Of a stretch of DNA of 64,000 nt, positions 1 through 64,000 are shown piece by piece. Within the stretch, counting starts at the first letter, position 1; each line of letters begins with the position of its first letter. The translations under genes were made by a program, and so were the position numbers. The DNA comes from a virus, in the IMG/VR virus record IMGVR_UViG_3300009376_001085, positions 1 through 64,000 of that record. One strand, 5' to 3'. The notes under the pieces were generated by a model that saw only the letters and a list, made by a program, of their open reading frames with translations, had not been told where the DNA came from and did no database searches.

Positions 1-1
1 A

Positions 2-619
2 GGAGGCACAAGTGCTGGAAATGTTGCAACAGTTAATGCACCATTAGGCAAAGGTAAAATGATTAGGCGAGAGAAACCTGTTAGTGCTGACGCTAACAAA
101 GTAGGAATGTTTCCAAAAGCAGTTAAAGAAAAAGCAGTTGGGGTTAAAACAGGTGTTCAAGTTAAAACAAAAACAGATCATCCTGCACAAGCAAACCGCC
201 CTGAAGGTTATACAAAAGGAAAATTAGTAGGTGATTCAATGACAAATGAAAAGAATGACAAACTTAAAGAAGGCGTGTTAGATGCCGCCGACGAAGATGG
301 ATGGATGGCAAAAGAGCAATTATATAAAATTGCACAATATGCAATTAAACTTCATCAACAAATCGGCGATACAGATAACTTAGAACCTTGGATTCAAGCC
401 AAAATAACTAAGTCTGCAGATTACATGAGTTCTATTAAACATTATATGGAATACGAACAAGTTAATCCCCACCCAACAGACGAACCTAGTGAAGAAGAAG
501 CACTAGAACCGGCTATGGATATAATGGGCATGGAATCAGTTGATCCTAGAATTAAAAAAGGTATGAGTCGCATTTTTACTTCAGCAAATGAAGATTTAGC
601 AACTAGTTTAGTGAAGTAA
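2..619 (+). CDS. Phage structural-type protein, 5' end outside window
   Basis: The frame is open from the first bases of the window without a start or stop, so the methionine at 59 is probably internal and the gene is cut by the left edge. The visible part is lysine- and glycine-rich at first. It ends with a compact helical segment containing WMAKEQLYKIAQYA, EPWIQAKITKSADYM and SSIKHYMEYE. From memory, this helical signature recurs in proteins of T4-like marine phages, often near head or structural genes; I cannot name a function. The gene is followed after 11 nt by the large virion lysin, which fits a structural neighbourhood. That it is coding is near certain; its role is unknown. Confidence 0.7.
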   Translation, partial: GGTSAGNVATVNAPLGKGKMIRREKPVSADANKVGMFPKAVKEKAVGVKTGVQVKTKTDHPAQANRPEGYTKGKLVGDSMTNEKNDKLKEGVLDAADEDGWMAKEQLYKIAQYAIKLHQQIGDTDNLEPWIQAKITKSADYMSSIKHYMEYEQVNPHPTDEPSEEEALEPAMDIMGMESVDPRIKKGMSRIFTSANEDLATSLVK

Positions 620-630
620 CGGCATGCATT

Positions 631-3600
631 ATGACATACAGTCTTACCGAAAAGGAAGAAGTATTACTCGAACGAAAACTTGAAGAGCTATTTACTCTGA
701 CCGAATTAGATCCTAACGAATATATTAAAGAGCCTGCCATTAAAAAAGTAAAATACAAGGGCAAAGACGTAACTAGACAGCAAGCAGATTGGCTTAAACA
801 GGCTGATAAAACTAGTCATTGGACTGATATGTATAAGTGGGTCGAGCCTGAACCTGCTCATCCGGCCGGAAAGATTGATACACCAGAACCACCATCCCAT
901 GATCCTAATGATCCTAATGCATTAGTTACAAATCCTAATTATAAACAACCGCCAGTTCCGGCAGATTTAACTGCGGCCGCGGCACTTACACTTGGATATA
1001 GAAATCGATGGTCACCAGCAGGGAAATCCCCTTCACAAAAACTAAAAATTACAGGTGCTCAGAAAAAACCTCCTAGCAAAATAAGGAAAACATTATCTAG
1101 AATTAATCCACACAACTGGGCCAATAAAAATCAGGAACTAAAGCCGCCTTCAAAGCAAAAGCAGGAACTAAAGCCGCCTTCAAAGCAAAAGCAGGAACTA
1201 AAGCCGCCTCCAAGGCAAAAGCCAATAGTAGTATCACCTGAAGATATCGACAAAGAGAAACAAATAATAGCAAAACATGAAAAAGAACAAGAGAGAAAAA
1301 GAAAAAATACGATACTACAAAAAGACGAGAAAAAATTAAATCAAAAAATACGTAAATTTGACTCAGACTATCTACGAAGGGTAAGAAAACAAGTTACAGA
1401 TGCAAGAAGACAGGCAAAAGCCGCAAATCTAAACGCAACTAAATTAAAAACTCCTGCGGCAAAAAAAGCCGCAGAGACGGCACAAAAAAATTTACAAAAT
1501 GCACTCAGAAAATTAGATACTGCTGAGCTAAAAGCAGAAAAAGCTCGTATAGACAAAGAAACTGAAAATAGAAAGATTAGAGAAAAAAATCAAGAAGAAT
1601 TAAGGAAGAGAGCAGATGCAGAACGAAGACAAACAAAATTAAAACTAAAAGCATTTCGACAAGCAGAATATGCTTCTCGTAAAGCCCTAATAGATTACGA
1701 AGAAGCATTAAAAAATAAAAACTTATCACCTGAAAAAATACAAGAGTTAAAAAAGAAATGGGCACACGAAGATAACAAACGATTGGCAACCCAAGAAGCA
1801 TTAAAACAAAATAGAAGTAAAATTACTGGAATTAAAGATCATCTTACACAATCAAAAAAACAATCTAAACATATACAATCATTAGAAGAATATATTAAAA
1901 AACAAGAACTAGCATCAAAGAAAACTCCTGAAGACGTAAAAAATATTAAAGAAACTAGAAAAAAAGTAGCCTCAGCAAAAACGGCACAAGCACAAATAGA
2001 AGATGCGGCCAGGAAAGGTGTTAAACAAATTAATTATAAACTTAAAAAAGGTGAGACTATTTCTCAATTAGGTAAACGATATGGTGTTAATTATCGAGAG
2101 ATAATGAAATTCAATGGTATTACAGACGAGTCGGCAAAAAGATTACCAGTAGGTGCAGATATAAAAATACCTGTTAAAGGTGATATATCTCCAACGAATA
2201 TAAAACCTATACCGCCTAAAACAAGATTTCAAACATCAAAAAATTTAGGACCTTCTGCAAGTAATCCTGAAAGACATTTAATAAGAGGAAAAAATGGACA
2301 ATATTATTTGCAAAATCCTGCAAACAAAATGGATAATAAACCCCTTACCCATACTCAGGCAAAAATAGAACTTAGTAAAATGGGGGCTCAAGCAGAGACA
2401 GGTGTAAAAGCACAAAACAGAAAGGCAGCCAGAAAGAGCAAGAAGGTCCGCCCTCCGGGTCGCATGGGACTTAGAGGAGGTGCCGGATTACTTGGATTTC
2501 ATATGTTACTATCGGGAACATCTGCATTAGCGTATGACAATTTTGTTAAAAAATATGACGAAGATAGAAATAAGTTACCAGAAAATAGTCCATTGCGAAA
2601 ATTGTCTCCTAATCAGTTTTATAACGGACAACAATTTTTTCCAGGAAAAAATCCATTTACAGATAGACCACAGGGTAAAGACAAAAACTTTTACGAATAT
2701 GGTGTTGGTACTAGTTCAGGTTCGATGACTAACCAGGTTAACTCACGATCAAAAATGTTTAACGATAAATTTTCTTCAATGACTGAACGAGATTTAAACT
2801 CAGAACTTTTTCTACCATTAGACCAACGTGACGAACAATTTGAAATAGTAGTGCAAAAACCTGATGGTTCATATATTAATGTAACTGAACATGAAAAAAG
2901 AGCAAAGAAAAAAGGCGAAATATTAGATCCTAATACATTCATTAACGACGGAGATGTTGTACTTTATACTCAATCTATATCAAACGAAGTTGCTAAACAA
3001 ACATGGACAAATATGGCTAAAAAAGGAACGCAAGGAACAGCAACTTGGTTAGATATAAAATATAACATGCGAACTTCAAGAATGAAAGTTTTTTACATGA
3101 CAAGGGGAAATAAAGATCATTTAGATACAAAATATCATGCAGGTGGTACACATGAACACTCATTAAATCCAAATTGGGATCCTAGCGATTATGTAGGTAA
3201 AAGAGCAGACGAATTAGGCAATGAAAGAAAATTAGGTGTAGGAATATTTTCTAAAAAAGGATTTCAGGGAAACATAAACATGCAAGGAACCTGGAGAAGG
3301 CATAACGAACTTATGAAAGAATTTAGAGCCGCAGAACTAGAAGCAGTTCGAAAAGGCCAGCAGTTTGATCCTTCGTCTATCTATAAGAAATTTGGAATGA
3401 CAGAAGATGAATTATTTGCATTGTTACCTGCAGAATCAATGACAGGATTAGACTTAGAAGGAGACGAAAGTTCTAGTTCTGTTGCTGATTATATAGATGA
3501 TACTATATCAGATTTTGGAGAATGGACAGGATTATATGATTATCAATCTACTTCAGAAAGAAAAATAGATAAAGTAGTTAAATCGGGTTTAGAAGGAGAC

Positions 3601-4209
3601 GAACCATCAGCAATAGCAGGGCAAGGAATAGCCAGCTCTGGATGGCCAGCAGATACTCAAACCTATAATACATTAATAACAAAATTAAGCACAGAATACG
3701 AAATAGATCCCAAATTATTAAAAGCATTATCACAAAAAGAAAGTGGTACAAGTGTAGTTAAAGGTGAACTAAAGCAAGGAATATTTAAAGGAGATACTGA
3801 TAGAGGAACACGAGGTGCTTGGGGGTTATTTCATGTTAGAAAAGGTGAGATAAGACAAGATGACCAAGGAAACCCTTACCTTTATGATCCGGCAGTCGTA
3901 GATGAATATAATCTTCGACATGGTACAACGTATCAATGGTCGGATGTTGCGGGTGATGCTCTTTTAGCCGCACATATTGGTGCAGATACATTTGCAGTAT
4001 ATTATAAAGAAGCATTAGAAACAAATTCAGATCCAATGAAAGCGGCAGAAGAAGCCTATGCAAAATATAATGGTGGTCCTAATTGGAGAAATAAATCTGA
4101 TGCAAAAGCAAATGCAAAAATATTTGTTGACATTTTTAAAAAACTTCATGAAAATAAAACATATACCAAAAAAAGTGCAATACTTGAAGGTATAGCAAAA
4201 GCCGCATAA
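631..4209 (+). CDS. Virion-associated LysM and lytic transglycosylase protein
   Basis: A 1192-residue protein. Residues 168-197 are three copies of a ten-residue repeat. Residues about 205-465 are a highly charged, Lys/Glu/Ala/Gln-rich probable coiled coil. A LysM peptidoglycan-binding domain covers about 467-515 (LKKGETISQLGKRYG). Residues 610-640 form a Gly-rich hydrophobic patch. About 1012-1170 resembles an SLT-type lytic transglycosylase, with Glu1037 in ALSQKESGT as likely catalytic residue, then GAWGLFHV and AYAKYNGGPNW. Established for the family: SLT domains cleave the MurNAc-GlcNAc bond. Inference: a tail-associated or ejected protein that opens the cell wall during entry; T4-like phages carry such proteins in the tail. 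No clear Shine-Dalgarno precedes the ATG. A different long ORF arrangement is not seen, so the start is accepted. Confidence 0.8.
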   Translation: MTYSLTEKEEVLLERKLEELFTLTELDPNEYIKEPAIKKVKYKGKDVTRQQADWLKQADKTSHWTDMYKWVEPEPAHPAGKIDTPEPPSHDPNDPNALVTNPNYKQPPVPADLTAAAALTLGYRNRWSPAGKSPSQKLKITGAQKKPPSKIRKTLSRINPHNWANKNQELKPPSKQKQELKPPSKQKQELKPPPRQKPIVVSPEDIDKEKQIIAKHEKEQERKRKNTILQKDEKKLNQKIRKFDSDYLRRVRKQVTDARRQAKAANLNATKLKTPAAKKAAETAQKNLQNALRKLDTAELKAEKARIDKETENRKIREKNQEELRKRADAERRQTKLKLKAFRQAEYASRKALIDYEEALKNKNLSPEKIQELKKKWAHEDNKRLATQEALKQNRSKITGIKDHLTQSKKQSKHIQSLEEYIKKQELASKKTPEDVKNIKETRKKVASAKTAQAQIEDAARKGVKQINYKLKKGETISQLGKRYGVNYREIMKFNGITDESAKRLPVGADIKIPVKGDISPTNIKPIPPKTRFQTSKNLGPSASNPERHLIRGKNGQYYLQNPANKMDNKPLTHTQAKIELSKMGAQAETGVKAQNRKAARKSKKVRPPGRMGLRGGAGLLGFHMLLSGTSALAYDNFVKKYDEDRNKLPENSPLRKLSPNQFYNGQQFFPGKNPFTDRPQGKDKNFYEYGVGTSSGSMTNQVNSRSKMFNDKFSSMTERDLNSELFLPLDQRDEQFEIVVQKPDGSYINVTEHEKRAKKKGEILDPNTFINDGDVVLYTQSISNEVAKQTWTNMAKKGTQGTATWLDIKYNMRTSRMKVFYMTRGNKDHLDTKYHAGGTHEHSLNPNWDPSDYVGKRADELGNERKLGVGIFSKKGFQGNINMQGTWRRHNELMKEFRAAELEAVRKGQQFDPSSIYKKFGMTEDELFALLPAESMTGLDLEGDESSSSVADYIDDTISDFGEWTGLYDYQSTSERKIDKVVKSGLEGDEPSAIAGQGIASSGWPADTQTYNTLITKLSTEYEIDPKLLKALSQKESGTSVVKGELKQGIFKGDTDRGTRGAWGLFHVRKGEIRQDDQGNPYLYDPAVVDEYNLRHGTTYQWSDVAGDALLAAHIGADTFAVYYKEALETNSDPMKAAEEAYAKYNGGPNWRNKSDAKANAKIFVDIFKKLHENKTYTKKSAILEGIAKAA
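1132..1221 (+). repeat. 30-bp tandem repeat, three copies, in frame
   Basis: Three head-to-tail 30-bp units at 1132-1161, 1162-1191 and 1192-1221. The first two are identical by eye and the third differs at a few positions. Each encodes QELKPPSKQK (third copy QELKPPPRQK), so the repeat adds a Pro/Lys-rich linker before the coiled-coil part of the lysin. Unit length is a multiple of three, so copy-number change keeps the frame. Confidence 0.9.
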
Positions 4210-4215
4210 TAAATA
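4208..4215 (+). promoter_or_regulatory. Putative T4-type late promoter box (AATAAATA)
   Basis: AATAAATA overlaps the stop of the lysin gene and sits about 31 nt before the M15 peptidase ATG. An AGGAG ribosome site lies in between. The T4 late promoter is TATAAATA about 10 nt before the transcript start. A start near 4221 would give a short normal leader. Match quality is modest in an AT-rich genome. Confidence 0.4.
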
Positions 4216-4246
4216 ACTACATATATAAACTCGTAGGAGAAAATAG

Positions 4247-4717
4247 ATGAAGTTAACAAAAAATTTTAGTTTAGGAGAACTAACAAAAAGTTCTACAGCA
4301 ACTAGACTAGGAATAGATAACACACCCAATTCAGAACACTTAGTCAATATGGTAAATGTATGTTGCCATATACTTCAACCTGTGCGAGAGCATTTTGGTA
4401 GAGTAGTAACAGTAAATAGTGGATACAGAAGTCCTAAACTTAATGCCGCGGTTAGAGGATCAGCAAAAAGTCAACATTGTAATGGTCAAGCCGCCGACTT
4501 TGAAATTATAAATTATCCTAATTATGATTTGGCAAAATGGATTAAAGATAATTTAGTATTTGACCAATTAATTTTAGAATTTTATAATCCTGCAGAAGGC
4601 CCTAACAGTGGCTGGGTTCATTGTTCTTATAATTTAGATGGAAGTAATCGTAAAAAAGCAATGACTGCATTACGAATTAAAGGTAAAACTAGTTATAAAT
4701 CAGGATTAATTAAATGA
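4247..4717 (+). CDS. M15-family zinc peptidase, candidate endolysin
   Basis: A 156-residue single-domain protein matching the peptidase M15 (D-Ala-D-Ala carboxypeptidase-like) layout: an N-terminal FSLGELTKSSTA start, VNSGYRSPKLN at 56-66, SQHCNGQAADFE with zinc-ligand candidates His77 and Asp84, and GWVHCSY with His125 as third ligand. Enzymes of this family cleave peptide bonds in peptidoglycan stems or crosslinks. There is no signal peptide, so release would need a holin or another route. It could be the lysis endolysin, or a cell-wall peptidase working with the preceding transglycosylase. AGGAG before the ATG supports the start. It overlaps the next gene by 4 nt. Confidence 0.82.
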   Translation: MKLTKNFSLGELTKSSTATRLGIDNTPNSEHLVNMVNVCCHILQPVREHFGRVVTVNSGYRSPKLNAAVRGSAKSQHCNGQAADFEIINYPNYDLAKWIKDNLVFDQLILEFYNPAEGPNSGWVHCSYNLDGSNRKKAMTALRIKGKTSYKSGLIK

Positions 4718-5058
4718 AAACTAATAGTTCAAGAGATATAGAAAGTAGATTAAAAGAAGTATTTACGCCATCTTATTTGTTAGTAGAACAGTCAGCATTA
4801 GTGGCTAAAAAATATAAAATTTTAATAGTTTCTAAATGGTTTAAGAATAAATCTAACACCAGTATTACACCGGCTGATAATCACAGAATGGTTTATCAAT
4901 CATTAAAAGATAAAATTAAAGTTCAACAGCCTTTAATAGAAGAATTAGATATAGCAACATTCAAACCTACAGAATATTCTGAAGGTAACACCGTCCAGCT
5001 AACAACGTATAAATATAATGACATGTTGCCACACTTTAGCAAGCAACTCATAATATAA
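4714..5058 (+). CDS. BolA-like protein
   Basis: A 114-residue protein resembling the BolA/IbaG fold: N-terminal helix IESRLKEVF, a strand ending LIVSKWFKN, the conserved-looking helix DNHRMVYQSLKDKI, then IEELDIATFKPTEY, which parallels the typical ending of BolA proteins. BolA proteins bind glutaredoxins and Fe-S clusters and can affect transcription and the cell envelope in bacteria. The phage copy is unusual; its role (iron-sulfur trafficking or host control) is inference. It overlaps the M15 peptidase stop by 4 nt, so the two are probably co-translated. It may be only fold-related. Confidence 0.55.
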   Translation: MKTNSSRDIESRLKEVFTPSYLLVEQSALVAKKYKILIVSKWFKNKSNTSITPADNHRMVYQSLKDKIKVQQPLIEELDIATFKPTEYSEGNTVQLTTYKYNDMLPHFSKQLII

Positions 5059-5099
5059 CAACAATAAGCCTATCAAGGGAATATTAACATAAGGATAAC

Positions 5100-5579
5100 A
5101 TGAAAGCACTATTACGATGGTGGCTTATATTTTGTCTAACCTATCTTACCGGTGGTGTTGCAGTATATTTTAATTTGCACATAGACTTATATAATGCCGA
5201 CCAAACTAAAATAAGTTTTTTAATATTAATAGTATTTGTTTTAACATCCATATGGATAGGATGGAGAACAAAAAAATCTGAAAATCAAATGCAAGATGTT
5301 AGCATTGGCTGGTTTACTGCTGAAGCCTGTCTTGCGTTGGGGATGATAGGAACTGTTACCGGATTTTTGTTAATGTTAAGTGGCGCATTTGCAGAAATTG
5401 ATTTAGCAAACACAAGCACTATACAGAGTTCGCTTACAAAAATGGCATTAGGCATGAGTACTGCCTTATATACAACATTGATAGGGTTGATCTGTTCGTT
5501 AGCATTAAAAATACAATTGGTTAATGTAGACAACGAGAACAGAAAAAAGAATAAATTCTACTTTCGCCATGAACAGTAA
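5100..5579 (+). CDS. MotA/TolQ/ExbB-like proton-channel subunit
   Basis: A 159-residue membrane protein with about four hydrophobic segments (residues 8-25, 38-55, 75-100 and 112-140). The last two carry the MotA/TolQ/ExbB signature look: LALGMIGTVTGFLLML and then KMALGMSTALYTTLIGLICSL. In known systems this subunit surrounds a MotB/TolR/ExbD partner and turns proton flow into motion or force. The next gene overlaps by 11 nt and encodes a MotB-like N-terminus, which supports the call. The protein is shorter than TolQ and has no large cytoplasmic domain. AAGGA precedes the ATG. Function in phage infection is unknown. Confidence 0.7.
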   Translation: MKALLRWWLIFCLTYLTGGVAVYFNLHIDLYNADQTKISFLILIVFVLTSIWIGWRTKKSENQMQDVSIGWFTAEACLALGMIGTVTGFLLMLSGAFAEIDLANTSTIQSSLTKMALGMSTALYTTLIGLICSLALKIQLVNVDNENRKKNKFYFRHEQ

Positions 5580-6465
5580 TTCTAAATATAAAAGTACACT
5601 AGCATTTACCGATCTACTTTTTAATGTATTAATCGGTTTTGTTTTTATGTTCATAGTCGCTTTTATTTTAATTAATCCTGTTGAAAAAGATGCAGAAATA
5701 GAAGCAAAAGCAGAATTTATGATCATAATGGAATGGGATGATCAGTCTGCATATGATGTAGATTTATGGATGGCAGATCCTGTTGGCAATATAGTTGGTT
5801 TTCCTAATTTGCAAGCCGGTTTATTACATTTAGATAAAGACGATTTAGGCCAATCAAACGATAAAGTAGTATTAGCAGACGGAACTACAAAGACAATCTA
5901 TTTAAATCGAGAAGTAATGACAATTAGAGGTATAGTGCCAGGAGAATATATAGTTAATAATCATTTATATTCTATGAAAGGCAGCCAGCAAGAAGGTCCG
6001 ATCGAAGTAACAACAAGGGTAATAAAACTTAATCCATATGGAGAAGTACATACTGGTATAGTTACATTAGAAAATACAAGACAAGAAGAAACAATAATAA
6101 GATTTACAGTTACACCCGAAGGTTATGTAAAAAATAAAAATAAACGAAAAAGAAGATTTGCAGGTCGAGACCGAAGTAATCTTTCCCCTATTGAAGGCTC
6201 AGGACATTCAACAAGCATAAGTGCAGAAGCCGCCGGCGAAGGAACCCAAATACAAGGTGTTGCAGAACCAGATGATCGCCCATCTCCGCCATCATATATG
6301 ATAGAAGATAATATACCTGCAGATGATGATGAGGTTCATAGTAGTGGTACCGAAGAAAGCTATTATTCAACACCAGGAGGAGGAATTAATTCTGCTCCAA
6401 CACAAGAAAGTGATGCAGAATTAAATAGATACGATAATATAGGCGCAGATTCGAGGGGATTCTAA
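5569..6465 (+). CDS. MotB/ZorB-like membrane protein with beta-sandwich-like ectodomain
   Basis: A 298-residue protein with one N-terminal membrane helix (about residues 16-36) preceded by FTDLLFNVLIGFVF. The Asp15 placement is typical for the proton-carrying Asp of MotB/TolR/ExbD partners. Residues about 46-185 (WDDQSAYDVDLWMADPVGN) resemble a DUF2135/YfaP-like beta domain that begins with a DVDL motif. The C-terminal about 100 residues are a Ser/Glu/Pro-rich low-complexity tail. No OmpA peptidoglycan-binding domain is visible, unlike MotB or ZorB. It overlaps its partner gene upstream and abuts the next membrane gene at a single shared base. Inference: it forms a channel complex with the upstream protein. 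Confidence 0.62.
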   Translation: MNSNSKYKSTLAFTDLLFNVLIGFVFMFIVAFILINPVEKDAEIEAKAEFMIIMEWDDQSAYDVDLWMADPVGNIVGFPNLQAGLLHLDKDDLGQSNDKVVLADGTTKTIYLNREVMTIRGIVPGEYIVNNHLYSMKGSQQEGPIEVTTRVIKLNPYGEVHTGIVTLENTRQEETIIRFTVTPEGYVKNKNKRKRRFAGRDRSNLSPIEGSGHSTSISAEAAGEGTQIQGVAEPDDRPSPPSYMIEDNIPADDDEVHSSGTEESYYSTPGGGINSAPTQESDAELNRYDNIGADSRGF

Positions 6466-6929
6466 TGTTAGCATTTAGTTTTTTAATAATAGCATGGTTA
6501 GTTTTACTTGCAATATTTTTATGGGATTTAATACAACATGGTGCAGATAAAGTATGGATGTTTGTTATAATTCCTGCTACTCTTGCTCTTACTGTTACGA
6601 CTTATTTTACAGTACAAAGCATGTTAGGATACCCAACAGATAAAATAAAAGAAGGTAAATTTATTGTTATATCATCTGCTGTTAAAGAACCAGATTGGAT
6701 ATTTTATTGGGTCGGATATCCAGGTGAGGATGAACCTATAGCATATCGATTTCCGTATTCAGAACAAGATCACGAAAAACAAGAAGAAATACGAGGACGA
6801 CAAGAAGCAGGAGAAGTTGTCCAAGGCGAAATTGTTGATCAAACAAGTGATGATACTAGAAGTAAAAGTAGATTAGGACAAATTGAATTTTATACATTTG
6901 ATGTTTCAAGAGCAATACCTAAAGATTAA
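6465..6929 (+). CDS. Two-helix membrane protein of the MotA/MotB-like unit
   Basis: A 154-residue protein with two N-terminal membrane helices (about residues 2-22 and 32-52) and a soluble acidic C-terminal domain ending near FYTFDVSRAIPKD. No family is recognised. Its start shares a base with the stop of the MotB-like gene, so the three genes 5100-6929 probably make one complex. It could be an accessory or inhibitory subunit of the channel. Confidence 0.6.
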   Translation: MLAFSFLIIAWLVLLAIFLWDLIQHGADKVWMFVIIPATLALTVTTYFTVQSMLGYPTDKIKEGKFIVISSAVKEPDWIFYWVGYPGEDEPIAYRFPYSEQDHEKQEEIRGRQEAGEVVQGEIVDQTSDDTRSKSRLGQIEFYTFDVSRAIPKD

Positions 6930-6931
6930 AC

Positions 6932-7462
6932 ATGTTTCATAAAGATACCAAAGGCAATATCGTTGCTGAGGTAATAGATGACTACTTACCAAAAGGCATA
7001 GCAGACGAATTAGAAGAACATTTTTTAAGTAGAAACCCTCAATGGCGATTCCAAAGTAAAGTTGCCGTCGAACAAATGCATAATCGATCAACCGGCGATC
7101 CATCAGATTGTTTTTGGGCATTTGTTATTTGGCGACAACCAGAAGGAATTATTGCACCAGAATTTGAACATTTAGTTCCAATTATAGAAAAATTAAATTA
7201 TAAAGCATTAATACGAATTAAAGCAAATATGTATCCTTCTACAGAAAATTTATTAGAACATGCTCCTCACCAAGATTTTTCATTCAACAATAAATCGGCA
7301 GTATATTATATTAACACTAATGATGGCTATACACAAATAGGAGACATTAAAGTAGATTCTATAAAAAATCGATTTGTAGTTTTTGACGGAGCTATGGATC
7401 ATTATAGTACAAATTGTACAGATGAACAAGTTAGGGTAACCATAAATTTTAATTTTTTATAG
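6932..7462 (+). CDS. 2OG-Fe(II) oxygenase-like protein
   Basis: A 176-residue protein with the double-stranded beta-helix iron-site pattern HxD...H...R. His113 and Asp115 lie in HAPHQDFSF, His157 in GAMDHYS, and Arg168 is the likely 2-oxoglutarate anchor in VRVTINFNF. Enzymes of this fold hydroxylate proteins or small molecules using 2-oxoglutarate and oxygen. Similar short prolyl-hydroxylase-like genes are common in marine T4-like phages. The substrate is unknown. It follows the membrane unit after 2 nt and is the last gene before a strong promoter at 7464. Confidence 0.78.
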   Translation: MFHKDTKGNIVAEVIDDYLPKGIADELEEHFLSRNPQWRFQSKVAVEQMHNRSTGDPSDCFWAFVIWRQPEGIIAPEFEHLVPIIEKLNYKALIRIKANMYPSTENLLEHAPHQDFSFNNKSAVYYINTNDGYTQIGDIKVDSIKNRFVVFDGAMDHYSTNCTDEQVRVTINFNFL

Positions 7463-7463
7463 G

Positions 7464-7492
7464 TTGACTCATATTTTAGAGTATGCTATAAT
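7464..7492 (+). promoter_or_regulatory. Sigma70-type promoter
   Basis: TTGACT at 7464-7469 and TATAAT at 7487-7492 with a 17-nt spacer, close to perfect consensus. It lies in a 59-nt gap ahead of the DsbA-like gene at 7522, which has AAAGGAG as ribosome site. It probably starts the replication-gene unit that includes the DNA polymerase. Confidence 0.8.
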
Positions 7493-7521
7493 AATAAGAC
7501 ATTATTTATGAAAGGAGAAAA

Positions 7522-7782
7522 ATGCCAACAAAAACATATAGTATAAATGAAATTGCTAAACTTAAACAACTTGTAACCGAAGGTGTTCAAGTATCGCAAG
7601 AAATTCAAGATTTGCGAGAAGGGTTAGGCGATACAGTTAAAGCCGTTGCCCAAGAAATGGAAATTAAAGCGGCTACATTAAACAAAGCAATTAAAATAGC
7701 ACATAAGGCATCATTGCATCAATCAAAGGATGACTTTGAAGCAGTAGAAGATGTATTACAGGCAGTTGGACGAACTGCATGA
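7522..7782 (+). CDS. DsbA-like phage DNA-binding regulator (putative)
   Basis: An 86-residue helical protein. The order of features (IQDLREGLGDTVKAVAQEM, then LNKAIKIAHKAS and a C-terminal FEAVEDVLQAV helix) resembles the small DsbA dsDNA-binding protein of T4, which helps late transcription. This is not the disulfide isomerase DsbA. It is directly downstream of a sigma70 promoter and overlaps the next gene by 4 nt. Alternative: an unrelated small helical regulator. Confidence 0.5.
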   Translation: MPTKTYSINEIAKLKQLVTEGVQVSQEIQDLREGLGDTVKAVAQEMEIKAATLNKAIKIAHKASLHQSKDDFEAVEDVLQAVGRTA

Positions 7783-8531
7783 ACCCATTTATTGTTTTTG
7801 GGGATTCAATTACATTTGGCGACGAATTAGAAGATGTACCATACGAAGAAGCAAAAAATGATCCTAGCGAACATGCATGGCCTGCTATATTAGGTGCGGC
7901 AAATTTTGCATATCCAGGGTTATCTAATTTTGGTATTAGGCGCCTTTGTATTAATTTTAGTACCTATTGTCGACCTAATTTTGTTATAGTTGCATGGTCT
8001 TATAATGATAGGGCAGAATTTTTACAAGCAGAGAATATAACAGAGTATTCGCCTTATACCGAAAATACTAAAGAATGTGAAAAATTGTTTACTACTGTTG
8101 GACCAAATTGGTCACAAAAAGTTAAAAAAGAAGGTAAGCAATTTATTGATTTATATTACAAATATTTTTATTCCGATTATGCAGGAATATATAATACATT
8201 AAGTAATATATATTTTACCCAATTACATTTAGAATCTTTGAATATAAACTACAACATGACTTTGCCTTCATATAAATCGTTATGTGTAGATGATGAATAT
8301 ATTTTTAATTTATTTGTAGACAAACCTCCTATAGATGCTATAATAGGTAATATAAAACAATTATACGAATTAATAGATTGGCCAAAATTTATTTTTATGC
8401 AAAATGAAACTTCAGAATATGGTGGTATAATGGATCTTGCTAAAGATTTGAATGCCATAGCACCTCATAAACACCCTACACAAGAATGTCATAATAAATA
8501 CGCTGATGAGTTACGTAGACGCATTTTTTGA
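7779..8531 (+). CDS. SGNH/GDSL hydrolase-like protein
   Basis: A 250-residue protein beginning with IVFGDSITFGD, the block I signature of SGNH hydrolases with Ser10 as nucleophile candidate. The C-terminal HKHPTQECHNKYADEL is a plausible block V His region. SGNH enzymes deacylate lipids, sugars or peptides. Two further SGNH-like proteins occur in this window (43333 and 56036). The 3' end overlaps the polymerase gene by 26 nt. The substrate is unknown; a glycan or sugar O-acyl group is possible. Confidence 0.72.
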   Translation: MNPFIVFGDSITFGDELEDVPYEEAKNDPSEHAWPAILGAANFAYPGLSNFGIRRLCINFSTYCRPNFVIVAWSYNDRAEFLQAENITEYSPYTENTKECEKLFTTVGPNWSQKVKKEGKQFIDLYYKYFYSDYAGIYNTLSNIYFTQLHLESLNINYNMTLPSYKSLCVDDEYIFNLFVDKPPIDAIIGNIKQLYELIDWPKFIFMQNETSEYGGIMDLAKDLNAIAPHKHPTQECHNKYADELRRRIF

Positions 8532-11169
8532 TAGAGAAAAAGACGCAATACATATAGTAGAGCGATCTAGAAAGAAACGGGAATATCAAACATATCCTGC
8601 AAAATATATCTTCTATTATCCTGATGTAAAAGGAAAATATCGTTCTATATTTGGAACACCTTTATCTCGAGCAAGCACCACAAGCGGAAAAACCTTCCGC
8701 ATGGAAAAGAAAATTCATTCACATAAACAGTTATTTGAGTCTGATATTAATCCTGTATTTCGTTGTTTAGAAGACAACTATTTAGGTAAAGAAGCACCAA
8801 ACTTAAATAAATGTTTCTTTGATATTGAGGTAGACTTTCAACAAAGTAAAGGGTTTGCTGATCCTTCTGATCCTTTCTCAATGATTAATTCTGTTACATT
8901 ATGGTGTAGTTGGATAGAAGAATTAATAACATTAACAATTCGTCCAAAAACAGTTGAACGAGCAGAAGCAGAAAAAATATGTGATAAGTTTGAAAACACT
9001 ATGCTCTGTAATACAGAGGAAGAATTGTTAGAAAATTTTTTAAAATTAATAGATGATGCAGATATATTAAGCGGATGGAACAGCGAAGGTTATGATATTC
9101 CATATACTGTAAACAGAGTTGCTAGAGTATTAGGCAAAGAACGTATGCGAGACTTTTGTTTATGGGGACAATATCCACGTAAAAGAGAATTTGAAAAATT
9201 TGGCAGAGAATTAGAGACATTTGATTTAATAGGTAGAGTACATTTAGATTATTTAGAGTTGTATCGCAAGTATACATATCACGAAATGCATAGTTATAGA
9301 TTAGATGCTGTTGGAGAATACGAAATTGGCGAAACAAAAGTTACATATGAAGGTACATTAGATCAACTATATAACAATGATTATGAAAAATTTATAGCAT
9401 ATAATAGACAAGATACAATGATGCTAAAGAAAATGGATGACAAATTACAGTTCATTGATTTAGCAAATGTGTTAGCCCATGCTAATACGGTATTACTGCA
9501 AACAACAATGGGGGCAGTAGCCGTTAGTGACCAAGCAATTATAAACGAAGCACATAGCCAAGGTTTACAAGTACCTGATAAAAAACAAAAAAGCGAAGAC
9601 GAATTTAGTACTGCCGCAGGTGCCTATGTAGCACAACCAAAAATAGGAATGCATGATTGGATAGGTTCTATGGACTTGAATTCACTATATCCTAGTGTAA
9701 TTCGTGCTATGAATATGGGACCAGAAACAATTATAGGGCAATGTAGACTAGATAAAACTCATGCAATGGTTCGTGAAAAAATGGGTAAAAAAGCAACATT
9801 TGCTGAAGCATGGGAAGGAATATTTAATACATTAGAATATGATTTAATACAAGAACGAGATATAGCAGAAAAAATAACAGTTGATTGGGAAAACGGAAAT
9901 ACAGATCAATACACTGGTGCAGAAATGTACGATTTAATACATAATCAAGGTAACCCTTGGGGCATATCTGCAAACGGTACACTCTTTAGATATGATAATA
10001 AAGGTATTATACCTAACTTGTTAGAACGTTGGTATGCCGAGCGTAAAGAGATGCAAAAGAATTTGCAAAAAGCAATAGATGATAAAGATAAAAGAAGAAT
10101 AGAATTTTGGGATAAAAGGCAACTTGTAAAGAAAATTAACTTAAATAGTTTATATGGAGCCATTTTAAATCCAGGATCAAGATTCTTTGATCTACGAATG
10201 GGACAAAGTGTAACTTTAACAGGTAGATCAATTGCAAAGCATATGGCCGCAGAAGTTAATAAAGTACTTACAGGAGAGTACAATCATGTGGGTTCAAGTA
10301 TCATATATGGTGATACTGATAGCGTGTATTATAGTGCTATATATTCTCTCAAGGAAGATATAGAGAATGGAACTGTAGAATGGGGTAAAGAACAGGCAAT
10401 AAAATTATATGATGTAATAGGTACGGAAGTAAATTCTACATTTCCGAAGTATATGAATAAGGCGTTTGGTATTACTTTAGAAAGCGGAGAAATAATTGCG
10501 GCGGCAAGGGAAATTGTTGCTACAAAAGGATTATTTATTAAAAAGAAAAGATACGGTATCTTGGTCTATGACGAAGAAGGCAATCGTAAAGATACCGAAG
10601 GTCAACCAGGTAAACTTAAGGCCATGGGCTTAGATCTTAAACGAAGTGATACTCCAGAATTTATGCAAAGATTTTTAGAAGAAATTTTGTTTGATGTATT
10701 AGATGGAAAAGGACAAACAGAGATCTTTACAAAAATAAAAGACTTTAGAGGAAAATTTAAAGAACGCCCAGGTTGGGAAAAAGGTACTCCAAAGCGTGTA
10801 AACAATCTTACAAAATATACTAAAATGTACAATCGTACAGGCAAGTGCGGAGTAGGGCATGTAATGGCGGCTATTAATTGGAACAGATTACGCAAAGCAT
10901 ATTCAGATAACTATTCAATGGAAATTACAGATGGTATGAAAACTATTGTTTGTAAATTAAGAAATAATCCAATGGGCATGACATCTATTGCATATCCGAT
11001 TGATGAATTACATTTACCAAATTGGTATAAAGAATTGCCATTTGATCATGGTGGAATGGAGAATGCTATCATAAATAAAAAGATAGACAATTTAATTGGA
11101 GTGCTTGATTGGGATCTGAAAGATACAGAAACCACAAATACTTTTAACTCATTATTTGAGATTTCATAG
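8506..11169 (+). CDS. 43: Family B DNA polymerase (T4 gp43-like)
   Basis: An 887-residue replicative polymerase, close to the 898 residues of T4 gp43. Exonuclease motifs are visible in order: FDIEVDF (Exo I), LSGWNSEGYDIPY (Exo II) and YNRQDTMML (Exo III). Polymerase motifs follow: MDLNSLYPSVI (motif A), KKINLNSLYGA (motif B) and IYGDTDSVYYS (motif C). The N-terminus MSYVDAFFDREKD also looks like gp43 homologues. It copies the phage genome and proofreads. A sliding clamp is encoded 0.7 kb downstream. It begins inside the preceding SGNH gene, so translation is probably coupled. Confidence 0.97.
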   Translation: MSYVDAFFDREKDAIHIVERSRKKREYQTYPAKYIFYYPDVKGKYRSIFGTPLSRASTTSGKTFRMEKKIHSHKQLFESDINPVFRCLEDNYLGKEAPNLNKCFFDIEVDFQQSKGFADPSDPFSMINSVTLWCSWIEELITLTIRPKTVERAEAEKICDKFENTMLCNTEEELLENFLKLIDDADILSGWNSEGYDIPYTVNRVARVLGKERMRDFCLWGQYPRKREFEKFGRELETFDLIGRVHLDYLELYRKYTYHEMHSYRLDAVGEYEIGETKVTYEGTLDQLYNNDYEKFIAYNRQDTMMLKKMDDKLQFIDLANVLAHANTVLLQTTMGAVAVSDQAIINEAHSQGLQVPDKKQKSEDEFSTAAGAYVAQPKIGMHDWIGSMDLNSLYPSVIRAMNMGPETIIGQCRLDKTHAMVREKMGKKATFAEAWEGIFNTLEYDLIQERDIAEKITVDWENGNTDQYTGAEMYDLIHNQGNPWGISANGTLFRYDNKGIIPNLLERWYAERKEMQKNLQKAIDDKDKRRIEFWDKRQLVKKINLNSLYGAILNPGSRFFDLRMGQSVTLTGRSIAKHMAAEVNKVLTGEYNHVGSSIIYGDTDSVYYSAIYSLKEDIENGTVEWGKEQAIKLYDVIGTEVNSTFPKYMNKAFGITLESGEIIAAAREIVATKGLFIKKKRYGILVYDEEGNRKDTEGQPGKLKAMGLDLKRSDTPEFMQRFLEEILFDVLDGKGQTEIFTKIKDFRGKFKERPGWEKGTPKRVNNLTKYTKMYNRTGKCGVGHVMAAINWNRLRKAYSDNYSMEITDGMKTIVCKLRNNPMGMTSIAYPIDELHLPNWYKELPFDHGGMENAIINKKIDNLIGVLDWDLKDTETTNTFNSLFEIS

Positions 11170-11176
11170 GAAGAAT

Positions 11177-11344
11177 ATGACATTTACCCAATATGTAACT
11201 CATGTAGATAACATGATTAAAGATTATACAAAACAACTACCACGAGAAACGCTTAGAGCAATTGAGCAAACTATAGAAGATGCAGAAGCAAATTGTGGTA
11301 AAGTTTGGTTAGAAGATTATATTGATCAAGAATGTAATCAATGA
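11177..11344 (+). CDS. Small acidic hypothetical protein
   Basis: A 55-residue protein starting at the ATG behind AGGAAG; an earlier non-ATG start at 11156 is less likely. Sequence such as LRAIEQTIEDAEANC suggests a helical bundle. It follows the polymerase by 7 nt and overlaps the transporter gene by 4 nt. No family recognised. Confidence 0.6.
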   Translation: MTFTQYVTHVDNMIKDYTKQLPRETLRAIEQTIEDAEANCGKVWLEDYIDQECNQ

Positions 11345-11835
11345 AAAAAAAAGATAGAAAACTTTACGATTCATGGAAATATAAAAAAGGAAGCTACATG
11401 GAATTTAATAATCCTGTCTTTCAAACCCTTTTAGGTTTGGTAATTTTTTATATAGGACTTAAAATGTTTTCAGGTGGTATGAAATCAATGGGTCATTTAG
11501 AACACCTTCAATGGTTTTTAGGAAATCCGTATTGGATGTTTCTTGGAGCAATAATATGTACCCTCCTATGGCAATCTTCATCTCTTACTACAACTGCGGT
11601 AATTGGTCTCGTTGCTTCAGGTACGTTACCACTTCCGTCGGCGATTGCCGCTATATTAGGAGCAAATGTAGGCACAACAGGCACTATATGGATAGCAGGA
11701 ATGTTAGTAAGTGATGGTATGCCTACGGGCATTACAAAGCAGGTAGCTCTTGTACATACAGGAGTGAATACAGTTATGGCAGTCGTACTATTACCATTAG
11801 TACAACCTATTGCAAGATTTATATCTAAATTTTAA
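11341..11835 (+). CDS. Half-size Na+/phosphate cotransporter (NptA/PF02690-like)
   Basis: A 164-residue membrane protein carrying one copy of the Na/Pi cotransporter core: LLWQSSSLTTTAVIGLV (the QSSS motif) followed by AAILGANVGTTGTIW. Bacterial and animal homologues have two inverted repeats with this motif; here only one is present, so a dimer would be needed for a complete transporter. Inference: it could raise phosphate uptake in the infected cell, a theme in marine phages. An in-frame ATG at 11398 has a better ribosome site (AAGGA, 7 nt), so the first 19 residues may not be made. A sigma70 promoter follows the gene. Confidence 0.75.
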   Translation: MKKKDRKLYDSWKYKKGSYMEFNNPVFQTLLGLVIFYIGLKMFSGGMKSMGHLEHLQWFLGNPYWMFLGAIICTLLWQSSSLTTTAVIGLVASGTLPLPSAIAAILGANVGTTGTIWIAGMLVSDGMPTGITKQVALVHTGVNTVMAVVLLPLVQPIARFISKF

Positions 11836-11836
11836 C

Positions 11837-11865
11837 TTGACATTAGCCGTTCGGCATGTTATAAT
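11837..11865 (+). promoter_or_regulatory. Sigma70-type promoter for the sliding clamp
   Basis: TTGACA at 11837-11842 and TATAAT at 11860-11865 with a 17-nt spacer: a perfect consensus pair. It is 30 nt before the clamp ATG at 11895, which has AAAGGAG. Expected to be an early or middle promoter. Confidence 0.85.
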
Positions 11866-11894
11866 ATATTAACTAATTAATCTAAAGGAGACAT

Positions 11895-12641
11895 ATGAAA
11901 GATATTCTTCTGGACCTTGTCGACCATACTGCTGGTCTTGGGTTCATTGAAAATGTAAAAGTAACAGGTACGGATTCAGAAACTTCTTTTGAAGCAATGG
12001 ATCCAGATAGAACTGTTATTTTAAATGCAAAAACAACTAACCCAGTAGCCGAGTTCATTGGTGAATTTGGTATGGGTAATTTAGGCTTTTTAAATGGTAT
12101 TGTTAATCTTGATGGGTATAAATCAGATGAAGGTACAATTAATGTTAACAATCGTGAACGCAATGGCGAGCAAGTATTAGAGTCATTGACGTTTGAAGAT
12201 CAGCATGGTAATACTGATCAATATCGATTTATGAGTAAAGAAGTTGTAGAACAACAACTTAAAACAGTGAAATTTAGAGGAGTTAATTGGAATGTATCAT
12301 TTGAACCATCTAAACAAAGTGTTCAAGAGCTTGCCCAAATTGCAGGTATTTATTCAACAATTGAACCAACTTTTTCTGTTAAAACCGAAAATGGTAATGT
12401 TGTTATCGGCGTTGGTACTGACGATGGTAGCGGACATGTTGGTAAACGTATATTTGCAAGAAATGTAGAAGGACAATTAAATCAAAATTGGAGTTGGCCA
12501 TTACAACAAGTATTAGGTATTCTTAAATTAGGAATGAGCGGAGCATGTGTTATGAATATTTCAGATCAAGGTGCTTTGCAAATTAGTATTGATAGTGGAC
12601 TTGCAACATATGATTATATTTTACCAGCGATGAATAAATGA
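11895..12641 (+). CDS. 45: DNA polymerase sliding clamp (T4 gp45-like)
   Basis: A 248-residue protein similar in length and style to T4 gp45 (228 residues), with FIGEFGMGNLGFLNGIVNL near residue 55-75 and a long beta-rich body ending with DSGLATYDYILPAMNK. These features recur in phage clamps, which form a trimeric ring that holds the polymerase on DNA and also activates late promoters in T4. It has its own perfect sigma70 promoter and strong ribosome site, consistent with high expression. The downstream DpdA-like gene overlaps by 4 nt. Confidence 0.85.
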   Translation: MKDILLDLVDHTAGLGFIENVKVTGTDSETSFEAMDPDRTVILNAKTTNPVAEFIGEFGMGNLGFLNGIVNLDGYKSDEGTINVNNRERNGEQVLESLTFEDQHGNTDQYRFMSKEVVEQQLKTVKFRGVNWNVSFEPSKQSVQELAQIAGIYSTIEPTFSVKTENGNVVIGVGTDDGSGHVGKRIFARNVEGQLNQNWSWPLQQVLGILKLGMSGACVMNISDQGALQISIDSGLATYDYILPAMNK

Positions 12642-14170
12642 AAACACGGAAAAATTTAACTAAAAGTAATAAAGATTATGCAGTCTTTCTTCCTAGTATA
12701 AGTGGCTTTTATAATACATTTATATCAAAACAACGGGTAGAAGAATATGTACCTAAGAATAGAATACCTGCTGAGTTTGAAAATGGTATAGAAGGCTGTA
12801 ATTTTCTTAATGAAGATCAAGCATATTTTAATTATAAATGGTCATTGTACTCTGCAGGCCATGCTCAACTTGATATTGCAAAAAGTGATGTTGAAGAAAG
12901 TATGGTACAAAAAAGAGATAAGCCGAAAACTTGGTGTCTTGCTGATAGTGGTGGGTTCCAAATAGGTAAAGGTGTTATTAAATTCGATTGGGAGAATTTT
13001 TATGAAGTACCTACTGATAACAATTATGTTGGTAATGCTGATGCCGTTAGGGGTAAGATTCTTAATTGGCTCGAGCATACCGCTGACTATGCCCTCGTAC
13101 TGGACGTACCGTCATGGACTGCCGATCCCGTTAATCGTGGACGGACAAAAATGTCTAGTTATGCCGAAACACTCAAAGCCACATTGTATAATAATGCTTG
13201 GTTCGTCGCAAACAGACAAGGAAATGTAAAATTTTTAAATGCTCTTCATGGAATGGATTGGGCTTCTTCATCACAATGGTATGAAGAAGTAAAACATTTT
13301 CCATTTGAAGGTTGGGCGTTTGGTTCTAATAATATGCGTAATATCTACCTTGCTATGCGTAGATTAATTGTATTACGTGATGACAAATTATTAGAAAAAG
13401 GCAAACATGACGTAGTTCATTTCTTAGGTACATCGCGATTAGATTGGGCGTGTATGCTTACCACAGTACAGCGATGTTTGCGTGAACATGTTAATGAAGA
13501 TATGATGGTTACATTTGATTGTGCTAGTCCTTTTATAGCAACCGCACATGGACAAATGTACACACAACATGTACATAGAAATAATCGCTTTAGTTATATA
13601 ATGGATAAAGCAGTTGATGATAAAAAACTTGCAGGTAGTACCATTCCTTGTCCTTGGACAAGTCCTATTGCAGAACGTATGACTATGGGAGATATTTGTT
13701 ATTATAAACCAGGAGACTTAAATAAGTTAGGGAAGGAAGGCAAAACTAGTTGGGATAGTTTTAGTTATTTCTTAATGATGGCACATAACGTATATCAGCA
13801 TATAGAATCTGTACAACGTGCCAACATACTTGCAGATACTGCAAGTATGTTGTATAAACCTAAAATAACAGAATGGCGTAAAGTTAAAGCAACAGGCAAC
13901 GAAGATGAATTTAGTCCTTGGGTTCCACGTAATTTAATTTATTTTAATGAAGTATGTAAAGACATATTTACAGCAGAAAATCCTATGACATTAATTGAAA
14001 AAGCAGAAGGCTTATTTGCCGATATTAGTGATAAAAGAACTCGAAGATCATCAGCGGCAGTATTTAATTCTTTATTTGAAGCCGAAGATGTAGGAGACGA
14101 TAATGATGCAGATACATTTGATCAACAGGATGATGAAAAAATGGAGGAGTTAAATGATTCAATATCATGA
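12638..14170 (+). CDS. dpdA: DpdA-like DNA/tRNA-guanine transglycosylase
   Basis: A 510-residue protein with TGT-family signatures: LADSGGFQIG (Asp103-Gln108, substrate-binding loop), YALVLDVPSW (Asp156, likely nucleophile) and HFLGTSRLDW. TGT enzymes swap guanine for a 7-deazaguanine; phage and bacterial DpdA relatives do this in DNA. The same window has folE, queE, a QueD-like gene and a QueC-like gene, so the modified base can probably be made by the phage. Inference: it inserts preQ0 or a relative in genomic DNA and so blocks host restriction. The typical TGT zinc-binding C-terminus is not evident. It overlaps the clamp gene by 4 nt and the next gene by 17 nt. Confidence 0.75.
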   Translation: MKTRKNLTKSNKDYAVFLPSISGFYNTFISKQRVEEYVPKNRIPAEFENGIEGCNFLNEDQAYFNYKWSLYSAGHAQLDIAKSDVEESMVQKRDKPKTWCLADSGGFQIGKGVIKFDWENFYEVPTDNNYVGNADAVRGKILNWLEHTADYALVLDVPSWTADPVNRGRTKMSSYAETLKATLYNNAWFVANRQGNVKFLNALHGMDWASSSQWYEEVKHFPFEGWAFGSNNMRNIYLAMRRLIVLRDDKLLEKGKHDVVHFLGTSRLDWACMLTTVQRCLREHVNEDMMVTFDCASPFIATAHGQMYTQHVHRNNRFSYIMDKAVDDKKLAGSTIPCPWTSPIAERMTMGDICYYKPGDLNKLGKEGKTSWDSFSYFLMMAHNVYQHIESVQRANILADTASMLYKPKITEWRKVKATGNEDEFSPWVPRNLIYFNEVCKDIFTAENPMTLIEKAEGLFADISDKRTRRSSAAVFNSLFEAEDVGDDNDADTFDQQDDEKMEELNDSIS

Positions 14171-14756
14171 AGGGGTTCCATTTTGTATAATGCAACCCGA
14201 CGAAGCAGGAGTTCATATAGATTGTGAGCGAATAGTAAAATTTTTAGAATTTGTCGAACCACAAATATGTTCTACGCCTAATGATACAAATACGGCATAT
14301 AAAAATGATGACTTATCTGCTCGATTTAATAAATGGAATATATTTTTATTTGTAGAACCAGCATTATTACCAATTTATAAATTAATTCAAACAGGATGGG
14401 AACAATTTGCAGAAGAAGTTAAATTTGGTGAAGAAGCGTTATGGATTCATTCTCATGGTAATCTTCATCGAAAAGATCAACAATTAAGTTATCATGCCCA
14501 TAGATATCCTGTCTTAGGATATGTTGGGATATCTTCTGAAGGTAGTAATACTACATTTTATACAGGTGAAAAAGAAGATATACCTATACCTATACCTAAC
14601 AAAAACGGCCAATTAGTTATAACATTAGGACCTATACCTCATAATACAGATATATGGGATAAAGATTATCCTAGATGTAGTGTAGCATTTAATTTAATGA
14701 CAACACACGATACACAAGTAAAAGGATGTGGACCAGTATTTCCATTTAAGGTTTAA
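14154..14756 (+). CDS. Putative 2OG-Fe(II)/cupin-type protein, tandem copy 1
   Basis: A 200-residue protein clearly paralogous to the next gene: both have a (D)KWNxxLL.EP block in the first half, then a histidine pair (YHAHRYPVLGYVGIS), a beta-rich stretch, NKNGQL and a final IPHNTDIWDKDYPRCSVAFN. The spacing His-x-His...His...Arg fits the 2OG-Fe(II) oxygenase fold, though one iron ligand is not the usual Asp. It overlaps the DpdA-like gene by 17 nt, so it might act in base modification. The substrate is unknown. Confidence 0.5.
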   Translation: MIQYHEGVPFCIMQPDEAGVHIDCERIVKFLEFVEPQICSTPNDTNTAYKNDDLSARFNKWNIFLFVEPALLPIYKLIQTGWEQFAEEVKFGEEALWIHSHGNLHRKDQQLSYHAHRYPVLGYVGISSEGSNTTFYTGEKEDIPIPIPNKNGQLVITLGPIPHNTDIWDKDYPRCSVAFNLMTTHDTQVKGCGPVFPFKV

Positions 14757-14758
14757 TT

Positions 14759-15388
14759 ATGCCAACTACAGTATATCATAACATGCTTCCAGTAACTACA
14801 GTACCAGCAAAAGAACATGGTATAGAATTAGACTATGATAAAATAATAAAATTTGTCGAAAAAATAGAACCAGAAATTTTAAAATTAGAAGTTGATAAAG
14901 GACATTATAATGAAGAACCAGGAACTGTCAACGAAATGATTATAAAATGGAATGGCTGGAATATTTTATTATTAAATGAACCTGAATTATTTAAAGTTTA
15001 TCAAATAATAATGAAAGGTATTAAAGAATTTACTAAGTTTACTAAATTTAAAGAACCTGTTACATATTTAGGTTGTTGGGCAACATTAACTAGAAAAGGT
15101 AGACAAGTATTTCCACACACACATAATTTTCATATGGTAGGGCATGTTTCTATAAATGCCGAACCGTCAACTACTACATATTCATGGAAAGACCCCGAAG
15201 GTAAAGAATACCATGTTCCAATTGAAAATAAAAATGGTCAAGTTCAAGTTACTAAAAGTGTAAATCATCATAGTTCAATTTGGGAAAAAGATGAGTCAAG
15301 AATAACTATTGCTTTTGATGTAATAGGACAAATACATGTCGAAGACCCTCGTCCTTTGCCTCCTTGCTTTCCTATTCTTTTAGAATAA
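14759..15388 (+). CDS. Putative 2OG-Fe(II)/cupin-type protein, tandem copy 2
   Basis: A 209-residue paralogue of the preceding gene, 2 nt behind it. It has FPHTHNFHMVGHVSINAE, ENKNGQVQV and NHHSSIWEKDESRITIAFD at equivalent places. The His-x-His and distal His/Arg are retained. Divergence between copies is strong, so the duplication is old. Its stop codon lies inside an ATAAATA box just before the zinc protease gene. Confidence 0.5.
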   Translation: MPTTVYHNMLPVTTVPAKEHGIELDYDKIIKFVEKIEPEILKLEVDKGHYNEEPGTVNEMIIKWNGWNILLLNEPELFKVYQIIMKGIKEFTKFTKFKEPVTYLGCWATLTRKGRQVFPHTHNFHMVGHVSINAEPSTTTYSWKDPEGKEYHVPIENKNGQVQVTKSVNHHSSIWEKDESRITIAFDVIGQIHVEDPRPLPPCFPILLE

Positions 15389-15391
15389 ATA
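15385..15391 (+). promoter_or_regulatory. ATAAATA late-type box 4 nt before a start codon
   Basis: ATAAATATT lies 4 nt before the ATG at 15396 and no Shine-Dalgarno is present. In T4 the late box is at about -13 to -6, so transcription would begin at or next to the ATG. The box also contains the stop of the upstream gene. See the finding on leaderless late transcripts. Confidence 0.4.
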
Positions 15392-15395
15392 TTGT

Positions 15396-16337
15396 ATGCA
15401 GTTAAATCAATTAAAAATATCTGAAGCATTAGTAAAATATCCAGAACGAATATATAAAGTATTTTCTGCTCATTTAGAGCAAGAAATGCTTAATTACATG
15501 TATCATTATAAGGTTCATAGAGACGATTATGAACAAGAACATGATAATATTAAGGGCATGGTTGCCAAAGTAGCAAACAAAAAAGGTATAACTATTGAGC
15601 AAAATTGGTCTAAAGGAAAAAATAATAAACTTGAAATAGATATTAAACCAGACGACTTTCCTAAAAGATACACACCTAAAACAGAAACCGAAGAAGGATA
15701 TGCTAAACTACAATTAGTATATAAACCTGGTGCCGATGAAAAGGCAGAAGGAACACACCAAACTGGTGTACGTAAAAATAAATGGCTCCATACCATTAGA
15801 ATAATAATGGGCGATATTATGGAGGATATACTAATTCAAGATAAGCCTAAGGAGCAATTTAGAGAAATACATTATACATTACAACGTGTTAATTCTACTC
15901 TAAGACATGAGCTTATGCATTTAACACAAGAACATACACTTAAAAGTACAACTTCTAAAAAATTAAATCAAAAAACAGGTGAATGGGAAACAGATGATTT
16001 AGCATATACTGGGCAAACAGATCGATTACCTGGATATGGAGATGACGATTTAGAAAGAGATCATCCTGAATTTGGTTATAGAGTTCATAATTTAAGTCCT
16101 ATAGAATTTGATCCTATGATTGAATCTGAAGCGGTAAGATTTAGATATACATTCTATGACCGCACCGAACCTGTGATGCCACAAATAAAAGATTATATTC
16201 GGAGTAGTCAATTTTTCAAATTATTAAAAGGAATGCGAGAAACTAAACCAGGAGAATGGAAATCCTGGGAAGAAGCAGATCCTAGATATCAAACAGCAAT
16301 TAAAAAATTCACAAAAAGAGTTAAAGAAATCACTTGA
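15396..16337 (+). CDS. HExxH zinc metalloprotease-like protein
   Basis: A 313-residue protein with LRHELMHLTQEH; His171, Glu172 and His175 form an HExxH zincin motif. Proteases with this motif use the two His and a distal residue for zinc and the Glu as base. The N-terminus MQLNQLKISEA loosely resembles the capsid-targeting-like N-termini of the 28-36 kb genes ((I/L)xE near residue 10). Inference: it may be packaged and injected, or be a late protease. Residues 35-140 are charged and loosely conserved-looking. No other family recognised. Confidence 0.6.
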   Translation: MQLNQLKISEALVKYPERIYKVFSAHLEQEMLNYMYHYKVHRDDYEQEHDNIKGMVAKVANKKGITIEQNWSKGKNNKLEIDIKPDDFPKRYTPKTETEEGYAKLQLVYKPGADEKAEGTHQTGVRKNKWLHTIRIIMGDIMEDILIQDKPKEQFREIHYTLQRVNSTLRHELMHLTQEHTLKSTTSKKLNQKTGEWETDDLAYTGQTDRLPGYGDDDLERDHPEFGYRVHNLSPIEFDPMIESEAVRFRYTFYDRTEPVMPQIKDYIRSSQFFKLLKGMRETKPGEWKSWEEADPRYQTAIKKFTKRVKEIT

Positions 16338-16362
16338 CATAAATAACTAGATATGTTAAAAT
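16334..16362 (+). promoter_or_regulatory. Sigma70-type promoter
   Basis: TTGACA at 16334-16339 and TAAAAT at 16357-16362, spacer 17 nt. An AAAGGAG site follows at about 16369. The -35 overlaps the 3' end of the zinc protease gene. It opens the 16.4-25.3 kb metabolism unit. An ATAAATA also occurs inside the spacer (16339-16345) but is probably chance. Confidence 0.7.
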
Positions 16363-16387
16363 ATTACTAAAGGAGAGATCGCTTGGG

Positions 16388-16624
16388 GTGTTGTTATTTA
16401 AATCCATGTCGGTTGATCATAAGCAGGAAATCGTAAAACACGATTGTACCAACGGAGAAATAAACCTTAAAGATTATGGAAAGAGCGTATTTTTGGGCAC
16501 CAACCTTAATAACGAGGAAATCATTTCGTGCATAAGAGCTTATCGAAAACAACAGGCAATTCGAAATCAAAAATTGTCCCTGTACCAGAAAGTGAAGAAG
16601 GAATTCTTGAAACTAGTGGCTTAG
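16388..16624 (+). CDS. Small hypothetical protein with GTG start
   Basis: A 78-residue ORF directly after the sigma70 promoter and AAAGGAG (12 nt spacing to GTG). A later ATG at 16406 is possible. The C-terminal part is basic (YRKQQAIRNQKLSLYQKVKKE). Its last about 95 nt overlap another open frame (16528-16728) in the -1 register. Either one frame is spurious or the two form one protein by frameshifting. Confidence 0.4.
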   Translation: MLLFKSMSVDHKQEIVKHDCTNGEINLKDYGKSVFLGTNLNNEEIISCIRAYRKQQAIRNQKLSLYQKVKKEFLKLVA

Positions 16625-16728
16625 AGGGAATTGCCGAATCACGCAATAGTGATGGCATACCTGGCCTTTTGAATATTTTACAAAACATTAAAAATGCTGA
16701 GAGACTACGAAACTGGAAAATCTACTGA
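16528..16728 (+). CDS. Overlapping -1-frame ORF, possible frameshift extension
   Basis: A 66-residue open frame from a GTG, in the -1 frame relative to the 16388 ORF. The translation (VPVPESEEGILETSGLEG, then ILQNIKNAERLRNWK) has plausible amphipathic composition and runs to overlap the next gene by 35 nt, as most real genes here do. No ribosome site is seen at its start. It could be the C-terminus of the upstream ORF after a -1 shift, or a sequencing error product. No clear X XXY YYZ slippery site was found. Confidence 0.3.
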   Translation: MHKSLSKTTGNSKSKIVPVPESEEGILETSGLEGIAESRNSDGIPGLLNILQNIKNAERLRNWKIY

Positions 16729-17203
16729 TGTAAGTTTTTTCATTGGAACAGAAGTAGAAAACACAAAGGCACATGGGCTCCGCACATTGTTTGTTGCGGG
16801 GCTCCAACCCACGAGTAAAATAATTAAACATGCCGAAGAAAATAAAGTAGAACATATTTACTTAGGTGCCAATCATTCTTTTGTTCCTAATTTAGATTGG
16901 AATTATAATACTGTAAACAAATGTATAACAGCAGGATATTTAGTTTCTTTAAATTATCCAATTAATTATCATAATAATGTAATAAAAGAACTTAATAATT
17001 TGTATAAAAATGAAAATTTTATACCACAAATATCATTGCATTTTCCTGAATTAGAACATGAAAATCCTAATTTAAATATTAAAATTGATGATATAGATTT
17101 TGAAGCAACAAATAATGGTGTTTGGTGTTTCAATTTATCGGATGTTTGTACAGACGATAATAAAACAACCTGGGACAAATATAAAAGCGATAAAATATTA
17201 TGA
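16694..17203 (+). CDS. Conserved-looking phage protein of unknown function
   Basis: A 169-residue protein with well-formed blocks SFFIGTEVENTKAHGLRTLFV, HIYLGANHSFVPN and NNGVWCFNLSDV. From memory, this pattern recurs as an unnamed family in marine T4-like phages. No Shine-Dalgarno precedes the ATG and the upstream frame overlaps, so translation may be coupled. The role is unknown. Confidence 0.65.
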   Translation: MLRDYETGKSTDVSFFIGTEVENTKAHGLRTLFVAGLQPTSKIIKHAEENKVEHIYLGANHSFVPNLDWNYNTVNKCITAGYLVSLNYPINYHNNVIKELNNLYKNENFIPQISLHFPELEHENPNLNIKIDDIDFEATNNGVWCFNLSDVCTDDNKTTWDKYKSDKIL

Positions 17204-17370
17204 GTAATAAAAAAATTAAATTAATTAAAGAAGATGAATCATCAACTGACGATTTATTAAAAACTATGCTTAAAACCATGGAAGCAATGGATTGGAAATT
17301 ATGGGAACTCTATCAAACTGCCCAACGAGTAGAAAAATATTTAGGAATAGAAAAAGAAGATGAAAAATAA
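17200..17370 (+). CDS. Small hypothetical protein, 56 residues
   Basis: ATG at 17200 overlaps the stop of the previous gene (ATGA) and the frame stays open to TAA at 17368-17370. It then overlaps the next gene start at 17360. The sequence is acidic/basic mixed and helical (LLKTMLKTMEAMDWKLWEL). Overlap on both sides supports it as a real gene. Confidence 0.6.
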   Translation: MSNKKIKLIKEDESSTDDLLKTMLKTMEAMDWKLWELYQTAQRVEKYLGIEKEDEK

Positions 17371-17830
17371 TAAACGTATTTTTGTAACTTTTCAAAAAGA
17401 AGGATTACATAAATGGCCAGATGCTATTAATCATCCAGGAGTAGAATTTCTTGCAAATGAACATAGACATATGTTTCATTTTAGAGTAGATTTACAAGTA
17501 TTCCACGATGATCGTGAAGTAGAATTTATTCTTTTTAAACGTGAACTAGAAGGGTTATATACAGAAGGTACTTTGCAATTAGATTATAAATCATGTGAAA
17601 TGATGGCAGATGAACTAGGAGAATATATTCAAGAAAAATATCCTCATAGACATTTTAGTATTGAAGTATCTGAAGATGGCGAAAATGGTTGTTTGGTTGA
17701 ATTTATTAATATAAACCCAACTAATCCAATTAAGTTTAAAGAAGAATATCAACGAACCGAAGCTATTGGAAAAGTATATTCTGATGGCAGGGGTGGCACA
17801 TATCAAGTAGATGAACCTAGAAAATTTTAG
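17360..17830 (+). CDS. T-fold protein, possibly QueD-like (6-pyruvoyl-tetrahydropterin synthase family)
   Basis: A 156-residue protein. NEHRHMFHFRVDLQVFH resembles the HGH zinc-binding strand of QueD/PTPS, VEFILFKRELEGLY the following DF..LK block, SCEMMADELGEYIQE the long helix, and FSIEVSEDGENG the last strand. The catalytic Cys that precedes HGH in QueD is not seen at the usual place. QueD converts dihydroneopterin triphosphate to carboxytetrahydropterin, between FolE and QueE, both encoded within 6 kb. The context makes a QueD role likely, but motif divergence leaves an alternative T-fold function open. Confidence 0.42.
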   Translation: MKNNKRIFVTFQKEGLHKWPDAINHPGVEFLANEHRHMFHFRVDLQVFHDDREVEFILFKRELEGLYTEGTLQLDYKSCEMMADELGEYIQEKYPHRHFSIEVSEDGENGCLVEFININPTNPIKFKEEYQRTEAIGKVYSDGRGGTYQVDEPRKF

Positions 17831-18023
17831 AGAAATAATTGATGTATCTACTCACGTAGATGTAATCGGTGATTATGAAGTTCGTCGGTATAAGCAGAAC
17901 GGCGGATACATTATAATAGATGCATTAGGTGATTTTGTTATAATAACAGAAGATTGTGTCGATAAAGTATGTGGTGTAATATTTGGCGATTTAATAGACC
18001 AGAAAGTCATTTTAACAAACTAA
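17811..18023 (+). CDS. Small hypothetical protein, 70 residues
   Basis: ATG at 17811 lies inside the end of the QueD-like gene (20 nt overlap). Beta-rich, with YEVRRYKQNGGYIIIDALG and VDKVCGVIFGDLID. No family recognised. It ends 1 nt before the pyrF-like gene, so it sits in the same transcription unit. Confidence 0.55.
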   Translation: MNLENFREIIDVSTHVDVIGDYEVRRYKQNGGYIIIDALGDFVIITEDCVDKVCGVIFGDLIDQKVILTN

Positions 18024-18024
18024 C

Positions 18025-18684
18025 ATGAGCATAATAGTAGCATTAGATTATACTAATCCGTTAGAAGCACTAGAAATGGCCGCAAAGTTACGTGACCATG
18101 TCGACGGGTTTAAAATTAATCATGCGTTATGGAGCCAATCTGTGTATATTAAAGATTACACTGATAAAGAATTATTTATAGACTGCAAATTATGGGATAC
18201 ACCTAATACAATTAAAACTATAGTAGAAAAAATTATTGCCAAAGGTGCATCAATGACAACAATAAGTACCTTTAACAATCCCGAAGTATTTGATCTCCTT
18301 TCACAATATAATAACGATATTAGATTATTAGGTGTTACATCTTTAACATCGTGGTCATCTGTAGAAGAATTACAATTATATAAAGAAACTTCACATGATA
18401 TATGGAAAGAACATATAGGTAAAATAATACATAATTTTGATGGAATTGTATGTTCGGTTCCAGATTTGCATCATATTGATAGAATCGATCCTGATTATAA
18501 TTTAATTAGGGTTTGCCCAGGAATAAAATATGAAAAAACAGAACTTAAAGGACAATCAAAAACAGCAACACCAAGAGAAGCATACGAACTCGGTGCTGAT
18601 TACTTGGTTATTGGAAGATCTATTACTGAAGCGAGCGATCCAGTCGAGAAAGTAAAGGAGATATATGACAGTTTACATAGTTGA
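18025..18684 (+). CDS. pyrF: Orotidine 5'-phosphate decarboxylase
   Basis: A 219-residue TIM-barrel enzyme with the family signature FIDCKLWDTPNT (Asp53, Lys55, Asp58), N-terminal IIVALDY and C-terminal RVCPGIKYEKTE, ATPREAYELGADYLVIGRSI. It makes UMP from OMP, the last step of pyrimidine synthesis. Length and motifs match bacterial PyrF. In a phage it would boost UTP/CTP and dTTP precursors and fits with ThyX at 44250. It overlaps the next gene by 20 nt. Confidence 0.88.
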   Translation: MSIIVALDYTNPLEALEMAAKLRDHVDGFKINHALWSQSVYIKDYTDKELFIDCKLWDTPNTIKTIVEKIIAKGASMTTISTFNNPEVFDLLSQYNNDIRLLGVTSLTSWSSVEELQLYKETSHDIWKEHIGKIIHNFDGIVCSVPDLHHIDRIDPDYNLIRVCPGIKYEKTELKGQSKTATPREAYELGADYLVIGRSITEASDPVEKVKEIYDSLHS

Positions 18685-19777
18685 TTTAGAATCAGTTGAA
18701 TCTAGATATACATGTGAATGGAAATGGCATTTACCTGAACTAATAAAAGGATCTGTACCTATCGAAGGAGCAGACGACATACCTAAAGCAACTACCCCAG
18801 GTGCATTTTTAAACTTTGGTGGCACTAACATTTATAAAGCAAAACAAATAGAAACAATGGGTAGGATGTTCTGCGATGGTACAGTTAAAGCAGGAGATCA
18901 TTTTTTATTTACAGATGCTTGGCATCCAGGTATTATAACATTGAAGTATATGAGCGAACTGCTCCAAGTACCTGTAACAATTCATTCAATGTGGCATGCA
19001 GGATCGTATGATCCACATGATTTTTTAGGAAGGTTAATTAATGATAAGCAGTGGACTTTTGATTTTGAGCGGAGCATTTTTCATGCTTCAGATTATAACT
19101 ATTTTGCTACTAATTTTCATATTAAATTATTTGTAGAAACATTATTTAATTATACATTTACTGGAACATTTGAAGAATCAGCAGATGTGCCTAGTAACCA
19201 ATTCTTTCACGAAAAACTTAAAAGTAAAATAGTACGTACAGGTTGGCCAATGGAGTATTTAGAAGATGCTTCAAAGACAACATTATTTGATAACAATGTA
19301 CAACCGGAAAAAGAAAATTTAATAGTATTCCCACATAGAATAGCACCCGAAAAACAACCAGAGATATTTAGAGATTTAACAACGGCATTGCCTAAATACA
19401 AGTGGATAGTATGTCAAGATAAACAGTTGACAAAACCTGAGTATCATGCTATACTAAAGAGAGCAAAAATGGTCTTTAGTGCCAACTTACAAGAAACATT
19501 AGGTATTAGCCCATATGAAGGAGCATTAGTTGGGGCAATTCCATTGGTGCCAGATAGGCTTTCTTATAGTGAAATGTATGATTGGGAATTTAAATATCCA
19601 TCAGAATGGACTACAGATTGGGGCAATTATCAAAAACACAAAAAACAATTAATTGATGTAATCGTCCAAAGAATGGACAAATATAATGAGTTATATCCTA
19701 CAATAGTAGATGAAGCATATAAGTTATCACAAAACTTTTTTAGTTGCAAACCATTATTAGAAAAATTAAACACATGA
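18665..19777 (+). CDS. GT4-like glycosyltransferase
   Basis: A 370-residue protein whose second half looks like a GT-B fold donor domain: LIVFPHRIAPEKQPEIF, then AKMVFSANLQETLGISPYEG and ALVGAIPLVPDRLSYSEM, matching the E-x7-E region of GT4-type transferases. The first half has HSMWHAGSYDPHDF. It may glycosylate phage DNA bases, proteins or host surface sugars. It lies between pyrF and folE with overlaps on both sides, so a DNA-modification role is possible but not shown. Confidence 0.65.
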   Translation: MTVYIVDLESVESRYTCEWKWHLPELIKGSVPIEGADDIPKATTPGAFLNFGGTNIYKAKQIETMGRMFCDGTVKAGDHFLFTDAWHPGIITLKYMSELLQVPVTIHSMWHAGSYDPHDFLGRLINDKQWTFDFERSIFHASDYNYFATNFHIKLFVETLFNYTFTGTFEESADVPSNQFFHEKLKSKIVRTGWPMEYLEDASKTTLFDNNVQPEKENLIVFPHRIAPEKQPEIFRDLTTALPKYKWIVCQDKQLTKPEYHAILKRAKMVFSANLQETLGISPYEGALVGAIPLVPDRLSYSEMYDWEFKYPSEWTTDWGNYQKHKKQLIDVIVQRMDKYNELYPTIVDEAYKLSQNFFSCKPLLEKLNT

Positions 19778-20421
19778 TAAATTATGACGGAAAACGATGC
19801 AATGATAACATTAGTGATATAGTTACAGAAAAAGGTATTGCTAAAATAGAACGAAAAGTTGAAAAACGTTTTCAAAAGGTATTAGATGCATTGTTAATAG
19901 ATACAGAAAACGACCACAATACACAAGAAACCGCAAAACGTGTAGCAAAGATGTTAGTACGTGAAATCTTTGCTGGTAGATACGAACCTAAACCACGTAT
20001 AACTTCATTTCCAAATGCAAATCAATATGATCAACTTTATATTTCAGGACCGATTAAAATCCGTTCGACCTGTGCTCATCATTTTCAGCCTATTGTTGGT
20101 AATGCATGGATTGGTATATTCCCTGGTGAAAATGTTATTGGTTTATCAAAGTTTAATAGGCTAGTGGATTGGGTAGCAAGTAGACCACAAATACAAGAAG
20201 AAATGACAGTACAAATTGCAGATCTTATTGAAAAGGAAACACAAGCAAAAGGAGTTGCAGTAGTTATAAAAGCAGAACATATGTGTTTAACACATAGAGG
20301 TGTCAAAGAACACGAGAGTGATATGACTACATCTATTGTACGAGGATCTTTAAGAGAAGAAGAAACTCAAAAGCGTGAATTTTTTGCATTACTTAAAGGC
20401 ATGAAAGGATTTTCAGAATGA
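19774..20421 (+). CDS. folE: GTP cyclohydrolase I
   Basis: A 215-residue enzyme starting at the ATG that overlaps the glycosyltransferase stop (ATGA). Zinc and active-site residues are visible: Cys100 and His102/103 in IRSTCAHHFQPIVG, Cys171 in EHMCLTHRGVKE. It converts GTP to dihydroneopterin triphosphate, the entry to 7-deazaguanine and folate synthesis. With QueE, a QueD-like and a QueC-like protein plus DpdA in the window, preQ0 production for DNA modification is the likely purpose. Confidence 0.92.
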   Translation: MINYDGKRCNDNISDIVTEKGIAKIERKVEKRFQKVLDALLIDTENDHNTQETAKRVAKMLVREIFAGRYEPKPRITSFPNANQYDQLYISGPIKIRSTCAHHFQPIVGNAWIGIFPGENVIGLSKFNRLVDWVASRPQIQEEMTVQIADLIEKETQAKGVAVVIKAEHMCLTHRGVKEHESDMTTSIVRGSLREEETQKREFFALLKGMKGFSE

Positions 20422-20642
20422 AAGCAAAACTTGAATTTAATTTGCCCGAAGACAAAGATGAATTTAATGTTGCATCCAACGCAATGGATTGGGCATTAAT
20501 AGCATGGGATATTGAACAACAATGTCGTGATTGGGTTAAATATGATAATCATCAATTCAAATCCATTGAAGAAGCCTTGCAAGGTGTAAGGGATATTATT
20601 AATGAAGCAATGGCCGAAAAAGGAGTGAGATTTCCATTATGA
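20418..20642 (+). CDS. Conserved-looking small phage protein
   Basis: A 74-residue acidic protein of the style MKAKLEFNLPEDKDEFN...WALIAWDIEQQCRDWVKY. From memory, this pattern is frequent in many phages next to replication or nucleotide genes and has no assigned function. It overlaps folE and the next gene by 4 nt each. Confidence 0.65.
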   Translation: MKAKLEFNLPEDKDEFNVASNAMDWALIAWDIEQQCRDWVKYDNHQFKSIEEALQGVRDIINEAMAEKGVRFPL

Positions 20643-20950
20643 GTGTTAGAGTAAGATTTTTATGGGAAGCCGAAGGGCTTTATGACGACGAAGAAGAAGA
20701 TGTTGGACCAATAGAATTAGAAACATATTATGATGCGGAAACATGGCAAGAAGCATGTGATGATGCCGCTGACTGTTATGATTGGGACGATGAAGATTGC
20801 ATTAATTTTGAAGCAAAGAGTGATTTGTGTGAAACTACTCGATCACTTACAAAAATACTAATACAAGAAGACGGCAAAGAAGAAGTAGAAGCAGACGACG
20901 AAGTACGTGAATACTATTTTAAAGCCGAAGAAAAAGCGATGGGAGTATAA
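20639..20950 (+). CDS. Extremely acidic hypothetical protein
   Basis: A 103-residue protein with about 35 Asp/Glu and about 9 Arg/Lys, so net charge is around -26. Acid runs include YDDEEEDVG and YDWDDEDC. No family recognised. Strongly acidic small phage proteins sometimes mimic DNA to block restriction or DNA-binding proteins. That is only a possibility here. Overlaps neighbours on both sides. Confidence 0.6.
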   Translation: MSVRVRFLWEAEGLYDDEEEDVGPIELETYYDAETWQEACDDAADCYDWDDEDCINFEAKSDLCETTRSLTKILIQEDGKEEVEADDEVREYYFKAEEKAMGV

Positions 20951-21183
20951 TGCCTTGGAACCCAGAACATTATATGAAAAACAAAGTTAAGATGGAGGTT
21001 GGGTACCTACACTGGATAGATCCACCTAGTGGTTGGAAATATGGTTTTCCAAAAATTTTACCAAATAATATAACAAATACTCTAGAATGGTTAGTAGACA
21101 ATGGCTATCCTCAAGAAGAAATTGATAAGTTTGGTGACCAATTTGTATGCAGGCATTGGATAGAGGAGGAAGGAACGCAATGA
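20950..21183 (+). CDS. Small hypothetical protein, 77 residues
   Basis: ATG at 20950 shares a base with the previous stop and is preceded by GGGAG. Features WIDPPSGWKYGFPKIL and LEWLVDNGYPQEEID. No family recognised. Overlaps the next start by 4 nt (ATGA). Confidence 0.6.
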   Translation: MPWNPEHYMKNKVKMEVGYLHWIDPPSGWKYGFPKILPNNITNTLEWLVDNGYPQEEIDKFGDQFVCRHWIEEEGTQ

Positions 21184-21365
21184 CAGTAATAGATATTAAA
21201 AATTTAAACACCACAGAAATAAAACAAGTAAAAGAATGGTGTGAACAAGAATTACAATTTCGGGAAAATGTAGGCAAGGAAATAGAACGCCGAGCACAAA
21301 CAGATAATGGTATTCGAAATTATCCTGAAGGTTGTTTTGAATATTCAATTACACAAAAACCATAA
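21180..21365 (+). CDS. Small hypothetical protein, 61 residues
   Basis: Start chosen at ATG 21180, which overlaps the preceding stop; a non-ATG start at 21147 is less likely. The sequence is helical and charged (IKQVKEWCEQELQFRENVG). Its stop codon is the first base-paired part of the candidate RNA structure at 21363-21428. Confidence 0.55.
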   Translation: MTVIDIKNLNTTEIKQVKEWCEQELQFRENVGKEIERRAQTDNGIRNYPEGCFEYSITQKP

Positions 21366-21428
21366 AGAATAGAGGTGGCCCGGGGACTCCAGACAGGAGT
21401 TCTGGCTCCTGGTTCTTTACAGGTCACC
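21363..21428 (+). promoter_or_regulatory. Candidate structured leader RNA (H-type pseudoknot)
   Basis: A GC-rich island in the 79-nt gap before the phosphoribosyltransferase. Stem A pairs TAAAGAAT (21363-21370) with GTTCTTTA (21412-21419), ending in one G-T wobble. Stem B pairs GGTGGCC (21374-21380) with GGTCACC (21422-21428). The stems interleave, so together they make a pseudoknot. Between them CAGGAG/CTCCTG (21395-21400, 21407-21412) can form a hairpin, which competes at one base with stem A and with an alternative CCAGA/TCTGG hairpin. AAGGA, the ribosome site of the next gene, follows directly. It may be a riboswitch or translational operator; no known class recognised. Confidence 0.5.
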
Positions 21429-21444
21429 ACTTTAAGGAATATAA

Positions 21445-21963
21445 ATGAAAAAAATATATTATACATGGCAACAAATAGAATTTTTACTTCATGAAATTAT
21501 GCGGAGTATGAAAGATTGGCAACCTGATTATGTAGTAGGTATTGTTAGAGGAGGATGTTTCCCTGCAGGAATGTATAGTCATTATTCAGGTGTACCAATG
21601 TATACGTTAAAAGTACAATTAGCAGACGGAATAGGAGAACATACCGAAGATGATACAGAATGTAATGCATGGATGTCCGAAGATGCATATGATGGTAAAA
21701 ATATTCTTGTCTTTGATGATATTAACGATAGCGGATCTACTTTTAATTGGATTAAAAGGGATTGGCGACAAGGTAATTTACCAGCAGATCCTAAATGGCA
21801 AAATGATATGATATTTGGTAATAATGTTAGAACTGCATGTTTAATAGATAATGGACCGAGTGACTTTGATTGCGATTATTCGGGTACAACAATTAATAAA
21901 GTAGATGATCCTTGTTGGATTGTTTTTCCGTGGGAGGAATGGTGGAATCCGAACAGCAATTAA
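21445..21963 (+). CDS. Type I phosphoribosyltransferase
   Basis: A 172-residue protein with the PRPP-binding motif ILVFDDINDSGSTF (about residues 89-102) and an N-terminal VVGIVRGGCFPAGM loop, as in xanthine/hypoxanthine-guanine transferases. It would attach a ribose-5-phosphate to a nucleobase. It might salvage purines, or recycle 7-deazaguanine bases, which is speculation. It is preceded by the possible structured RNA and AAGGA. Confidence 0.8.
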   Translation: MKKIYYTWQQIEFLLHEIMRSMKDWQPDYVVGIVRGGCFPAGMYSHYSGVPMYTLKVQLADGIGEHTEDDTECNAWMSEDAYDGKNILVFDDINDSGSTFNWIKRDWRQGNLPADPKWQNDMIFGNNVRTACLIDNGPSDFDCDYSGTTINKVDDPCWIVFPWEEWWNPNSN

Positions 21964-22316
21964 AAAAATGGCAGGATGCACCTTGGCCAGATGATAATAT
22001 AGTGCATGAAGAAAGTAGATTTATAGTATATAAAGATGGTTTTCCAGTAACAGAAGGCCATTTATTATTTGTGCCTAAAACATTAGAACATGTAAATATT
22101 ATACAATGTTTTGCGGCGGCATACAATTGGGGCAATAATGGAGTTGTAAATGGAGATTTTGAAGCGTATAATATTGGGTATAATAATGGTGCCGATGCGG
22201 GTCAAACTGTTTTTTGGCCACATATTCACCTTATACCAAGACGTAAAGGAGATGTCGAAGATCCGAGAGGCGGTATCAGACATGTCATCCCATGCAAAGG
22301 AAATTACCAGGTATAA
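21939..22316 (+). CDS. HIT-family nucleotide hydrolase/transferase-like protein
   Basis: A 125-residue protein starting at ATG 21939 behind GGGAGG. It has EGHLLFVPK and the HIT block GQTVFWPHIHLIPRR. The first His of the usual HxHxH triad is Trp, while the last two His, which include the catalytic one in the family, are kept. HIT proteins cleave nucleoside phosphoramidates or dinucleotides. It overlaps the phosphoribosyltransferase by 25 nt. Confidence 0.7.
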   Translation: MVESEQQLKKWQDAPWPDDNIVHEESRFIVYKDGFPVTEGHLLFVPKTLEHVNIIQCFAAAYNWGNNGVVNGDFEAYNIGYNNGADAGQTVFWPHIHLIPRRKGDVEDPRGGIRHVIPCKGNYQV

Positions 22317-22572
22317 AGATAGTATTCCTAAATTATTATTTTTAACTACCGGTAAATTGACACAAGATTTTGAAAGTGCAGAATCTTTTGTTACCCAGGC
22401 AAATTTAACTCTAAGAGCAGATGATAAAACATTTATATTTGATTTTGCATCAGACGATAATATAACAATAGCAACAAAATTTCAAATACTAGACGAACAT
22501 GGTAATCCTCTTATTAGTACTAATGGTCTTCAAGATACGATGGGACCACCATTAAGTGATACTATAAACTAA
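22282..22572 (+). CDS. Hypothetical protein, 96 residues
   Basis: Start is uncertain. The frame is open from 22150, but an ATG at 22282 with GAGAGG 11 nt upstream gives a normal overlap with the HIT gene. The protein has LLFLTTGKLTQDFESAES and a beta-rich end. No family recognised. Confidence 0.5.
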   Translation: MSSHAKEITRYKDSIPKLLFLTTGKLTQDFESAESFVTQANLTLRADDKTFIFDFASDDNITIATKFQILDEHGNPLISTNGLQDTMGPPLSDTIN

Positions 22573-22601
22573 TTGACAAAATGGAAAATAAAACGTATAA
22601 T
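22573..22601 (+). promoter_or_regulatory. Sigma70-type promoter overlapping a gene start
   Basis: TTGACA at 22573-22578 and TATAAT at 22596-22601, spacer 17 nt. The -10 lies inside the AbrB-like ORF beginning at 22581, so a transcript from it (start near 22608) would miss that ATG but carry queE and the FEN nuclease. Confidence 0.6.
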
Positions 22602-22763
22602 ATAAATGTAAGTGATCTTCAAGTAGAAGATGACGGTAAAACTGTAGTGTTACCTCTAGATGCACAAAAGGCATTAGGTTTAAAAGAAAATGATAAAGTT
22701 ATCCTTAAAAAAATAGCAAGAGGTGATAAAGCAATATTTGAAATAATAACAGATGAAAATTAA
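22581..22763 (+). CDS. AbrB/MazE-like small protein
   Basis: A 60-residue protein with VVLPLDAQKALGLKENDKVILKK, which resembles the AbrB/SpoVT swapped-hairpin domain (LPKEVRxALGLxxGDxV). Such domains bind DNA as regulators or antitoxins. No ribosome site is seen, so it depends on upstream translation, and an internal promoter overlaps its start. It overlaps queE by 11 nt. Confidence 0.5.
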   Translation: MENKTYNINVSDLQVEDDGKTVVLPLDAQKALGLKENDKVILKKIARGDKAIFEIITDEN

Positions 22764-23592
22764 ATATTCAGAAGCATTTTATAGTATACAAGGAGAAGGT
22801 CGTTGGGTAGGAACTCCTAGTGTCTTTTTGCGTATGTTTGGATGCAATTTTGAATGTAGAGGATTTGGTCAAGGTAAAGATAAATCTAAATGGATACCAA
22901 AGGATCAAATGCCACATGTTACAGATCCAAATAGACTTAATTATAAATCATATCATGATCTTCCTGTTCCAGAAATAGGATGTGATACAAGTGCATCTTG
23001 GTCACATTTATATAAACACATTGCAACTAACGAGGAAAACTCTGTAGTTGCGAAAAAATTATTAAATTTAACACCACATAAAAACTGGAATGGTATACAT
23101 TTAATTCTTACTGGTGGTGAACCTATGCTTTGGCAAAAAACGTTACCTGATTTATTATCACAAGAAGAATTTGCAGGATTGGAACATATTACAATTGAAA
23201 CAAATGCGACACAAGAATTAACTCCTTTCTTTAAAAATTTTTTAAATGCACGTAAAATACATATAACTTGGTCGTGTAGTCCTAAATTATGGATTAGTGG
23301 TGAGGATTGGAAAAATGCAATAAAGCCTGAGGTTGTACAAGAATATAATAGAGTACGAAATAGCGAGCTGTATTTAAAATTTGTAGTACAAGATAAAGAA
23401 GATATAAAAGAAGTAAAAACAGCAGAACATGCCTATGGATTAAATGTTCCGGTATATTTAATGCCATGTGGCGGTACAGTTGAAGGGCTAGAACTTACAG
23501 AAAAAGATGTTGCTGAACTTGCGTTAGAATATGGATATAGATTTAGTCCTAGATTACATGTACACTTGTTCGGAAACGCATGGGGAACATAA
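22753..23592 (+). CDS. queE: 7-carboxy-7-deazaguanine synthase (radical SAM)
   Basis: A 279-residue protein with N-terminal SEAFYSIQGEGRWVGTPSVF, typical of QueE, then FGCNFECRGFG and, after an insertion of about 45 residues, IGCDTSASW. So the third iron-sulfur Cys comes late, giving a Cx3C...C pattern as in several phage and Burkholderia-type QueE. ILTGGEPMLW is the SAM-binding GGE motif. It converts carboxytetrahydropterin to 7-carboxy-7-deazaguanine. The C-terminus RLHVHLFGNAWGT is also QueE-like. Works with FolE and the QueD-like protein. Confidence 0.88.
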   Translation: MKIKYSEAFYSIQGEGRWVGTPSVFLRMFGCNFECRGFGQGKDKSKWIPKDQMPHVTDPNRLNYKSYHDLPVPEIGCDTSASWSHLYKHIATNEENSVVAKKLLNLTPHKNWNGIHLILTGGEPMLWQKTLPDLLSQEEFAGLEHITIETNATQELTPFFKNFLNARKIHITWSCSPKLWISGEDWKNAIKPEVVQEYNRVRNSELYLKFVVQDKEDIKEVKTAEHAYGLNVPVYLMPCGGTVEGLELTEKDVAELALEYGYRFSPRLHVHLFGNAWGT

Positions 23593-23945
23593 TGAAAATA
23601 TTTGATAAAATTAAAGATAAGTTTAAAAAGAAAGAACCACCTAAGCCTAAACCCAAAAAAGTCGATCCTAAGGATAGCAAAGAACCTTGGGTAGATGTAT
23701 TAAATGTTAAATTGGATGCAGATAATCCATCTCAAGGTTTTTTTGAATTAGATTGGAATGAACCTTTTGTAGCAATGTTGCGAGAAAATGGTTATGAAGG
23801 TAGTGAAGACGAAATGATAGTAGACAAATGGTTTAGTGATTTATGTAAAACTATTGTTAGGGAAGAAATAGAAGATGAATATGATCTTTTAGGTGAAGCC
23901 CCTAATATTGTTCAACTCAAAGATGGGCGAAAGATAATCGAATGA
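23592..23945 (+). CDS. Hypothetical protein with Lys/Pro-rich N-terminus
   Basis: A 117-residue protein starting at ATG 23592, which shares a base with the queE stop. Residues 5-35 are Lys/Pro-rich, the rest is acidic (FFELDWNEPFVAMLRENGY). From memory, the pattern appears in marine T4-like phages without known function. It overlaps the nuclease gene by 4 nt. Confidence 0.6.
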   Translation: MKIFDKIKDKFKKKEPPKPKPKKVDPKDSKEPWVDVLNVKLDADNPSQGFFELDWNEPFVAMLRENGYEGSEDEMIVDKWFSDLCKTIVREEIEDEYDLLGEAPNIVQLKDGRKIIE

Positions 23946-24925
23946 CATATATTCTTGTTGATACAACCAATATGTTTTTTAGAGCAAAACATGTTGTAAG
24001 AGGAGATGATCTTGATACAAAAGTTGGTATGGCTTTGCATATTATGTTTACATCAATAAACAAAGTATGGAGAGATTTTACCGGTAGTCATGTTGTATTT
24101 TGTTTTGAAGGCCGATCGTGGCGTAAAAATGAATATGAACCTTATAAACGCAATAGACAAGAAAAACGTGATGCTCTTACTTCAAAAGAGCAAAAAGAAG
24201 ATGAATATTTTTTCGAAAAGTTTGGGGAATTTCAAACTTTTTTATCTGAAAAATCAAATTGTTCTGTTTTGCAAAATAAAGATTGCGAAGCAGACGATAT
24301 GATTGCTCGTTGGATACAATTACATCCCGAAGATAAACATGTTATTGTTTCGAGTGACTCTGATTTTTTTCAACTTATATCAGATAATGTGCAAATTTAT
24401 AATGGCATAACTGATACCACAATAACAAAGGAAGGATATTATGATGGGAAAGGTAAACTTAGTATTGATAAGAAAACCGGACAACCAAAAGAAGCACCTA
24501 ATCCTAGATGGCTTCTTTTCGAGAAGTGTATGCGTGGCGACACCTCCGATAATATTTTTAGTGCTTACCCTGGTGTACGTAAAAAAGGAACTAAAAACAA
24601 AGTGGGGTTACTTGAAGCATTTGATGATAGAAATAAGCAAGGATATAATTGGAACAATCTCATGCTTCAACGTTGGACGGATCATGAGGGTGAAGAACAC
24701 CGAGTGTTGGATGATTACGAAAGGAACAGAAAACTCATTGATCTTTCTGAGCAACCAAAATGGGTTAAAACAGCAATGGATGAGACTATTACAAAAGTTG
24801 TCCAAAAAGACAAAATACCACAGGTTGGCATACATTTCATGAAGTTTTGTGGTAAGTATAATTTAGATAGGGTAGGTCAACAAGTTCAAGATCATGCTTT
24901 ATATTTAAATGCTGGATATAATTAA
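23942..24925 (+). CDS. rnh: 5'-3' exonuclease of T4 RNase H/FEN type
   Basis: A 327-residue flap nuclease with YILVDTTNMFFRAK at the N-terminus, CFEGRSWRKNEYEPYKRNR, then the acidic metal-binding motifs CEADDMIARW and VSSDSDFFQLI. T4 RNase H (305 residues) removes RNA primers and 5' flaps during lagging-strand synthesis. It probably works with the gp43-like polymerase and gp45-like clamp. Genes before and after overlap by 1-4 nt. Confidence 0.87.
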   Translation: MTYILVDTTNMFFRAKHVVRGDDLDTKVGMALHIMFTSINKVWRDFTGSHVVFCFEGRSWRKNEYEPYKRNRQEKRDALTSKEQKEDEYFFEKFGEFQTFLSEKSNCSVLQNKDCEADDMIARWIQLHPEDKHVIVSSDSDFFQLISDNVQIYNGITDTTITKEGYYDGKGKLSIDKKTGQPKEAPNPRWLLFEKCMRGDTSDNIFSAYPGVRKKGTKNKVGLLEAFDDRNKQGYNWNNLMLQRWTDHEGEEHRVLDDYERNRKLIDLSEQPKWVKTAMDETITKVVQKDKIPQVGIHFMKFCGKYNLDRVGQQVQDHALYLNAGYN

Positions 24926-25350
24926 TGACAAATGAAGAAAAAGAAAAAATAAGAAAACATGCTGAATTAAATATTAAAATGCAGTTATACCAACAACCTG
25001 TATTTCCGTATTATCAATCAATGGGTGTTAAAGAATTTTTTTATCCAGTACAATCAAATGACGAACTTATAGGTTTTTTACATATATGGTGGAACAAAGA
25101 CAAGATGTCAGGTATAGTCCAGGGAGGGCACGAGGCAAAAGGTTTTTGGGAAACAACATGGTATGATAATATAGAAGATAAACCAAAATTAGAAGATAAT
25201 GGCATAAAAATAGATTATCACAAGTTACAATTAATTGCCCAAGAAAAAGAAAGAGAACGCCATGAAAAAATAGCGTTACGACTGAAACAAGAAGAAAAAC
25301 TCCAAAAACTCACTGCTCCCGCCGGTATACTCAAAAAATATCTATCTTAA
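24925..25350 (+). CDS. Hypothetical protein, 141 residues
   Basis: Starts on the last base of the nuclease gene. The middle has LIGFLHIWWNKDKMSGIV and the C-terminus is a charged helix (EKERERHEKIALRLKQEEK). No family recognised. Its stop lies in the centre of a 22-bp palindrome. Confidence 0.6.
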   Translation: MTNEEKEKIRKHAELNIKMQLYQQPVFPYYQSMGVKEFFYPVQSNDELIGFLHIWWNKDKMSGIVQGGHEAKGFWETTWYDNIEDKPKLEDNGIKIDYHKLQLIAQEKERERHEKIALRLKQEEKLQKLTAPAGILKKYLS

Positions 25351-25359
25351 GATAGATAT
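25338..25359. repeat. Perfect 22-bp palindrome
   Basis: ATATCTATCTT followed directly by its reverse complement AAGATAGATAT, no spacer. It covers the stop codon of the 141-residue gene and lies just before an ATAAATA box and an AAGGAG site. It may be an operator for a dimeric regulator; no T-run follows, so a terminator is unlikely. Confidence 0.6.
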
Positions 25360-25360
25360 A

Positions 25361-25367
25361 ATAAATA
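25361..25367 (+). promoter_or_regulatory. Putative late promoter box (ATAAATA)
   Basis: ATAAATA lies 21 nt before ATG 25389, with AAGGAG at 25373-25378 in between. If used as in T4, transcription would start near 25373. It is the first gene of the envelope-related block. Confidence 0.4.
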
Positions 25368-25388
25368 ATTATAAGGAGTATACTATTA

Positions 25389-25676
25389 ATGGCGCGGCCT
25401 CAACCTGATATTCTATTAGAAAATAACAATAATGGCTCGGTCATTCAAATATTGAAGGCCAAACACATTTATGCGGTCTTTTATCAAGACGCCCCCATTA
25501 ATTTACGCTCTATTAATAAGTTAGGTAAATCGGGATTGAAATATAAAAAAGTCTCATTTTCTAATCCCGGACATGCCTATAATTTGGCAGAAAGATTAAA
25601 CAAACTGTTTTGTACAACCGACTTCGAAGTCTACCGCTTTGCGGAGGGAGAATTAGTAACTGAGACAATATACTAA
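25389..25676 (+). CDS. Hypothetical protein, 95 residues
   Basis: A small alpha/beta protein with HIYAVFYQDAPINLRSINKL and FSNPGHAYNLAERLNKLF. The A/G-rich site before the ATG supports the start. No family recognised. Next gene starts immediately after its stop. Confidence 0.6.
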   Translation: MARPQPDILLENNNNGSVIQILKAKHIYAVFYQDAPINLRSINKLGKSGLKYKKVSFSNPGHAYNLAERLNKLFCTTDFEVYRFAEGELVTETIY

Positions 25677-25907
25677 ATGAGTAATTTTCGTGAAATATTT
25701 GAGGAGAGCCAGCAGGCCTTGGAAGATCTGCATGTTCGAATAGGCGTCGAATCTAAAAAATTAAAAGATAATCTTAAAGAACAACTTGAATTAAAATTAG
25801 AAGCCGACAAAATATACGAAACCAAGTGGGTTTTTTATCATACCATTTTAGGAATAGAGTTACTCGTAGTAATAATAATTCTTATAGGAATATGGTGGAA
25901 ATTATGA
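25677..25907 (+). CDS. Small membrane protein with coiled coil
   Basis: A 76-residue protein: charged helix (SKKLKDNLKEQLELKLEAD) followed by one C-terminal membrane helix (IELLVVIIILIGIWW). It overlaps the HtrA-like gene by 4 nt. It may be a membrane anchor or spanin-like part; nothing further can be said. Confidence 0.6.
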   Translation: MSNFREIFEESQQALEDLHVRIGVESKKLKDNLKEQLELKLEADKIYETKWVFYHTILGIELLVVIIILIGIWWKL

Positions 25908-27025
25908 AAAAATTTCTAATTCTAATGATAGCAAATCTATTGATCGCTTCCGTTGCTTTTACTAGTTCTCTTAATAAAGAAATAGTTGATAAAGTAAAAG
26001 GGGCAACCGTTTTTATTTTAATGCAAAGTGGTAATAATGCTTCTGTTCTCGGTCCTAATGGAAGGGGTACATGTAGTGGTTTTGTAATAAATGAAAAAGG
26101 GTACATTGTAACAAATTATCATTGTGTCCACAGAACAACTAAATTAAAATTAGCATTTTATGATAAAGACGATTGGAATATTTATGAAGTAAAAATCATA
26201 GGTACGGATCCTCTTGCAGATATAGCCGTTATTCATATACCTGAACGTAAAAAACCATTACCTTATTTAGAATGGTCCGAAGATGAACCTTGGGATGGTA
26301 TGGATGTTTTTGCAATAGGTCATCCATTCGGTATGGCATGGTCTATTACAAAAGGTATTGTTAGTAATAACGAAAGAATTGTAAGATCTCCGTATGTACG
26401 ATACATTCAAACAGATACTACAATTAATGTTGGTAATTCAGGAGGGCCTTTAGTTAATACAGCAGGCAACGTAGTAGGAGTCAATTCAATGATAGTTAAT
26501 CCTGCACAAACTAAAGTTCATGCCGGAGTTGCATTAGCATTGCGAAATGATGATGCTAAAGAAATTGTGAATGTTATTAAAGAAGGTAAAGAATTCGTGC
26601 GGCCTATTGTGGGTGTAAGATTAGTAGATCTACATCCATTAAATAGAGCTGATATAGAAAATTTACCAGATGTAAAAGAATCTGGAATAACAGTTCCTAA
26701 TACTTTTGGTTGTATGATTGCACCATCGGATCCTATGCCAGAAGGGTTAGAAAAATTTGATACTATCATTAGTGTTAATGGTAAGGCTGTTAATAGACAG
26801 GGCGATCTAACAGATGAAATAAGAACTAAAAATGTAGGTGATACTGTTGATCTTGTAGTAATACGAGATCGTGTTTATAAAAATGTTACAGTAACCTTGA
26901 AAAAATTAGAAATAACCGGAGCAGATTTGTATGACAAACAAGGAAACCCAAGAACAGCTCCTCTGCCACCAAAAACAGAGGAACCAAAAGAGGAACCCAA
27001 AACAGATAATGAAACAGTTAAGTAA
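25904..27025 (+). CDS. HtrA/DegP-like secreted serine protease
   Basis: A 373-residue protein. The first about 20 residues are a signal peptide (KKFLILMIANLLIASVAF). The trypsin-like triad is His73 (VTNYHCVH), Asp106 (DPLADIAVIH) and Ser179 (VGNSGGPLV). Residues about 245-330 resemble a PDZ domain (FDTIISVNGKAVNRQGDL), and a Pro/Glu tail ends the protein. Family members degrade or refold periplasmic proteins. In the phage it may process envelope proteins before lysis or support virion proteins. Start taken at the ATG overlapping the previous stop. Confidence 0.85.
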   Translation: MKKFLILMIANLLIASVAFTSSLNKEIVDKVKGATVFILMQSGNNASVLGPNGRGTCSGFVINEKGYIVTNYHCVHRTTKLKLAFYDKDDWNIYEVKIIGTDPLADIAVIHIPERKKPLPYLEWSEDEPWDGMDVFAIGHPFGMAWSITKGIVSNNERIVRSPYVRYIQTDTTINVGNSGGPLVNTAGNVVGVNSMIVNPAQTKVHAGVALALRNDDAKEIVNVIKEGKEFVRPIVGVRLVDLHPLNRADIENLPDVKESGITVPNTFGCMIAPSDPMPEGLEKFDTIISVNGKAVNRQGDLTDEIRTKNVGDTVDLVVIRDRVYKNVTVTLKKLEITGADLYDKQGNPRTAPLPPKTEEPKEEPKTDNETVK

Positions 27026-27515
27026 ATTAACAATTGCGGTGGCACTTTTGTTAGTGCCAACCGTAGTTAGCGGAAAAGAATGTCCCCATAAACTTAAATA
27101 TACTACCGCTCATGTTTATAATATGGTATTGCAATGTTTCAATCATTTAAATTTAAATTCACTTCGAATGTTTAATGCACCTATTGTACCTCATTTAGGT
27201 ATTAATCAATGTGTTTGTATAACTGAAAAAATACGACTTCAATTTGAATGTTTTGAAGATTATATGGTGCATGTAAATACGGATCCAACAGGAGCATTAT
27301 TAGGTAAACTTAGTGGCGATTGTATTAAAGAAGGGGCAATGGGACCTGATGCAAAAAGAGCATATGAGCAAGGTGCTTCATCTGATAATTCTACAAAAAC
27401 AGAAGAACCCAAACCTAAATATAATGAACCAAATGATGCTAGTGTCGAGGAACCAAAAAAAGAAGATACAGTTAACAAAAACCCATTAACTTGGGGAGAC
27501 TTAATTAATAAATAA
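27009..27515 (+). CDS. Secreted Cys-containing hypothetical protein
   Basis: A 168-residue protein starting inside the HtrA-like gene end. Residues 1-22 form a signal peptide (LTIAVALLLVPTVVSG), then a domain with several Cys (ECPHKL, QCFNHL, NQCVCITEK, FECFEDY), and a Glu/Pro/Lys-rich tail. It may be a disulfide-bonded periplasmic partner of the protease. No family recognised. Confidence 0.6.
   Translation: MKQLSKLTIAVALLLVPTVVSGKECPHKLKYTTAHVYNMVLQCFNHLNLNSLRMFNAPIVPHLGINQCVCITEKIRLQFECFEDYMVHVNTDPTGALLGKLSGDCIKEGAMGPDAKRAYEQGASSDNSTKTEEPKPKYNEPNDASVEEPKKEDTVNKNPLTWGDLINK
27508..27514 (+). promoter_or_regulatory. Putative late promoter box (ATAAATA)
   Basis: ATAAATA overlaps the end of the secreted-protein gene, 25 nt before ATG 27540. 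The leader is A-rich with no strong ribosome site. A weak call in AT-rich sequence. Confidence 0.3.
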
Positions 27516-27539
27516 ACATACTACTTAATAAAAAGACTT

Positions 27540-27854
27540 ATGGCAGAAGAAAATATGGAAACCCAAAATCTTTCTGAAAAGAAAACCGAACAACTAGAAA
27601 AAAGAAAACAACGCAATTGGTTTGCTAGATATTCAATCACTATTATCATAGTGATAACCTTTCTACTTTTAGTTGGCTTGTTGTTTTTTCAATTAGTACC
27701 TCAAGACTCAAGGGATTTACTTAATATTTTATTAGGTGCCTATGTTGCAGTACTAGCGAAATCAACAGATTACTGGTTCAAAGAGAAAGAAGACCCAGAA
27801 ATTGCTGAAGGTAAAGCAATAAACGAAGCCGATAACGGAAACGCCATCGGATGA
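27540..27854 (+). CDS. Two-helix membrane protein, holin-like
   Basis: A 104-residue protein with a charged N-terminus, membrane helices at about residues 31-52 and 60-76 (LLNILLGAYVAVLAKS) and then DYWFKEKED. The ending LGA..A....YWF resembles small phage holins. Holins form the timed membrane lesion at lysis. The context of envelope proteins fits, but the call is tentative. Confidence 0.45.
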   Translation: MAEENMETQNLSEKKTEQLEKRKQRNWFARYSITIIIVITFLLLVGLLFFQLVPQDSRDLLNILLGAYVAVLAKSTDYWFKEKEDPEIAEGKAINEADNGNAIG

Positions 27855-27858
27855 TGAC

Positions 27859-28107
27859 GTGGCATTTATTAAGATTGATAAATGGGAATTAACTACTATT
27901 CATGTATACTATTGGATTCCTGATTATCAACATATCTTAAATCTTTTCAGTTTTCAGGACGATGATGTTCCTCCCGAGTACCCGCGAATGCAACGATTCG
28001 TAAAGTATTGGGAGGAAAACATCAAAGCAAAAATAAAAGAAATCCAAATAGGAAGTGTAGATCAGACCGATATCAGACGGGTCGATAAATACTTTCATAT
28101 TAATTAA
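27859..28107 (+). CDS. Hypothetical protein with GTG start
   Basis: An 82-residue ORF with a GTG start 4 nt after the previous stop. Sequence VYYWIPDYQHILNLFSFQDD and FVKYWEENIKAKIKE. No ribosome site seen. The gap to neighbours would otherwise be empty, which supports it. Confidence 0.5.
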   Translation: MAFIKIDKWELTTIHVYYWIPDYQHILNLFSFQDDDVPPEYPRMQRFVKYWEENIKAKIKEIQIGSVDQTDIRRVDKYFHIN

Positions 28108-28122
28108 GGGGTTTGTGCTGAG

Positions 28123-28290
28123 ATGCACTATACGATAACTTACCAAGATGTCCTTCCTCCTTATTTCTATCATTATCAAGATATAGAAGCAGATTCGATC
28201 GAAGAAGCAAAAAAAATCTTTTATGAGTTACATCCCTATCAAGATTATGCTGATCAATATATAGTTCGAATAGATTTAAAAGTCAAATAA
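28123..28290 (+). CDS. Small hypothetical protein, 55 residues
   Basis: ATG at 28123, stop TAA at 28288-28290. Tyr/Gln-rich: YQDVLPPYFYHYQDIEAD and LHPYQDYADQYIVRID. The YQD pattern and continuous open frame between two genes support coding. The stop lies in an ATAAATA box. Confidence 0.5.
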   Translation: MHYTITYQDVLPPYFYHYQDIEADSIEEAKKIFYELHPYQDYADQYIVRIDLKVK

Positions 28291-28293
28291 ATA
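28287..28293 (+). promoter_or_regulatory. ATAAATA late-type box 5 nt before a start codon
   Basis: ATAAATATTACT then ATG at 28299: box end to ATG is 5 nt. No Shine-Dalgarno. By the T4 spacing the transcript would start on the A of the ATG. Confidence 0.45.
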
Positions 28294-28298
28294 TTACT

Positions 28299-29129
28299 AT
28301 GAGAGCTCGTGAAATAATATCTGAAATTCAATATTGGAATGTCGAAGGAATGTATGCTGGACAATACGGTCTTCCTTCTGAAAAAAGAAAAGAGCTCAAT
28401 CAAATACTAATAGGTACTTATGATGATCATTATAAAGTATGGACTCGCGATTTACGAGAAGTAGGTGTACCGACAGATTATGATATTGAAGTTATAACAG
28501 AAGAAATTCCTCATCCATTTGTCGGAGAATTTAGATCTAGTGTTACTTCTAAATCTGCAATTTGGCGAAGGTCGGATGACCTAGATGATATGGATGAAGC
28601 CCTAATACGAAAGTTTGATGGTCCAAGAGAATATGTCGTTATACAAATGGAATTAAAACATCGCACATTATCAGATAAAGAATCTAACCCAGAAACAGGA
28701 CAATCCATTGACGGACACAGAGTTCATTATGTTCAAAAAGTACCAGAAGGCGTCGGTTCTGATATAAACATGGTAGATTTTTATATTTGGATTATGAATA
28801 AACTCGGTACTGCAATAATATCAGATAGTAAACAAAGTAAGGGCGGTGCTTCCATATGGAAGAGGTTAGCAAGCGACCCAAGAGTAGATGTTTTTGCCTA
28901 TTCATACAAGTATGGTTTTGGACAAACCGATGATGAAGGCGATGCTGATCAATGGAATACGTGGGCAGGCACCGATCAAGAAGATGTAGATTATGCCAAT
29001 TATAGGAGAAAACTTGGACACCCTGAAAAAGAAATTAAATCTGATGTTATTTCAGCAAGACGAGAACTTAGTGCCGAACGCGATAATGTATTATTTGCTG
29101 TTCCCAGCAATCGTTCTATGCATAGTTAG
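28299..29129 (+). CDS. Hypothetical protein with capsid-targeting-like N-terminus
   Basis: A 276-residue protein beginning MRAREIISEI, matching the MR.RE..(I/L)xE N-terminus shared by neighbours. Internal blocks include IPHPFVGEF, IQMELKHRT and GTAIISDSKQSKGGASIWKRL. From memory, the last one recurs in phage proteins of unknown function. T4 internal head proteins start MKTYQEFIAEA and are cut after the Glu by the gp21 protease; the same could happen here after Glu9. Its role after injection is unknown. Confidence 0.6.
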   Translation: MRAREIISEIQYWNVEGMYAGQYGLPSEKRKELNQILIGTYDDHYKVWTRDLREVGVPTDYDIEVITEEIPHPFVGEFRSSVTSKSAIWRRSDDLDDMDEALIRKFDGPREYVVIQMELKHRTLSDKESNPETGQSIDGHRVHYVQKVPEGVGSDINMVDFYIWIMNKLGTAIISDSKQSKGGASIWKRLASDPRVDVFAYSYKYGFGQTDDEGDADQWNTWAGTDQEDVDYANYRRKLGHPEKEIKSDVISARRELSAERDNVLFAVPSNRSMHS

Positions 29130-29301
29130 TTGTACAGACTTAAAAAACTTTTATATGGAACGAATGGGCTATAATCAGCCTGTTTGTCATATAAATGTAG
29201 ATACCAGAGAAGCCGTTAATCTAGTCGATGGCTGTCGAATGGAAGGTACTCTTATTCGTACTCCGACAGAATACGAAACAGAAGAACAATTCGGAAATTA
29301 A
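29086..29301 (+). CDS. Small lipoprotein
   Basis: A 71-residue protein starting at ATG 29086 inside the previous gene. The N-terminus YLLFPAIVLCIVSCTD is a lipoprotein signal with a lipobox-like IVSC. The mature part (YNQPVCHINVDTREAVNL) has Cys residues. An earlier start at 28993 would bury the signal and is rejected. It could be an outer-membrane spanin-like or surface lipoprotein. Confidence 0.55.
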   Translation: MYYLLFPAIVLCIVSCTDLKNFYMERMGYNQPVCHINVDTREAVNLVDGCRMEGTLIRTPTEYETEEQFGN

Positions 29302-29304
29302 TGA

Positions 29305-30003
29305 ATGGGCCATGTCACACCTTTTAGTCGTTCCAAACATATCAAAAAAGATGGTCTATCAAAAGTAAATCACTTTGCGGTAGTTCCAGAAAATCGTACT
29401 GCGGTTGATAATATACTACGAGTAAATCACGGCAATCAAATGCGACTTGGTTTAATGGCCGACGCCAAAGCCAATATTATGATTACCGTTGCATCTATCG
29501 TGTTTTCAATAACCATAGCAAATTTAGATAATCAAGTAATGAGATGGCCTTTATTTGCATTAGGATTTGGTTGTTTCTTTTCATTATTATTTGCAATATT
29601 TGCAATAATCCCAAAAACAGATTATCCTAAAACATGGGATGGAGATATAGATAGAAAATCTCCTGAATTTAATCCTTTATTTTTTGGACATTTTGCCCAT
29701 ATAGATGTTGACGAATATAAAGATGATTATGCACATACTTTAATGACTGATGATAAAGTATATGATGCTTTAGCAGGTGACATATATGGTCAAGGTAAAG
29801 TTTTAGCATTAAAAAAATATAAATACCTTAAATGGTCGTACCAATGTTTTCTTTGGGGGATAGGATCGGCTATTATAGTGTTTGCAATACAAAATATTCC
29901 AGTGGAAGAAATTATGAAATATATACTAGATTTTTTTTCATCACTTGATTTTGAAATAGATTGGTGTCAGTGGAGTATGCAATGCAGAATAAAAAATGGT
30001 TAA
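29305..30003 (+). CDS. Pycsar effector-like membrane protein (PycTM/DUF5706-like)
   Basis: A 232-residue protein with the PycTM core: NILRVNHGNQMRLGLMADAK followed by ANIMITVASIVFSITI (helix, about 57-73), a second helix at 82-103, NPLFFGHFAHI with a following DEY, and a third helix at 181-197. In bacterial Pycsar defence such proteins damage the membrane when they sense cCMP or cUMP. No pyrimidine cyclase is seen in the window. The phage copy may be a decoy, an antidefence protein, or a reused membrane-disrupting protein. It overlaps the lipase start by 22 nt. Confidence 0.7.
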   Translation: MGHVTPFSRSKHIKKDGLSKVNHFAVVPENRTAVDNILRVNHGNQMRLGLMADAKANIMITVASIVFSITIANLDNQVMRWPLFALGFGCFFSLLFAIFAIIPKTDYPKTWDGDIDRKSPEFNPLFFGHFAHIDVDEYKDDYAHTLMTDDKVYDALAGDIYGQGKVLALKKYKYLKWSYQCFLWGIGSAIIVFAIQNIPVEEIMKYILDFFSSLDFEIDWCQWSMQCRIKNG

Positions 30004-30797
30004 TACTAATTATTTTAATATTCTTATTATCAGGGTGTGCCGCAACCAATAAATTATTAGTAAATGACGGTGAATATGGTAACTATACTACATTACCTGT
30101 AGACGTTTCGGAGTTAACCGAAATGGCACAATATTGTATTAAAAGTTATGAAAAACCAGGACGAAGTCCGGATGATCCAAAATTTGCTAAATTTAATGAT
30201 TTATTTGATTCCGACGGACAAAGGTTAAAAGAAGAATTTTCATATTATCTTTTAGATCGAGACGGTGTTTCTATTCTAGTTTTTCGAGGAACAGATAATA
30301 GGGAAAATGTAAAAACTGATGTTGATATGCGAATGCATCATGATAAAGATTTAGGCACACTACTTCATATGGGTTTTAGAAATGCCTCACATATAATTTA
30401 CTCAGATATTAAGAGAAATTATAAATTACGTAAAACAGTATATTTAACAGGTCATTCGTTAGGTGGTGCAATCGCCCAAATAATTGGACTATGGTTTCAT
30501 GAGGAGGGATACAATGTTCAAATTTATACTTTCGGTAGCCCCAAAGTCGCTACGACCTTTTTTGGAAATAGACCCACTCACTTCCGTGTTGCTCTTAGGA
30601 ATGATCCTGTGCCTTTTTTTCCTAGTTTTCCTTTTCTTCATTCCGGCATTTATATAGATCCAGAAACGTTGGATTGGTCTGAAACTCATTTAGAAGAAGG
30701 TTTTTTAAAAATAGATGCTAGAGATCACTCTATAAAAGCATATTATGATACATTAATGGAACATATATTTCCACAACTTTGCGATGAATGTAAATAA
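29982..30797 (+). CDS. Class 3 lipase, lipoprotein
   Basis: A 271-residue protein starting at ATG 29982. The N-terminus has a hydrophobic stretch and lipobox LLSGC (Cys19). The lipase nucleophile motif is YLTGHSLGGAIAQ with Ser159. Candidate triad partners are the Asp in RNDPVPFFP and the His in DARDHSIKAYY. VFRGTDNREN is the typical oxyanion region. It would cleave acyl lipids at the membrane. It overlaps the Pycsar-like gene, so both may act together on the envelope. Confidence 0.82.
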   Translation: MQNKKWLILIILIFLLSGCAATNKLLVNDGEYGNYTTLPVDVSELTEMAQYCIKSYEKPGRSPDDPKFAKFNDLFDSDGQRLKEEFSYYLLDRDGVSILVFRGTDNRENVKTDVDMRMHHDKDLGTLLHMGFRNASHIIYSDIKRNYKLRKTVYLTGHSLGGAIAQIIGLWFHEEGYNVQIYTFGSPKVATTFFGNRPTHFRVALRNDPVPFFPSFPFLHSGIYIDPETLDWSETHLEEGFLKIDARDHSIKAYYDTLMEHIFPQLCDECK

Positions 30798-31464
30798 CAA
30801 TTTTAAAACACATATTCAATATAATAATTATCCTGGTCGCGGAATTGTTATTGGTTATAACAATGCAGGTGAATCTATTGCGATTTACTGGATAATGGGT
30901 CGTAGTGATAACAGTAGAAATAGAGTTTTTAAATATAAAAATAATATTTTAAGTACTGAAGCCGCTGATCCTTCATTAGTAGAAGATCCTTCTTTAATAA
31001 TTTATAATGCTATGCGAGGCATAGGACATAATGTTATTGTAAGTAATGGATCACAAACAGATATGATTTATGATAAATTAATGCTAGGAAGCGGATTTTT
31101 AGCATCATTAGCATATGAGACTTACGAACCTGATGCACCCAATTACACTCCTAGAATATCAGGATATTTAGATAAAAATTTTAAAAATATTTCTCTTTCT
31201 GTTATAAAAAGAAATCATACAGGCAATACCGATCATTGTTTTTATCGATATTCCGATACACCTCCAGGAACTGGATATTGCGTAACAACATATATGGGAG
31301 ACGGAGACCCATTACCTTCCTTTCAAGGTGATCCTATTATATTATCATTAAATGGTAATATTGATGAAATTGCAAATACATATTGGGAAGGGCTAAATGA
31401 AGATAACCGTATTTCTCTTATGGTTCGTGAAGGAAACTATGTTAAAATAATCAATAAATATTAG
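30784..31464 (+). CDS. IMP cyclohydrolase (PurO/PF07826-like)
   Basis: A 226-residue protein with YNNYPGRGIVIGYN, IAIYWIMGRSDNSRNRVF, VIVSNGSQTDMIYDKL and YEPDAPNYTPRISGYL, the characteristic blocks of the archaeal/Bacteroides-type IMP cyclohydrolase family. This enzyme closes the purine ring of FAICAR to IMP. It would raise purine nucleotide supply during phage growth. It overlaps the lipase gene by 14 nt. Among known phage auxiliary metabolic genes this one is uncommon to my knowledge. Confidence 0.82.
   Translation: MNVNNNFKTHIQYNNYPGRGIVIGYNNAGESIAIYWIMGRSDNSRNRVFKYKNNILSTEAADPSLVEDPSLIIYNAMRGIGHNVIVSNGSQTDMIYDKLMLGSGFLASLAYETYEPDAPNYTPRISGYLDKNFKNISLSVIKRNHTGNTDHCFYRYSDTPPGTGYCVTTYMGDGDPLPSFQGDPIILSLNGNIDEIANTYWEGLNEDNRISLMVREGNYVKIINKY
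31454..31460 (+). promoter_or_regulatory. ATAAATA late-type box 5 nt before a start codon
   Basis: ATAAATATTAGT then ATG at 31466; 5 nt between box and ATG, no Shine-Dalgarno. It is inside the last codons of the IMP cyclohydrolase gene. Confidence 0.42.
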
Positions 31465-31465
31465 T

Positions 31466-31735
31466 ATGAATTTACGAACATTTATATTAATTAATGAGAG
31501 TTTATTGAGAATAATTAACGAAGGGTATAGTGACCTCAATTCTGCCCAACAATATAAAGTAAGTATGAACTTACAAAATACATTAATAAAAGATTATATT
31601 AATGACCATGCAAGAACCGGCACTAGAGAAGAAGTAAATGATTTGATTATGCAGTGGATAGAAGAAAACGCCGCAAAATTTAGACAAGATATTATTGCCG
31701 GAAAGTTCGACAGCACCGTAGAGAAATTCCTATAA
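31466..31735 (+). CDS. Small protein with capsid-targeting-like N-terminus
   Basis: An 89-residue helical protein starting MNLRTFILINES, with an (I/L)xE site at residues 8-10 similar to the neighbours. The C-terminus is EENAAKFRQDIIAGKFDS. It could be a small internal head protein. No family recognised. Confidence 0.5.
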   Translation: MNLRTFILINESLLRIINEGYSDLNSAQQYKVSMNLQNTLIKDYINDHARTGTREEVNDLIMQWIEENAAKFRQDIIAGKFDSTVEKFL

Positions 31736-31746
31736 CAACAAATCAA

Positions 31747-31753
31747 ATAAATA
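31747..31753 (+). promoter_or_regulatory. ATAAATA late-type box 5 nt before a start codon
   Basis: CAAATAAATATTAAT then ATG at 31759; box to ATG 5 nt. The stretch from CAAATAAATATTA to ATGAGA is almost the same as upstream of 28299. No Shine-Dalgarno. Confidence 0.45.
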
Positions 31754-31758
31754 TTAAT

Positions 31759-32286
31759 ATGAGATATCGAGAACTCTTGACCGAATTTGTTAATTGGACC
31801 TATCCTGATCTTGAAGAAGAGTGGGGCGAAGTAATAGGTGACGATCCTACCCTTCGTGATAGGTATAGGCCACATTTTCCTAATAAGAAAACATGGCTTT
31901 CTAAGGCCAAGCGGGGAAGTGTCCAACAAGTTACACCTGAAATGAACATACAAAATACAGATGCATTTGAAGGAACTCCGTTTGATAAATTTGATCAAGA
32001 TAAAATTGAAAGAGTTAAACAAATTTTTAATAGCGATAAAGTAGTACCATTGCCTATTGTATTACATGATGAAAAAGGATATATTCTTATAGGCGGAAAT
32101 ACCAGACTTTCTATGACCGTTGCCGCAGGAGAACAACCCATGGCTTGGGTAATTAATGAATCAGCGGTAGGCAAAATTGTTCAAGGTGTAAATACTACAA
32201 TAGATGTTAAAGTAGGTCAAGATAAAATAGAACAAAAAAAGTTTTTTAACCCTAAATTTTTTAAGGATAACGATGCGGTTTCGTGA
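31759..32286 (+). CDS. ParB/Srx-like fold protein with capsid-targeting-like N-terminus
   Basis: A 175-residue protein beginning MRYRELLTEF. Residues about 95-130 contain LPIVLHDEKGYILIGGNTRL, followed by a short helix and AWVI, which resembles the ParB/sulfiredoxin (DGNHRL-type) core found in DNA-binding, nuclease or kinase-like proteins. The predicted cleavage after Glu9 would leave an about 166-residue mature protein. If injected, it may act on host DNA or nucleotides. It overlaps the next gene by 14 nt. Confidence 0.55.
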   Translation: MRYRELLTEFVNWTYPDLEEEWGEVIGDDPTLRDRYRPHFPNKKTWLSKAKRGSVQQVTPEMNIQNTDAFEGTPFDKFDQDKIERVKQIFNSDKVVPLPIVLHDEKGYILIGGNTRLSMTVAAGEQPMAWVINESAVGKIVQGVNTTIDVKVGQDKIEQKKFFNPKFFKDNDAVS

Positions 32287-33232
32287 AGTAATAAAAGAAG
32301 CACCTATTAGTGATATTCAAACTATGGGTGATCCAGATCCAGAAATAGATTATGATCACACAGGCACCGATGGGTTTGGACCTGGCGAAGACGGCCTACC
32401 TACTGCATGGACAGAACCAGAAAAACGTAACTGGCTGTCAGACGAACCTAAAGCAAAAAAGTGGCGAGATAGAGTTGTTAAGTCATGGTCAAAAACAAAA
32501 AACAATTATCTAATTATACCTGTATTTGGCGAAGATGCTTACAATTATGAAATTTTAGAAAGAGGTGCTACGACTGCATTAGAAATTGAAATGGATTTTC
32601 CCGAAGGATATAAGTTCCTTCATGAAATAGAAGTGTTAAAAAATGGTCGTAGAACCGCAAAACACAAAGACAAAACAGTAGTATTCTTTTTAGGCAATGC
32701 GGCAGATCAATGGGTAAGATCATCAGGATGGATGTTGTTGCATAGATTAGGACATGCGGCTAGAACAGATCACAACGAAGTCAATCCTGCATACTCACAT
32801 GCCTTAAGTTTAATGTTTGAACAATTACAAGACACATTTGCAAACTTTGGTATAGATTTTCATTTAAAGAAAGACGGACCTCGAGGAGCCAGAGAACCTT
32901 GGCATCCTAGAGGACAAGTATGGGCAGACTATGCTCTACAAAAAGTAATGACAATGCGATCCGCTCGTAAAATGCAGTTACGTGATAGGTTTGAAGCACT
33001 ATATGAAATGTGGGCACAATACTTAAACACAGGTAAAGTTACACTTAAAGTACCTGATAGGTTTGATTTTAATGGTCAAAACCCTGAGCCAAAAGTAGAA
33101 TACGAAAATGAATTATATCCAGGCGATAAACAAATGCTGGCTGATGATATACAACAATTCGAGGACATAATGAACGAGGAAGCATTTCCCCCATTGGAGG
33201 AATCCATTGCGGGCGAAATACTATTAATGTAA
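32273..33232 (+). CDS. Protease-like protein with capsid-targeting-like N-terminus
   Basis: A 319-residue protein starting MRFREVIKEA, the closest of the set to T4 internal-protein N-termini around the cut site. The middle has WMLLHRLGHAARTDH at about 152-167, an HxxxH arrangement like a zincin helix but with Arg-Leu-Gly between, so catalysis is uncertain. AYSHALSLMFEQLQDTFANF follows. No known family is certain. It overlaps both neighbours. Confidence 0.5.
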   Translation: MRFREVIKEAPISDIQTMGDPDPEIDYDHTGTDGFGPGEDGLPTAWTEPEKRNWLSDEPKAKKWRDRVVKSWSKTKNNYLIIPVFGEDAYNYEILERGATTALEIEMDFPEGYKFLHEIEVLKNGRRTAKHKDKTVVFFLGNAADQWVRSSGWMLLHRLGHAARTDHNEVNPAYSHALSLMFEQLQDTFANFGIDFHLKKDGPRGAREPWHPRGQVWADYALQKVMTMRSARKMQLRDRFEALYEMWAQYLNTGKVTLKVPDRFDFNGQNPEPKVEYENELYPGDKQMLADDIQQFEDIMNEEAFPPLEESIAGEILLM

Positions 33233-34944
33233 TGCGATATAGAGAATTTTTATTAGAATACAGTAGAGAAAAAACGTTAAACAATGCCAACCTTATGGAC
33301 AAGGTTATGGCGGCCGTTAATCGTAAGGATCCTGGTGTAATTGGGTATGCCGTAGGTAGTGATCGGGAAATTATGGAATACATATTAGATAAGTTTGAAC
33401 TTATAGATCCTACACCTAATAAACAATACATTCAACCTTTGATGAATTGGTATGTTAAAGATAAGTTTAGAGGCTTTGAAGATCAAATTAGATTAAAAGA
33501 TGCACTAACATTATTTTCTAGATTTAAACAAAGACTTGAAAAACGTGATATAAACCAGTATGCTAACATAAATGAATTAGAAGATGCGGTAGAACCATGG
33601 GAATTAGAATTAACCAAAAAAGAAAAACGCCAGCAAGGCGAGTATCACATTGACGAAAGCAGTTACGAATTATGGAAAGAAAATGCTTCATATGTTATTA
33701 TAATTCCTAAAAATCAAAAAGCCGCTTGTGCTTTTGGATCAGGAACTAAATGGTGTACTGCATCTACACAAGCAGACGACAGTTATTTTAAACATTACGA
33801 TGACGAAGGAACAATATTCATTATTCGAACTAAAGATCCTAACTATGATAAAGATAGTATTATCGCAACAACTAACCCTATAATGCAATGGCATTTTGAA
33901 TCAGGGCAGTTCATGGATGTAAGAGACAGTCCAATTGAATTAGACGGTCGAGGTTCAAAAGGTAGAATGTATGTTCCAGAAGCATTATATCAATTGTTTA
34001 GAGAACGATTTATAAATCAAGTTTACGAATGGGTATTTCATTTCTTTACTGAAAAAAGTAGAGCATACGGTAACCTAGATTTTGAAGAAGAATTTCCTTT
34101 GTGGAGCATGTTAAAATTAATGAAGATACATAAAGATGAAAAAGGATTAGAACAAGCAGTTTCTAAAGTTTTTGAAGGCTTTGACTTTGATAATTTTTAT
34201 AACACATTTGATGCATTTAAAGAAGTAGATATGTTTGAATTTACTCGTGAACTATCAAAAATGTTTATAAATGCAGTAAGTAAGATTCCAAAAAATGAAC
34301 ACGGATATAAAGGTGTATATGCATATCTACAATTAAGTAGTGCAGATAGACATACATGGTGGCAAAGTTTAACATCGGATATGAGATCAAAAAGTTCTGT
34401 AGGTGAATACTATAAACTTTTATCGCATAGCAAATATGATTGGGATGTAGGAACTGACGCAAAAGAAAAAGGTATACCAATAGATGACGAAGACATGTAT
34501 CGTAGAAGACGACAATTTATTGCAAAAGAATTAGAGTTGTTTAATGTAATATTAACCTATGCTCCAGGATTAGCAAAGAAAAAATATCCAACACTTACTA
34601 TACCAAGGTCTGGTTATCCAGAATTTAAACATAGTCCAGCAGAAGTTTTTCAAAAAGAATACAAAAGAACACAACTTTGGTTACAATCACACCCAAAAAC
34701 TTGGATGGAAAATTATGTTATACCAATGATGTTAATAAAGGATGGCAAATCAGAAGAGCAAATAAAACATTGGGTAGAAGAAGGATACGAATTAGGCGGT
34801 GATCCACCTATGTATTTTGATAAGGAAAACAATCGAAGACAAAGATATAGTACAGGAAATGTACGTTATTTAGATCCAAGAGTTAGAAATGATACACTAG
34901 CAACAAATACAGAATGGGGACAAGCCATGATGGGGTTAGTATAA
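33232..34944 (+). CDS. Large GTKWCTA-motif phage protein with capsid-targeting-like N-terminus
   Basis: A 570-residue protein starting MRYREFLLEY. Residues 167-180 read AFGSGTKWCTASTQ, followed by a beta-rich DEGTIFIIRTKDP segment. From memory, the GTKWCTA block is widespread in large phages and has no agreed function. The rest is helical and charged. It starts on the stop of the previous gene (TAATG). A single head packaging signal on such a large protein would resemble T4 Alt, which is also packaged. Confidence 0.55.
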   Translation: MRYREFLLEYSREKTLNNANLMDKVMAAVNRKDPGVIGYAVGSDREIMEYILDKFELIDPTPNKQYIQPLMNWYVKDKFRGFEDQIRLKDALTLFSRFKQRLEKRDINQYANINELEDAVEPWELELTKKEKRQQGEYHIDESSYELWKENASYVIIIPKNQKAACAFGSGTKWCTASTQADDSYFKHYDDEGTIFIIRTKDPNYDKDSIIATTNPIMQWHFESGQFMDVRDSPIELDGRGSKGRMYVPEALYQLFRERFINQVYEWVFHFFTEKSRAYGNLDFEEEFPLWSMLKLMKIHKDEKGLEQAVSKVFEGFDFDNFYNTFDAFKEVDMFEFTRELSKMFINAVSKIPKNEHGYKGVYAYLQLSSADRHTWWQSLTSDMRSKSSVGEYYKLLSHSKYDWDVGTDAKEKGIPIDDEDMYRRRRQFIAKELELFNVILTYAPGLAKKKYPTLTIPRSGYPEFKHSPAEVFQKEYKRTQLWLQSHPKTWMENYVIPMMLIKDGKSEEQIKHWVEEGYELGGDPPMYFDKENNRRQRYSTGNVRYLDPRVRNDTLATNTEWGQAMMGLV

Positions 34945-35087
34945 TGAACTTTGAAAAAATAACAAAGTGGAATAAAACTTTATGGATTGTAGTGGTTATT
35001 ATATGGTCTATAGTAGGTGTACAATGGGTTGCTGAAAACATCGATCCAGAAACAGGACATAAGACAGGTCAAACAAATGAGATTTGA
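34944..35087 (+). CDS. Small single-helix membrane protein
   Basis: A 47-residue ORF whose ATG shares a base with the previous stop and which ends 11 nt inside the next gene. Residues about 13-30 (LWIVVVIIWSIVGVQW) form one membrane helix. The double overlap supports a real gene. The role is unknown. Confidence 0.55.
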   Translation: MNFEKITKWNKTLWIVVVIIWSIVGVQWVAENIDPETGHKTGQTNEI

Positions 35088-36003
35088 ACAACTATTAGAA
35101 GCAAAAGAAATATATGATCACCGTCATGAAGACATGAGTGCCGAAATAAAGCCTTGGGCCGGCGGTGAAAAGTATATAGATCCACGGGATGGTTTTTATT
35201 GGTTGTTTCATGAAGGTATATTAATGCTATATTCTACTGAGAATGAATATTATAGTTTTGTTGTATCTATGTTTCAAACAGCAAGCGAGGAAGAACAAGC
35301 AGTAGCAAAACGAAATATGCAAGATTTTCATAAATTGCCTCGCATTAAAGATGCACATAGTAAGATATCTAGTATGTGGAATCAATTAAGTGGTCTTGTT
35401 AACTTTCAAACTATGACACTTACAATATCCAAAGAATCTGTCGGCAATGCAATGCGACAAAGATACATAGCAGATATAGCAACATTTAAACAAGCATTAA
35501 GCAGTTTGAAAAAATTTGGACTTACAGATGATTTTATTATAAAAGGGGCACCAACAGAAATACCTAAAACAGTAGGACAAGCATTACAAATGCGAGATTA
35601 TGTACAAAAAACTTTTAAAGATAAAGATTTAGTTATGTGGCACGGCACAAGTGAAGCACGATGGGAAATTATACAAAATAAAGGACTTCGACCAGGACAT
35701 ACAGGCGAAGCATATGTTGATTTAGTTCCAGATTATTCCGAACATAATGTATATCTTGCACATACACCCAAAGGAGCTCAATTTTATGCAAAACGACAAG
35801 CAAAAAAAGATAATTCAAAAGGTGTTGTTTTAAAAGTACAAGTACCAGACCCAAGTAAAATAGTAGCAGATGATAGATATGCCCGTGGTTGGGAGGGCAA
35901 AATAATAGGATTTGATCCTAAACAAATTAAATCTAGTGTCAAAGAATTAGGAGAAGTAGGCTACAATGGCCGAATTCCGCCTAAATTTATAAGGAAAAAA
36001 TAA
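35077..36003 (+). CDS. ADP-ribosyltransferase-like protein with capsid-targeting-like N-terminus
   Basis: A 308-residue protein starting at ATG 35077 as MRFEQLLEAKE; a non-ATG start at 35017 would hide this N-terminus. Residues 186-206 (LVMWHGTSEARWEIIQNKGL) and 225-238 (VYLAHTPKGAQFYA) match the H-G-T...Y pattern of the ART/PARP-KptA fold. T4 Alt is a packaged ADP-ribosyltransferase that modifies host RNA polymerase at the moment of infection, so the combination of an ART-like domain and this N-terminus is suggestive. Catalytic Glu not identified with certainty. Confidence 0.6.
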   Translation: MRFEQLLEAKEIYDHRHEDMSAEIKPWAGGEKYIDPRDGFYWLFHEGILMLYSTENEYYSFVVSMFQTASEEEQAVAKRNMQDFHKLPRIKDAHSKISSMWNQLSGLVNFQTMTLTISKESVGNAMRQRYIADIATFKQALSSLKKFGLTDDFIIKGAPTEIPKTVGQALQMRDYVQKTFKDKDLVMWHGTSEARWEIIQNKGLRPGHTGEAYVDLVPDYSEHNVYLAHTPKGAQFYAKRQAKKDNSKGVVLKVQVPDPSKIVADDRYARGWEGKIIGFDPKQIKSSVKELGEVGYNGRIPPKFIRKK

Positions 36004-36089
36004 TGACAGAAGAAAAATGTTGCGAATGTAATAATTGCACTTGTGATCCATGCGAGTGTACACCGGAAGATCTTTGCGGGTGTGAATGA
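36003..36089 (+). CDS. Cys-rich 28-residue metallothionein-like miniprotein
   Basis: ATG at 36003 shares a base with the previous stop, and the end overlaps the next ATG by 4 nt. Nine of 28 residues are Cys, in CCECNNCTCDPCEC and LCGCE, with acidic residues between. The Cys-x-Cys and Cys-x2-Cys spacing is that of metal-thiolate proteins. It might bind zinc, copper or an iron-sulfur cluster. No homologue is known to me. Confidence 0.5.
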   Translation: MTEEKCCECNNCTCDPCECTPEDLCGCE

Positions 36090-36433
36090 ACCTTCAACTA
36101 CAAATAGTAGAAGATTTAAAGTTACATGATGACGAAAATGTTAAACTAACACCGCATGATCTATTTTCTAATTATAGAAGCGGAAAAGGTCTTAGACTTT
36201 CAAAAGGTGGTTGCCGATTAATGCAAGACCTTTACGATAGTTATGAAATAAAAATAAAAAGTAAGAAACCAATTAGAACAAAAGATGTTGTTCTATTAGA
36301 AAAACATTTAACTTATCCATATTTTATAACAGAAAAAAAACTTATTTTATTCAGTGAAAAAGATACTGTAGATTTTAAATTATACGATGGCGATTTTCTC
36401 GCTTGGTGTAAATCTAAAAGGTACTATGAATGA
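36086..36433 (+). CDS. Hypothetical protein, 115 residues
   Basis: Basic alpha/beta protein with LSKGGCRLMQDLYDSYEIKI and LEKHLTYPYFIT. No family recognised. Overlaps neighbours by 4 nt on both sides. Confidence 0.6.
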   Translation: MNLQLQIVEDLKLHDDENVKLTPHDLFSNYRSGKGLRLSKGGCRLMQDLYDSYEIKIKSKKPIRTKDVVLLEKHLTYPYFITEKKLILFSEKDTVDFKLYDGDFLAWCKSKRYYE

Positions 36434-37107
36434 CAAACTTTTTACATTTATATAGATTTGGCGAATGGTTAAGTAAACAAGGCTTTAATGTCATTCATCC
36501 TATTAAACAAGCAGATGCATCTTGGATGCAAATGTTAGGTATCGCATCCTCAAAAGAACTTAATATAATGATGGAACATTATTATCATTTTCAAGCACCA
36601 ATTAAAGCATATTCTCCACGAGATGTTATAAAAAAATTACAAGATGGTATATCTGCATATGGATTACGAATAAACAGTAAATTAGATGTCAATAGTAAAC
36701 GAACAGCAGAAAGCGAAAAAACAATTGATATTTCATGGTATGATATGTATAGACATAAACATCTATGGTATAAAAATGTTTTAGATATAGGACCTGAATT
36801 AGAAGATGATATATTAAGTGAAGTTAGGTTTGCTACAAATTATTTTAACCAAACAGAACATTATTGTCCTGAGTGTGGTTGTATATGTTTAGACAGGGCA
36901 ATGAAATCTAGAGTTAAGCCAAAATATCCTGATAAGCCACCACTTCCACCTCCGCCAAAACCTCCTCCTCCTTTGGATGTACCTAAACGGCCGCCACGTA
37001 CAGTTTATTATATAATTAATAATTTTGTATGTGAAAATTGTACATACAGTCGAGTTAGGAAACGTGAAAAGGATAAAGAAGAAATAATAGTTGAAGAAAA
37101 ATTTTAA
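36430..37107 (+). CDS. Hypothetical zinc-ribbon protein
   Basis: A 225-residue protein. The C-terminal half holds YCPECGCICLDRAM, a proline-rich stretch (PPLPPPPKPPPPLDVP) and FVCENCTYSRVRK, so two Cys pairs could bind one zinc across the proline loop. The N-terminal half is helical. Role unknown. A sigma70 promoter follows. Confidence 0.6.
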   Translation: MTNFLHLYRFGEWLSKQGFNVIHPIKQADASWMQMLGIASSKELNIMMEHYYHFQAPIKAYSPRDVIKKLQDGISAYGLRINSKLDVNSKRTAESEKTIDISWYDMYRHKHLWYKNVLDIGPELEDDILSEVRFATNYFNQTEHYCPECGCICLDRAMKSRVKPKYPDKPPLPPPPKPPPPLDVPKRPPRTVYYIINNFVCENCTYSRVRKREKDKEEIIVEEKF

Positions 37108-37109
37108 GG

Positions 37110-37138
37110 TTGACTTCGAGTCGCCTAGGTTGTATAAT
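37110..37138 (+). promoter_or_regulatory. Sigma70-type promoter
   Basis: TTGACT at 37110-37115 and TATAAT at 37133-37138, spacer 17 nt, 39 nt before ATG 37177. It follows the stop of the zinc-ribbon gene at once. Confidence 0.8.
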
Positions 37139-37176
37139 ATTTGTATAACAGTTAAATACATTCCAAAAAAATCAAG

Positions 37177-37692
37177 ATGGCTGGATACGTAGAAATTACA
37201 TTAAAAGATTTTAAAAAAGAAATTGAAGACGGAATGGGCTTCACTTGCATTAATGCCAACAAAGGTTCTCTTAATGATAGAGGTGGCATTGCCAATGAAT
37301 ATATTTTTGAACGTGTAGTAAAACACGAAACACCGGAAGATATGATGCAAGCCCTTAAAGGTGACGGGTTTAGATATGCAGTTCGTATATATTCTTCCAT
37401 AGATAGAAATACAAATACTACTCGTGACATGGGCCAAGATGCAATTCGTGTTATATTATATGATTTGAAAAAAGAACGGCCTGTTAAGGTAGAAAAACGT
37501 GTTAATCGCACCCAAAATGCTTTGTCTAATATGCGGGTACGAGCTAGAGAGATGTGGCAGTATGTTACAAGCGATAAAAATGTTTGTCCTACTTGCAAGA
37601 GCTTATTAGTTAAACGAACAGCCAAACGTACAAAAAAGAATTTTTTAGGTTGTTCGAGCTATCCTGAATGTAAACATACACAAAACATATAA
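37177..37692 (+). CDS. Protein with topoisomerase-type C4 zinc finger
   Basis: A 171-residue protein. Its C-terminus VCPTCKSLLVKR...LGCSSYPECKHT is the C4 zinc finger seen at topoisomerase I C-termini and in nuclease or DNA-binding proteins. The N-terminal about 130 residues are not recognised. It probably binds single-stranded DNA. Directly under a sigma70 promoter. Confidence 0.65.
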   Translation: MAGYVEITLKDFKKEIEDGMGFTCINANKGSLNDRGGIANEYIFERVVKHETPEDMMQALKGDGFRYAVRIYSSIDRNTNTTRDMGQDAIRVILYDLKKERPVKVEKRVNRTQNALSNMRVRAREMWQYVTSDKNVCPTCKSLLVKRTAKRTKKNFLGCSSYPECKHTQNI

Positions 37693-37693
37693 T

Positions 37694-37909
37694 ATGCCAG
37701 CGAAATCAATTATACGAAACGAAATCAAAGGATTCAAAGCACCTAAGCCGTGCAACCATTGTGGAAGTAGTAAATTGCTTTATACAGGGAGACTAACACA
37801 ATCTTATCTTGGTGCTAATTGTTCCGGAAGGCATTTTTGGGGCAAACCATATTTGCCTACTGTAAATTGTACTGACTGTGGCCATGGTTATCAATTTAAA
37901 GGAATATGA
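37694..37909 (+). CDS. Small zinc-binding protein
   Basis: A 71-residue protein with PCNHCGSSKL and VNCTDCGHGYQF, two CxxC pairs typical of a zinc ribbon. Located 1 nt after the previous gene, overlapping the next by 4 nt. Might be a nucleic-acid-binding accessory. Confidence 0.6.
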   Translation: MPAKSIIRNEIKGFKAPKPCNHCGSSKLLYTGRLTQSYLGANCSGRHFWGKPYLPTVNCTDCGHGYQFKGI

Positions 37910-38115
37910 TCTGCACACATTGTTGGGCGACGTCAATTAAACCATACAAAGATGTTAGTAAACATTGGAACAATCCAGAAGATTCAGTTTATGTATGTTC
38001 AGAAGAATGTTATAAAGAATTAATGCAATCATTAAAAGACGGCACATGGATGCAATGGAATTCTAAACAAAAAGCAAATGTGCCTAAAAAATCTGCATTA
38101 GATAAAAAAAAGTAG
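37906..38115 (+). CDS. Small Cys-containing protein
   Basis: A 69-residue protein beginning MICTHCWATS and with YVCSEECYKELM, so two pairs of Cys that could hold one zinc; Lys-rich C-terminus. The end is followed by an A-run and a sigma70 promoter. Confidence 0.58.
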   Translation: MICTHCWATSIKPYKDVSKHWNNPEDSVYVCSEECYKELMQSLKDGTWMQWNSKQKANVPKKSALDKKK

Positions 38116-38124
38116 AAAAAAAGG

Positions 38125-38153
38125 TTGACTTTTATGTTGGTAGGTAGTATAAT
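38125..38153 (+). promoter_or_regulatory. Sigma70-type promoter for the MoxR gene
   Basis: TTGACT at 38125-38130 and TATAAT at 38148-38153, spacer 17 nt. The block GTAGGTAGTATAAT-like around the -10 is nearly the same as in the promoter at 40287. Confidence 0.82.
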
Positions 38154-38198
38154 TATTATATTAAATAAAACATTGTTAACTCAAACGAGAGGCGTCAA

Positions 38199-39299
38199 AT
38201 GGCAATGCAAGTAACAGAGACAAGGACAGTAAACATAAACGAAGCAAATCGTTTAGTCCGCAGGGCAATTAAGCGTAAACGCCCGGTAATGATTTGGGGA
38301 GCACCAGGCATTGGCAAGAGTGACTTAGTTGCTCAACTTGCCAAAGCATTAAACAGAGTGCTAATTGATATTAGACTTCCACTATGGGAACCCACTGACA
38401 TTAAGGGTATGCCCTACTACAATGCCAAAAGTGGCAAAATGGAATGGTCAGTTCCAGCAGAATTTCCTACCGATCCAGACTCCACTGCAATTATATTTTT
38501 AGACGAAATTAACGGAGCGGCTCCTAGTGTACAGGCGGCGGCTTATCAGTTGATCCTTAACAGGCGTGTAGGACAATATGTTCTTCCAGAAGGTGTTGTT
38601 ATTATAGCGGCAGGGAACAGGGAAACTGATAAAGGAGTAACTTATAGAATGCCTAAGCCGTTGGCTAACAGGTTCGTTCACATGGAACTCCGTGTTGATT
38701 TTACTTGCTGGCAGAACTGGGCAATCCAAAATAAAATCCATCCAGACGTAGTAGGTTACTTGAACTTCAGTAAGAAGGACTTGTACGATTTTGATGCTAC
38801 TAGCGATAGTAAGGCATTTGCAACTCCTAGAAGCTGGCAGTTTGTTAGCGAACTTGTTGAAGACCAGGAAGATGATGTTGATTTGGGCGAAACGCTCGAA
38901 ACTGACATGGTTGCTGGTTGTGTTGGAGAAGGCATTGCAATTAAGTTTAAAACACACCGCGACATGCGTGGTAAACTTCCTAATCCAAGCGATATACTTT
39001 CCGGTAAGGTAACTAGCCTACCAGAATGCGAAGTATCCGCTCAGTATTCACTGACAACTTCAATGTGTTACGAACTCAAAGAAGCCGCAGATCGTTTTGA
39101 GAAGCATAACCAAATGGACAAGTTCCATAGCATGGCGGAAAACTTCCTAGGGTTTATGATGGATAATTTTAACACTGAAATGGTAATTTATGGTGCAAGG
39201 TTGGCACTTAAAAATTACGAATTACCGTTCGATCACAAAAAACTTAAGAACTTTGGTAAGTTCTTTGAAAGGTTTGGTAAGTTGATTATTGACGCCTAA
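38199..39299 (+). CDS. MoxR-family AAA+ ATPase
   Basis: A 366-residue ATPase with Walker A GAPGIGKSD (residues 34-42), Walker B AIIFLDEING (Asp102/Glu103), and the sensor-like IIAAGNRE. MoxR ATPases work with VWA-domain proteins to remodel or activate complexes. A VWA metallopeptidase-like protein follows at 40347, with two genes in between. It has its own promoter and a strong terminator after it, so it is a monocistronic unit. Codon use looks less AT-rich than its neighbours, which fits high expression. Confidence 0.85.
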   Translation: MAMQVTETRTVNINEANRLVRRAIKRKRPVMIWGAPGIGKSDLVAQLAKALNRVLIDIRLPLWEPTDIKGMPYYNAKSGKMEWSVPAEFPTDPDSTAIIFLDEINGAAPSVQAAAYQLILNRRVGQYVLPEGVVIIAAGNRETDKGVTYRMPKPLANRFVHMELRVDFTCWQNWAIQNKIHPDVVGYLNFSKKDLYDFDATSDSKAFATPRSWQFVSELVEDQEDDVDLGETLETDMVAGCVGEGIAIKFKTHRDMRGKLPNPSDILSGKVTSLPECEVSAQYSLTTSMCYELKEAADRFEKHNQMDKFHSMAENFLGFMMDNFNTEMVIYGARLALKNYELPFDHKKLKNFGKFFERFGKLIIDA

Positions 39300-39310
39300 T
39301 CAACTTGCAT

Positions 39311-39351
39311 AAGGTGCCGGTGTACCTAACTTGGAGCCGGCACCTTTTTTT
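39311..39351 (+). terminator. Intrinsic terminator
   Basis: AAGGTGCCGG (39311-39320) pairs perfectly with CCGGCACCTT (39337-39346) around a 16-nt loop, followed by a T-run to 39351. The 10-bp GC-rich stem plus T-run is the clearest terminator in the window. It ends the MoxR transcript. Confidence 0.93.
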
Positions 39352-39364
39352 ATCAGGAAAATTT

Positions 39365-39955
39365 ATGGATATAATGAGACCGTTCGGTCCTACTATTACA
39401 AGAACATATTTAGATGATGATATTTACGATAAATTTATAGACCTTACTGATAATATTTTATTAGATATTAATAGAGAAAATGTAGGACATAAACTAGCAG
39501 GAAAAATAAAAGAACAAATAGATATACCACTTTATACATTAGTAGAATACGGATTAAAAGAATTTTTATTAGACTCAGTTAATTTTTATTTAGATACAGT
39601 ATTTCAAAGTTTAGCAAATGATCCTCCAAAACGAAACTTAGAATTAATAACATGTTGGTTTAATAGTATGTTCAAAAATGAATGGAATCCTATTCATGTG
39701 CATAGTACAGATGTTTCGGCTGTAATAGTATTAAAGGTGCCTAAGGAATTAAAAGAAGACGAAGGTACTTTATCTTTTACTAACGGGTCTTATAGAATAG
39801 TACCGGAATTAGAACATAGTACACAAATATTTTTACCACGTGAAAAACATTTTTATTTGTTTCCGGCACGATTACATCATGCAGTAAATCCGTTTACTTG
39901 CGAAGGTGAACGTAGAACAGTTTCTTTTAATACAAATTGTAATTATAGTATGTAA
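39365..39955 (+). CDS. 2OG-Fe(II) oxygenase-like protein
   Basis: A 196-residue protein starting at ATG 39365 behind AGGA, just after the terminator; the frame opens earlier but that part is the terminator itself. IHVHSTDVSAVIVLKVP (His111/His113) and FPARLHHAVNPF (His171/172), then RRTVSFNTN with Arg184, fit the putative 2OG-Fe(II) oxygenase family (PF13759-like). It probably hydroxylates a protein or small molecule. Confidence 0.65.
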   Translation: MDIMRPFGPTITRTYLDDDIYDKFIDLTDNILLDINRENVGHKLAGKIKEQIDIPLYTLVEYGLKEFLLDSVNFYLDTVFQSLANDPPKRNLELITCWFNSMFKNEWNPIHVHSTDVSAVIVLKVPKELKEDEGTLSFTNGSYRIVPELEHSTQIFLPREKHFYLFPARLHHAVNPFTCEGERRTVSFNTNCNYSM

Positions 39956-40290
39956 TGAATGATGATGTTAAAAAAGATAATTGGGGGAGATCTAAACGAA
40001 CTATTTGGCGGCTCTATGGTAAAGAACGATGTATTAAAGAATGGGGAAATACATTACCTAGCCCGGCTGATATACAAGAATATAAAGAAAATTGGTCTAA
40101 GAAGGCATTAGAGAAAAAACAATATTTTAAATGTACTCCAAAAGCAAACTCAACAAAGGTATCTAAATGGTTAAAAAATTATGGGGTAAATAAATTAGAC
40201 TACAATAATGTGTATAAAGACACAATTATCGTACGAGATCAGCAGGTATTTGTCATATTAAAATTGCATTTTTTTGAAGGAAATGGTTGA
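39955..40290 (+). CDS. Hypothetical basic protein
   Basis: A 111-residue Lys-rich protein (WSKKALEKKQYFKCTPKANS, KVSKWLKNYG). Starts on the last base of the previous gene. The 3' end contains the -35 of the next promoter. No family recognised. Confidence 0.58.
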   Translation: MNDDVKKDNWGRSKRTIWRLYGKERCIKEWGNTLPSPADIQEYKENWSKKALEKKQYFKCTPKANSTKVSKWLKNYGVNKLDYNNVYKDTIIVRDQQVFVILKLHFFEGNG

Positions 40291-40315
40291 CCTTTTGGTA
40301 TGTAGGTAGTATAAT
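40287..40315 (+). promoter_or_regulatory. Sigma70-type promoter for the VWA gene
   Basis: TTGACC at 40287-40292 and TATAAT at 40310-40315, spacer 17 nt, ahead of ATG 40347. The region TGTAGGTAGTATAAT is shared with the MoxR promoter, suggesting both genes are switched on together. Confidence 0.78.
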
Positions 40316-40346
40316 AGTTGTATGATGAATAAGAAATGGAGCCAAA

Positions 40347-41714
40347 ATGATTAGAAAAAATACATTTTTTTATCAGCCAGGACCAACCGGTGGTACATGG
40401 AACCAAGGTGGTAAAGGTACAGTTCCTAGTCCACAATTAGATTTATCAGAATTAGACAAAGAAGAAGGAAAAGTTCAAGCAGAAAGGCTTATGATGGGGC
40501 GAGTAAGACTGCTCCTTAATAAACCTTTTTTTGGTAACTTAGCAACTAGATTAGTTCCAGTTCCTACCTACAAAGTTCCTACCGCAGGTACAGACGGTAG
40601 ACGATTTTTTTACAATCCAGCATTTTTAAAGCATTTGACAGACAACGAAATACTTTTCCTTTGTGGGCACGAAGTACTTCATTGTGTGTTTGATCACTTT
40701 GGAAGAAGAGAAGGACGTAATCCTGCATTATACAATATGGCAGGCGATTATGTAATTAATATTATATTAGCCGACGAACAAGTAGGTGATGTAATTACAA
40801 CGGTTCCAATTTTACTTGATTACAAATACAGAGGCTGGACTAGCGAAGAAGTATATGATGACTTAGAAAAAAATTGTCCTAATCCAAAGCAAACTTTAGA
40901 TTTCCATTTTGATATGGATGGAAAAGGTGAAGGAGATGCAACACAAGGTCAGGGACAAGGCCAAGGTGAAGACGAAGACGAAGGTGGTAATATACAAGCC
41001 GATCTCCAAGATGAATTTGGTGGAGGAGAATTAACAGATGAAGAAAAGAAAGCCCTTAAAGACGAGCTCAAAGAAGCAGTTATAGAAGCCGCACAACAAG
41101 CAGGAGCAGGAAATGTTCCAGGCGGTATTGAGCGATTGATTAAAGAATGGACCGAACCTAAGATGGATTGGCGTTCAGTTATTAGGGCACAGGTTGAATC
41201 AAGTTTAAAAGACGATTATACATTTATGAGGCCTTCACGTAAATCACATTCAACTAATTGCATACTTCCAGGAATGGATAGAGCAGAAAAAATTGAAGTT
41301 GCATGTGGAATTGATTTAAGTGGATCAATAGGCCAACAACAGGCAAATGATTTTTTAAGTGAAGTAAGAGGAATTTTAGATCAGTATGAAGACTTCAAAT
41401 TGGATGTTTGGTGCTTTGATACAGAGATTTATAATCATAAAGTTTTTACTCCGGACAATGCAGATGACATTGACAAATATGAATTAATGGGCGGAGGCGG
41501 AACATCCTTTGAAGTAAATTGGACTTACATGAAGGAGAATGAAATTGAGCCAAAACAGTTCATTATGTTTACTGACGGCTTCCCTTGCGGTGGTTGGGGT
41601 GACAACGAATATTGCGATACTGTTTTCCTTATACATGGCAATCAAACTACTACAGCACCTTTTGGTATAACAGTACACTACGAAGAACCAAAGGTCATAA
41701 AAGAAGCGGCGTGA
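40347..41714 (+). CDS. VWA-domain metallopeptidase-like partner of MoxR (DUF2201-like)
   Basis: A 455-residue protein. Near 100-125 it has LFLCGHEVLHCVFDHFGRR, an HExxH-like motif (His108, Glu109, His112). At 318-328 VACGIDLSGSIG carries a MIDAS DxSxS (Asp323, Ser325, Ser327) of a VWA-like domain. A Gly/Gln/Glu low-complexity linker covers about 195-230. Such proteins pair with MoxR-type ATPases in bacteria and large phages. The function of these pairs in phages is unknown. It overlaps the next gene by 4 nt. Confidence 0.8.
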   Translation: MIRKNTFFYQPGPTGGTWNQGGKGTVPSPQLDLSELDKEEGKVQAERLMMGRVRLLLNKPFFGNLATRLVPVPTYKVPTAGTDGRRFFYNPAFLKHLTDNEILFLCGHEVLHCVFDHFGRREGRNPALYNMAGDYVINIILADEQVGDVITTVPILLDYKYRGWTSEEVYDDLEKNCPNPKQTLDFHFDMDGKGEGDATQGQGQGQGEDEDEGGNIQADLQDEFGGGELTDEEKKALKDELKEAVIEAAQQAGAGNVPGGIERLIKEWTEPKMDWRSVIRAQVESSLKDDYTFMRPSRKSHSTNCILPGMDRAEKIEVACGIDLSGSIGQQQANDFLSEVRGILDQYEDFKLDVWCFDTEIYNHKVFTPDNADDIDKYELMGGGGTSFEVNWTYMKENEIEPKQFIMFTDGFPCGGWGDNEYCDTVFLIHGNQTTTAPFGITVHYEEPKVIKEAA

Positions 41715-42052
41715 GTTTGAATAATGCATTTTTAAAAAGGATGTTAGACGGATTGCAAGTTCAATATAACCCAACACTGACAAGGGCAGATTTAGAATTA
41801 TTAGACAAGAAAATCCTATTACAAATGATGCGTAATAGGATTGTTCTTGCCTTCAATAAACCACCTATGTGGAATAGATTTGGTTTGGATAAAATCCAAG
41901 GAATGTATTATGTAGATAGACTTGATAAAGATAGTACACATGGATGGTCAACTGGCGAAAGTGATAAAATTTATCACTTTTGGTTTGAGTTGCCTAGGGA
42001 TAGAGATAATTTTTTACAAAATATAGCAGAATTAAAACTAACACACTCATAA
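41711..42052 (+). CDS. Hypothetical protein with GTG start
   Basis: A 113-residue protein from a GTG that overlaps the VWA stop (GTGA). An earlier frame opening at 41612 lies deep in the VWA gene. Features LQVQYNPTLTRADLELLDKK and WNRFGLDKIQGMYYV. No family recognised; likely coupled to the VWA gene. Confidence 0.6.
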   Translation: MSLNNAFLKRMLDGLQVQYNPTLTRADLELLDKKILLQMMRNRIVLAFNKPPMWNRFGLDKIQGMYYVDRLDKDSTHGWSTGESDKIYHFWFELPRDRDNFLQNIAELKLTHS

Positions 42053-42056
42053 GGTG

Positions 42057-42063
42057 ATAAATA
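42057..42063 (+). promoter_or_regulatory. Putative late promoter box (ATAAATA)
   Basis: ATAAATA 30 nt before ATG 42094, with AAAGGAG between them. A T4-like start near 42069 gives a normal short leader. Precedes small genes of structural type. Confidence 0.5.
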
Positions 42064-42093
42064 AATTAAAGCATACTTTAATAAAGGAGTACA

Positions 42094-42396
42094 ATGGCAG
42101 AACAACCAGACACGCCTCAGGCAACAGAAGAGGCGGGTAATCTTACTATTGCAGATCTACAAACAATTTCAAATATTATAGATATTGCAATGACACGAGG
42201 AGCATTTCGTGCAAACGAAGCAAAAACAGTAGGTGAATCGTATGAAAAAATTAATGCATTCTTGCAAACGGTTCAGCAGACTGCCGCAGAGCAGGCTCAA
42301 CAACCACAACAAGCTCAGCAAGTAGCACCTACCGATTTACCCCCCGGTGATGCCGGCAATACAGCCGCAGACGCCATAGCAGAAAAAAATAGTTAA
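42094..42396 (+). CDS. Gln/Ala-rich small protein
   Basis: A 100-residue protein: acidic N-terminus, LQTISNIIDIAMTRGAF, then a Gln/Ala/Pro-rich tail (QQAQQVAPTDLPPG). Good ribosome site AAAGGAG. From memory, the core looks like a small family found in T4-like marine phages next to structural genes. Function unknown. Confidence 0.62.
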   Translation: MAEQPDTPQATEEAGNLTIADLQTISNIIDIAMTRGAFRANEAKTVGESYEKINAFLQTVQQTAAEQAQQPQQAQQVAPTDLPPGDAGNTAADAIAEKNS

Positions 42397-42406
42397 TAGG
42401 AGGAAA

Positions 42407-43024
42407 ATGCCTTTTACAAAACATGTTGGGAGAATAGTATCTACCCAACAGAGAGTTGTTGTTGTGTTTAGACAAATACCTGAAGAACCAGATAATTGTC
42501 TTTTAGTCGATGTCGAAGGATTAGATAACGACATGCATAACGATTTAATGAACGAAGTTGAATCAATACAGGCACAAGAACAAGACGATTTTGCAAATCA
42601 TGCTCACACTCATTTTTTTAGAGATGGGCGAAAAATGTTAGAAACACTTCATAACGAAAATAAGTTTATTAAATTAGAAACTAATAAAGTTATGATGACA
42701 CCAGATGCTAATACAAACATTAGATTAGATGAACTTAATAAACAGTTAGAGGCTATAAAAGCAAATCCTAATATGACTGAAGATCAATTTAATCAAATAA
42801 CTAATATTAACACTGATGAAGTAACAGTTGGGGACGAATTAAAACCGGCAACGGTTACAACAAAAGAAGATGGTGTTTTAGATGATTTTTCACTCGCCAA
42901 AGGATACGTAACTCAAGCAGAAGGAATGGAAGCTGAAGCAAAAAGGCTCAGAGAGCAAGCATATGATTTAGTTCCTAGAAGAAAGTTCAATGATATGCGA
43001 AAAAAAGAAAATGCCGTTAGTTGA
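42407..43024 (+). CDS. Structural-type hypothetical protein
   Basis: A 205-residue protein with AGGAGG ribosome site. It begins PFTKHVGRIVSTQQRVVVVF and has NHAHTHFFRDGRKMLETLHN and a long acidic helix. Might be a neck or baseplate-associated protein by position only. No family recognised. Confidence 0.6.
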   Translation: MPFTKHVGRIVSTQQRVVVVFRQIPEEPDNCLLVDVEGLDNDMHNDLMNEVESIQAQEQDDFANHAHTHFFRDGRKMLETLHNENKFIKLETNKVMMTPDANTNIRLDELNKQLEAIKANPNMTEDQFNQITNINTDEVTVGDELKPATVTTKEDGVLDDFSLAKGYVTQAEGMEAEAKRLREQAYDLVPRRKFNDMRKKENAVS

Positions 43025-43355
43025 CGTGGCTATAAAATTACCAAAAAATCATACTGACAAAACATTTGAAAAAATTTTAGATGATGTAGAAATAGGTGCA
43101 ATACCTACTAAATTTATTTTAGAACTACACATAAAATTGAATAATGGCCAGACAATAAAAGTTGGTCAAGAATTTTTAAAAAGAGTTAAAACAACCGAAA
43201 GTATTTTCGAGGATACCGAGTTGCAACAATTTGAAGACCAAGTTGTTGATATAGACATTTATATGAATATAGATCTACTTAAAGGTACTGTATATAAAAA
43301 TGTTGGACGAATACTAGCCAAATATTTCAACGATGAAGATACGAAATCTTCTTAA
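43011..43355 (+). CDS. Hypothetical protein, 114 residues
   Basis: ATG at 43011 overlaps the preceding gene by 14 nt; the frame is open from 42990 but the first ATG lacks a site. Sequence LKNKxxL-type is absent; it has FILELHIKLNNGQTIKVGQ, beta-rich. The end overlaps the next gene by 23 nt. Confidence 0.55.
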   Translation: MPLVDVAIKLPKNHTDKTFEKILDDVEIGAIPTKFILELHIKLNNGQTIKVGQEFLKRVKTTESIFEDTELQQFEDQVVDIDIYMNIDLLKGTVYKNVGRILAKYFNDEDTKSS

Positions 43356-44253
43356 AAAACAATACGATGAATCTAAACCTTTAGAAAAACAAGAACAAGA
43401 AAAAGATTTACTTCGACAACAAAGTTCACATTGGTTTCCTAAAGATCCTCACTTACCCATTGCCTTGCCTCTTGGCGTAAACTTCGAAACAGAATGTTCA
43501 GTTGATCCGTTGCCAGGTGCCCCACCTAATATGCAACGATATGGATTAATGTATAATGAACAAAATCAAAACATTGAGCCAACCGATGACTTAACTTATG
43601 ATTTAAATAATCACGGATTTCGTTGCCGACCATTCGAAGATATAGATCATAGAAAACAACAAATATTAGCAATAGGATGTTCATTTACATTTGGTATTGG
43701 CCTAAAGCAAGAGCATTTATGGCACGATCATTTACGGTTAGCATTTTCCGACGAAACAACCCAGATATGGAATATAGGAGTTCCAGGATATTCAAATGAT
43801 GCTATTACTAGATTAATATGGCGATTTTTAGAATATATAAGACCTACTATTATATTTGTACAATGGACACATTTTCATAGACGAGAATATGTTCGTGATG
43901 ATAATTCCATATGGAGAATTTTAACAAATAATCCTAGGTATTGGAATGATGGTTCTGATGCATATAAAGCATTTTTTATGATGCATAATGATTTTTATGA
44001 TCAGTATAATTTTGAGAAGAACTTATCATTAATATCAAATATTGCGAAGGCATATCGTATTATATTTGAATATGATACTATAAACAATTTTCCGACTATA
44101 GATTATGCCAGAGATAATGAACATCCTGGCCCTGATTCACATAAATTATTTGCCGTTCAAATGTATAACCAATATTTAAATCAAGTAATTTATGATGATG
44201 AAGAAAAAAACAAATTTTTAGAAGATTTCTTAAACAAAATAGATGAAAAATGA
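43333..44253 (+). CDS. SGNH hydrolase-like protein
   Basis: A 306-residue protein with LNNHGFRCRPFED, then ILAIGCSFTFGIG (Ser117 nucleophile candidate), NIGVPGYSNDA, and C-terminal DNEHPGPDSHKLFA with the Asp-x2-His-like block. The NNHGFR plus GCS(F/L)T(F/Y)G pattern is shared with the gene at 56036, so the two are paralogues. Probably an esterase or deacetylase acting on a glycan or lipid. Overlaps ThyX by 4 nt. Confidence 0.72.
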   Translation: MKIRNLLKKQYDESKPLEKQEQEKDLLRQQSSHWFPKDPHLPIALPLGVNFETECSVDPLPGAPPNMQRYGLMYNEQNQNIEPTDDLTYDLNNHGFRCRPFEDIDHRKQQILAIGCSFTFGIGLKQEHLWHDHLRLAFSDETTQIWNIGVPGYSNDAITRLIWRFLEYIRPTIIFVQWTHFHRREYVRDDNSIWRILTNNPRYWNDGSDAYKAFFMMHNDFYDQYNFEKNLSLISNIAKAYRIIFEYDTINNFPTIDYARDNEHPGPDSHKLFAVQMYNQYLNQVIYDDEEKNKFLEDFLNKIDEK

Positions 44254-45155
44254 CAACATTAAAAGAAATAGACATTGAAGATGAACGATATGTGCAAGTC
44301 TTAGATAAAGGATTTGTTGGTCTCATTGATTATATGGGCTCCGATGATGCAGTAGTACAAGCCGCTCGTGTATCATATGGTACAGGTACTAAAAAAGTAC
44401 AAGAAGACCGTGGATTAATACGTTACTTAATGCGACATGAACATACCACGCCATTTGAAATGTGCGAAGTAAAGTTTCATATTCGTTTACCTATCTTTGT
44501 AATGCGACAACTTATACGTCATAGAACAGCCCAAGTAAACGAATATAGTGGTCGTTATTCAGTTATGTCAGATGATTTTTATATTCCAGAATTAGATAAT
44601 ATAAAGAAACAAAGTAAAACAAATAAACAAGGTAGAGACGAAGACTTTTCTGATGAGGATAAAGCCAGAACACAAATATGGATGGAAAATGTTCATAATC
44701 GTGCCGACTATGTTTATCATAAATTTATTGAAGATGACATGGCTCGCGAAACTGCAAGAGCTATTCTGCCTGTGTCTAATTACACAGAGGCATATTGGAA
44801 ATGCAACATTAAAAACTTCTTGCACATGGCTTGGTTACGTATGGATGCCCATGCACAATGGGAGATACAGGAGTTTGCTCGAGCTATGTATGGCCTTGTA
44901 CAACCTTTATTTCCGGCTGTATGCGAAGCATTTGAAGACTACAAGTTAAATGCAGTACGATTAAGTAGAATGGAAGCCGAACTTACTAAAGTAATCTTTG
45001 GCGATTACATGGAGAACTGGGACGACTATATAACTGATTGGTATGAATTGCCTGATATGTCTCCTGAGAGTATAAATACAGCTGAAGGAAAGATATGTAA
45101 AGATTTTGGCTTATCTAAACGTGAGCTAGATGAATTTAAAAGAAAGTGGTTATGA
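44250..45155 (+). CDS. thyX: Flavin-dependent thymidylate synthase
   Basis: A 301-residue protein with the ThyX signature RHRTAQVNEYSGRYS (RHRx7S, residues 90-100), QAARVSYGTG near 37-46 and LIRYLMRHEHTTPFEM. It makes dTMP from dUMP with methylene-tetrahydrofolate and FAD. Longer than many bacterial ThyX (about 220-250 residues). Common in marine phages. Together with PyrF it feeds thymidine for DNA synthesis. The stop is followed at once by the desaturase ATG. Confidence 0.93.
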   Translation: MTTLKEIDIEDERYVQVLDKGFVGLIDYMGSDDAVVQAARVSYGTGTKKVQEDRGLIRYLMRHEHTTPFEMCEVKFHIRLPIFVMRQLIRHRTAQVNEYSGRYSVMSDDFYIPELDNIKKQSKTNKQGRDEDFSDEDKARTQIWMENVHNRADYVYHKFIEDDMARETARAILPVSNYTEAYWKCNIKNFLHMAWLRMDAHAQWEIQEFARAMYGLVQPLFPAVCEAFEDYKLNAVRLSRMEAELTKVIFGDYMENWDDYITDWYELPDMSPESINTAEGKICKDFGLSKRELDEFKRKWL

Positions 45156-45809
45156 ATGATAACATTTATTCTAGGCTTTTTATGGTGTCAAATTATATCT
45201 CATTTTGGTGCGTCTATTCTTCTTCACAGATATTATTGCCATAAACAAATAAAAAGAGTTCCTGTATGGTTTGAAGTTGTCGGACTATTTGGTTTAATGA
45301 TAGCATATATTAGAACGCCGATTGGTTGGATAGCTTCTCATAGGATGCATCATGCAGATTCTGATGGTCTTACAGATCCACATTCTCCCGTACAAAAAGG
45401 TTTTTGGAAAGTTCTTTTTACAATATGGCATGTTCCGACAATTCCGTCTAAATATGCTAGAGATTTATATCAAAATCCAATACTTGTATTTTATCATAAA
45501 CATTGGTTTAAGATAATTATAGCAGTATGGATTATTTCTTTACTAATTAGTATAGAATTTTTTATTGCATTTGCATTAATGCCTTTTATATTTTCTAAGA
45601 TGGGGTTTGGTTTATTAAATACTGTCGGTCATGGTGTATCTGCACCCAATGACCAATCTAATGGTCCTCAAAATAAACCTTGGCTTAATTTCTTTATTGC
45701 TGGCGAAGGCTGGCATAAAACCCATCATGAAAAGCCTTGGCAACTACGATTACACAAATATGACACAAGCGGATTCATTGCGGAAAAGCTCTTTGCTAGA
45801 GCGATCTAA
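45156..45809 (+). CDS. Acyl-CoA/acyl-lipid delta9-type desaturase
   Basis: A 217-residue membrane enzyme with three histidine boxes: HRYYCH (24-29), HRMHH (62-66) and GWHKTHH (186-191). Helices at about 3-25, 38-57 and 118-150. It introduces double bonds in acyl chains using two irons. Phage desaturases may remodel host membranes or provide lipids. No linked electron donor gene is seen. It opens the accessory island, and the 3' end overlaps the PLP gene by 50 nt. Confidence 0.87.
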   Translation: MITFILGFLWCQIISHFGASILLHRYYCHKQIKRVPVWFEVVGLFGLMIAYIRTPIGWIASHRMHHADSDGLTDPHSPVQKGFWKVLFTIWHVPTIPSKYARDLYQNPILVFYHKHWFKIIIAVWIISLLISIEFFIAFALMPFIFSKMGFGLLNTVGHGVSAPNDQSNGPQNKPWLNFFIAGEGWHKTHHEKPWQLRLHKYDTSGFIAEKLFARAI

Positions 45810-46566
45810 AGCGGTTAGAACATTTCCATTATTTCCTTTACCTGAAATAGAGTTAGATTTAACAGAAGTAAAGCATTATAATTGGAATAGTACAAATATA
45901 AAAGAATGGTTAAGTCCAATTATAGACTTATCGGGGTTTGGATATGTTTATCCAATAAATGGTATCACAGAAGGATTAAATTATTGGATGTGGCAAGAAG
46001 ATAGAATATGGATGCACAATGGAGATTATCAATGGATAACACCTTCTGTACCACATCAAAATATGGGCATAACATATTTGACAACACCATCATCTATAGA
46101 TGGAAACTTTAAAGAAGTACCTAATGTATATAATTATGTTCTTGATATAGCATATGTAGGATCAACTAAAATTGAAAAAATTAATATACATAACAATGTA
46201 CAAAAAGTATTTTTCTCATTGTCAAAATGTTTTGGTTTACGTAATATAAGAACAGGATGGTATTTTAGTAAAACACCTGATAAAAAATTAGAACTACTAA
46301 TAGGATCTGCAAAATATTATAATTATTATGCACAAGCAGTAGCCGAATATTTTATCAATAAATATGATATAGATATTGTGTATAAAACTCTTAGGCCTAT
46401 ACAAGAAGAGGTATGCCAGCAATTAGATTTAATACCGTCTGATGTTGTATGGCTAGCAACAACCAATGACCCTGCATTTGAAAAATTTAGAAGAGGAGAT
46501 GTTTGTCGTGTCTGCATTGCGGAAGAAATATCAGCTGCCTACCATAGCAGAATTACCACAAATTAA
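45760..46566 (+). CDS. Short PLP-dependent aminotransferase-like protein
   Basis: A 268-residue protein starting at ATG 45760; the frame is open further back through the desaturase gene. YPINGITEGLNYW, NYVLDIAYVG (Asp129) and VFFSLSKCFGLRNIRTGWY (Lys156 as Schiff-base Lys candidate) follow fold-type I aminotransferases, but the protein is well short of the usual 350-400 residues. The Lys region matches the C-terminal domain of the fusion at 59717 (VCFSLSKSLGLGHSRIGI). So both may act on a similar substrate or as a pair. Catalytic competence is uncertain. Confidence 0.6.
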   Translation: MTQADSLRKSSLLERSKAVRTFPLFPLPEIELDLTEVKHYNWNSTNIKEWLSPIIDLSGFGYVYPINGITEGLNYWMWQEDRIWMHNGDYQWITPSVPHQNMGITYLTTPSSIDGNFKEVPNVYNYVLDIAYVGSTKIEKINIHNNVQKVFFSLSKCFGLRNIRTGWYFSKTPDKKLELLIGSAKYYNYYAQAVAEYFINKYDIDIVYKTLRPIQEEVCQQLDLIPSDVVWLATTNDPAFEKFRRGDVCRVCIAEEISAAYHSRITTN

Positions 46567-47140
46567 AATAAATTTATCAAAATTAAAAGCAGAATATCTT
46601 AAATTCTGTTGGAAATTTGTAGATGTAAAAACTGCAAATCCTCACCTATGTATGAATCATAAAAAACTTGTCAGCGAAGTTTACGATAATTTTGAACAAA
46701 TAAATCTTACAGAATTAAATGGCAAGCCTATGCCATATACTGATAACATAAAAGAAAGAATAAAACGTAGAGAAGAAACATTATACAATAAAAAGACACA
46801 AGATTATATTGGTAGTTATTTTGAAAATATAGTAGAACAATTTATATCGCCGGCTATGCGAATACGAATTACAAAACTTGCACCTAAAAAAGAAATAACA
46901 TGGCACATAGATTATGATCCAACATATGCCACAAGAATTATTATACCAATATATTCTAATAAAAAAGTCAAAAATTTATTTAAAGTTAGAAAAAATATTG
47001 AAGAATATGTTTTGGAAGAAGGTAAAGCATATTTTCTAAATGGAGGATTTGCCCATTCAGTTAAAAATGATAGCAACGATTCAAGAATAGCATTAATGTT
47101 TAGTTTAGACGGGCAAGATGATTTAATAAATGTACCATGA
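46508..47140 (+). CDS. AspH-like 2OG-Fe(II) oxygenase
   Basis: A 210-residue protein. GTG at 46508 is 9 nt after AGGAG and is preferred; ATG at 46499 sits right on the site. Iron ligands His133 and Asp135 (EITWHIDYDP), His183 (FLNGGFAHSV) and Arg193 (SRIALMFSLD) match the aspartyl/asparaginyl beta-hydroxylase-type site. It begins inside the PLP gene and overlaps the next gene by 4 nt. The substrate is unknown. Confidence 0.68.
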   Translation: MSALRKKYQLPTIAELPQIKINLSKLKAEYLKFCWKFVDVKTANPHLCMNHKKLVSEVYDNFEQINLTELNGKPMPYTDNIKERIKRREETLYNKKTQDYIGSYFENIVEQFISPAMRIRITKLAPKKEITWHIDYDPTYATRIIIPIYSNKKVKNLFKVRKNIEEYVLEEGKAYFLNGGFAHSVKNDSNDSRIALMFSLDGQDDLINVP

Positions 47141-47922
47141 TACCTTACATTTTTGATAATCTACAAGATAAAAATTTAATTAAAAATTTGCAAGAAACAG
47201 GTGTTGCAGTTTCGTATGAGCAAGAATTATCTGATAGTGCATTGGTTTCTTTTTGCAAAAATATTGGTAATTGCGAAACACCCGAAGCATTTATGAATTT
47301 AACCGAACACCCTGAAATATTTAAAGTAACAGGAAAACGCAACAACGACGGATCTAAAATAGGAATGTTTGGCGATACTGAATTAGGATGGCATAGTAAT
47401 GGTAATAGTAGACGCAACATAGACAAAATTTGTGTCGCATTATATTGTAAAATAAGCGACGAAAATACTACTACTAGTTTTTGTAACACAAGCGATCCGT
47501 TTTACGATTTATCAGACGAATTACAAGAGTATTATAAAAGTATAAAAATAAGATTGGCGTTTGTAAATAATACCATTTACCAATTAGATGAGGACGATCC
47601 TGAGTATCAATTAATGAGCAGATATCCTGGGAGCATAAGACCTTTAGTTGATATACACCCTCATACTGGTAAGTATTATTTTTATTTTCCTTATCATTTT
47701 ATAATAAAAGCATGGCATAATAGTAAAAAAATAAATCATAAAAAAATGATAGAAGATTTAAAACCTATCATTTTTAAATCCAAATATCAATATCATCATA
47801 TTTTTAAACAAGGCGATTTAGTATTAAGCGATCAACTTTGTACACTACACCGACGAACGCCAGTGCATGATGTGAATAGATTACTATACAGATTAGCACA
47901 TGATTATGATAGATGTACCTAA
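47137..47922 (+). CDS. TauD/TfdA-like dioxygenase
   Basis: A 261-residue protein with ELGWHSNGNSRR (His86; the following Asp of the family is Asn) and C-terminal LCTLHRRTPVHDVNRLLYRL (His238, Arg252). This resembles the TauD family, which oxidises small molecules with 2-oxoglutarate. The HxN change may weaken iron binding. Overlaps both neighbours. Confidence 0.6.
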   Translation: MIPYIFDNLQDKNLIKNLQETGVAVSYEQELSDSALVSFCKNIGNCETPEAFMNLTEHPEIFKVTGKRNNDGSKIGMFGDTELGWHSNGNSRRNIDKICVALYCKISDENTTTSFCNTSDPFYDLSDELQEYYKSIKIRLAFVNNTIYQLDEDDPEYQLMSRYPGSIRPLVDIHPHTGKYYFYFPYHFIIKAWHNSKKINHKKMIEDLKPIIFKSKYQYHHIFKQGDLVLSDQLCTLHRRTPVHDVNRLLYRLAHDYDRCT

Positions 47923-48541
47923 ACCATCTTATAAAAATTTTCCTATTCATAATAAAAAATTAGAAGTTCCGTTGTGTACAGAGTATACAATGGAAGACAT
48001 GGCCTATCTAGATACTCCTCAGGCTAAACCTATTTTTGAAAAACAAGCAGACATAATTATAGAAAAACAATCAAAAGGTATTGTAGATGTAGGTTGCCGG
48101 CATGGACCTGTAAACAGTATATTACATGAAAAAGGATACACAGATTATTTGTATATGGGATTTGATACGTCAGTAGAGCCTATAGAAATGGCAAAAAGCC
48201 AATGGTATAATTTTTCTAATATCGAATATAGACATGCAAATTGGAATAACATAAAAGACATAACTGTAAATTTTAATGTAGACCAAGTTATATGGAGTGG
48301 TGTTCTTTTATATAATCCTGATAGTCATAAAGAATTATTTGATAAATTAACTGTAGAACTATATAATAGTAACAATGCAATTATACAAGAACCTTGTCAT
48401 AATCAAATACATTGGGATGATAATTTAATATTAAAAACTATAGATTTATCATCATATAAAATGTATAGTAAATATAAAGAATATATTATAAAATGCAACA
48501 TATTTGCTGGCAATAGAATAATAATAGATGTAGAAATATGA
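47900..48541 (+). CDS. SAM-dependent methyltransferase
   Basis: A 213-residue class I methyltransferase-like protein with motif I GIVDVGCRHGP (about 60-70), YMGFDTSVEPIEMAK (motif II-like acidic strand) and VDQVIWSGVLLYNP. The C-terminus is Asn/Tyr/Ile-rich. Substrate unknown; within an operon of oxygenases it may tailor a metabolite or sugar. An internal ATG at 47906 is an alternative start. Confidence 0.72.
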   Translation: MIMIDVPKPSYKNFPIHNKKLEVPLCTEYTMEDMAYLDTPQAKPIFEKQADIIIEKQSKGIVDVGCRHGPVNSILHEKGYTDYLYMGFDTSVEPIEMAKSQWYNFSNIEYRHANWNNIKDITVNFNVDQVIWSGVLLYNPDSHKELFDKLTVELYNSNNAIIQEPCHNQIHWDDNLILKTIDLSSYKMYSKYKEYIIKCNIFAGNRIIIDVEI

Positions 48542-49116
48542 ATAAAAAATTAAAAGATTATATTCAATTAACACAATTTATATCTCATACGGAAGCCGAT
48601 GAAGTTGTTACTACATTAAATGAAGAAACTATATGGAAACCTTATCCGTATGAAAAAGAAAGTTATAATATATGTGTTCAAGAATATCCTAAAATACCAT
48701 ACTTGACAACATCATTAAATTTAGACCATACAGTTAGTAAATTTCTTGGGTCTAAAATTGACGTAATAATTAATAATTATATTAATAGTTTTTTACATGA
48801 TGTTTTTTGGTTTAAAAAATGGAGTGATAAATCTCATTTTCATTATATAAAATATCCAAAAAATACAGGAATGGAAACACATTGTGATCATGTTCGGCAT
48901 ACGTTTGATGGTAATCGACGGGGAATTCCTATTCTTTCTATTGTAGGTACATTTAATGACGAGTACGAAGGTGGTGAATTATTATTTTTACCAGATACAA
49001 AAATTAGATTAAATAAAGGAGAAGTTATTATTTTCCCTTCGAATTTTTTATACCCTCATAAAGTATTACAAATAACAAAAGGTATTAGATATTCATTTAT
49101 AGTGTGGGTTTGGTAA
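48538..49116 (+). CDS. Prolyl-4-hydroxylase-like 2OG-Fe(II) oxygenase
   Basis: A 192-residue protein with a complete site: His115 and Asp117 in METHCDHVRH, His174 in LYPHKVL and Arg184 in GIRYSFIVW. GGELLFLPD and GEVIIFPSN are also family-typical. Overlaps the methyltransferase by 4 nt. It probably hydroxylates a protein or small-molecule substrate. Confidence 0.8.
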   Translation: MNKKLKDYIQLTQFISHTEADEVVTTLNEETIWKPYPYEKESYNICVQEYPKIPYLTTSLNLDHTVSKFLGSKIDVIINNYINSFLHDVFWFKKWSDKSHFHYIKYPKNTGMETHCDHVRHTFDGNRRGIPILSIVGTFNDEYEGGELLFLPDTKIRLNKGEVIIFPSNFLYPHKVLQITKGIRYSFIVWVW

Positions 49117-49118
49117 AA

Positions 49119-49125
49119 ATAAATA
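49119..49125 (+). promoter_or_regulatory. ATAAATA late-type box 5 nt before a start codon
   Basis: AAATAAATAGTTGT then ATG at 49131; 5 nt from box to ATG, no Shine-Dalgarno. Same arrangement as at 28287, 31454 and 31747. Confidence 0.42.
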
Positions 49126-49130
49126 GTTGT

Positions 49131-49898
49131 ATGAAATATAAAATTGTAAAAACAAAATTAATATATAAAAATAATATTCCTATTAGGAATTATCAAAATT
49201 TAGATCCGCCCGGAGACAGAGATACATATGATAAATTACAAATTAATGACAAATATTTAGGTTATAAACAAATTATTTATACTCCTATAGATATGCCATT
49301 AATTAATGTAGATTTAAAACATATCGAATCATTAAGAAATGACCCTAAAATGGAATGGTCTACATTTGGTTGCGATCACGGTTCGGGGAAAGTATTACTC
49401 CTCATGGAAAATAATTTTTTGCATCCTTATGCAAATTCTAATTGGTTTGATTGGGTAGACACGGAAATACCGCATATAAAAAAATTTATCCAACAATTAC
49501 CATTTAAAACTATTCGACAATGTTCTTTTGTTTCTCCTCCAGGTAAATCTAATCCTCATTATGACGAACCTTCAAATATGGTCGAGATACTCCGTAAACA
49601 ATCTCCATCTCAATATAGAATACGATGGAGCAATATTACTGATCCAAAAAATGAAGTGTTTTATTTGACAAAAGATAGTGGCGAAACTAAAATTTATCCT
49701 GAATTGCCAACCGATACTAATACTTTTGTATATGATGGTAGTGTATATGAGCATGGTGCTGATAAAGGATTTCAAATGAGAAATAGATCCCAACTTGTTA
49801 TTTCAGGATGCTTAGATATTAAAAAGCATCATGTTTTACTAGATAAAAGCATTGAAAAATATAAAGAATATTATTTAATAAATAAATATTTTGAATAA
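49131..49898 (+). CDS. 2OG-Fe(II) oxygenase-like protein
   Basis: A 255-residue protein. His143 and Asp145 (SNPHYDEPSN), His208 (SVYEHGADKG) and Arg217 or Arg219 fit the iron and 2-oxoglutarate site. It starts at ATG 49131 after the ATAAATA box; a start at 49104 would overlap the previous gene. Longer than its neighbours of the same type. Substrate unknown. Confidence 0.65.
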   Translation: MKYKIVKTKLIYKNNIPIRNYQNLDPPGDRDTYDKLQINDKYLGYKQIIYTPIDMPLINVDLKHIESLRNDPKMEWSTFGCDHGSGKVLLLMENNFLHPYANSNWFDWVDTEIPHIKKFIQQLPFKTIRQCSFVSPPGKSNPHYDEPSNMVEILRKQSPSQYRIRWSNITDPKNEVFYLTKDSGETKIYPELPTDTNTFVYDGSVYEHGADKGFQMRNRSQLVISGCLDIKKHHVLLDKSIEKYKEYYLINKYFE

Positions 49899-49920
49899 AT
49901 TGCTTAAATACGTATATAAT
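49891..49920 (+). promoter_or_regulatory. Possible sigma70-type promoter
   Basis: TTGAAT at 49891-49896 and TATAAT at 49915-49920, spacer 18 nt; TTAGGA ribosome site follows before ATG 49937. It is weaker than the other promoters, and a CTTAAATA late-like box overlaps at 49903. Confidence 0.4.
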
Positions 49921-49936
49921 ATATTTAGGAAAACAA

Positions 49937-50605
49937 ATGTCAACAGAAAACCCAATAGCAAATGAATACATAATTGAACTTCCGCAATTAATTGATTTAT
50001 TGCCAACAAAAAATGAATTATTAACAATAAGTGAAACAAAAATAACGAGTAAAAATATTATTCCGGAATATCAGACAGGAGTGATTGCAAAGGATACAAG
50101 TGAAAATAAAGACCATGTTGGGTGGGATGCAACGACATGGTATTCTATAAATGATAATTCTAAAATCAATGATACTATTTCTAAATTTACTACCACTAAT
50201 CGTGTAACAAATGTAGATACGAACTCGTGGTTATGTACAAAAAAAGATGGCTTCTGGATTCGACCACACGTACATGTTCGGCCCGATGATAAAATTGCCG
50301 TTTTAATATATTCAATTTCTCAAGAAAGTTTTGATATAACTTATACAGATCAATGGATCGGTTCTTCGCTTGGAGATCCGATAGATTCGGATCTCTGGGA
50401 AAGCGATCCTTCCGATGATTCCGGACCATATAATGAGATTTTTTCAAATAGTTGCTCTTGCCCTGTATTGATTAATGGCCAAATTCCGCATTGTTTTAAA
50501 GAAACTAGTGCAAGAACAACTTTATTCATATCTATGCATTTTGAAAATACAAACTGGGATTGGTTATTAGAAAAACATACAGCCGGCAACTTACTAACTA
50601 TATGA
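49937..50605 (+). CDS. 2OG-Fe(II)-like protein, paralogue 1
   Basis: A 222-residue protein with WIRPHVHVRPDDK and LINGQIPHCFKETSART, arranged like the next gene. The first motif has HxH instead of HxD. The shared (L)I..xxIPHC block shows the two are related. It ends overlapping the next ATG by 4 nt. Confidence 0.55.
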   Translation: MSTENPIANEYIIELPQLIDLLPTKNELLTISETKITSKNIIPEYQTGVIAKDTSENKDHVGWDATTWYSINDNSKINDTISKFTTTNRVTNVDTNSWLCTKKDGFWIRPHVHVRPDDKIAVLIYSISQESFDITYTDQWIGSSLGDPIDSDLWESDPSDDSGPYNEIFSNSCSCPVLINGQIPHCFKETSARTTLFISMHFENTNWDWLLEKHTAGNLLTI

Positions 50606-51225
50606 TAAATGATTATGTTATAGAATTTCCTAAATTTAATAATTTATTTGATGAGGACCAATTATTAAACTCGTGCCGATTAAATAAAACATTTGCCGAA
50701 TGGAAAAAAGATCTATCTAGCAACGAAATTGACATAGCATCAAACATGGAGCACTTTCTTTCAGAAGACCCAGATGCTCATGCGGTTAAAAATTATGGAG
50801 TAACTTCATATGAAGTACCCGAAACACAACCAGAAGTAAAACATATATTTGAGGCCATTAATCAAGAATTAATGTGGAAAAAACCTATCGGATGGCTTAA
50901 TTGCAATAATGGCGATCAATGGACTAAACCACATATAGATGCAGTTCGTAATGCAGTATTTCAATTTCCAATTTATCCTAAGAATTATACATTAGTTTAT
51001 TTGGATAAAAATAATTGGAATAGGAATTCTTATCCCCAACCTAATCACATATGGGAACACAAAGTTTCTTGTCCGTTAATTGAAAATGTTTCCATTCCTC
51101 ATTGTGTATACGATAAAGGTATTAAAAGAATTCATTTTCAAATATCTTTATATTTTAAAGATTATAGTTGGGAGAAAATAAAAGAATATGTAAAAAATGG
51201 AGAACTTTTTAGTAAAAAAATATAG
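50602..51225 (+). CDS. 2OG-Fe(II) oxygenase-like protein, paralogue 2
   Basis: A 207-residue protein with the full site: His111 and Asp113 (WTKPHIDAVRN), His167 (SIPHCVYDKG) and Arg176 (IKRIHFQISL). The start at 50602 overlaps the preceding stop (ATGATAA). Substrate unknown. Confidence 0.65.
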   Translation: MINDYVIEFPKFNNLFDEDQLLNSCRLNKTFAEWKKDLSSNEIDIASNMEHFLSEDPDAHAVKNYGVTSYEVPETQPEVKHIFEAINQELMWKKPIGWLNCNNGDQWTKPHIDAVRNAVFQFPIYPKNYTLVYLDKNNWNRNSYPQPNHIWEHKVSCPLIENVSIPHCVYDKGIKRIHFQISLYFKDYSWEKIKEYVKNGELFSKKI

Positions 51226-51790
51226 CGATAATCCTGAACAATATCGTTCTATTATAGAAATATTTAGAAAAAAAACATTTCAAGAAGGCAACGAAAGTCT
51301 AAGTTACAAAAAATATAATCCTGATAATCCTGATATAGAGACATGGATGGTGTTTAATGAAACCCAAGATCTTATATCTATATCTGCAGGCGAAAAATCT
51401 CATTACACAAATGATCCAGACATTGCTTTAAGAATTTGCAGATACCATATATTAAAACCATTTCGCAGAACACATTGTGGTTTAATGATGGCTGAATATC
51501 AAATACAATGGGCTAGAGAACATAATTATCAAATTTTATATGTTACTCATGATATTAAAAATAGAGCGTTGAATGATTTATATCAACGAAAACGTAAAAT
51601 GCCATTACCATCATTTAAAAAATGGACAGAAGGTGAGTGGTATAAAAAATTACAACTAGAAAAAAATTTTTTATTTAAAACAGGAAATATGTTACAATAT
51701 GTTTATACTATTAGATTGTTTGATCCTAACTTTATATGGAATCCAAAATCAGATTACATAGTAGAAAAAAAACATAACGGAGATATTTAA
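51197..51790 (+). CDS. GNAT acetyltransferase-like protein
   Basis: A 197-residue protein. ICRYHILKPFRRTHCGLMMA, EYQIQWAREHNYQILYVTHD and NRALNDLYQRKRK follow the GNAT order of a phosphate-binding R/Q..G loop, helix and beta strand, though the R/Q-x-x-G-x-G/A loop is degenerate. It would transfer an acyl group from CoA. The last gene of the plus arm; its stop TAA shares bases with the stop of the convergent radical SAM gene. Confidence 0.6.
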   Translation: MENFLVKKYSDNPEQYRSIIEIFRKKTFQEGNESLSYKKYNPDNPDIETWMVFNETQDLISISAGEKSHYTNDPDIALRICRYHILKPFRRTHCGLMMAEYQIQWAREHNYQILYVTHDIKNRALNDLYQRKRKMPLPSFKKWTEGEWYKKLQLEKNFLFKTGNMLQYVYTIRLFDPNFIWNPKSDYIVEKKHNGDI

Positions 51791-52713
51791 TTAATTGTTT
51801 CTTTTCTCATTTGCATGTCTGTAAGACAAATACAAGCATGTTTGTTACATATAATAGGATCATTAGGAAGATTAATTATTCGTTTTTTAATATTTCCTAA
51901 TACCCACTCGCTATCCAGACCGCAAGCAGATCGTGTTATGGAATTATCTTCTCTAATACGGCACCCGTCTATTCCTGCATAACATTTCCAACCAAAAAAA
52001 TTATCTTTTCCGGTTAATTTAGCTTCTGCTGGATCATAATACTCATTATTTAAGTATAACAAATTAGTAATTAAAGACCAATCTACATTTGTTTTCTTAT
52101 TAAATAGCTTATTCCATTTTTTATGAGATAGAAATTGTTTTTGTTCATCAGTATAAGGTACATAGGCACCACCCTTATCTTCAACTAAAACTCTCATCAC
52201 ATACGAATTTGGATAATTTTTTAATTTGTCGTGTATGTAATAACAATTATCTAAAGACTGTTCCCAATGTGTTGGGTCTAATAAAACAGATATTACAATG
52301 GGTTTATGTTGATCGAAGATTTTACATATATTCACTATATGATCAGATTTAGCGAATTTTGTATGCACAGAAAGTATTAAGCCTGACAAATATTTTTGAT
52401 TTTCTTTCCACCAACGTAAAGTTCTAGAACCATTTGTTATAAAATGAGTATAAACATTTCTATTATATAATTCTTTCAATAAATTGGATATTTTGGGATT
52501 TAATGTAGGTTCTCCGCCAGTAAACCTAGCAGTAAGTTGCTTATATGGATACTTTTTTTTAATTTCATCAATACACCATAAAATATCATTATTATCTAAT
52601 CTAGTATTTCCTGCCCATACTAACGGTGAACAATAAGAACACCGATAATTACAAATTGTGTTTAATACTATGTCAGTTATAAAAATATTATTATTTTCAA
52701 GAGTTAATTTCAT
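51787..52713 (-). CDS. Radical SAM protein with Cys-rich C-terminus (a)
   Basis: A 308-residue protein starting at the ATG at 52713, which overlaps the QueC-like gene. CNYRCSYC (Cys21, 25, 28) binds the 4Fe-4S cluster and ARFTGGEPTLNP is the GGE SAM motif. The C-terminal GWKCYAGIDGCRIREDNSI, SACGLD and CNKHACICL hold extra Cys that may bind auxiliary clusters. The same tail (GW.C..G....IRE..SI.RS.C) is found in the gene at 53975, so they are paralogues. Reaction unknown. Confidence 0.78.
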   Translation of the reverse strand: MKLTLENNNIFITDIVLNTICNYRCSYCSPLVWAGNTRLDNNDILWCIDEIKKKYPYKQLTARFTGGEPTLNPKISNLLKELYNRNVYTHFITNGSRTLRWWKENQKYLSGLILSVHTKFAKSDHIVNICKIFDQHKPIVISVLLDPTHWEQSLDNCYYIHDKLKNYPNSYVMRVLVEDKGGAYVPYTDEQKQFLSHKKWNKLFNKKTNVDWSLITNLLYLNNEYYDPAEAKLTGKDNFFGWKCYAGIDGCRIREDNSITRSACGLDSEWVLGNIKKRIINLPNDPIICNKHACICLTDMQMRKETIN

Positions 52714-53356
52714 CTGAAAAACCCCATATTCGTTCCTGACACCACCAACATATACCACAATGTCCTAATCCCGGATCTTTATTACTTTGTTTTTCCCATT
52801 CACATGATCTAGTATGTACAAATAATTTATCTATTAAATTATACTCTCTATATATTTGAGCTATTTTCTTTTTATCTATATTACACCATGGCGTATAAAT
52901 TGTATTATCATATAATAGAACTTTGCGTTCGACTGTAGGATCTCTGTTTACTTCTGAAGTTTTTTCTATAAATGTATCAGTTATATATTTTGGCGGATTT
53001 GCAGTAATGCCTGTATATATAACATTTACTAATTTATTTTTTATATAATAATTTGTTTTATCAAATATATTACTTAATGTTTGGTGATCACAAAATGTAC
53101 TATGATGTTCTATATTTATATTTCCTGTTAACTCAATACATTTTTGAATAACATTATTAGTAATTGTTATATTTTTAAATTGTCTTGCTTTATTTCCTGA
53201 CGAAAAAATATAAATCTTGTTTTTAGAATATTTCATTAAAAAATATAAAAGCAAAGAACTATCTGCCCCGCCGCTACAACTTATACCGATAGGGCCTTCA
53301 TATATTTTTAAATTGACCCCAGATAAATCTAATTCTTTAAGTTCGACTAAATTCAT
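52697..53356 (-). CDS. QueC-like PP-loop ATPase
   Basis: A 219-residue protein with the PP-loop SCSGGADSSLLL (Ser28-Ser33) and a C-terminal Cys set Cys185, Cys200, Cys203, Cys206 in LGHCGICWWCQERIW, matching the zinc site of QueC, which turns carboxydeazaguanine into preQ0. The QueC motif after the PP-loop is weak, so a relative that adenylates another carboxylate is possible. It sits between a radical SAM gene and an oxygenase, 29 kb from queE. It may complete the deazaguanine path, or act in a separate pathway with the radical SAM enzymes. Confidence 0.6.
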   Translation of the reverse strand: MNLVELKELDLSGVNLKIYEGPIGISCSGGADSSLLLYFLMKYSKNKIYIFSSGNKARQFKNITITNNVIQKCIELTGNINIEHHSTFCDHQTLSNIFDKTNYYIKNKLVNVIYTGITANPPKYITDTFIEKTSEVNRDPTVERKVLLYDNTIYTPWCNIDKKKIAQIYREYNLIDKLFVHTRSCEWEKQSNKDPGLGHCGICWWCQERIWGFSDEINS

Positions 53357-53985
53357 GGCTCTAATAGATTTGTTACTGTTGATACAGATTCTTCGGTTAA
53401 TTTAACATTCATTATTAATACAATATGATCTTGGTCGTCATTGGCATTAAATACGGTATGTCGTTTGCAAGTATTTAAAAAATATAAATGACCGTAATTC
53501 CAAACAAGTATTTTATTTTGTTCATATATAAAAAATCCCCCATCTAACGGGTTACATACCTGTAAAGGAACAAGTAGTCTAAAACTATCTATTGTAGATC
53601 CAATATTATCAATATGAGTAGGAAAAAATCCCCCAGGAGACAACTTTAATATATGTGATCTAACCAACCATTCTTTAAAAGGATCACAATAAAACTTTAC
53701 TACATCATAAACAGGTGTCGGTATAATGAAATCAGATTCAGATATATTTGTATTATTTTCTTTATTATATTCATACAAACTATCTAAGTCAGGACCAGGG
53801 CCTAAAATACCATCTAAATTAGTTATACTTAATCCCCAACGATTTATATTTTTTCTAGGATTATATTTCGCCCAATTATTATTAAATTGTTTTAAATTAT
53901 TTAATATTAAATCAGGGTGGGTATTTATAGTTAATTCAATTTGATCTCCATAGGCAGTTATGGTGTTAAATAATTCAAAACTCAT
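53353..53985 (-). CDS. 2OG-Fe(II)/AspH-like oxygenase
   Basis: A 210-residue protein with FFPTHIDNIG (His124, Asp126), FRLLVPLQV and TCKRHTVFNAN (His176), fitting the aspartyl/asparaginyl hydroxylase-like fold; PLDGGFFIYEQ is also in keeping. It overlaps the QueC-like gene by 4 nt and the next radical SAM gene by 11 nt, so they are co-translated. Substrate unknown. Confidence 0.7.
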   Translation of the reverse strand: MSFELFNTITAYGDQIELTINTHPDLILNNLKQFNNNWAKYNPRKNINRWGLSITNLDGILGPGPDLDSLYEYNKENNTNISESDFIIPTPVYDVVKFYCDPFKEWLVRSHILKLSPGGFFPTHIDNIGSTIDSFRLLVPLQVCNPLDGGFFIYEQNKILVWNYGHLYFLNTCKRHTVFNANDDQDHIVLIMNVKLTEESVSTVTNLLEP

Positions 53986-55129
53986 ATGTTTTATCTCCTG
54001 GCCACAACGGCATTTTAGTTCCCTGTTTACGTTTGGGTATTTTGCTATCCGCTGAACTTACACAACTATTACTAATACAAACTTTTGGGCCATCAAATAA
54101 TTTAAAATCATTATAAATGTAACCTAATGGTTTATCGTCACAACTATAACTTCGTTTTATACTACCGTCTGGTTCTCGTATTATAATGCTTCTATGCCCA
54201 CTACTACATTCCCACCCTTTAAAGTTATTAAATTCAAAAGCATTAAACCGTTCTGCTTGGTCCATAAACCAATATTTTTTATTTTTATCTCTAAATTCTA
54301 CTTGAAAATGTTGCGGTACATTATTATTTTCTTCCCAGTAAATTGGGTCGGGGCGTTTGACAAATGTTGGTTTAGGTCGTGTAACATGTTTATTTTTTGC
54401 TTCAGTAAATCCACGCTGAGGCATTCCATTGTGTAACTGTTCAAGCATCTTATCATCATATCCTTTAACTACAAAATTGGCGTGAGGATCACTTTGTGGC
54501 TTTAATGTAACATTAATACCACGTTCGTGAAAATACATTACTTCATCCATTATTTTCCAAAACCATTCAGGAACCATTACACAATTAATTGTTATCTGTA
54601 CATCATGTTCTTGGCATAATTCTAATTTATCTGCTAATAGTTTACGCCGCTTTATTTCACTATTATACTCACGATGGTAACTGCATGTAATACTTGCTCG
54701 ATGAAATGGTGCCGCGGCTTTCACATACTTTTCAAACCAACGTATGCCGGGTGAACAGTTGCTCGTCATATGTACAGATGTATAATTTGTATTTTTAATA
54801 TCATCACCTAGATACTTGAGTATTTCAAGATAACCAGGATGCAAAGTAGGTTCGCCGCCAGACAAACTAAAATGAAAACTATTAAATCCTCGCTCCCTAG
54901 CTTGTTTTTTAATTTTATCAATTGTTTCAAGACATAATTCTGTAGGTCTATGGTCCTTATCATCGCTCCTCCCGTGTTCCCAACAATAACTGCAATGGTA
55001 ATTACAAAAGCGGCCAAGCAACCAAGAGACTGTAAATAAATCTCTGTAGAGCATATTACGTTGGCCTACTCTTACAAGTTTATCAAATGGAATTTTAGTA
55101 AAATCGTATGTACTTGTTATTTTATTCAT
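53975..55129 (-). CDS. Radical SAM protein with Cys-rich C-terminus (b)
   Basis: A 384-residue protein. CNYHCSYC (Cys42, 46, 49) and FSLSGGEPTLHPG are the core motifs. The C-terminal GWECSSGHRSIIIREPDGSI, RSYSCDD and KVCISNSCVSS align with the tail of the protein at 51787, so it probably binds further clusters. The N-terminal 40 residues are an extension. Reaction unknown. Confidence 0.8.
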   Translation of the reverse strand: MNKITSTYDFTKIPFDKLVRVGQRNMLYRDLFTVSWLLGRFCNYHCSYCWEHGRSDDKDHRPTELCLETIDKIKKQARERGFNSFHFSLSGGEPTLHPGYLEILKYLGDDIKNTNYTSVHMTSNCSPGIRWFEKYVKAAAPFHRASITCSYHREYNSEIKRRKLLADKLELCQEHDVQITINCVMVPEWFWKIMDEVMYFHERGINVTLKPQSDPHANFVVKGYDDKMLEQLHNGMPQRGFTEAKNKHVTRPKPTFVKRPDPIYWEENNNVPQHFQVEFRDKNKKYWFMDQAERFNAFEFNNFKGWECSSGHRSIIIREPDGSIKRSYSCDDKPLGYIYNDFKLFDGPKVCISNSCVSSADSKIPKRKQGTKMPLWPGDKTYEF

Positions 55130-56021
55130 AATGAATGTATTTTGTTATTGCAAAATCTATATCAGAAACATCATTAAATAATTGAATATTTCTTTCTACC
55201 CATTTTTTATATTCTTCAAACAAGCCATCCTTAAATATATCTAATTGGTTAGGAGTAATAAAAGAAATATTAGGTTTAGTTTCTTTTATTTTATTTAATA
55301 TTTTTAAATATTCATTAAACATATCATTCTTTTCAAACTCATTAAAACAAGCATCCGGATTTTTTGATGATGACATTAATTGAAGCATTTTATATACCGT
55401 ACTCTCTTCTGGTAGACCATATGGTAGTTTTTGTTTTCTATTTTTTTTTACTTTTTTAATTAATACATCGTATGGTTCAGCTTGATCACCAACTTCTCTC
55501 GTCCTGTTCCTTTCTGTTACCTCTAATGTTGGCTCGTTTTGTTCTTTCCAATCATTATATCGGCAAAGAAATTCAAATTCATTTTTTACTCGTAAAATAT
55601 GAACCCATAATATTCTTAAAGCAAAACTATTTGATACAAAAAAAATACATTTGGTATTTGGTAATATACTAGTTAAGTTATAATCATGATGGGCTAGCCA
55701 AAAAGTTCTTTCATATGATTTACCCCAATTATTAATATAATATATATATTCTTCAGATTCGAGATCAATTATATCTAGATATTCTTGTTTTGTTTTAAAA
55801 TATGTATCAAATGAGTATATATATTTCAATAGGTGTGTTTCTGGTTCGTCGGTTGCTTCTTTAAACCTATGCCCACTTACTTCTGGCCAACCTGGAATTG
55901 TGGTTTGGCTATGATATCTATTCCACGGTTTAGTTGAATACATTATATCAGGCAAAATATAACTACCTATAAATTCGCCGCCGGCTCCTGGCGGATATAC
56001 CAATACAGTTTGTTCAGTCAT
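55122..56021 (-). CDS. Hypothetical protein, sulfotransferase-like N-terminus
   Basis: A 299-residue protein starting MTEQTVLVYPPGAGGEFIGS. The PGAGGEFI loop resembles the nucleotide-binding loop of some sulfotransferase-type P-loop proteins but lacks a Walker Lys. CIFFVSNSFALRILW could be the second phosphosulfate site. The rest is charged and helical. The call is tentative. Confidence 0.4.
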   Translation of the reverse strand: MTEQTVLVYPPGAGGEFIGSYILPDIMYSTKPWNRYHSQTTIPGWPEVSGHRFKEATDEPETHLLKYIYSFDTYFKTKQEYLDIIDLESEEYIYYINNWGKSYERTFWLAHHDYNLTSILPNTKCIFFVSNSFALRILWVHILRVKNEFEFLCRYNDWKEQNEPTLEVTERNRTREVGDQAEPYDVLIKKVKKNRKQKLPYGLPEESTVYKMLQLMSSSKNPDACFNEFEKNDMFNEYLKILNKIKETKPNISFITPNQLDIFKDGLFEEYKKWVERNIQLFNDVSDIDFAITKYIHYE

Positions 56022-56035
56022 TAAGAATTGTTTTT

Positions 56036-57061
56036 TTATTCTCTCTCATTTATTTTTTCTAAAAAATATTTTGCTATCCAATTATGTGATAAATGGCCAG
56101 GATGTCCTAGTTCTCGTCCAACATCATTAGAATCCATAGTATCAAAATTGCCTTCGTCAAACCATTTATTAAAAGGTATTTCTTTACTATCTGAATATAG
56201 ATATACAAACTTCGTTACTCCATTTTTATTACATAGATATCGAATTGCATCAATATTTTTCTTAGCATTAGTTTTTGATTGATATGCATTTGAAAGTTCG
56301 TATATTAGATAATATTTAAAATATTCACGTATTTCTCTTGTCTGACCATGACTAACAGTACCAAGGTTTACAAAAGAAAACATTCTTGATTTATTTGCAC
56401 AACTACTTGTGTCTAATCCTAACTTTTGTTGTTCAAAGTAATTATTAACTTTATGATCTATATCTACAAACGAACGTCTACCTACGTTTGGTCCTAGCAT
56501 ACATACATATTTGGGTTTTAAAATAGGTAACCAATATGATGCATATGTATAACATGCATCGTGTCCGGCACCTGGTAATCCAAAATTCCAACAATTTAAG
56601 TCTAATTCTTTACTTATTTTAACCGGCCATATATCATTATAATGCATTCCAGTTCCATATGTTAAACTGCATCCTAAGAACATAATACCGTCACCTTCGT
56701 ATGGATCCGATGTTCGAAATCCGTGGTTATTATAATAATAAGTTAATGCTTCGGGTGGTACAACTTCAGAACTATTAACCCATACCTCATTTTTATTCTC
56801 TTTGTCATATTTTGGGTCAATGTCTTTTATAAAATCATAATTAGATAGCCATCCGGCGTTTTCTAGTATAGATTTTGCTTTTGCATTTTTTAAGTGATCG
56901 TTCCAAGTATCTCTGTTATCGCCACAGTCCCACAAATAAGTTCTATTTGTTTTCCAACTATATTCATGAAAGTATGGTATTTCTTCATTGTAATTAAATG
57001 CTCCGTCTTTCCACCAGTCAACTACTTTATCAAAATCTACTTTATTGGCGTTCATTGTCAT
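56036..57061 (-). CDS. SGNH hydrolase-like protein
   Basis: A 341-residue protein with YYNNHGFRTSDPYEG, then IMFLGCSLTYGTG (Ser132 candidate), NFGLPGAGHDACY, MLGPNVGRRSF and C-terminal ELGHPGHLSHNWIA as the Asp/His-block equivalent. It is a paralogue of the gene at 43333. Deacylation of a cluster product or a glycan is possible. It overlaps the upstream twitch gene by 4 nt. Confidence 0.72.
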   Translation of the reverse strand: MTMNANKVDFDKVVDWWKDGAFNYNEEIPYFHEYSWKTNRTYLWDCGDNRDTWNDHLKNAKAKSILENAGWLSNYDFIKDIDPKYDKENKNEVWVNSSEVVPPEALTYYYNNHGFRTSDPYEGDGIMFLGCSLTYGTGMHYNDIWPVKISKELDLNCWNFGLPGAGHDACYTYASYWLPILKPKYVCMLGPNVGRRSFVDIDHKVNNYFEQQKLGLDTSSCANKSRMFSFVNLGTVSHGQTREIREYFKYYLIYELSNAYQSKTNAKKNIDAIRYLCNKNGVTKFVYLYSDSKEIPFNKWFDEGNFDTMDSNDVGRELGHPGHLSHNWIAKYFLEKINERE

Positions 57062-58347
57062 ATATACCTTTCAATTCGAGGATGAAGATAATCTAAAACA
57101 TTTGTATTTCTAATTTTATCTTGCATAATTGTGTGTTTTTTAAAATGAAAGCGTAACTCATCAATACTATTAGGTTTAATAGTAGGATATGATTCTTCAG
57201 GAAATATTTCCCATATTGGTTCAGTTAAACAAGTCTGTACAGGCATTAATGTTTTTTCGATAAAATATTCATCCTTTATGTTACATTCTTTTATTAGATC
57301 ATTAATTTCTTTTACTATGAACTTTTTATCATCGTCAAATAAAATAGCAGGATGGAAATGAGGTGGTTCTTCACATGCTTGAATATAAGGGGGTGCAATA
57401 TTATCACCTTGTTTATATAAATTATAAAAGAATTTACCCCAGGTTTTAACATCAAAAATATTATACATTTGCAATACTAAATTTATAGATAAATGTACAA
57501 GATTTTCCATTTCACGTAATGAATATACATTATTAATAACTTGATCCCATTTTGCATTTGTTCGTATATAATCATATGTTTTTCCGGTTCCGTCTAAACT
57601 TGCACAAACATTCAACTTTTTAAATTGTTTAAATAATTGCCAATGTTTATTAAAATTTGTACAATTAGACGTAATATTTAAATTTAAATCAGTATTACCT
57701 TCCTCTATTAATTTTTCCAAAAATGATATTGTATCGGGATCAACTGTAGGCTCGCCTCCTAAAATATTCAACCTTTTAATAAGTTTAAAATCAATAGTAG
57801 AAATAAATTTAATTATATCCATATTAGATGTTTCCTTACGCCATCGATCGCCTCGATAATATTGATGAATTTCTGGATTGGCTGTTACTTCTTTTAATAT
57901 TTCTGTACTATTTCCTGGATCACACATACGACATTTTAAGTTACAAACATTACCTGGTCTAATATCTAAGGCCAATGGTTGTTTAAATTCGTTACCATAA
58001 TTTATATCATCTGTTACAGTACCTCCATCACGTTCTATATATTCTAATCTGTCACTGCTCCATCCTTTTCGTTCTCTATCTCCACATACATGACATTCGA
58101 TAGGTTCTTCGCCTTTTAATAATTTTTTCCGTATTTCTAAAAGTTGTTTATCTTTATAAAAAAATTCTTTAAGACGATTACTAGCCGGTATGCCAGATAC
58201 TTTTTCACTGAATGCTGATCGTGTTTTTCGACCCTCACAACACATTTTTATAGAATCCTTGCCAGCATTAATATAGATATGCATAAATGGTGCCGGGCAA
58301 TAAAAATCTTTACGTATTTTTATTTTTTCATGTAACTCTGATCTCAT
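57058..58347 (-). CDS. Twitch-type radical SAM protein (c)
   Basis: A 429-residue protein. The N-terminus carries FYCPAPFMHIYINAG and IKMCCEG, then ECHVCGD at 84-90, before the core CNLKCRMC (Cys135, 139, 142) and ILGGEPTVDP. The N-terminal Cys groups are shared with the three genes upstream in the operon. This layout is that of 'twitch domain' radical SAM proteins. One to two extra clusters are likely. Substrate unknown. Overlaps both neighbours by 4 nt. Confidence 0.8.
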   Translation of the reverse strand: MRSELHEKIKIRKDFYCPAPFMHIYINAGKDSIKMCCEGRKTRSAFSEKVSGIPASNRLKEFFYKDKQLLEIRKKLLKGEEPIECHVCGDRERKGWSSDRLEYIERDGGTVTDDINYGNEFKQPLALDIRPGNVCNLKCRMCDPGNSTEILKEVTANPEIHQYYRGDRWRKETSNMDIIKFISTIDFKLIKRLNILGGEPTVDPDTISFLEKLIEEGNTDLNLNITSNCTNFNKHWQLFKQFKKLNVCASLDGTGKTYDYIRTNAKWDQVINNVYSLREMENLVHLSINLVLQMYNIFDVKTWGKFFYNLYKQGDNIAPPYIQACEEPPHFHPAILFDDDKKFIVKEINDLIKECNIKDEYFIEKTLMPVQTCLTEPIWEIFPEESYPTIKPNSIDELRFHFKKHTIMQDKIRNTNVLDYLHPRIERYI

Positions 58348-59720
58348 TCTAAATATCTTTTTAATTGTGGCGTAATCTCTAAAACATTTGTTTTTCGTAT
58401 TTTGTCTGCTACTAATGTGTGACGAACAAATTGTTCTTTATTATATTGAATATTAGGTATCATCCAACGATCTGCTCTTTTTTCTATATTTTCTGGTATG
58501 TTATCTGTAAATTTAGATTCTTTTCTATAATGACTTACATCTTTATTAAGATCTGAATATACTTGTTGAAAACATTCTTGTTCTTTATCATTTATGTTAT
58601 AGTCATATATTACTCTATCTATTTCGCTTCTAATAAAATCTTTATGATCTTCATCTAGCCAATGTACATTTAAATGCATTGGTTCAACTATCGGATGTAG
58701 TGCTGGTGGATCTATAAATTCAAACCGTCGACTTTGTTCTATCATCCATGCAACATGATAATAGATATGAAATACGTTATATACATTTATAACACTATTG
58801 AATCCTATACTATAAATATTAGGTAACTCACATGCTTTTAAAAAGTTTGCGTGAACTTTTTTCCATTCACACCCTGTTCTACAATATTCAAATACTTTTC
58901 CTATTCCGTCAACACTAAATCTTAATTGTAATCTTTTAAATTGAGAAAGTAATTCAACTGCTTGTTTAGGCCAAACTGTGCCATTAGTAATTATGTGTAA
59001 TTTTATATTTTTAGCATCGCCATGGTCTACTAATTGCTTCCATATTTTAAAACAATTAGGATCTATTAACGTTTCGCCTCCAGACATTTTCAACCATCGA
59101 ACATCTGTTAAATCATAATTTTCATATAACCTAGAATTATCTTGGTCCCAGTCAATAGATTCTGCCATTCTCATTTGCCATTTATTATCAGTATACATAT
59201 CCCAATATGTGCCTTCTAATAAATCATGATTATCTAGTACTTCTTTTTCTATTTTACTACTCCAGATGCTACAACAAGATCGACATTTAGCATTACATAG
59301 TTTACCAGGACGTAAGTCTAAATCAATTGGATGGCCATATTTATTACCTGTTTTAATATTAAGCCCCATATCTTCTACTGTTAAATCTGCATCAGAATAC
59401 TTCTCTATAAATTCTACTCTTGTACTTTCTCTATCAACTCCGATTTCTTCATAGTGTTTACAATAATCGCACGGACGAGATCCATTTTCGAGAACCGGCC
59501 ATTCGTTATTTAAAAATGATTTTCGTATGCTTTTAATTTTATCACCAGTCCATAATCGATGTTGTTGGGCCGCAACTGAATCGCCTTTTTTAATTGCAGG
59601 AGTATCTATTCTATCTATAATATCACTCATACAACATAATTTAAATGCACTATTCCCCATACTTGTGTACGTATGTAAAAACGGAGCAGGACAAAATACT
59701 TTTTTTAACTGTTCTCTCAT
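58344..59720 (-). CDS. Twitch-type radical SAM protein (d)
   Basis: A 458-residue protein with FCPAPFLHTYTSMGNSAF, KLCCMSD, RPCDYCKHYEE, then core CNAKCRSC (Cys142, 146, 149; a fourth Cys follows at 150) and KMSGGETLIDP, where GGE is followed by Thr. Same organisation as the neighbouring gene, so an old duplication. Substrate unknown. Confidence 0.8.
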   Translation of the reverse strand: MREQLKKVFCPAPFLHTYTSMGNSAFKLCCMSDIIDRIDTPAIKKGDSVAAQQHRLWTGDKIKSIRKSFLNNEWPVLENGSRPCDYCKHYEEIGVDRESTRVEFIEKYSDADLTVEDMGLNIKTGNKYGHPIDLDLRPGKLCNAKCRSCCSIWSSKIEKEVLDNHDLLEGTYWDMYTDNKWQMRMAESIDWDQDNSRLYENYDLTDVRWLKMSGGETLIDPNCFKIWKQLVDHGDAKNIKLHIITNGTVWPKQAVELLSQFKRLQLRFSVDGIGKVFEYCRTGCEWKKVHANFLKACELPNIYSIGFNSVINVYNVFHIYYHVAWMIEQSRRFEFIDPPALHPIVEPMHLNVHWLDEDHKDFIRSEIDRVIYDYNINDKEQECFQQVYSDLNKDVSHYRKESKFTDNIPENIEKRADRWMIPNIQYNKEQFVRHTLVADKIRKTNVLEITPQLKRYLE

Positions 59721-62158
59721 AATTCAGCTTTTCGTTTTGCTTTCAATGCCTCACGAATTCCTATTTTAATATATTTTTCATCATCTTTAAAATGTAAACC
59801 GGAAGGTTGCCACCATTTATCTTTATCATGAACCCATGGAAATTTTTTAGGTGCTAATGCCACATGCATACATTTTGTTTCGAATAAATCATATTCTTCA
59901 CATAATTCTTGATGCCACTTCAAATATTTATTTGGAATATAATCACAACTAAAATTTTTCATTTGATTAATTCCAAGAAAAGCCATTGAAAGAGTTAAAT
60001 GATTATAATCATTTGTAATAGCAATAGATCCATCTGTAAAATTACTATATCTTATTCCTATTCTTGAATGACCGAGTCCTAAACTTTTACTAAGACTAAA
60101 ACAAACTTGAGTAATTGCAGGATGATTAAAATCAAAATCAATATCATAACAAGTACCAAACCATGCACAATCAATTAACACTGGTATATTTTTTTCATGA
60201 CAAGTATCTAATGTTTGTTTATAAAAAGGTACTTTATTACCATTTCCACAAAAAGGCATGCTAATAATCACCCAATCATTTTCATCAAGTGGTTCTTCGT
60301 AACCATCATAAATGTTGTCTATAAATTTCCAATTATCAACAATTCTTCTATGATAGTGATATTCACCTCTATAAAATCTTAGACGTCTATCTTTATATCT
60401 ATAGTATGCTTCATCAAAACTTTGAGTAGTACCAATTGTAATATCTCGCTCACTAAATCTATCTAAACCTCTTACAGTATTTAATTTAGTTGCACATATC
60501 CATTCATGGATAGTATCTAAAAATTCTTGCTTGCATTCCCAAAAACCAGGAGCTTCAAATTCTTTTCTCCATTCCATATCTCTTAGAGAATATTGAAACT
60601 TGGGGTCAAATACAGCATGATGTTTATCTTGAAAGTAATTGCCTTTACCCATCATAGAAATTATTTTATTAGTTTTGAAATAATTTTTTGAGTCTAAATG
60701 TTTAATTATAGGTTCTGCAATTTCTGGTAATATTTCTTCAAATTTTTGATCTCTATGTTTATCAAGAGCAATTGTTCTATCCATAAATTCCTCAATATAT
60801 TTTGATTCGTCTTTAGCCCACATATAACTAGTAATTGAATTTAAACATTTTTGGGTAACATCAATAACATATTCCGGTCCTTTAATAGCTTCATAGTGTC
60901 TCCATACTTTCTTTTTATGTACTAAATTAGGAAATATGTTTTTTAAAAAGTTATCATATTTTTGTTGTACTAACTCTTTTGCCTCTAAAGGTAATGCTCT
61001 GATATTATAATATACGGGATTGTGTAAATGATGCATACTAAAAAATATATGTTTACCATTTATATTGAATCTCTTAAAATTTTGAGCTATTTCCCATTCA
61101 ATTAATTCTGGAATATATAATACATTAAAAACTTGTACGGTTGTAGTAAACCATCCATTTATATTATCAGAGTTATCTATTTTTCTTAATGCTTGCTCAA
61201 TTTTTTGAAAATTGCTAGGATATCTTATATACTCATTTATATGTTTTATACCATCCACACTTCCGCCAATCTCGACTAACCTAAAGTGTTTCCATAAGTC
61301 AAAACATTTATCAGGTATATTAACTAGGTTTGAATTATAATCAAGAGAAATATGCTTGGCTCTATCAGTTTCAATTAACTTTTCAAGTAAATCATATTGA
61401 GCTTTAGCTAATGTTGGTTCACCACCACTTATATGAATCATTTCAATATTGGGTGCATTTTCAACCAATTCATTAAAGATATCAGTTCTTTCATGCCAAC
61501 TGTATGGATCAAATCCATCAATAACTACATTATTTTTATTATCAAGTTTTAAATTAACATATTTGTCATTAGCACCATCATATCTAAACTTTTTCCGTCC
61601 AAAAGCATGATACCAATCCTCCTTCCATGGACTACTTTCTGTTGGTCCACACATTCTACATTTTAAATTACATAAATTTCCTAATCTTACATCTGTATGT
61701 AAAATAGGTGAATTAGGTTTTAAAGAACCATCAATATCAGTAAATTTATATGCATCTTTAATAGTAAAAGATTTTAGAATTTGTTTTTCAACTAATGGTG
61801 CTTCCCAAGAAGGACATTTTAAATTACCAGTATTTTTATTACGCTCAGCTCTCATTTCATAACGACGTCTATCAACTACCCTTCTACTATTTTGACCTGC
61901 ATCTTCTTCTTCGTTACATCGCTGACACACAGGATGTCTTTCTCCCTTTAACATAGATAATCTAACATCTTTTAAAAGAGAACAATTCATTGCTTCACTA
62001 ATAGATGCATTATCAGCAGTCATTATTTCATTATTATTTTTTCTGCATACACCTCTTGTTTCTCTATGGGTATTTGCCTGAACACACATACGATATTGAC
62101 CATTATTATTAATACTGAAACTAGTCCATGGTACAGGACAATAACTTTTATTTTCCAT
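59717..62158 (-). CDS. Radical SAM / PLP aminotransferase-like fusion protein (e)
   Basis: An 813-residue protein. Residues 1-170 have YCPVPWTSFSINNNG, YRMCVQAN, HPVCQRCNEEE; core CNLKCRMC is Cys163, 167, 170; IHISGGEPTL is at 241-250. The radical SAM part runs to about 480. From about 560 the C-terminal part resembles fold-type I aminotransferases: VLIDCAWFG (Asp663) and VCFSLSKSLGLGHSRIG with Lys691 as likely PLP Lys. The stand-alone protein at 45760 matches this end. Two chemistries in one chain suggest a substrate handed from radical to PLP step. It overlaps both neighbours. Confidence 0.72.
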   Translation of the reverse strand: MENKSYCPVPWTSFSINNNGQYRMCVQANTHRETRGVCRKNNNEIMTADNASISEAMNCSLLKDVRLSMLKGERHPVCQRCNEEEDAGQNSRRVVDRRRYEMRAERNKNTGNLKCPSWEAPLVEKQILKSFTIKDAYKFTDIDGSLKPNSPILHTDVRLGNLCNLKCRMCGPTESSPWKEDWYHAFGRKKFRYDGANDKYVNLKLDNKNNVVIDGFDPYSWHERTDIFNELVENAPNIEMIHISGGEPTLAKAQYDLLEKLIETDRAKHISLDYNSNLVNIPDKCFDLWKHFRLVEIGGSVDGIKHINEYIRYPSNFQKIEQALRKIDNSDNINGWFTTTVQVFNVLYIPELIEWEIAQNFKRFNINGKHIFFSMHHLHNPVYYNIRALPLEAKELVQQKYDNFLKNIFPNLVHKKKVWRHYEAIKGPEYVIDVTQKCLNSITSYMWAKDESKYIEEFMDRTIALDKHRDQKFEEILPEIAEPIIKHLDSKNYFKTNKIISMMGKGNYFQDKHHAVFDPKFQYSLRDMEWRKEFEAPGFWECKQEFLDTIHEWICATKLNTVRGLDRFSERDITIGTTQSFDEAYYRYKDRRLRFYRGEYHYHRRIVDNWKFIDNIYDGYEEPLDENDWVIISMPFCGNGNKVPFYKQTLDTCHEKNIPVLIDCAWFGTCYDIDFDFNHPAITQVCFSLSKSLGLGHSRIGIRYSNFTDGSIAITNDYNHLTLSMAFLGINQMKNFSCDYIPNKYLKWHQELCEEYDLFETKCMHVALAPKKFPWVHDKDKWWQPSGLHFKDDEKYIKIGIREALKAKRKAEL

Positions 62159-64000
62159 AGTTATATAACTCTTCTAGCTCAGGAAATATTTCACAAAAAT
62201 TTAATTTGCGAACTACTTCTAACTTTCTAATATATTCGTTTGTTAATGGCAATAAATGCGATAGGTCTTCTGACCACATAAAATCTATTAATGATTGAAG
62301 TTTTCTTATACCAGTTGGTTTTTCTAATGCGTCAGTATAATGCTCGAAATTTTGTTCTAACCATTTATACAAATCAGTATACTCGTCGGATGCTTTTTCT
62401 TTTAATTCTTTTGGCAAACATTTTACACTTAAAAATTTAGGATTGTATAAAAAATGAATTCCTATCATGCCACCATGAACAGGCCACTTGTTTATTTCTA
62501 TTAATTCGGGTTGAGATAGTTTCCATTTTATTAACTCTGGTATATGAATAATATTGAAAATACTAGCGGTAGTATCTATATTTAATCTGACATTTGGATT
62601 CTCTTTTGAAAAATTATTATATTTTTTTAAGTTTTCAAGCGTTAAATCAAATTCACTCGGATATCGTAACCATTTATGTTTTAGATTTATTCCGTCAATA
62701 CTTGCGGCAACTTCGACAAAATTTAATCTTTTAAGAAGATCCAATAACTCATTATCGCATACCTGAATATTAGTATTAAATCTTAAATTCATTTTTGGAG
62801 ATGCATATTCGATAAATTCTCTAAATTCATTAATTATAGTTGGTTCGCCCCCTAATATATAAGCATCATTCATAAACTTCTGAGTGGCTAACTCGTCCCA
62901 TGTTACTTTGTTTTTATACCAATCATATCCACCTCTTTGCTCCTTACCTTTAGACCATTCCATTTGTTTGTATAATTTATGGCTTATATTGTCAGAATTT
63001 ATAATTGTTTTCCAATCTTTAACCCAATAACTACTGTCATCGGGGTTACATGTTGCACATGCTAAATTACATTTATTCCCTAACTTTAAATCAACATAAT
63101 GTATATTTGCAGGAGCAGATCCATCAGGTGTTGTATTCCAAACAATAGAATCATAATTTAATTTTGAAAACCATTTTTTATTTTCCCAATTTCTTTTACT
63201 ATTATATCCAACTTCTTCTTCTTTATAACATTTTTGGCATTCTCGAGGTTTCTCACCTTTTAACATTGCCAATCTAACATCTCGCATATATTTGGTATTC
63301 CACTGTTCCTTCCAATTATCGTGTTTTAAATTAACCAATTCGCCGTTGTCTTTTCTGTTACAACCAACCATAGGATGATCTTCATCGCTTCCACTATTAG
63401 CAGTACAACATAATTGCATATTGCCTGTTGTTCGTGTACTAAGATGAATCCATGGAAGTATGCAAAATCCGTTGTTTTCTTTTTCCCAAGGTGCTACCGG
63501 AGCATTATCTAGATATGCAATCATTTCTGGATCTAAATGATTGTGGTAGTCTTGTTTTCTATTTTTGTCAAAAAATTCTGTAAATTTTTTGAGTTCTTTA
63601 TGTTTCAGATCTCTAATCGGTAAATTACTATCAACGTTTTCTACAAAATTATTGAAGTATTCTATTCTTGGTTCTATTCCCGGAATACCTTTAACATCTT
63701 TTACAAATTTTTTATATGCTTTTTTTAGCATAGATTTAGGTAAGAATAATGGATTTAGTTCGCTTTGTTCAGGAATCATTTGAAAATCAATACATATATC
63801 TATTAATTCAGGATTAATAAAACCACAATATTTTTCATAAAAATTACTTGCCCATCGATAAATTTCTCCTAAATTAAAAATATTATATGGCTGAGCAACA
63901 ATTGAAAAACCTATAAGTGCTTTTGGAAGGATCTCATTTTCTTGGGCCAAGAAAAAAAGATTATTATTTTGACAAAATTCAAAAAGGTTTGTAATACTTT
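62148..64000 (-). CDS. Twitch-type radical SAM protein (f), tandem and truncated at window edge
   Basis: The frame continues without a stop to the right edge, so the gene is partial. Counting from the TTG at 63950, core CNLACATC is residues 294-301, with FCILPWIHLSTRTTGN, QLCCTAN and RECQKCYKEE before it, and ILGGEPTI after it. The upstream stretch, including IVAQPYNIFNLGEIYRW, resembles the segment after the core in the sister proteins (VQVFNVLYIPELIEW). So a first radical SAM unit probably precedes this one. The 3' end overlaps the fusion gene by 11 nt. Confidence 0.72.
   Translation of the reverse strand, partial: SITNLFEFCQNNNLFFLAQENEILPKALIGFSIVAQPYNIFNLGEIYRWASNFYEKYCGFINPELIDICIDFQMIPEQSELNPLFLPKSMLKKAYKKFVKDVKGIPGIEPRIEYFNNFVENVDSNLPIRDLKHKELKKFTEFFDKNRKQDYHNHLDPEMIAYLDNAPVAPWEKENNGFCILPWIHLSTRTTGNMQLCCTANSGSDEDHPMVGCNRKDNGELVNLKHDNWKEQWNTKYMRDVRLAMLKGEKPRECQKCYKEEEVGYNSKRNWENKKWFSKLNYDSIVWNTTPDGSAPANIHYVDLKLGNKCNLACATCNPDDSSYWVKDWKTIINSDNISHKLYKQMEWSKGKEQRGGYDWYKNKVTWDELATQKFMNDAYILGGEPTIINEFREFIEYASPKMNLRFNTNIQVCDNELLDLLKRLNFVEVAASIDGINLKHKWLRYPSEFDLTLENLKKYNNFSKENPNVRLNIDTTASIFNIIHIPELIKWKLSQPELIEINKWPVHGGMIGIHFLYNPKFLSVKCLPKELKEKASDEYTDLYKWLEQNFEHYTDALEKPTGIRKLQSLIDFMWSEDLSHLLPLTNEYIRKLEVVRKLNFCEIFPELEELYNYGK

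Follow-up and report, generated by a model that had tools for sequence, protein, structure and literature searches.

A predicted RNA hairpin family at gene boundaries of AT-rich phage contigs

The promoter-early stem-loop (PeSL) is a composite of a terminator and an early promoter. According to a report on T4-type phages, PeSL elements mediate gene shuffling (PMC4503421). Other structured phage RNAs act on translation, and the operator of T4 gp43 is a hairpin with a conserved loop sequence (PMC3014915). The element described here resembles PeSLs in that it is a short intergenic stem-loop of T4-related phages which is located at sites of gene-block exchange. To our knowledge, the conserved complementarity between its bulge and its loop has not been described for PeSLs.

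Genomic setting of the element

The element was found in a stretch of 64,000 nt (hereafter, the window), which is part of an AT-rich phage record of 99 kb and has a GC content of 29–36%. The DNA polymerase encoded in the window (887 aa) has its closest cultured match in Agrobacterium phage Atu_ph07 (47%), and the same protein showed 43–45% to further very large phages; we take all of these phages to be T4-related. On the plus strand, the element (21374–21428) sits between a small ORF of 61 aa (21180–21365), whose stop lies 8 nt before the outer stem, and a phosphoribosyltransferase (PRT) gene (21445–21963, Pfam PF00156), whose ATG at 21445 is preceded by the ribosome site AAGGA (21434–21438). 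The surrounding region is composed of small ORFs and metabolic genes (folE, pyrF, and HIT).

Several other features of the window were observed. Genes for orotidine-phosphate decarboxylase and GTP cyclohydrolase I (18025–20421) are in the same block, and a queE-like radical SAM gene, which gave a weak Fer4_12 match only, is located at 22753–23592. Together they hint at nucleotide or deazaguanine metabolism. A perfect match to a sigma-70-type promoter (TTGACA, 17 nt, TATAAT) at 22573–22601 overlaps the start of a 60-aa ORF at 22581. An HtrA/Deg-like protease gene (25826–27025) is also present in contigs L244 and L249 and, more distantly, in L076, where it occupies +678 to +1811 counted from the element of that contig. 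On the minus strand, three adjacent large ORFs (57058–62158) match the radical SAM family phrog_14086, an uncommon finding in phages. Beside them, a fourth large ORF (62148–63950) had no match.

The first-pass annotation had proposed a candidate pseudoknot RNA before the PRT gene, with stems of a kind typical of small riboswitches. We examined 62 loci containing PRT relatives, and the element precedes the gene only in L001 and L002, which are near-identical strains of the window. The closest syntenic relative with a PRT gene is L249 (the contig of L004), whose PRT is 69% identical. Synteny extends over ~10 kb with the same order of 61-aa ORF, PRT, HIT, and so on, most proteins being 55–83% identical, and the element is absent between the 61-aa ORF and PRT. 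On the other hand, the syntenic contig L244 (the contig of L067) has kept the element after its 61-aa ORF. An unrelated 108-aa ORF replaces PRT in L244/L066–L068, and in L244 the whole block from PRT through HIT is gone; the element was thus retained while the gene was replaced in three related contigs (L066–L068). Homologues of the 61-aa ORF in L066–L068 (77%) are followed by the element, and those in L004/L249 and L003 are not. Since L249 has the gene without the element and L244 has the element without the gene, and since unrelated genes lie downstream of family members, a riboswitch linked to PRT was rejected; relatives that keep the gene and lack the stems are the very outcome which the first-pass annotation had named as refuting its proposal.

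Conserved fold and family members

In the window copy, the whole element forms a long hairpin with a 5′ bulge. The outer stem is made by GGUGGCC (21374–21380) and GGUCACC (21422–21428), with one G-U pair, and corresponds to the 7-bp stem of the first-pass annotation. Within it, GGGGAC (21382–21387) and GUUCUU (21412–21417) form inner stem A, which is followed by the 5′ bulge CCAGA (21389–21393; CCAGR in the family) and by hairpin H1 (21394–21411), in which CAGGAG (21394–21399) and CUCCUG (21406–21411) make 6 bp around the loop UUCUGG. The bulge is complementary to this apical loop, so that an alternative 5-bp pairing of CCAGA with UCUGG (21401–21405) can be drawn. An additional 8-bp stem pairs UAAAGAAU (21363–21370), which begins on the stop codon of the upstream ORF, with GUUCUUUA (21412–21419), including one U-G pair. 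All stems listed in the first-pass annotation, including the interleaved 8-bp and 7-bp stems, were found between 21363 and 21428, and its internal 6-bp hairpin and 5-bp alternative recur in every family member.

The folding energy of the 91-nt stretch is −29.3 kcal/mol (z = −2.9), and only 1 of 200 shuffles was as good. The stretch is therefore structured beyond chance, mainly via the hairpin and not demonstrably via a pseudoknot. The family fold is less stable in the window copy (−22.8 kcal/mol) than in its relatives, and the minimum-energy fold of this copy is an alternative one (−24.6 kcal/mol); the other representatives form the bulged hairpin of the family when folded alone. Strain L001 differs from the window at a single position in the 130 nt upstream of PRT, a C to T change at 21381, by which mismatched bases become paired and the family fold becomes the one of lowest energy (−28.7 kcal/mol).

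The pseudoknot itself was rejected. Interleaving is weak evidence because 217 of 3000 dinucleotide shuffles of the 66 nt (7%) also contain interleaved stems of at least 7 and at least 8 bp. The nearest homologous element, that of L066, keeps the 7-bp stem fully paired, whereas the 8-bp stem is lost: UAACGAUU occupies the position of its 5′ strand and has no partner, so that the two stems are not jointly preserved by compensatory change as in an H-type pseudoknot. Moreover, the 8-bp stem and stem A compete because both use the 3′ strand at 21412–21417, and it is stem A which is conserved.

The L066 element was identified through the protein homology of its neighbour. A pattern was then built from the window and L066 elements and run on viral contigs, with the columns GGGG, CCAG, GG.GU, and CUGGC fixed and the covarying columns left free. 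In addition to the window and L066–L068, where the element occupies the same syntenic place, four more sequence groups contain homologous elements, so that the family comprises at least five groups, all from AT-rich phage contigs; the number of independent groups known is about five, and the contigs are fragmentary. The element follows an asparagine-synthase-like gene in L072, L077, L079, L082, L086, and L090, and precedes a clamp-loader gene (PF16790) in L080 and L085, the closest cultured match of which is in Pelagibacter phage HTVC008M (54%). Further members found by the scan are L075 and L076. Upstream of the element in L076 are a fragment of a transporter gene (SbmA/BacA-like by eye) and then a small ORF that by eye resembles the SelW/Rdx type; L075 also has a transporter, with a different small ORF ahead of the same element.

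Model R1 gave 42–60 bits for all members and no more than 25 bits for the chance hits tested. The remaining pattern hits are in GC-rich contigs and look like chance, and wider patterns added no member. Searches of whole records revealed one copy of the element per record, and in 50 whole records only the known members were recovered, plus one marginal match of 12 bits. A scan of genome contigs for bacterial copies produced 14 hits, all of them GC-rich (60–72% GC), which we read as chance. Among cultured phages, blastn with five queries gave no credible match; hits in Syn5 and mycobacteriophages were inspected and judged to be chance. The whole records of HTVC008M, Melnitz, Atu_ph07, and S-SCSM2R contain no copy. 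The first-pass annotation had recognized no known class, which agrees with our searches of Rfam 15: there was no match at or near the cut-off of any family, neither for the whole window at the gathering cut-off nor for the elements of the window, L066, and L072 at E up to 10, where scores were far below cut-off only. The hairpin family is thus previously uncatalogued. ARAGORN found no tRNA in the window. A tRNA or tRNA remnant was also considered and rejected: the resemblance of CCAGG/CCTGG to T-arms is a pattern match only, and the loop of the alternative hairpin is YRGGNGU as compared with TTCRANY for a T-loop.

Members were aligned by hand and with MAFFT. The family fold consists of a stem of ~6–15 bp, a 5′ bulge CCAGR of 5–6 nt, and a 6-bp hairpin capped by the loop UYCUGG; in the window and the L075 group, the bulge is longer by one U. 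Stem A (consensus GGGGNYC with its 3′ arm) and H1 (consensus YRGGNG-UYCUGG-CNCYYR) are formed in all members. The outer stem varies between groups in both sequence and length, from none or 2 pairs in L076/L075 through 3–5 in L072, L080, and their relatives to 7 in the window and 8 in L066. In seven representatives, all 88 pair cells of stem A and H1 are standard (65 Watson-Crick, 23 G-U, and 0 A-C). Because G-U cells number 23 as against 0 A-C cells, the structured strand is the sense strand, the same as that of the genes.

Compensatory changes were observed in H1, stem A, and the outer stem, and it is again the 8-bp stem, unpaired in L066, that failed this comparison. In H1, all 42 pair cells are standard and two-sided changes occur at 3 of the 6 pairs; none of 500 shuffles reached its covariation score. 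In stem A, both partners have changed at 2 pairs (C-G/U-A and A-U/G-C), and equally full pairing was seen in 75 of 5000 shuffles. The invariance of GGGG, CCAG, GG.GU, and CUGGC outside L066 proves nothing because the scan pattern fixed these columns. The outer stem of L066 (GGUAGUC/GGCUAUC) is fully paired with both arms changed relative to the window, and this is the least biased evidence since L066 was found through its protein neighbour rather than through the pattern. Judged from these sequence comparisons, the elements make up a family of conserved RNA hairpins on the sense strand, which occurs at gene boundaries and is tied to no single neighbour.

Every group retains complementarity between the bulge CCAGR and the loop YCUGG. 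At the free position, R in the bulge matches Y in the loop as A-U or G-C in each representative; CCAG and CUGG themselves had been fixed by the search pattern in all but L066. By our own reasoning, a pseudoknot of the bulge with the apical loop is rejected on geometry: the two segments are joined by no linker, no nucleotides are available to span the groove, and thus they cannot pair in cis while H1 is formed. Since their pairing in cis excludes H1, it would represent a folding intermediate, a second state, or an intermolecular contact.

Gene ends, exchange junctions, and possible function

With the exception of L075, every representative has a stop codon 0–20 nt ahead of the element; in L075, a 71-aa ORF runs through it, the one case in which it overlaps the 3′ end of the upstream gene. 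Downstream genes differ between phages. The signals behind the stem also differ. A U-run follows the stem in the L072 group, whose next gene is more than 100 nt away and beyond the U-run. No U-run was found after the complete stem in the window, L066, L075, or L076, where the stem ends shortly before the next ribosome site and leaves no room for a promoter; in the window, the stem is followed by ACUUUAAGG. A simple terminator scan of the window flagged a partial inner hairpin with GUUCUUUA, which is not conserved as such. A sigma-70-like promoter was detected soon after the element in L080/L085 (12 of 12 matching positions) and in L072/L086 (10 of 12). For the window copy, which has neither a U-run after the full stem nor a promoter, neither termination nor a PeSL-type cassette is supported.

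Similarity between otherwise different contigs is limited to the element in L075/L076 (53 nt) and in the L072 group/L080 (~43 nt), with 88–93% identity in these islands. L080 and L085 diverge 19 nt upstream of the element, L072, L077, L079, and L086 diverge or jump ~50 nt past its start, and the similarity of the window and L066 ends 24 nt into it. Such islands and break points indicate, at the level of sequence comparison, that the element marks junctions at which neighbouring genes have been exchanged.

We infer that the element serves as operon punctuation at gene-cassette junctions of T4-related, AT-rich phages, and give this reading a probability of about 0.5. The hairpin would end the upstream message or stabilize its 3′ end. 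In the L072 group, with the U-run behind it, it may be an intrinsic terminator; in the window, L066, L075, and L076, it might instead keep the upstream and downstream messages apart, as an internal barrier or a site of processing. The short sequence, being shared between phages, could also provide homology for the exchange of whole gene cassettes. However, a plain punctuation hairpin would need no conserved bulge and loop, and the CCAGR/YCUGG complementarity is left over by the punctuation reading.

A rival reading is a protein-binding operator, in which a phage or host protein recognizes the CCAGR bulge and the UYCUGG loop and controls translation of the downstream gene. A sequence-conserved bulge plus loop is typical for protein-binding hairpins, T4-type phages are known to use hairpin operators (PMC3014915), and the stem ends close to a ribosome site in four representatives. 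We consider this possible but unlikely, given that the downstream genes are unrelated, that the next gene in the L072 group is distant, and that no candidate protein is linked to the element. A trans-acting small RNA, released by processing or termination and indifferent to its position in the genome, is less probable again. It would fit the single copy per record in all members and the non-homologous places of the element in related phages, since it follows the 61-aa ORF in the window and L244 and lies elsewhere in L076 even though L076 carries homologues of both the 61-aa ORF and HtrA; yet many records are fragments, the element is only ~40–60 nt long, and the window has no dedicated promoter for it. 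More speculatively, such a single-copy phage RNA might act as an oligomer or in trans, through pairing between the CCAGR bulge on one molecule and the YCUGG loop on a second, and move between genome places independently of its neighbours; we regard this as a long shot.

The remaining explanations are weaker than these. The sequence islands, unrelated flanks, and sharp break points would suit a recombination or integration site acting as DNA rather than RNA, but the excess of G-U over A-C cells favours one RNA strand, compensatory changes are present, and no recombinase is among the listed adjacent genes, which makes such a site quite improbable. Very little credence is left for the metabolite riboswitch before PRT, in spite of the stems being as described and the alternative hairpin pairing being preserved across the family: PRT relatives without the element, unrelated genes behind it, and the unconserved 8-bp stem all argue against it. 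A short coding sequence is the least credible reading. A similar peptide (G-x-Q-x-G-V-L-A) can be read in one frame in all groups, and the L075 ORF spans the element; nevertheless it was rejected because in L080 and L085 stops closely precede the peptide and no start intervenes, in L066 the stretch from the last in-frame stop to the element contains no ATG, GTG, or TTG, and the pairing arms covary.

Comparison with known phage elements

The findings add to phage biology a covariation-supported RNA family in T4-related phage contigs and a concrete marker of gene-cassette swap sites in such phages. If the hairpin both punctuates transcription and supplies homology for exchange, gene regulation would be tied to genome shuffling beyond the enteric T4 phages.

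Like the T4 gp43 and gp32 translational operators, the element is a phage mRNA leader structure near a ribosome site. These operators precede the gene of the binding protein itself, whereas the genes downstream of the element vary (PMC3014915). The put antitermination RNA of HK022 is likewise phage-encoded, of similar length, and built of bulged stems, but it comprises two stem-loops located downstream of early promoters (PMC9378689), while the element has one hairpin and lies at gene ends. As in intrinsic terminators, a stable GC-rich hairpin comes behind a stop codon, and the L072 group has the U-run too; the family shows far more sequence conservation than a terminator needs, and four representatives lack the U-run.

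PeSL is the closest known thing. The location at break points of gene exchange is shared (L080/L085, the L072 group, L075/L076, and window/L066), and the promoter behind the element in L080/L085 and L072/L086 adds to the likeness. With respect to the terminator part, the hairpin is present throughout and the U-run in the L072 group only. An early promoter directly after the stem-loop is not a feature of the family as a whole, and the copies of the window, L066, L075, and L076 have neither U-run nor promoter. Because the defining promoter is missing in these four representatives, we do not file the element as a PeSL.

Follow-up and report, generated by a model that had tools for sequence, protein, structure and literature searches.

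Ten adjacent genes occupy the minus strand at positions 51787-64000 of the window, which is the whole 64,000-nucleotide stretch analysed here and corresponds to bases 1-64000 of a 99,131-bp IMG/VR virus record (G000). All ten open reading frames of the original prediction were found at their places (Table 1). The single 14-nt gap was also confirmed, and the overlaps, predicted to span 4-20 nt, measure 4-11 nt except in the first pair, where the overlap is 62 nt with the GTG start at 52758 or 17 nt from an internal ATG. The predicted operon is real but much longer than ten genes, as the window edge does not bound it and the minus-strand genes go on until the record stops. The complete array comprises 47 genes over about 47 kb, from about 52 kb to the record end at about 99 kb. 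The ten genes thus form its 3' end, with the 323-aa radical SAM (rSAM) protein encoded by the last gene of the array. Neighbouring genes overlap at 37 of the 46 junctions, and the widest gap is 76 nt. The last open reading frame in the window is indeed an rSAM, but represents the C-terminal half of a 1417-aa protein rather than a whole gene. The DNA polymerase of G000 is closest to those of jumbo phages; the virus is a large marine tailed phage and the array is operon-like. The window yielded no tRNA or Rfam match and hence no hint of the host.

Table 1. Genes of the array and other features of the record (positions in the record; the window covers 1-64000)
Feature	Position	Strand	Basis
rSAM, 323 aa, CNYRCSYC, GGE and C-terminal Cys	51787..52758	-	PF04055 35.5 bits, over cut-off
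PP-loop ATPase, 219 aa, QueC-like C-terminal CxxC motif	52697..53356	-	PF06508 26.6 bits, cut-off 22
Probable Asp/Arg-hydroxylase-like 2OG oxygenase, 210 aa	53353..53985	-	PF05118 20.4 bits, just below cut-off 22.6
Core rSAM (rSAM-6), 384 aa	53975..55129	-	PF04055 49.7 bits
299-aa protein, PPGAGGEF P-loop-like start	55122..56021	-	no profile match
SGNH-hydrolase-like protein, 341 aa	56036..57061	-	DUF6473 20.3 bits, below cut-off 27
N_Twi rSAM, 429 aa	57058..58347	-	NF033640 257 bits, cut-off 170; PF04055 over cut-off
N_Twi rSAM, 458 aa	58344..59720	-	NF033640 250 bits; PF04055 below Pfam cut-off
rSAM-PLP fusion, 813 aa	59717..62158	-	NF033640 320 bits; PF04055 over cut-off
1417-aa protein, two N_Twi rSAM domains and ~520-aa N-terminal domain	62148..66401 (window part 62148..64000)	-	NF033640 556 bits over two domains; PF04055 over cut-off
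Core N_Twi rSAM, 466 aa	66395-67795	-	NF033640
SPASM rSAM gene seemingly split by SGNH-like gene	68432-70139		
Core SPASM rSAM	70139-71200	-	
Core methyltransferase-like protein	72308-73069	-	motif reading only
Core GT-A glycosyltransferase, 226 aa	73047-73727	-	predicted fold
Sodium:solute symporter, 491 aa	75489-76964		SSF 84 bits
Na/phosphate-cotransporter-like gene	11341-11835		by eye
Tgt/DpdA-like gene	12638-14170	+	by eye
FolE	19744-20421	+	
QueE	22753-23592	+	
Acyl-CoA-desaturase-like gene	45156-45809		by eye
Run of small proteins	46466-51225	+	
TauD (within this run)	47137-47922	+	

Radical SAM proteins of the array

As predicted, six proteins in the window are rSAM proteins, each with a CxxxCxxC motif and an rSAM profile match (PF04055 or NF033640). 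These sites were checked for chance occurrence, and the motif was found in 16 array proteins versus 0.15 expected from residue-shuffled proteins. PF04055 matches 17 places in the record, 12 of them over cut-off, and all lie on the minus strand at 52-99 kb inside the array. Among the 17 rSAM domains of the array, ten belong to NF033640 (N-terminal-twitch rSAM, hereafter N_Twi), at 198-421 bits against a curated cut-off of 170 bits, which is a whole-protein score. This cut-off is passed by the 429-, 458-, 813-, 1417- (two domains), 466-, 383-, 403-, 462- and 568-aa proteins. The four long rSAMs that had been called twitch-type are accordingly NF033640 members, at 250-556 bits, whereas the 323- and 384-aa rSAMs (24 and 32 bits vs 170) possess only the generic rSAM domain. 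The array domains keep the invariant N-terminal Cys set and the CxxxCxxC motif of NF033640, an NCBIfam family without assigned function. Unlike the family as catalogued, they are used in several copies together, along with a conserved core; one copy is fused to a PLP-type domain and two are fused in tandem. None of the array rSAMs is a known metabolic equivalog, every equivalog score being far below cut-off. The alignment of nine paralogues was too divergent for use as a search profile.

The 813-aa protein consists of an N_Twi rSAM (residues 3-482) followed by a fold-type-I PLP aminotransferase-like part (about 485-813) with an FSLSK lysine. As a single query it returned only copies of the same virus. 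Its C-terminal ~330 residues align with stand-alone bacterial proteins of 280-310 aa, whose genes are near or adjoin N_Twi rSAM genes, and the alignment contains an invariant D179 and K207, the latter being the lysine of the FSLSK-type motif. A PDB search with a profile of these C-terminal homologues gave PLP enzymes in 18 of 18 matches (best E 0.003). Pfam Aminotran_1_2 matches 5 of the 11 members of this set, with the single viral sequence just under cut-off. Given the matches to PLP fold-I enzymes and the invariant Asp and Lys, the 813-aa chain therefore unites an rSAM with a PLP-type domain.

The remaining labels of the original prediction fared unevenly. The QueC-like ATPase is a PP-loop ATPase whose C terminus carries a QueC-type zinc motif, but it does not qualify as a QueC equivalog, since it has no NCBIfam QueC match and is barely over the Pfam QueC cut-off. 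Its relatives occur in 28 of the 78 viral loci compared below, and in several copies in Bdellovibrionales arrays. The oxygenase and SGNH labels are plausible, although both profile matches fall below cut-off. A second Asp/Arg-hydroxylase-like protein (218 aa) further along the array is over the PF05118 cut-off, and the SGNH-like protein has weak relatives in 3 loci. No match in Pfam, NCBIfam or PHROGs backs the sulfotransferase-like label of the 299-aa protein. Relatives of the 323-aa rSAM are present in 55 of the 78 viral loci, mostly as members of the wider rSAM-6 group, and rSAM-6 orthologues in 41 (up to 71% identity).

Outside the array, the plus strand carries a deazaguanine-type set, QueE included, and a run of small proteins, several of them oxygenase-like, converges on the array. 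An acyl-CoA-desaturase-like and a Na/phosphate-cotransporter-like gene were also seen.

A conserved core in viral relatives

The 466-aa N_Twi rSAM has relatives at about 120 IMG/VR stretches, of which 80 (62-100% identical) were kept. Comparison of the loci revealed a core of constant order: GT-A glycosyltransferase, methyltransferase-like protein, SPASM rSAM, N_Twi rSAM and the 384-aa rSAM-6. Among 78 viral loci, limited to 10 kb around the 466-aa N_Twi gene so that the counts are lower bounds, the glycosyltransferase-like and methyltransferase-like genes were each found in at least 67, the SPASM rSAM and N_Twi each in all 78, and rSAM-6 as its own cluster in at least 41. The core recurs over many phage lineages, with variable tailoring genes within and around it. 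Moreover, all 27 tested records of 64-256 kb are rich in rSAMs (5-24 rSAM and 5-22 N_Twi matches in each); such density thus characterises a widespread phage group. No phage in INPHARED was found with the core glycosyltransferase or rSAM-6.

The 226-aa core protein gave no sequence-profile match. Its AlphaFold model (pLDDT 90) was compared using Foldseek, and each top match had a GT-A or a nucleotidyltransferase fold (E about 1e-4, with a TM-score of only ~0.44); the protein is thus predicted to adopt a GT-A fold. For the core N_Twi model, the best Foldseek matches were BlsE, acting on a sugar-nucleoside, and the peptide enzymes SuiB and SkfB, none of them significant (E >= 0.02). Sequence-based PDB profile searches with the N_Twi, glycosyltransferase and methyltransferase-like families returned nothing useful.

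The variable tailoring set comprises extra N_Twi rSAMs, 2OG oxygenases, carbamoyltransferase, B12 rSAM, PP-loop ATPase, SGNH-like and PLP-domain proteins. The G000 array further encodes a carbamoyltransferase, an SSF symporter, TauD and Asp/Arg-hydroxylase-like oxygenases, a B12-type rSAM, a cytidylyltransferase-like protein and an APS-kinase-like protein. The array of a relative, G015, contains unmistakable deoxysugar genes; it encodes DegT, sugar C- and O-methyltransferases of the Methyltransf_13/14 and TylF types, two UDP-sugar dehydrogenases, an epimerase, NTP and cytidylyl transferases and a carbamoyltransferase. Within the G000 array, a SPASM rSAM gene is seemingly split by an SGNH-like gene, in the order 198-aa rSAM half, 283-aa SGNH-like open reading frame and 103-aa SPASM half; L022 has the same layout.

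A precursor peptide, which according to the original prediction could lie beyond the window edge, was not found in the extended array, in which the only small open reading frames encode 46 aa and 103 aa (SPASM) and gaps do not exceed 76 nt. A leader-like or core-peptide-like repeat common to all loci was not found either. In many relatives, a highly conserved 75-aa gene (cluster 5; L030, L037, L053 and others) separates the methyltransferase-like gene from that of the SPASM rSAM; it is absent from G000 and from the bacteria tested. We rejected it as a precursor, as it is conserved throughout in 42 relatives and missing from G000.

The genomic position of the array was examined in five full-size relatives (233-257 kb). 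On one strand, they show a baseplate wedge gene (PHROG 10646), a giant virion structural protein, fibre-like genes and a block of cl22, cl19 and cl13 proteins, a glycosyltransferase, and finally the core-bearing rSAM array. Two exceptions were seen: in G001 the rSAM genes come after the glycosyltransferase and the core is elsewhere in the linear record, and in G025 cl22 was not detected. A cl22 homologue, EST35_0123 of Pseudomonas phage PA5oct, is marked as detected by ESI-MS/MS and adjoins a gp10-like baseplate gene. As the G000 record stops within its array, we infer tail linkage in G000 from these relatives; the other flank of its array is syntenic with G015.

Counterparts in Bdellovibrionota

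The 466-aa query found no relative among GTDB contigs. A degenerate motif scan of these contigs gave matches in Bdellovibrionales/Oligoflexia MAGs only, with a narrow pattern that may miss other phyla. Four bacterial genomes searched contain 12-42 N_Twi matches each, and about 15 of 291 Bdellovibrionota genomes, on contigs of up to 1.6 Mb, possess a clear orthologue of the core N_Twi (660-800 bits). Most or all core genes are present in the bacterial loci (L131-L138, L154-L167), among them the glycosyltransferase and methyltransferase-like genes. Bacterial and phage proteins share 53-65% identity for N_Twi, 54-65% for rSAM-6 and 37-51% for the SPASM rSAM. The neighbourhood comparison proposed in the original prediction uncovered a conserved gene order in viruses, but the idea of a phage-specific pathway falls, given core orthologues 53-65% identical on Bdellovibrionota chromosomes.

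Despite the shared core, the bacterial arrays differ from that of the phage in showing membrane-protein pairs in place of baseplate genes. Polysaccharide-type genes were seen by eye near some bacterial cores (G070, G116) and not near others. One locus, G195, retains the fibre-like cl22 block in phage order together with the core. This block (L162:16388-19891), virion-fibre-like and beside pheT, may be a prophage remnant or a domesticated block. Most Bdellovibrionota cores have no fibre gene, which is therefore not needed for core function. In G028, contig 275 (L131-L133) carries about 20 rSAM genes and three PP-loop ATPase copies within 45 kb, with membrane-protein pairs, a Bdellovibrionales array nearly as dense as that of the phage. 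In three gene trees, viruses and bacteria are split by a single branch, so that one exchange is enough. Far-outgroup roots disagree on the direction of transfer, the N_Twi root falling within bacteria and the rSAM-6 root within viruses.

A putative function of the array

The co-linear conserved core and the overlapping genes on one strand give good support to the predicted dedicated biosynthetic pathway. Its product had been suggested to be, for example, a nucleobase, a glycan or a small peptide, of which a glycan fits best. Given the GT-A enzyme in the core and the clear deoxysugar genes in the G015 array, we tentatively favour, with slightly less than even confidence, a late, tail-linked pathway for a heavily tailored glycoconjugate of virion fibres or the host surface. 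Initially, glycosyltransferases would start or extend a sugar, possibly on a virion protein. The core rSAMs with their auxiliary Fe-S clusters could then perform radical steps on the conjugate, such as dehydrogenation, epimerisation, or formation of carbon-carbon or carbon-sulfur bonds. Finally, the variable enzymes might carbamoylate, hydroxylate, aminate, methylate or acylate it. The likeliest acceptor would be a baseplate-proximal fibre protein of the same late region, modestly preferred to a host surface polysaccharide. Consistent with such a glycoconjugate are also the core order in 78 viral loci, the tail synteny and the carbamoyltransferase in both G015 and G000. Against it, G000 has few classical nucleotide-sugar genes, the synteny is that of relatives, most Bdellovibrionota cores are without a fibre gene, and the N_Twi Foldseek matches are not significant.

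SPASM/twitch rSAM enzymes of known function act on peptides more often than on sugars, a further point against a glycoconjugate. It raises the alternative that the rSAMs crosslink or otherwise modify tail-fibre or baseplate proteins directly, in a RiPP-like manner, with glycosylation as one of several modifications. The fibre genes upstream of the array on the same strand in full-size relatives, the fibre-like gene retained in G195 and the Asp/Arg-hydroxylase-like genes all agree with this alternative. The weak Foldseek matches of the core N_Twi model, to BlsE on the one hand and to SuiB and SkfB on the other, would suit a peptide or protein product as well as a sugar-based one. We nevertheless consider direct protein modification rather unlikely, as most bacterial cores lack a fibre-like gene, the loci share no leader-like or core-peptide-like repeat, and the nucleotide-sugar genes of G015 sit poorly with a reaction on peptides alone.

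Less probable still is a diffusible secondary metabolite that would give the infected cell a competitive edge or ward off other phages. The carbamoyltransferase, oxygenases, PLP, PP-loop and B12 rSAM proteins do resemble antibiotic tailoring, the array includes a symporter gene, and Iyer et al. 2021 (PMC7824862) put forward such a product as one option for cyanophage clusters that have no rSAM. However, we saw neither a scaffold synthase (PKS, NRPS or RiPP precursor) nor a dedicated efflux exporter, and the array adjoins tail genes.

The nucleobase product, as a DNA hypermodification extending the phage deazaguanine pathway, appears very improbable. QueE, FolE and a Tgt/DpdA-like gene do occur in the window and the PP-loop ATPase is QueC-like, but the first three are separate from the array, at 12-24 kb on the opposite strand, the core-bearing relative G001 gave no polB or dpdA match, and the core is present in bacterial chromosomes too. 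Generic Fe-S auxiliary metabolism supplementing that of the host, as Nishimura et al. 2017 suggested when a 12-rSAM phage was first noted, deserves hardly any credence, given that no array rSAM is a known metabolic equivalog.

Marine phages rich in rSAMs are already known. The T4-like marine phage TARA_ERS488813_N000010 has 12 rSAM genes, read as Fe-S metabolism (PMC5332604). It resembles G000 as a large rSAM-rich marine phage, and the passage on it describes no core, operon context or bacterial counterpart. The host recognition cluster of pelagimyophages is hypervariable and tail-linked, with glycosyltransferases and rSAM cassettes (PMC7029224). There, rSAMs are occasional cassettes, whereas in the G000 array they dominate around a fixed core. 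That cluster lies between VrlC and gp14 with tail fibres; in the G000 relatives the array follows the baseplate wedge and fibres, VrlC and gp14 were not identified, and the G000 record breaks off within its array. Cyanophage capsule or secondary-metabolite clusters of 8-12 genes, described without rSAM (PMC7824862, Iyer et al. 2021), share carbamoyltransferase, 2OG oxygenases and methyltransferases with the G000 array, which differs in being rSAM-rich and having 47 genes. A literature search short of most subscription journals and preprints turned up no previous account of the core, of its counterpart in Bdellovibrionota or of the rSAM-PLP fusion.

In summary, this phage group spends tens of kilobases on rSAMs, varied freely around a fixed core. 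Such enzymes depend on Fe-S clusters and a powerful reductant, and come at a high cost to a virus. A bolder and more doubtful proposal than the glycoconjugate pathway itself is that large marine phages furnish their own tail fibres with a fast-diversifying glycoconjugate or crosslink, via a multi-enzyme rSAM pathway that Bdellovibrionota share, so that the receptor-binding apparatus would be diversified combinatorially by enzymes rather than by sequence change. The core is a defined five-gene set for expression, and its bacterial counterpart provides another system, which may be culturable, for the same NF033640 product. Should that product be located on the virion or on the host envelope, it would represent a new layer of phage-host recognition chemistry.
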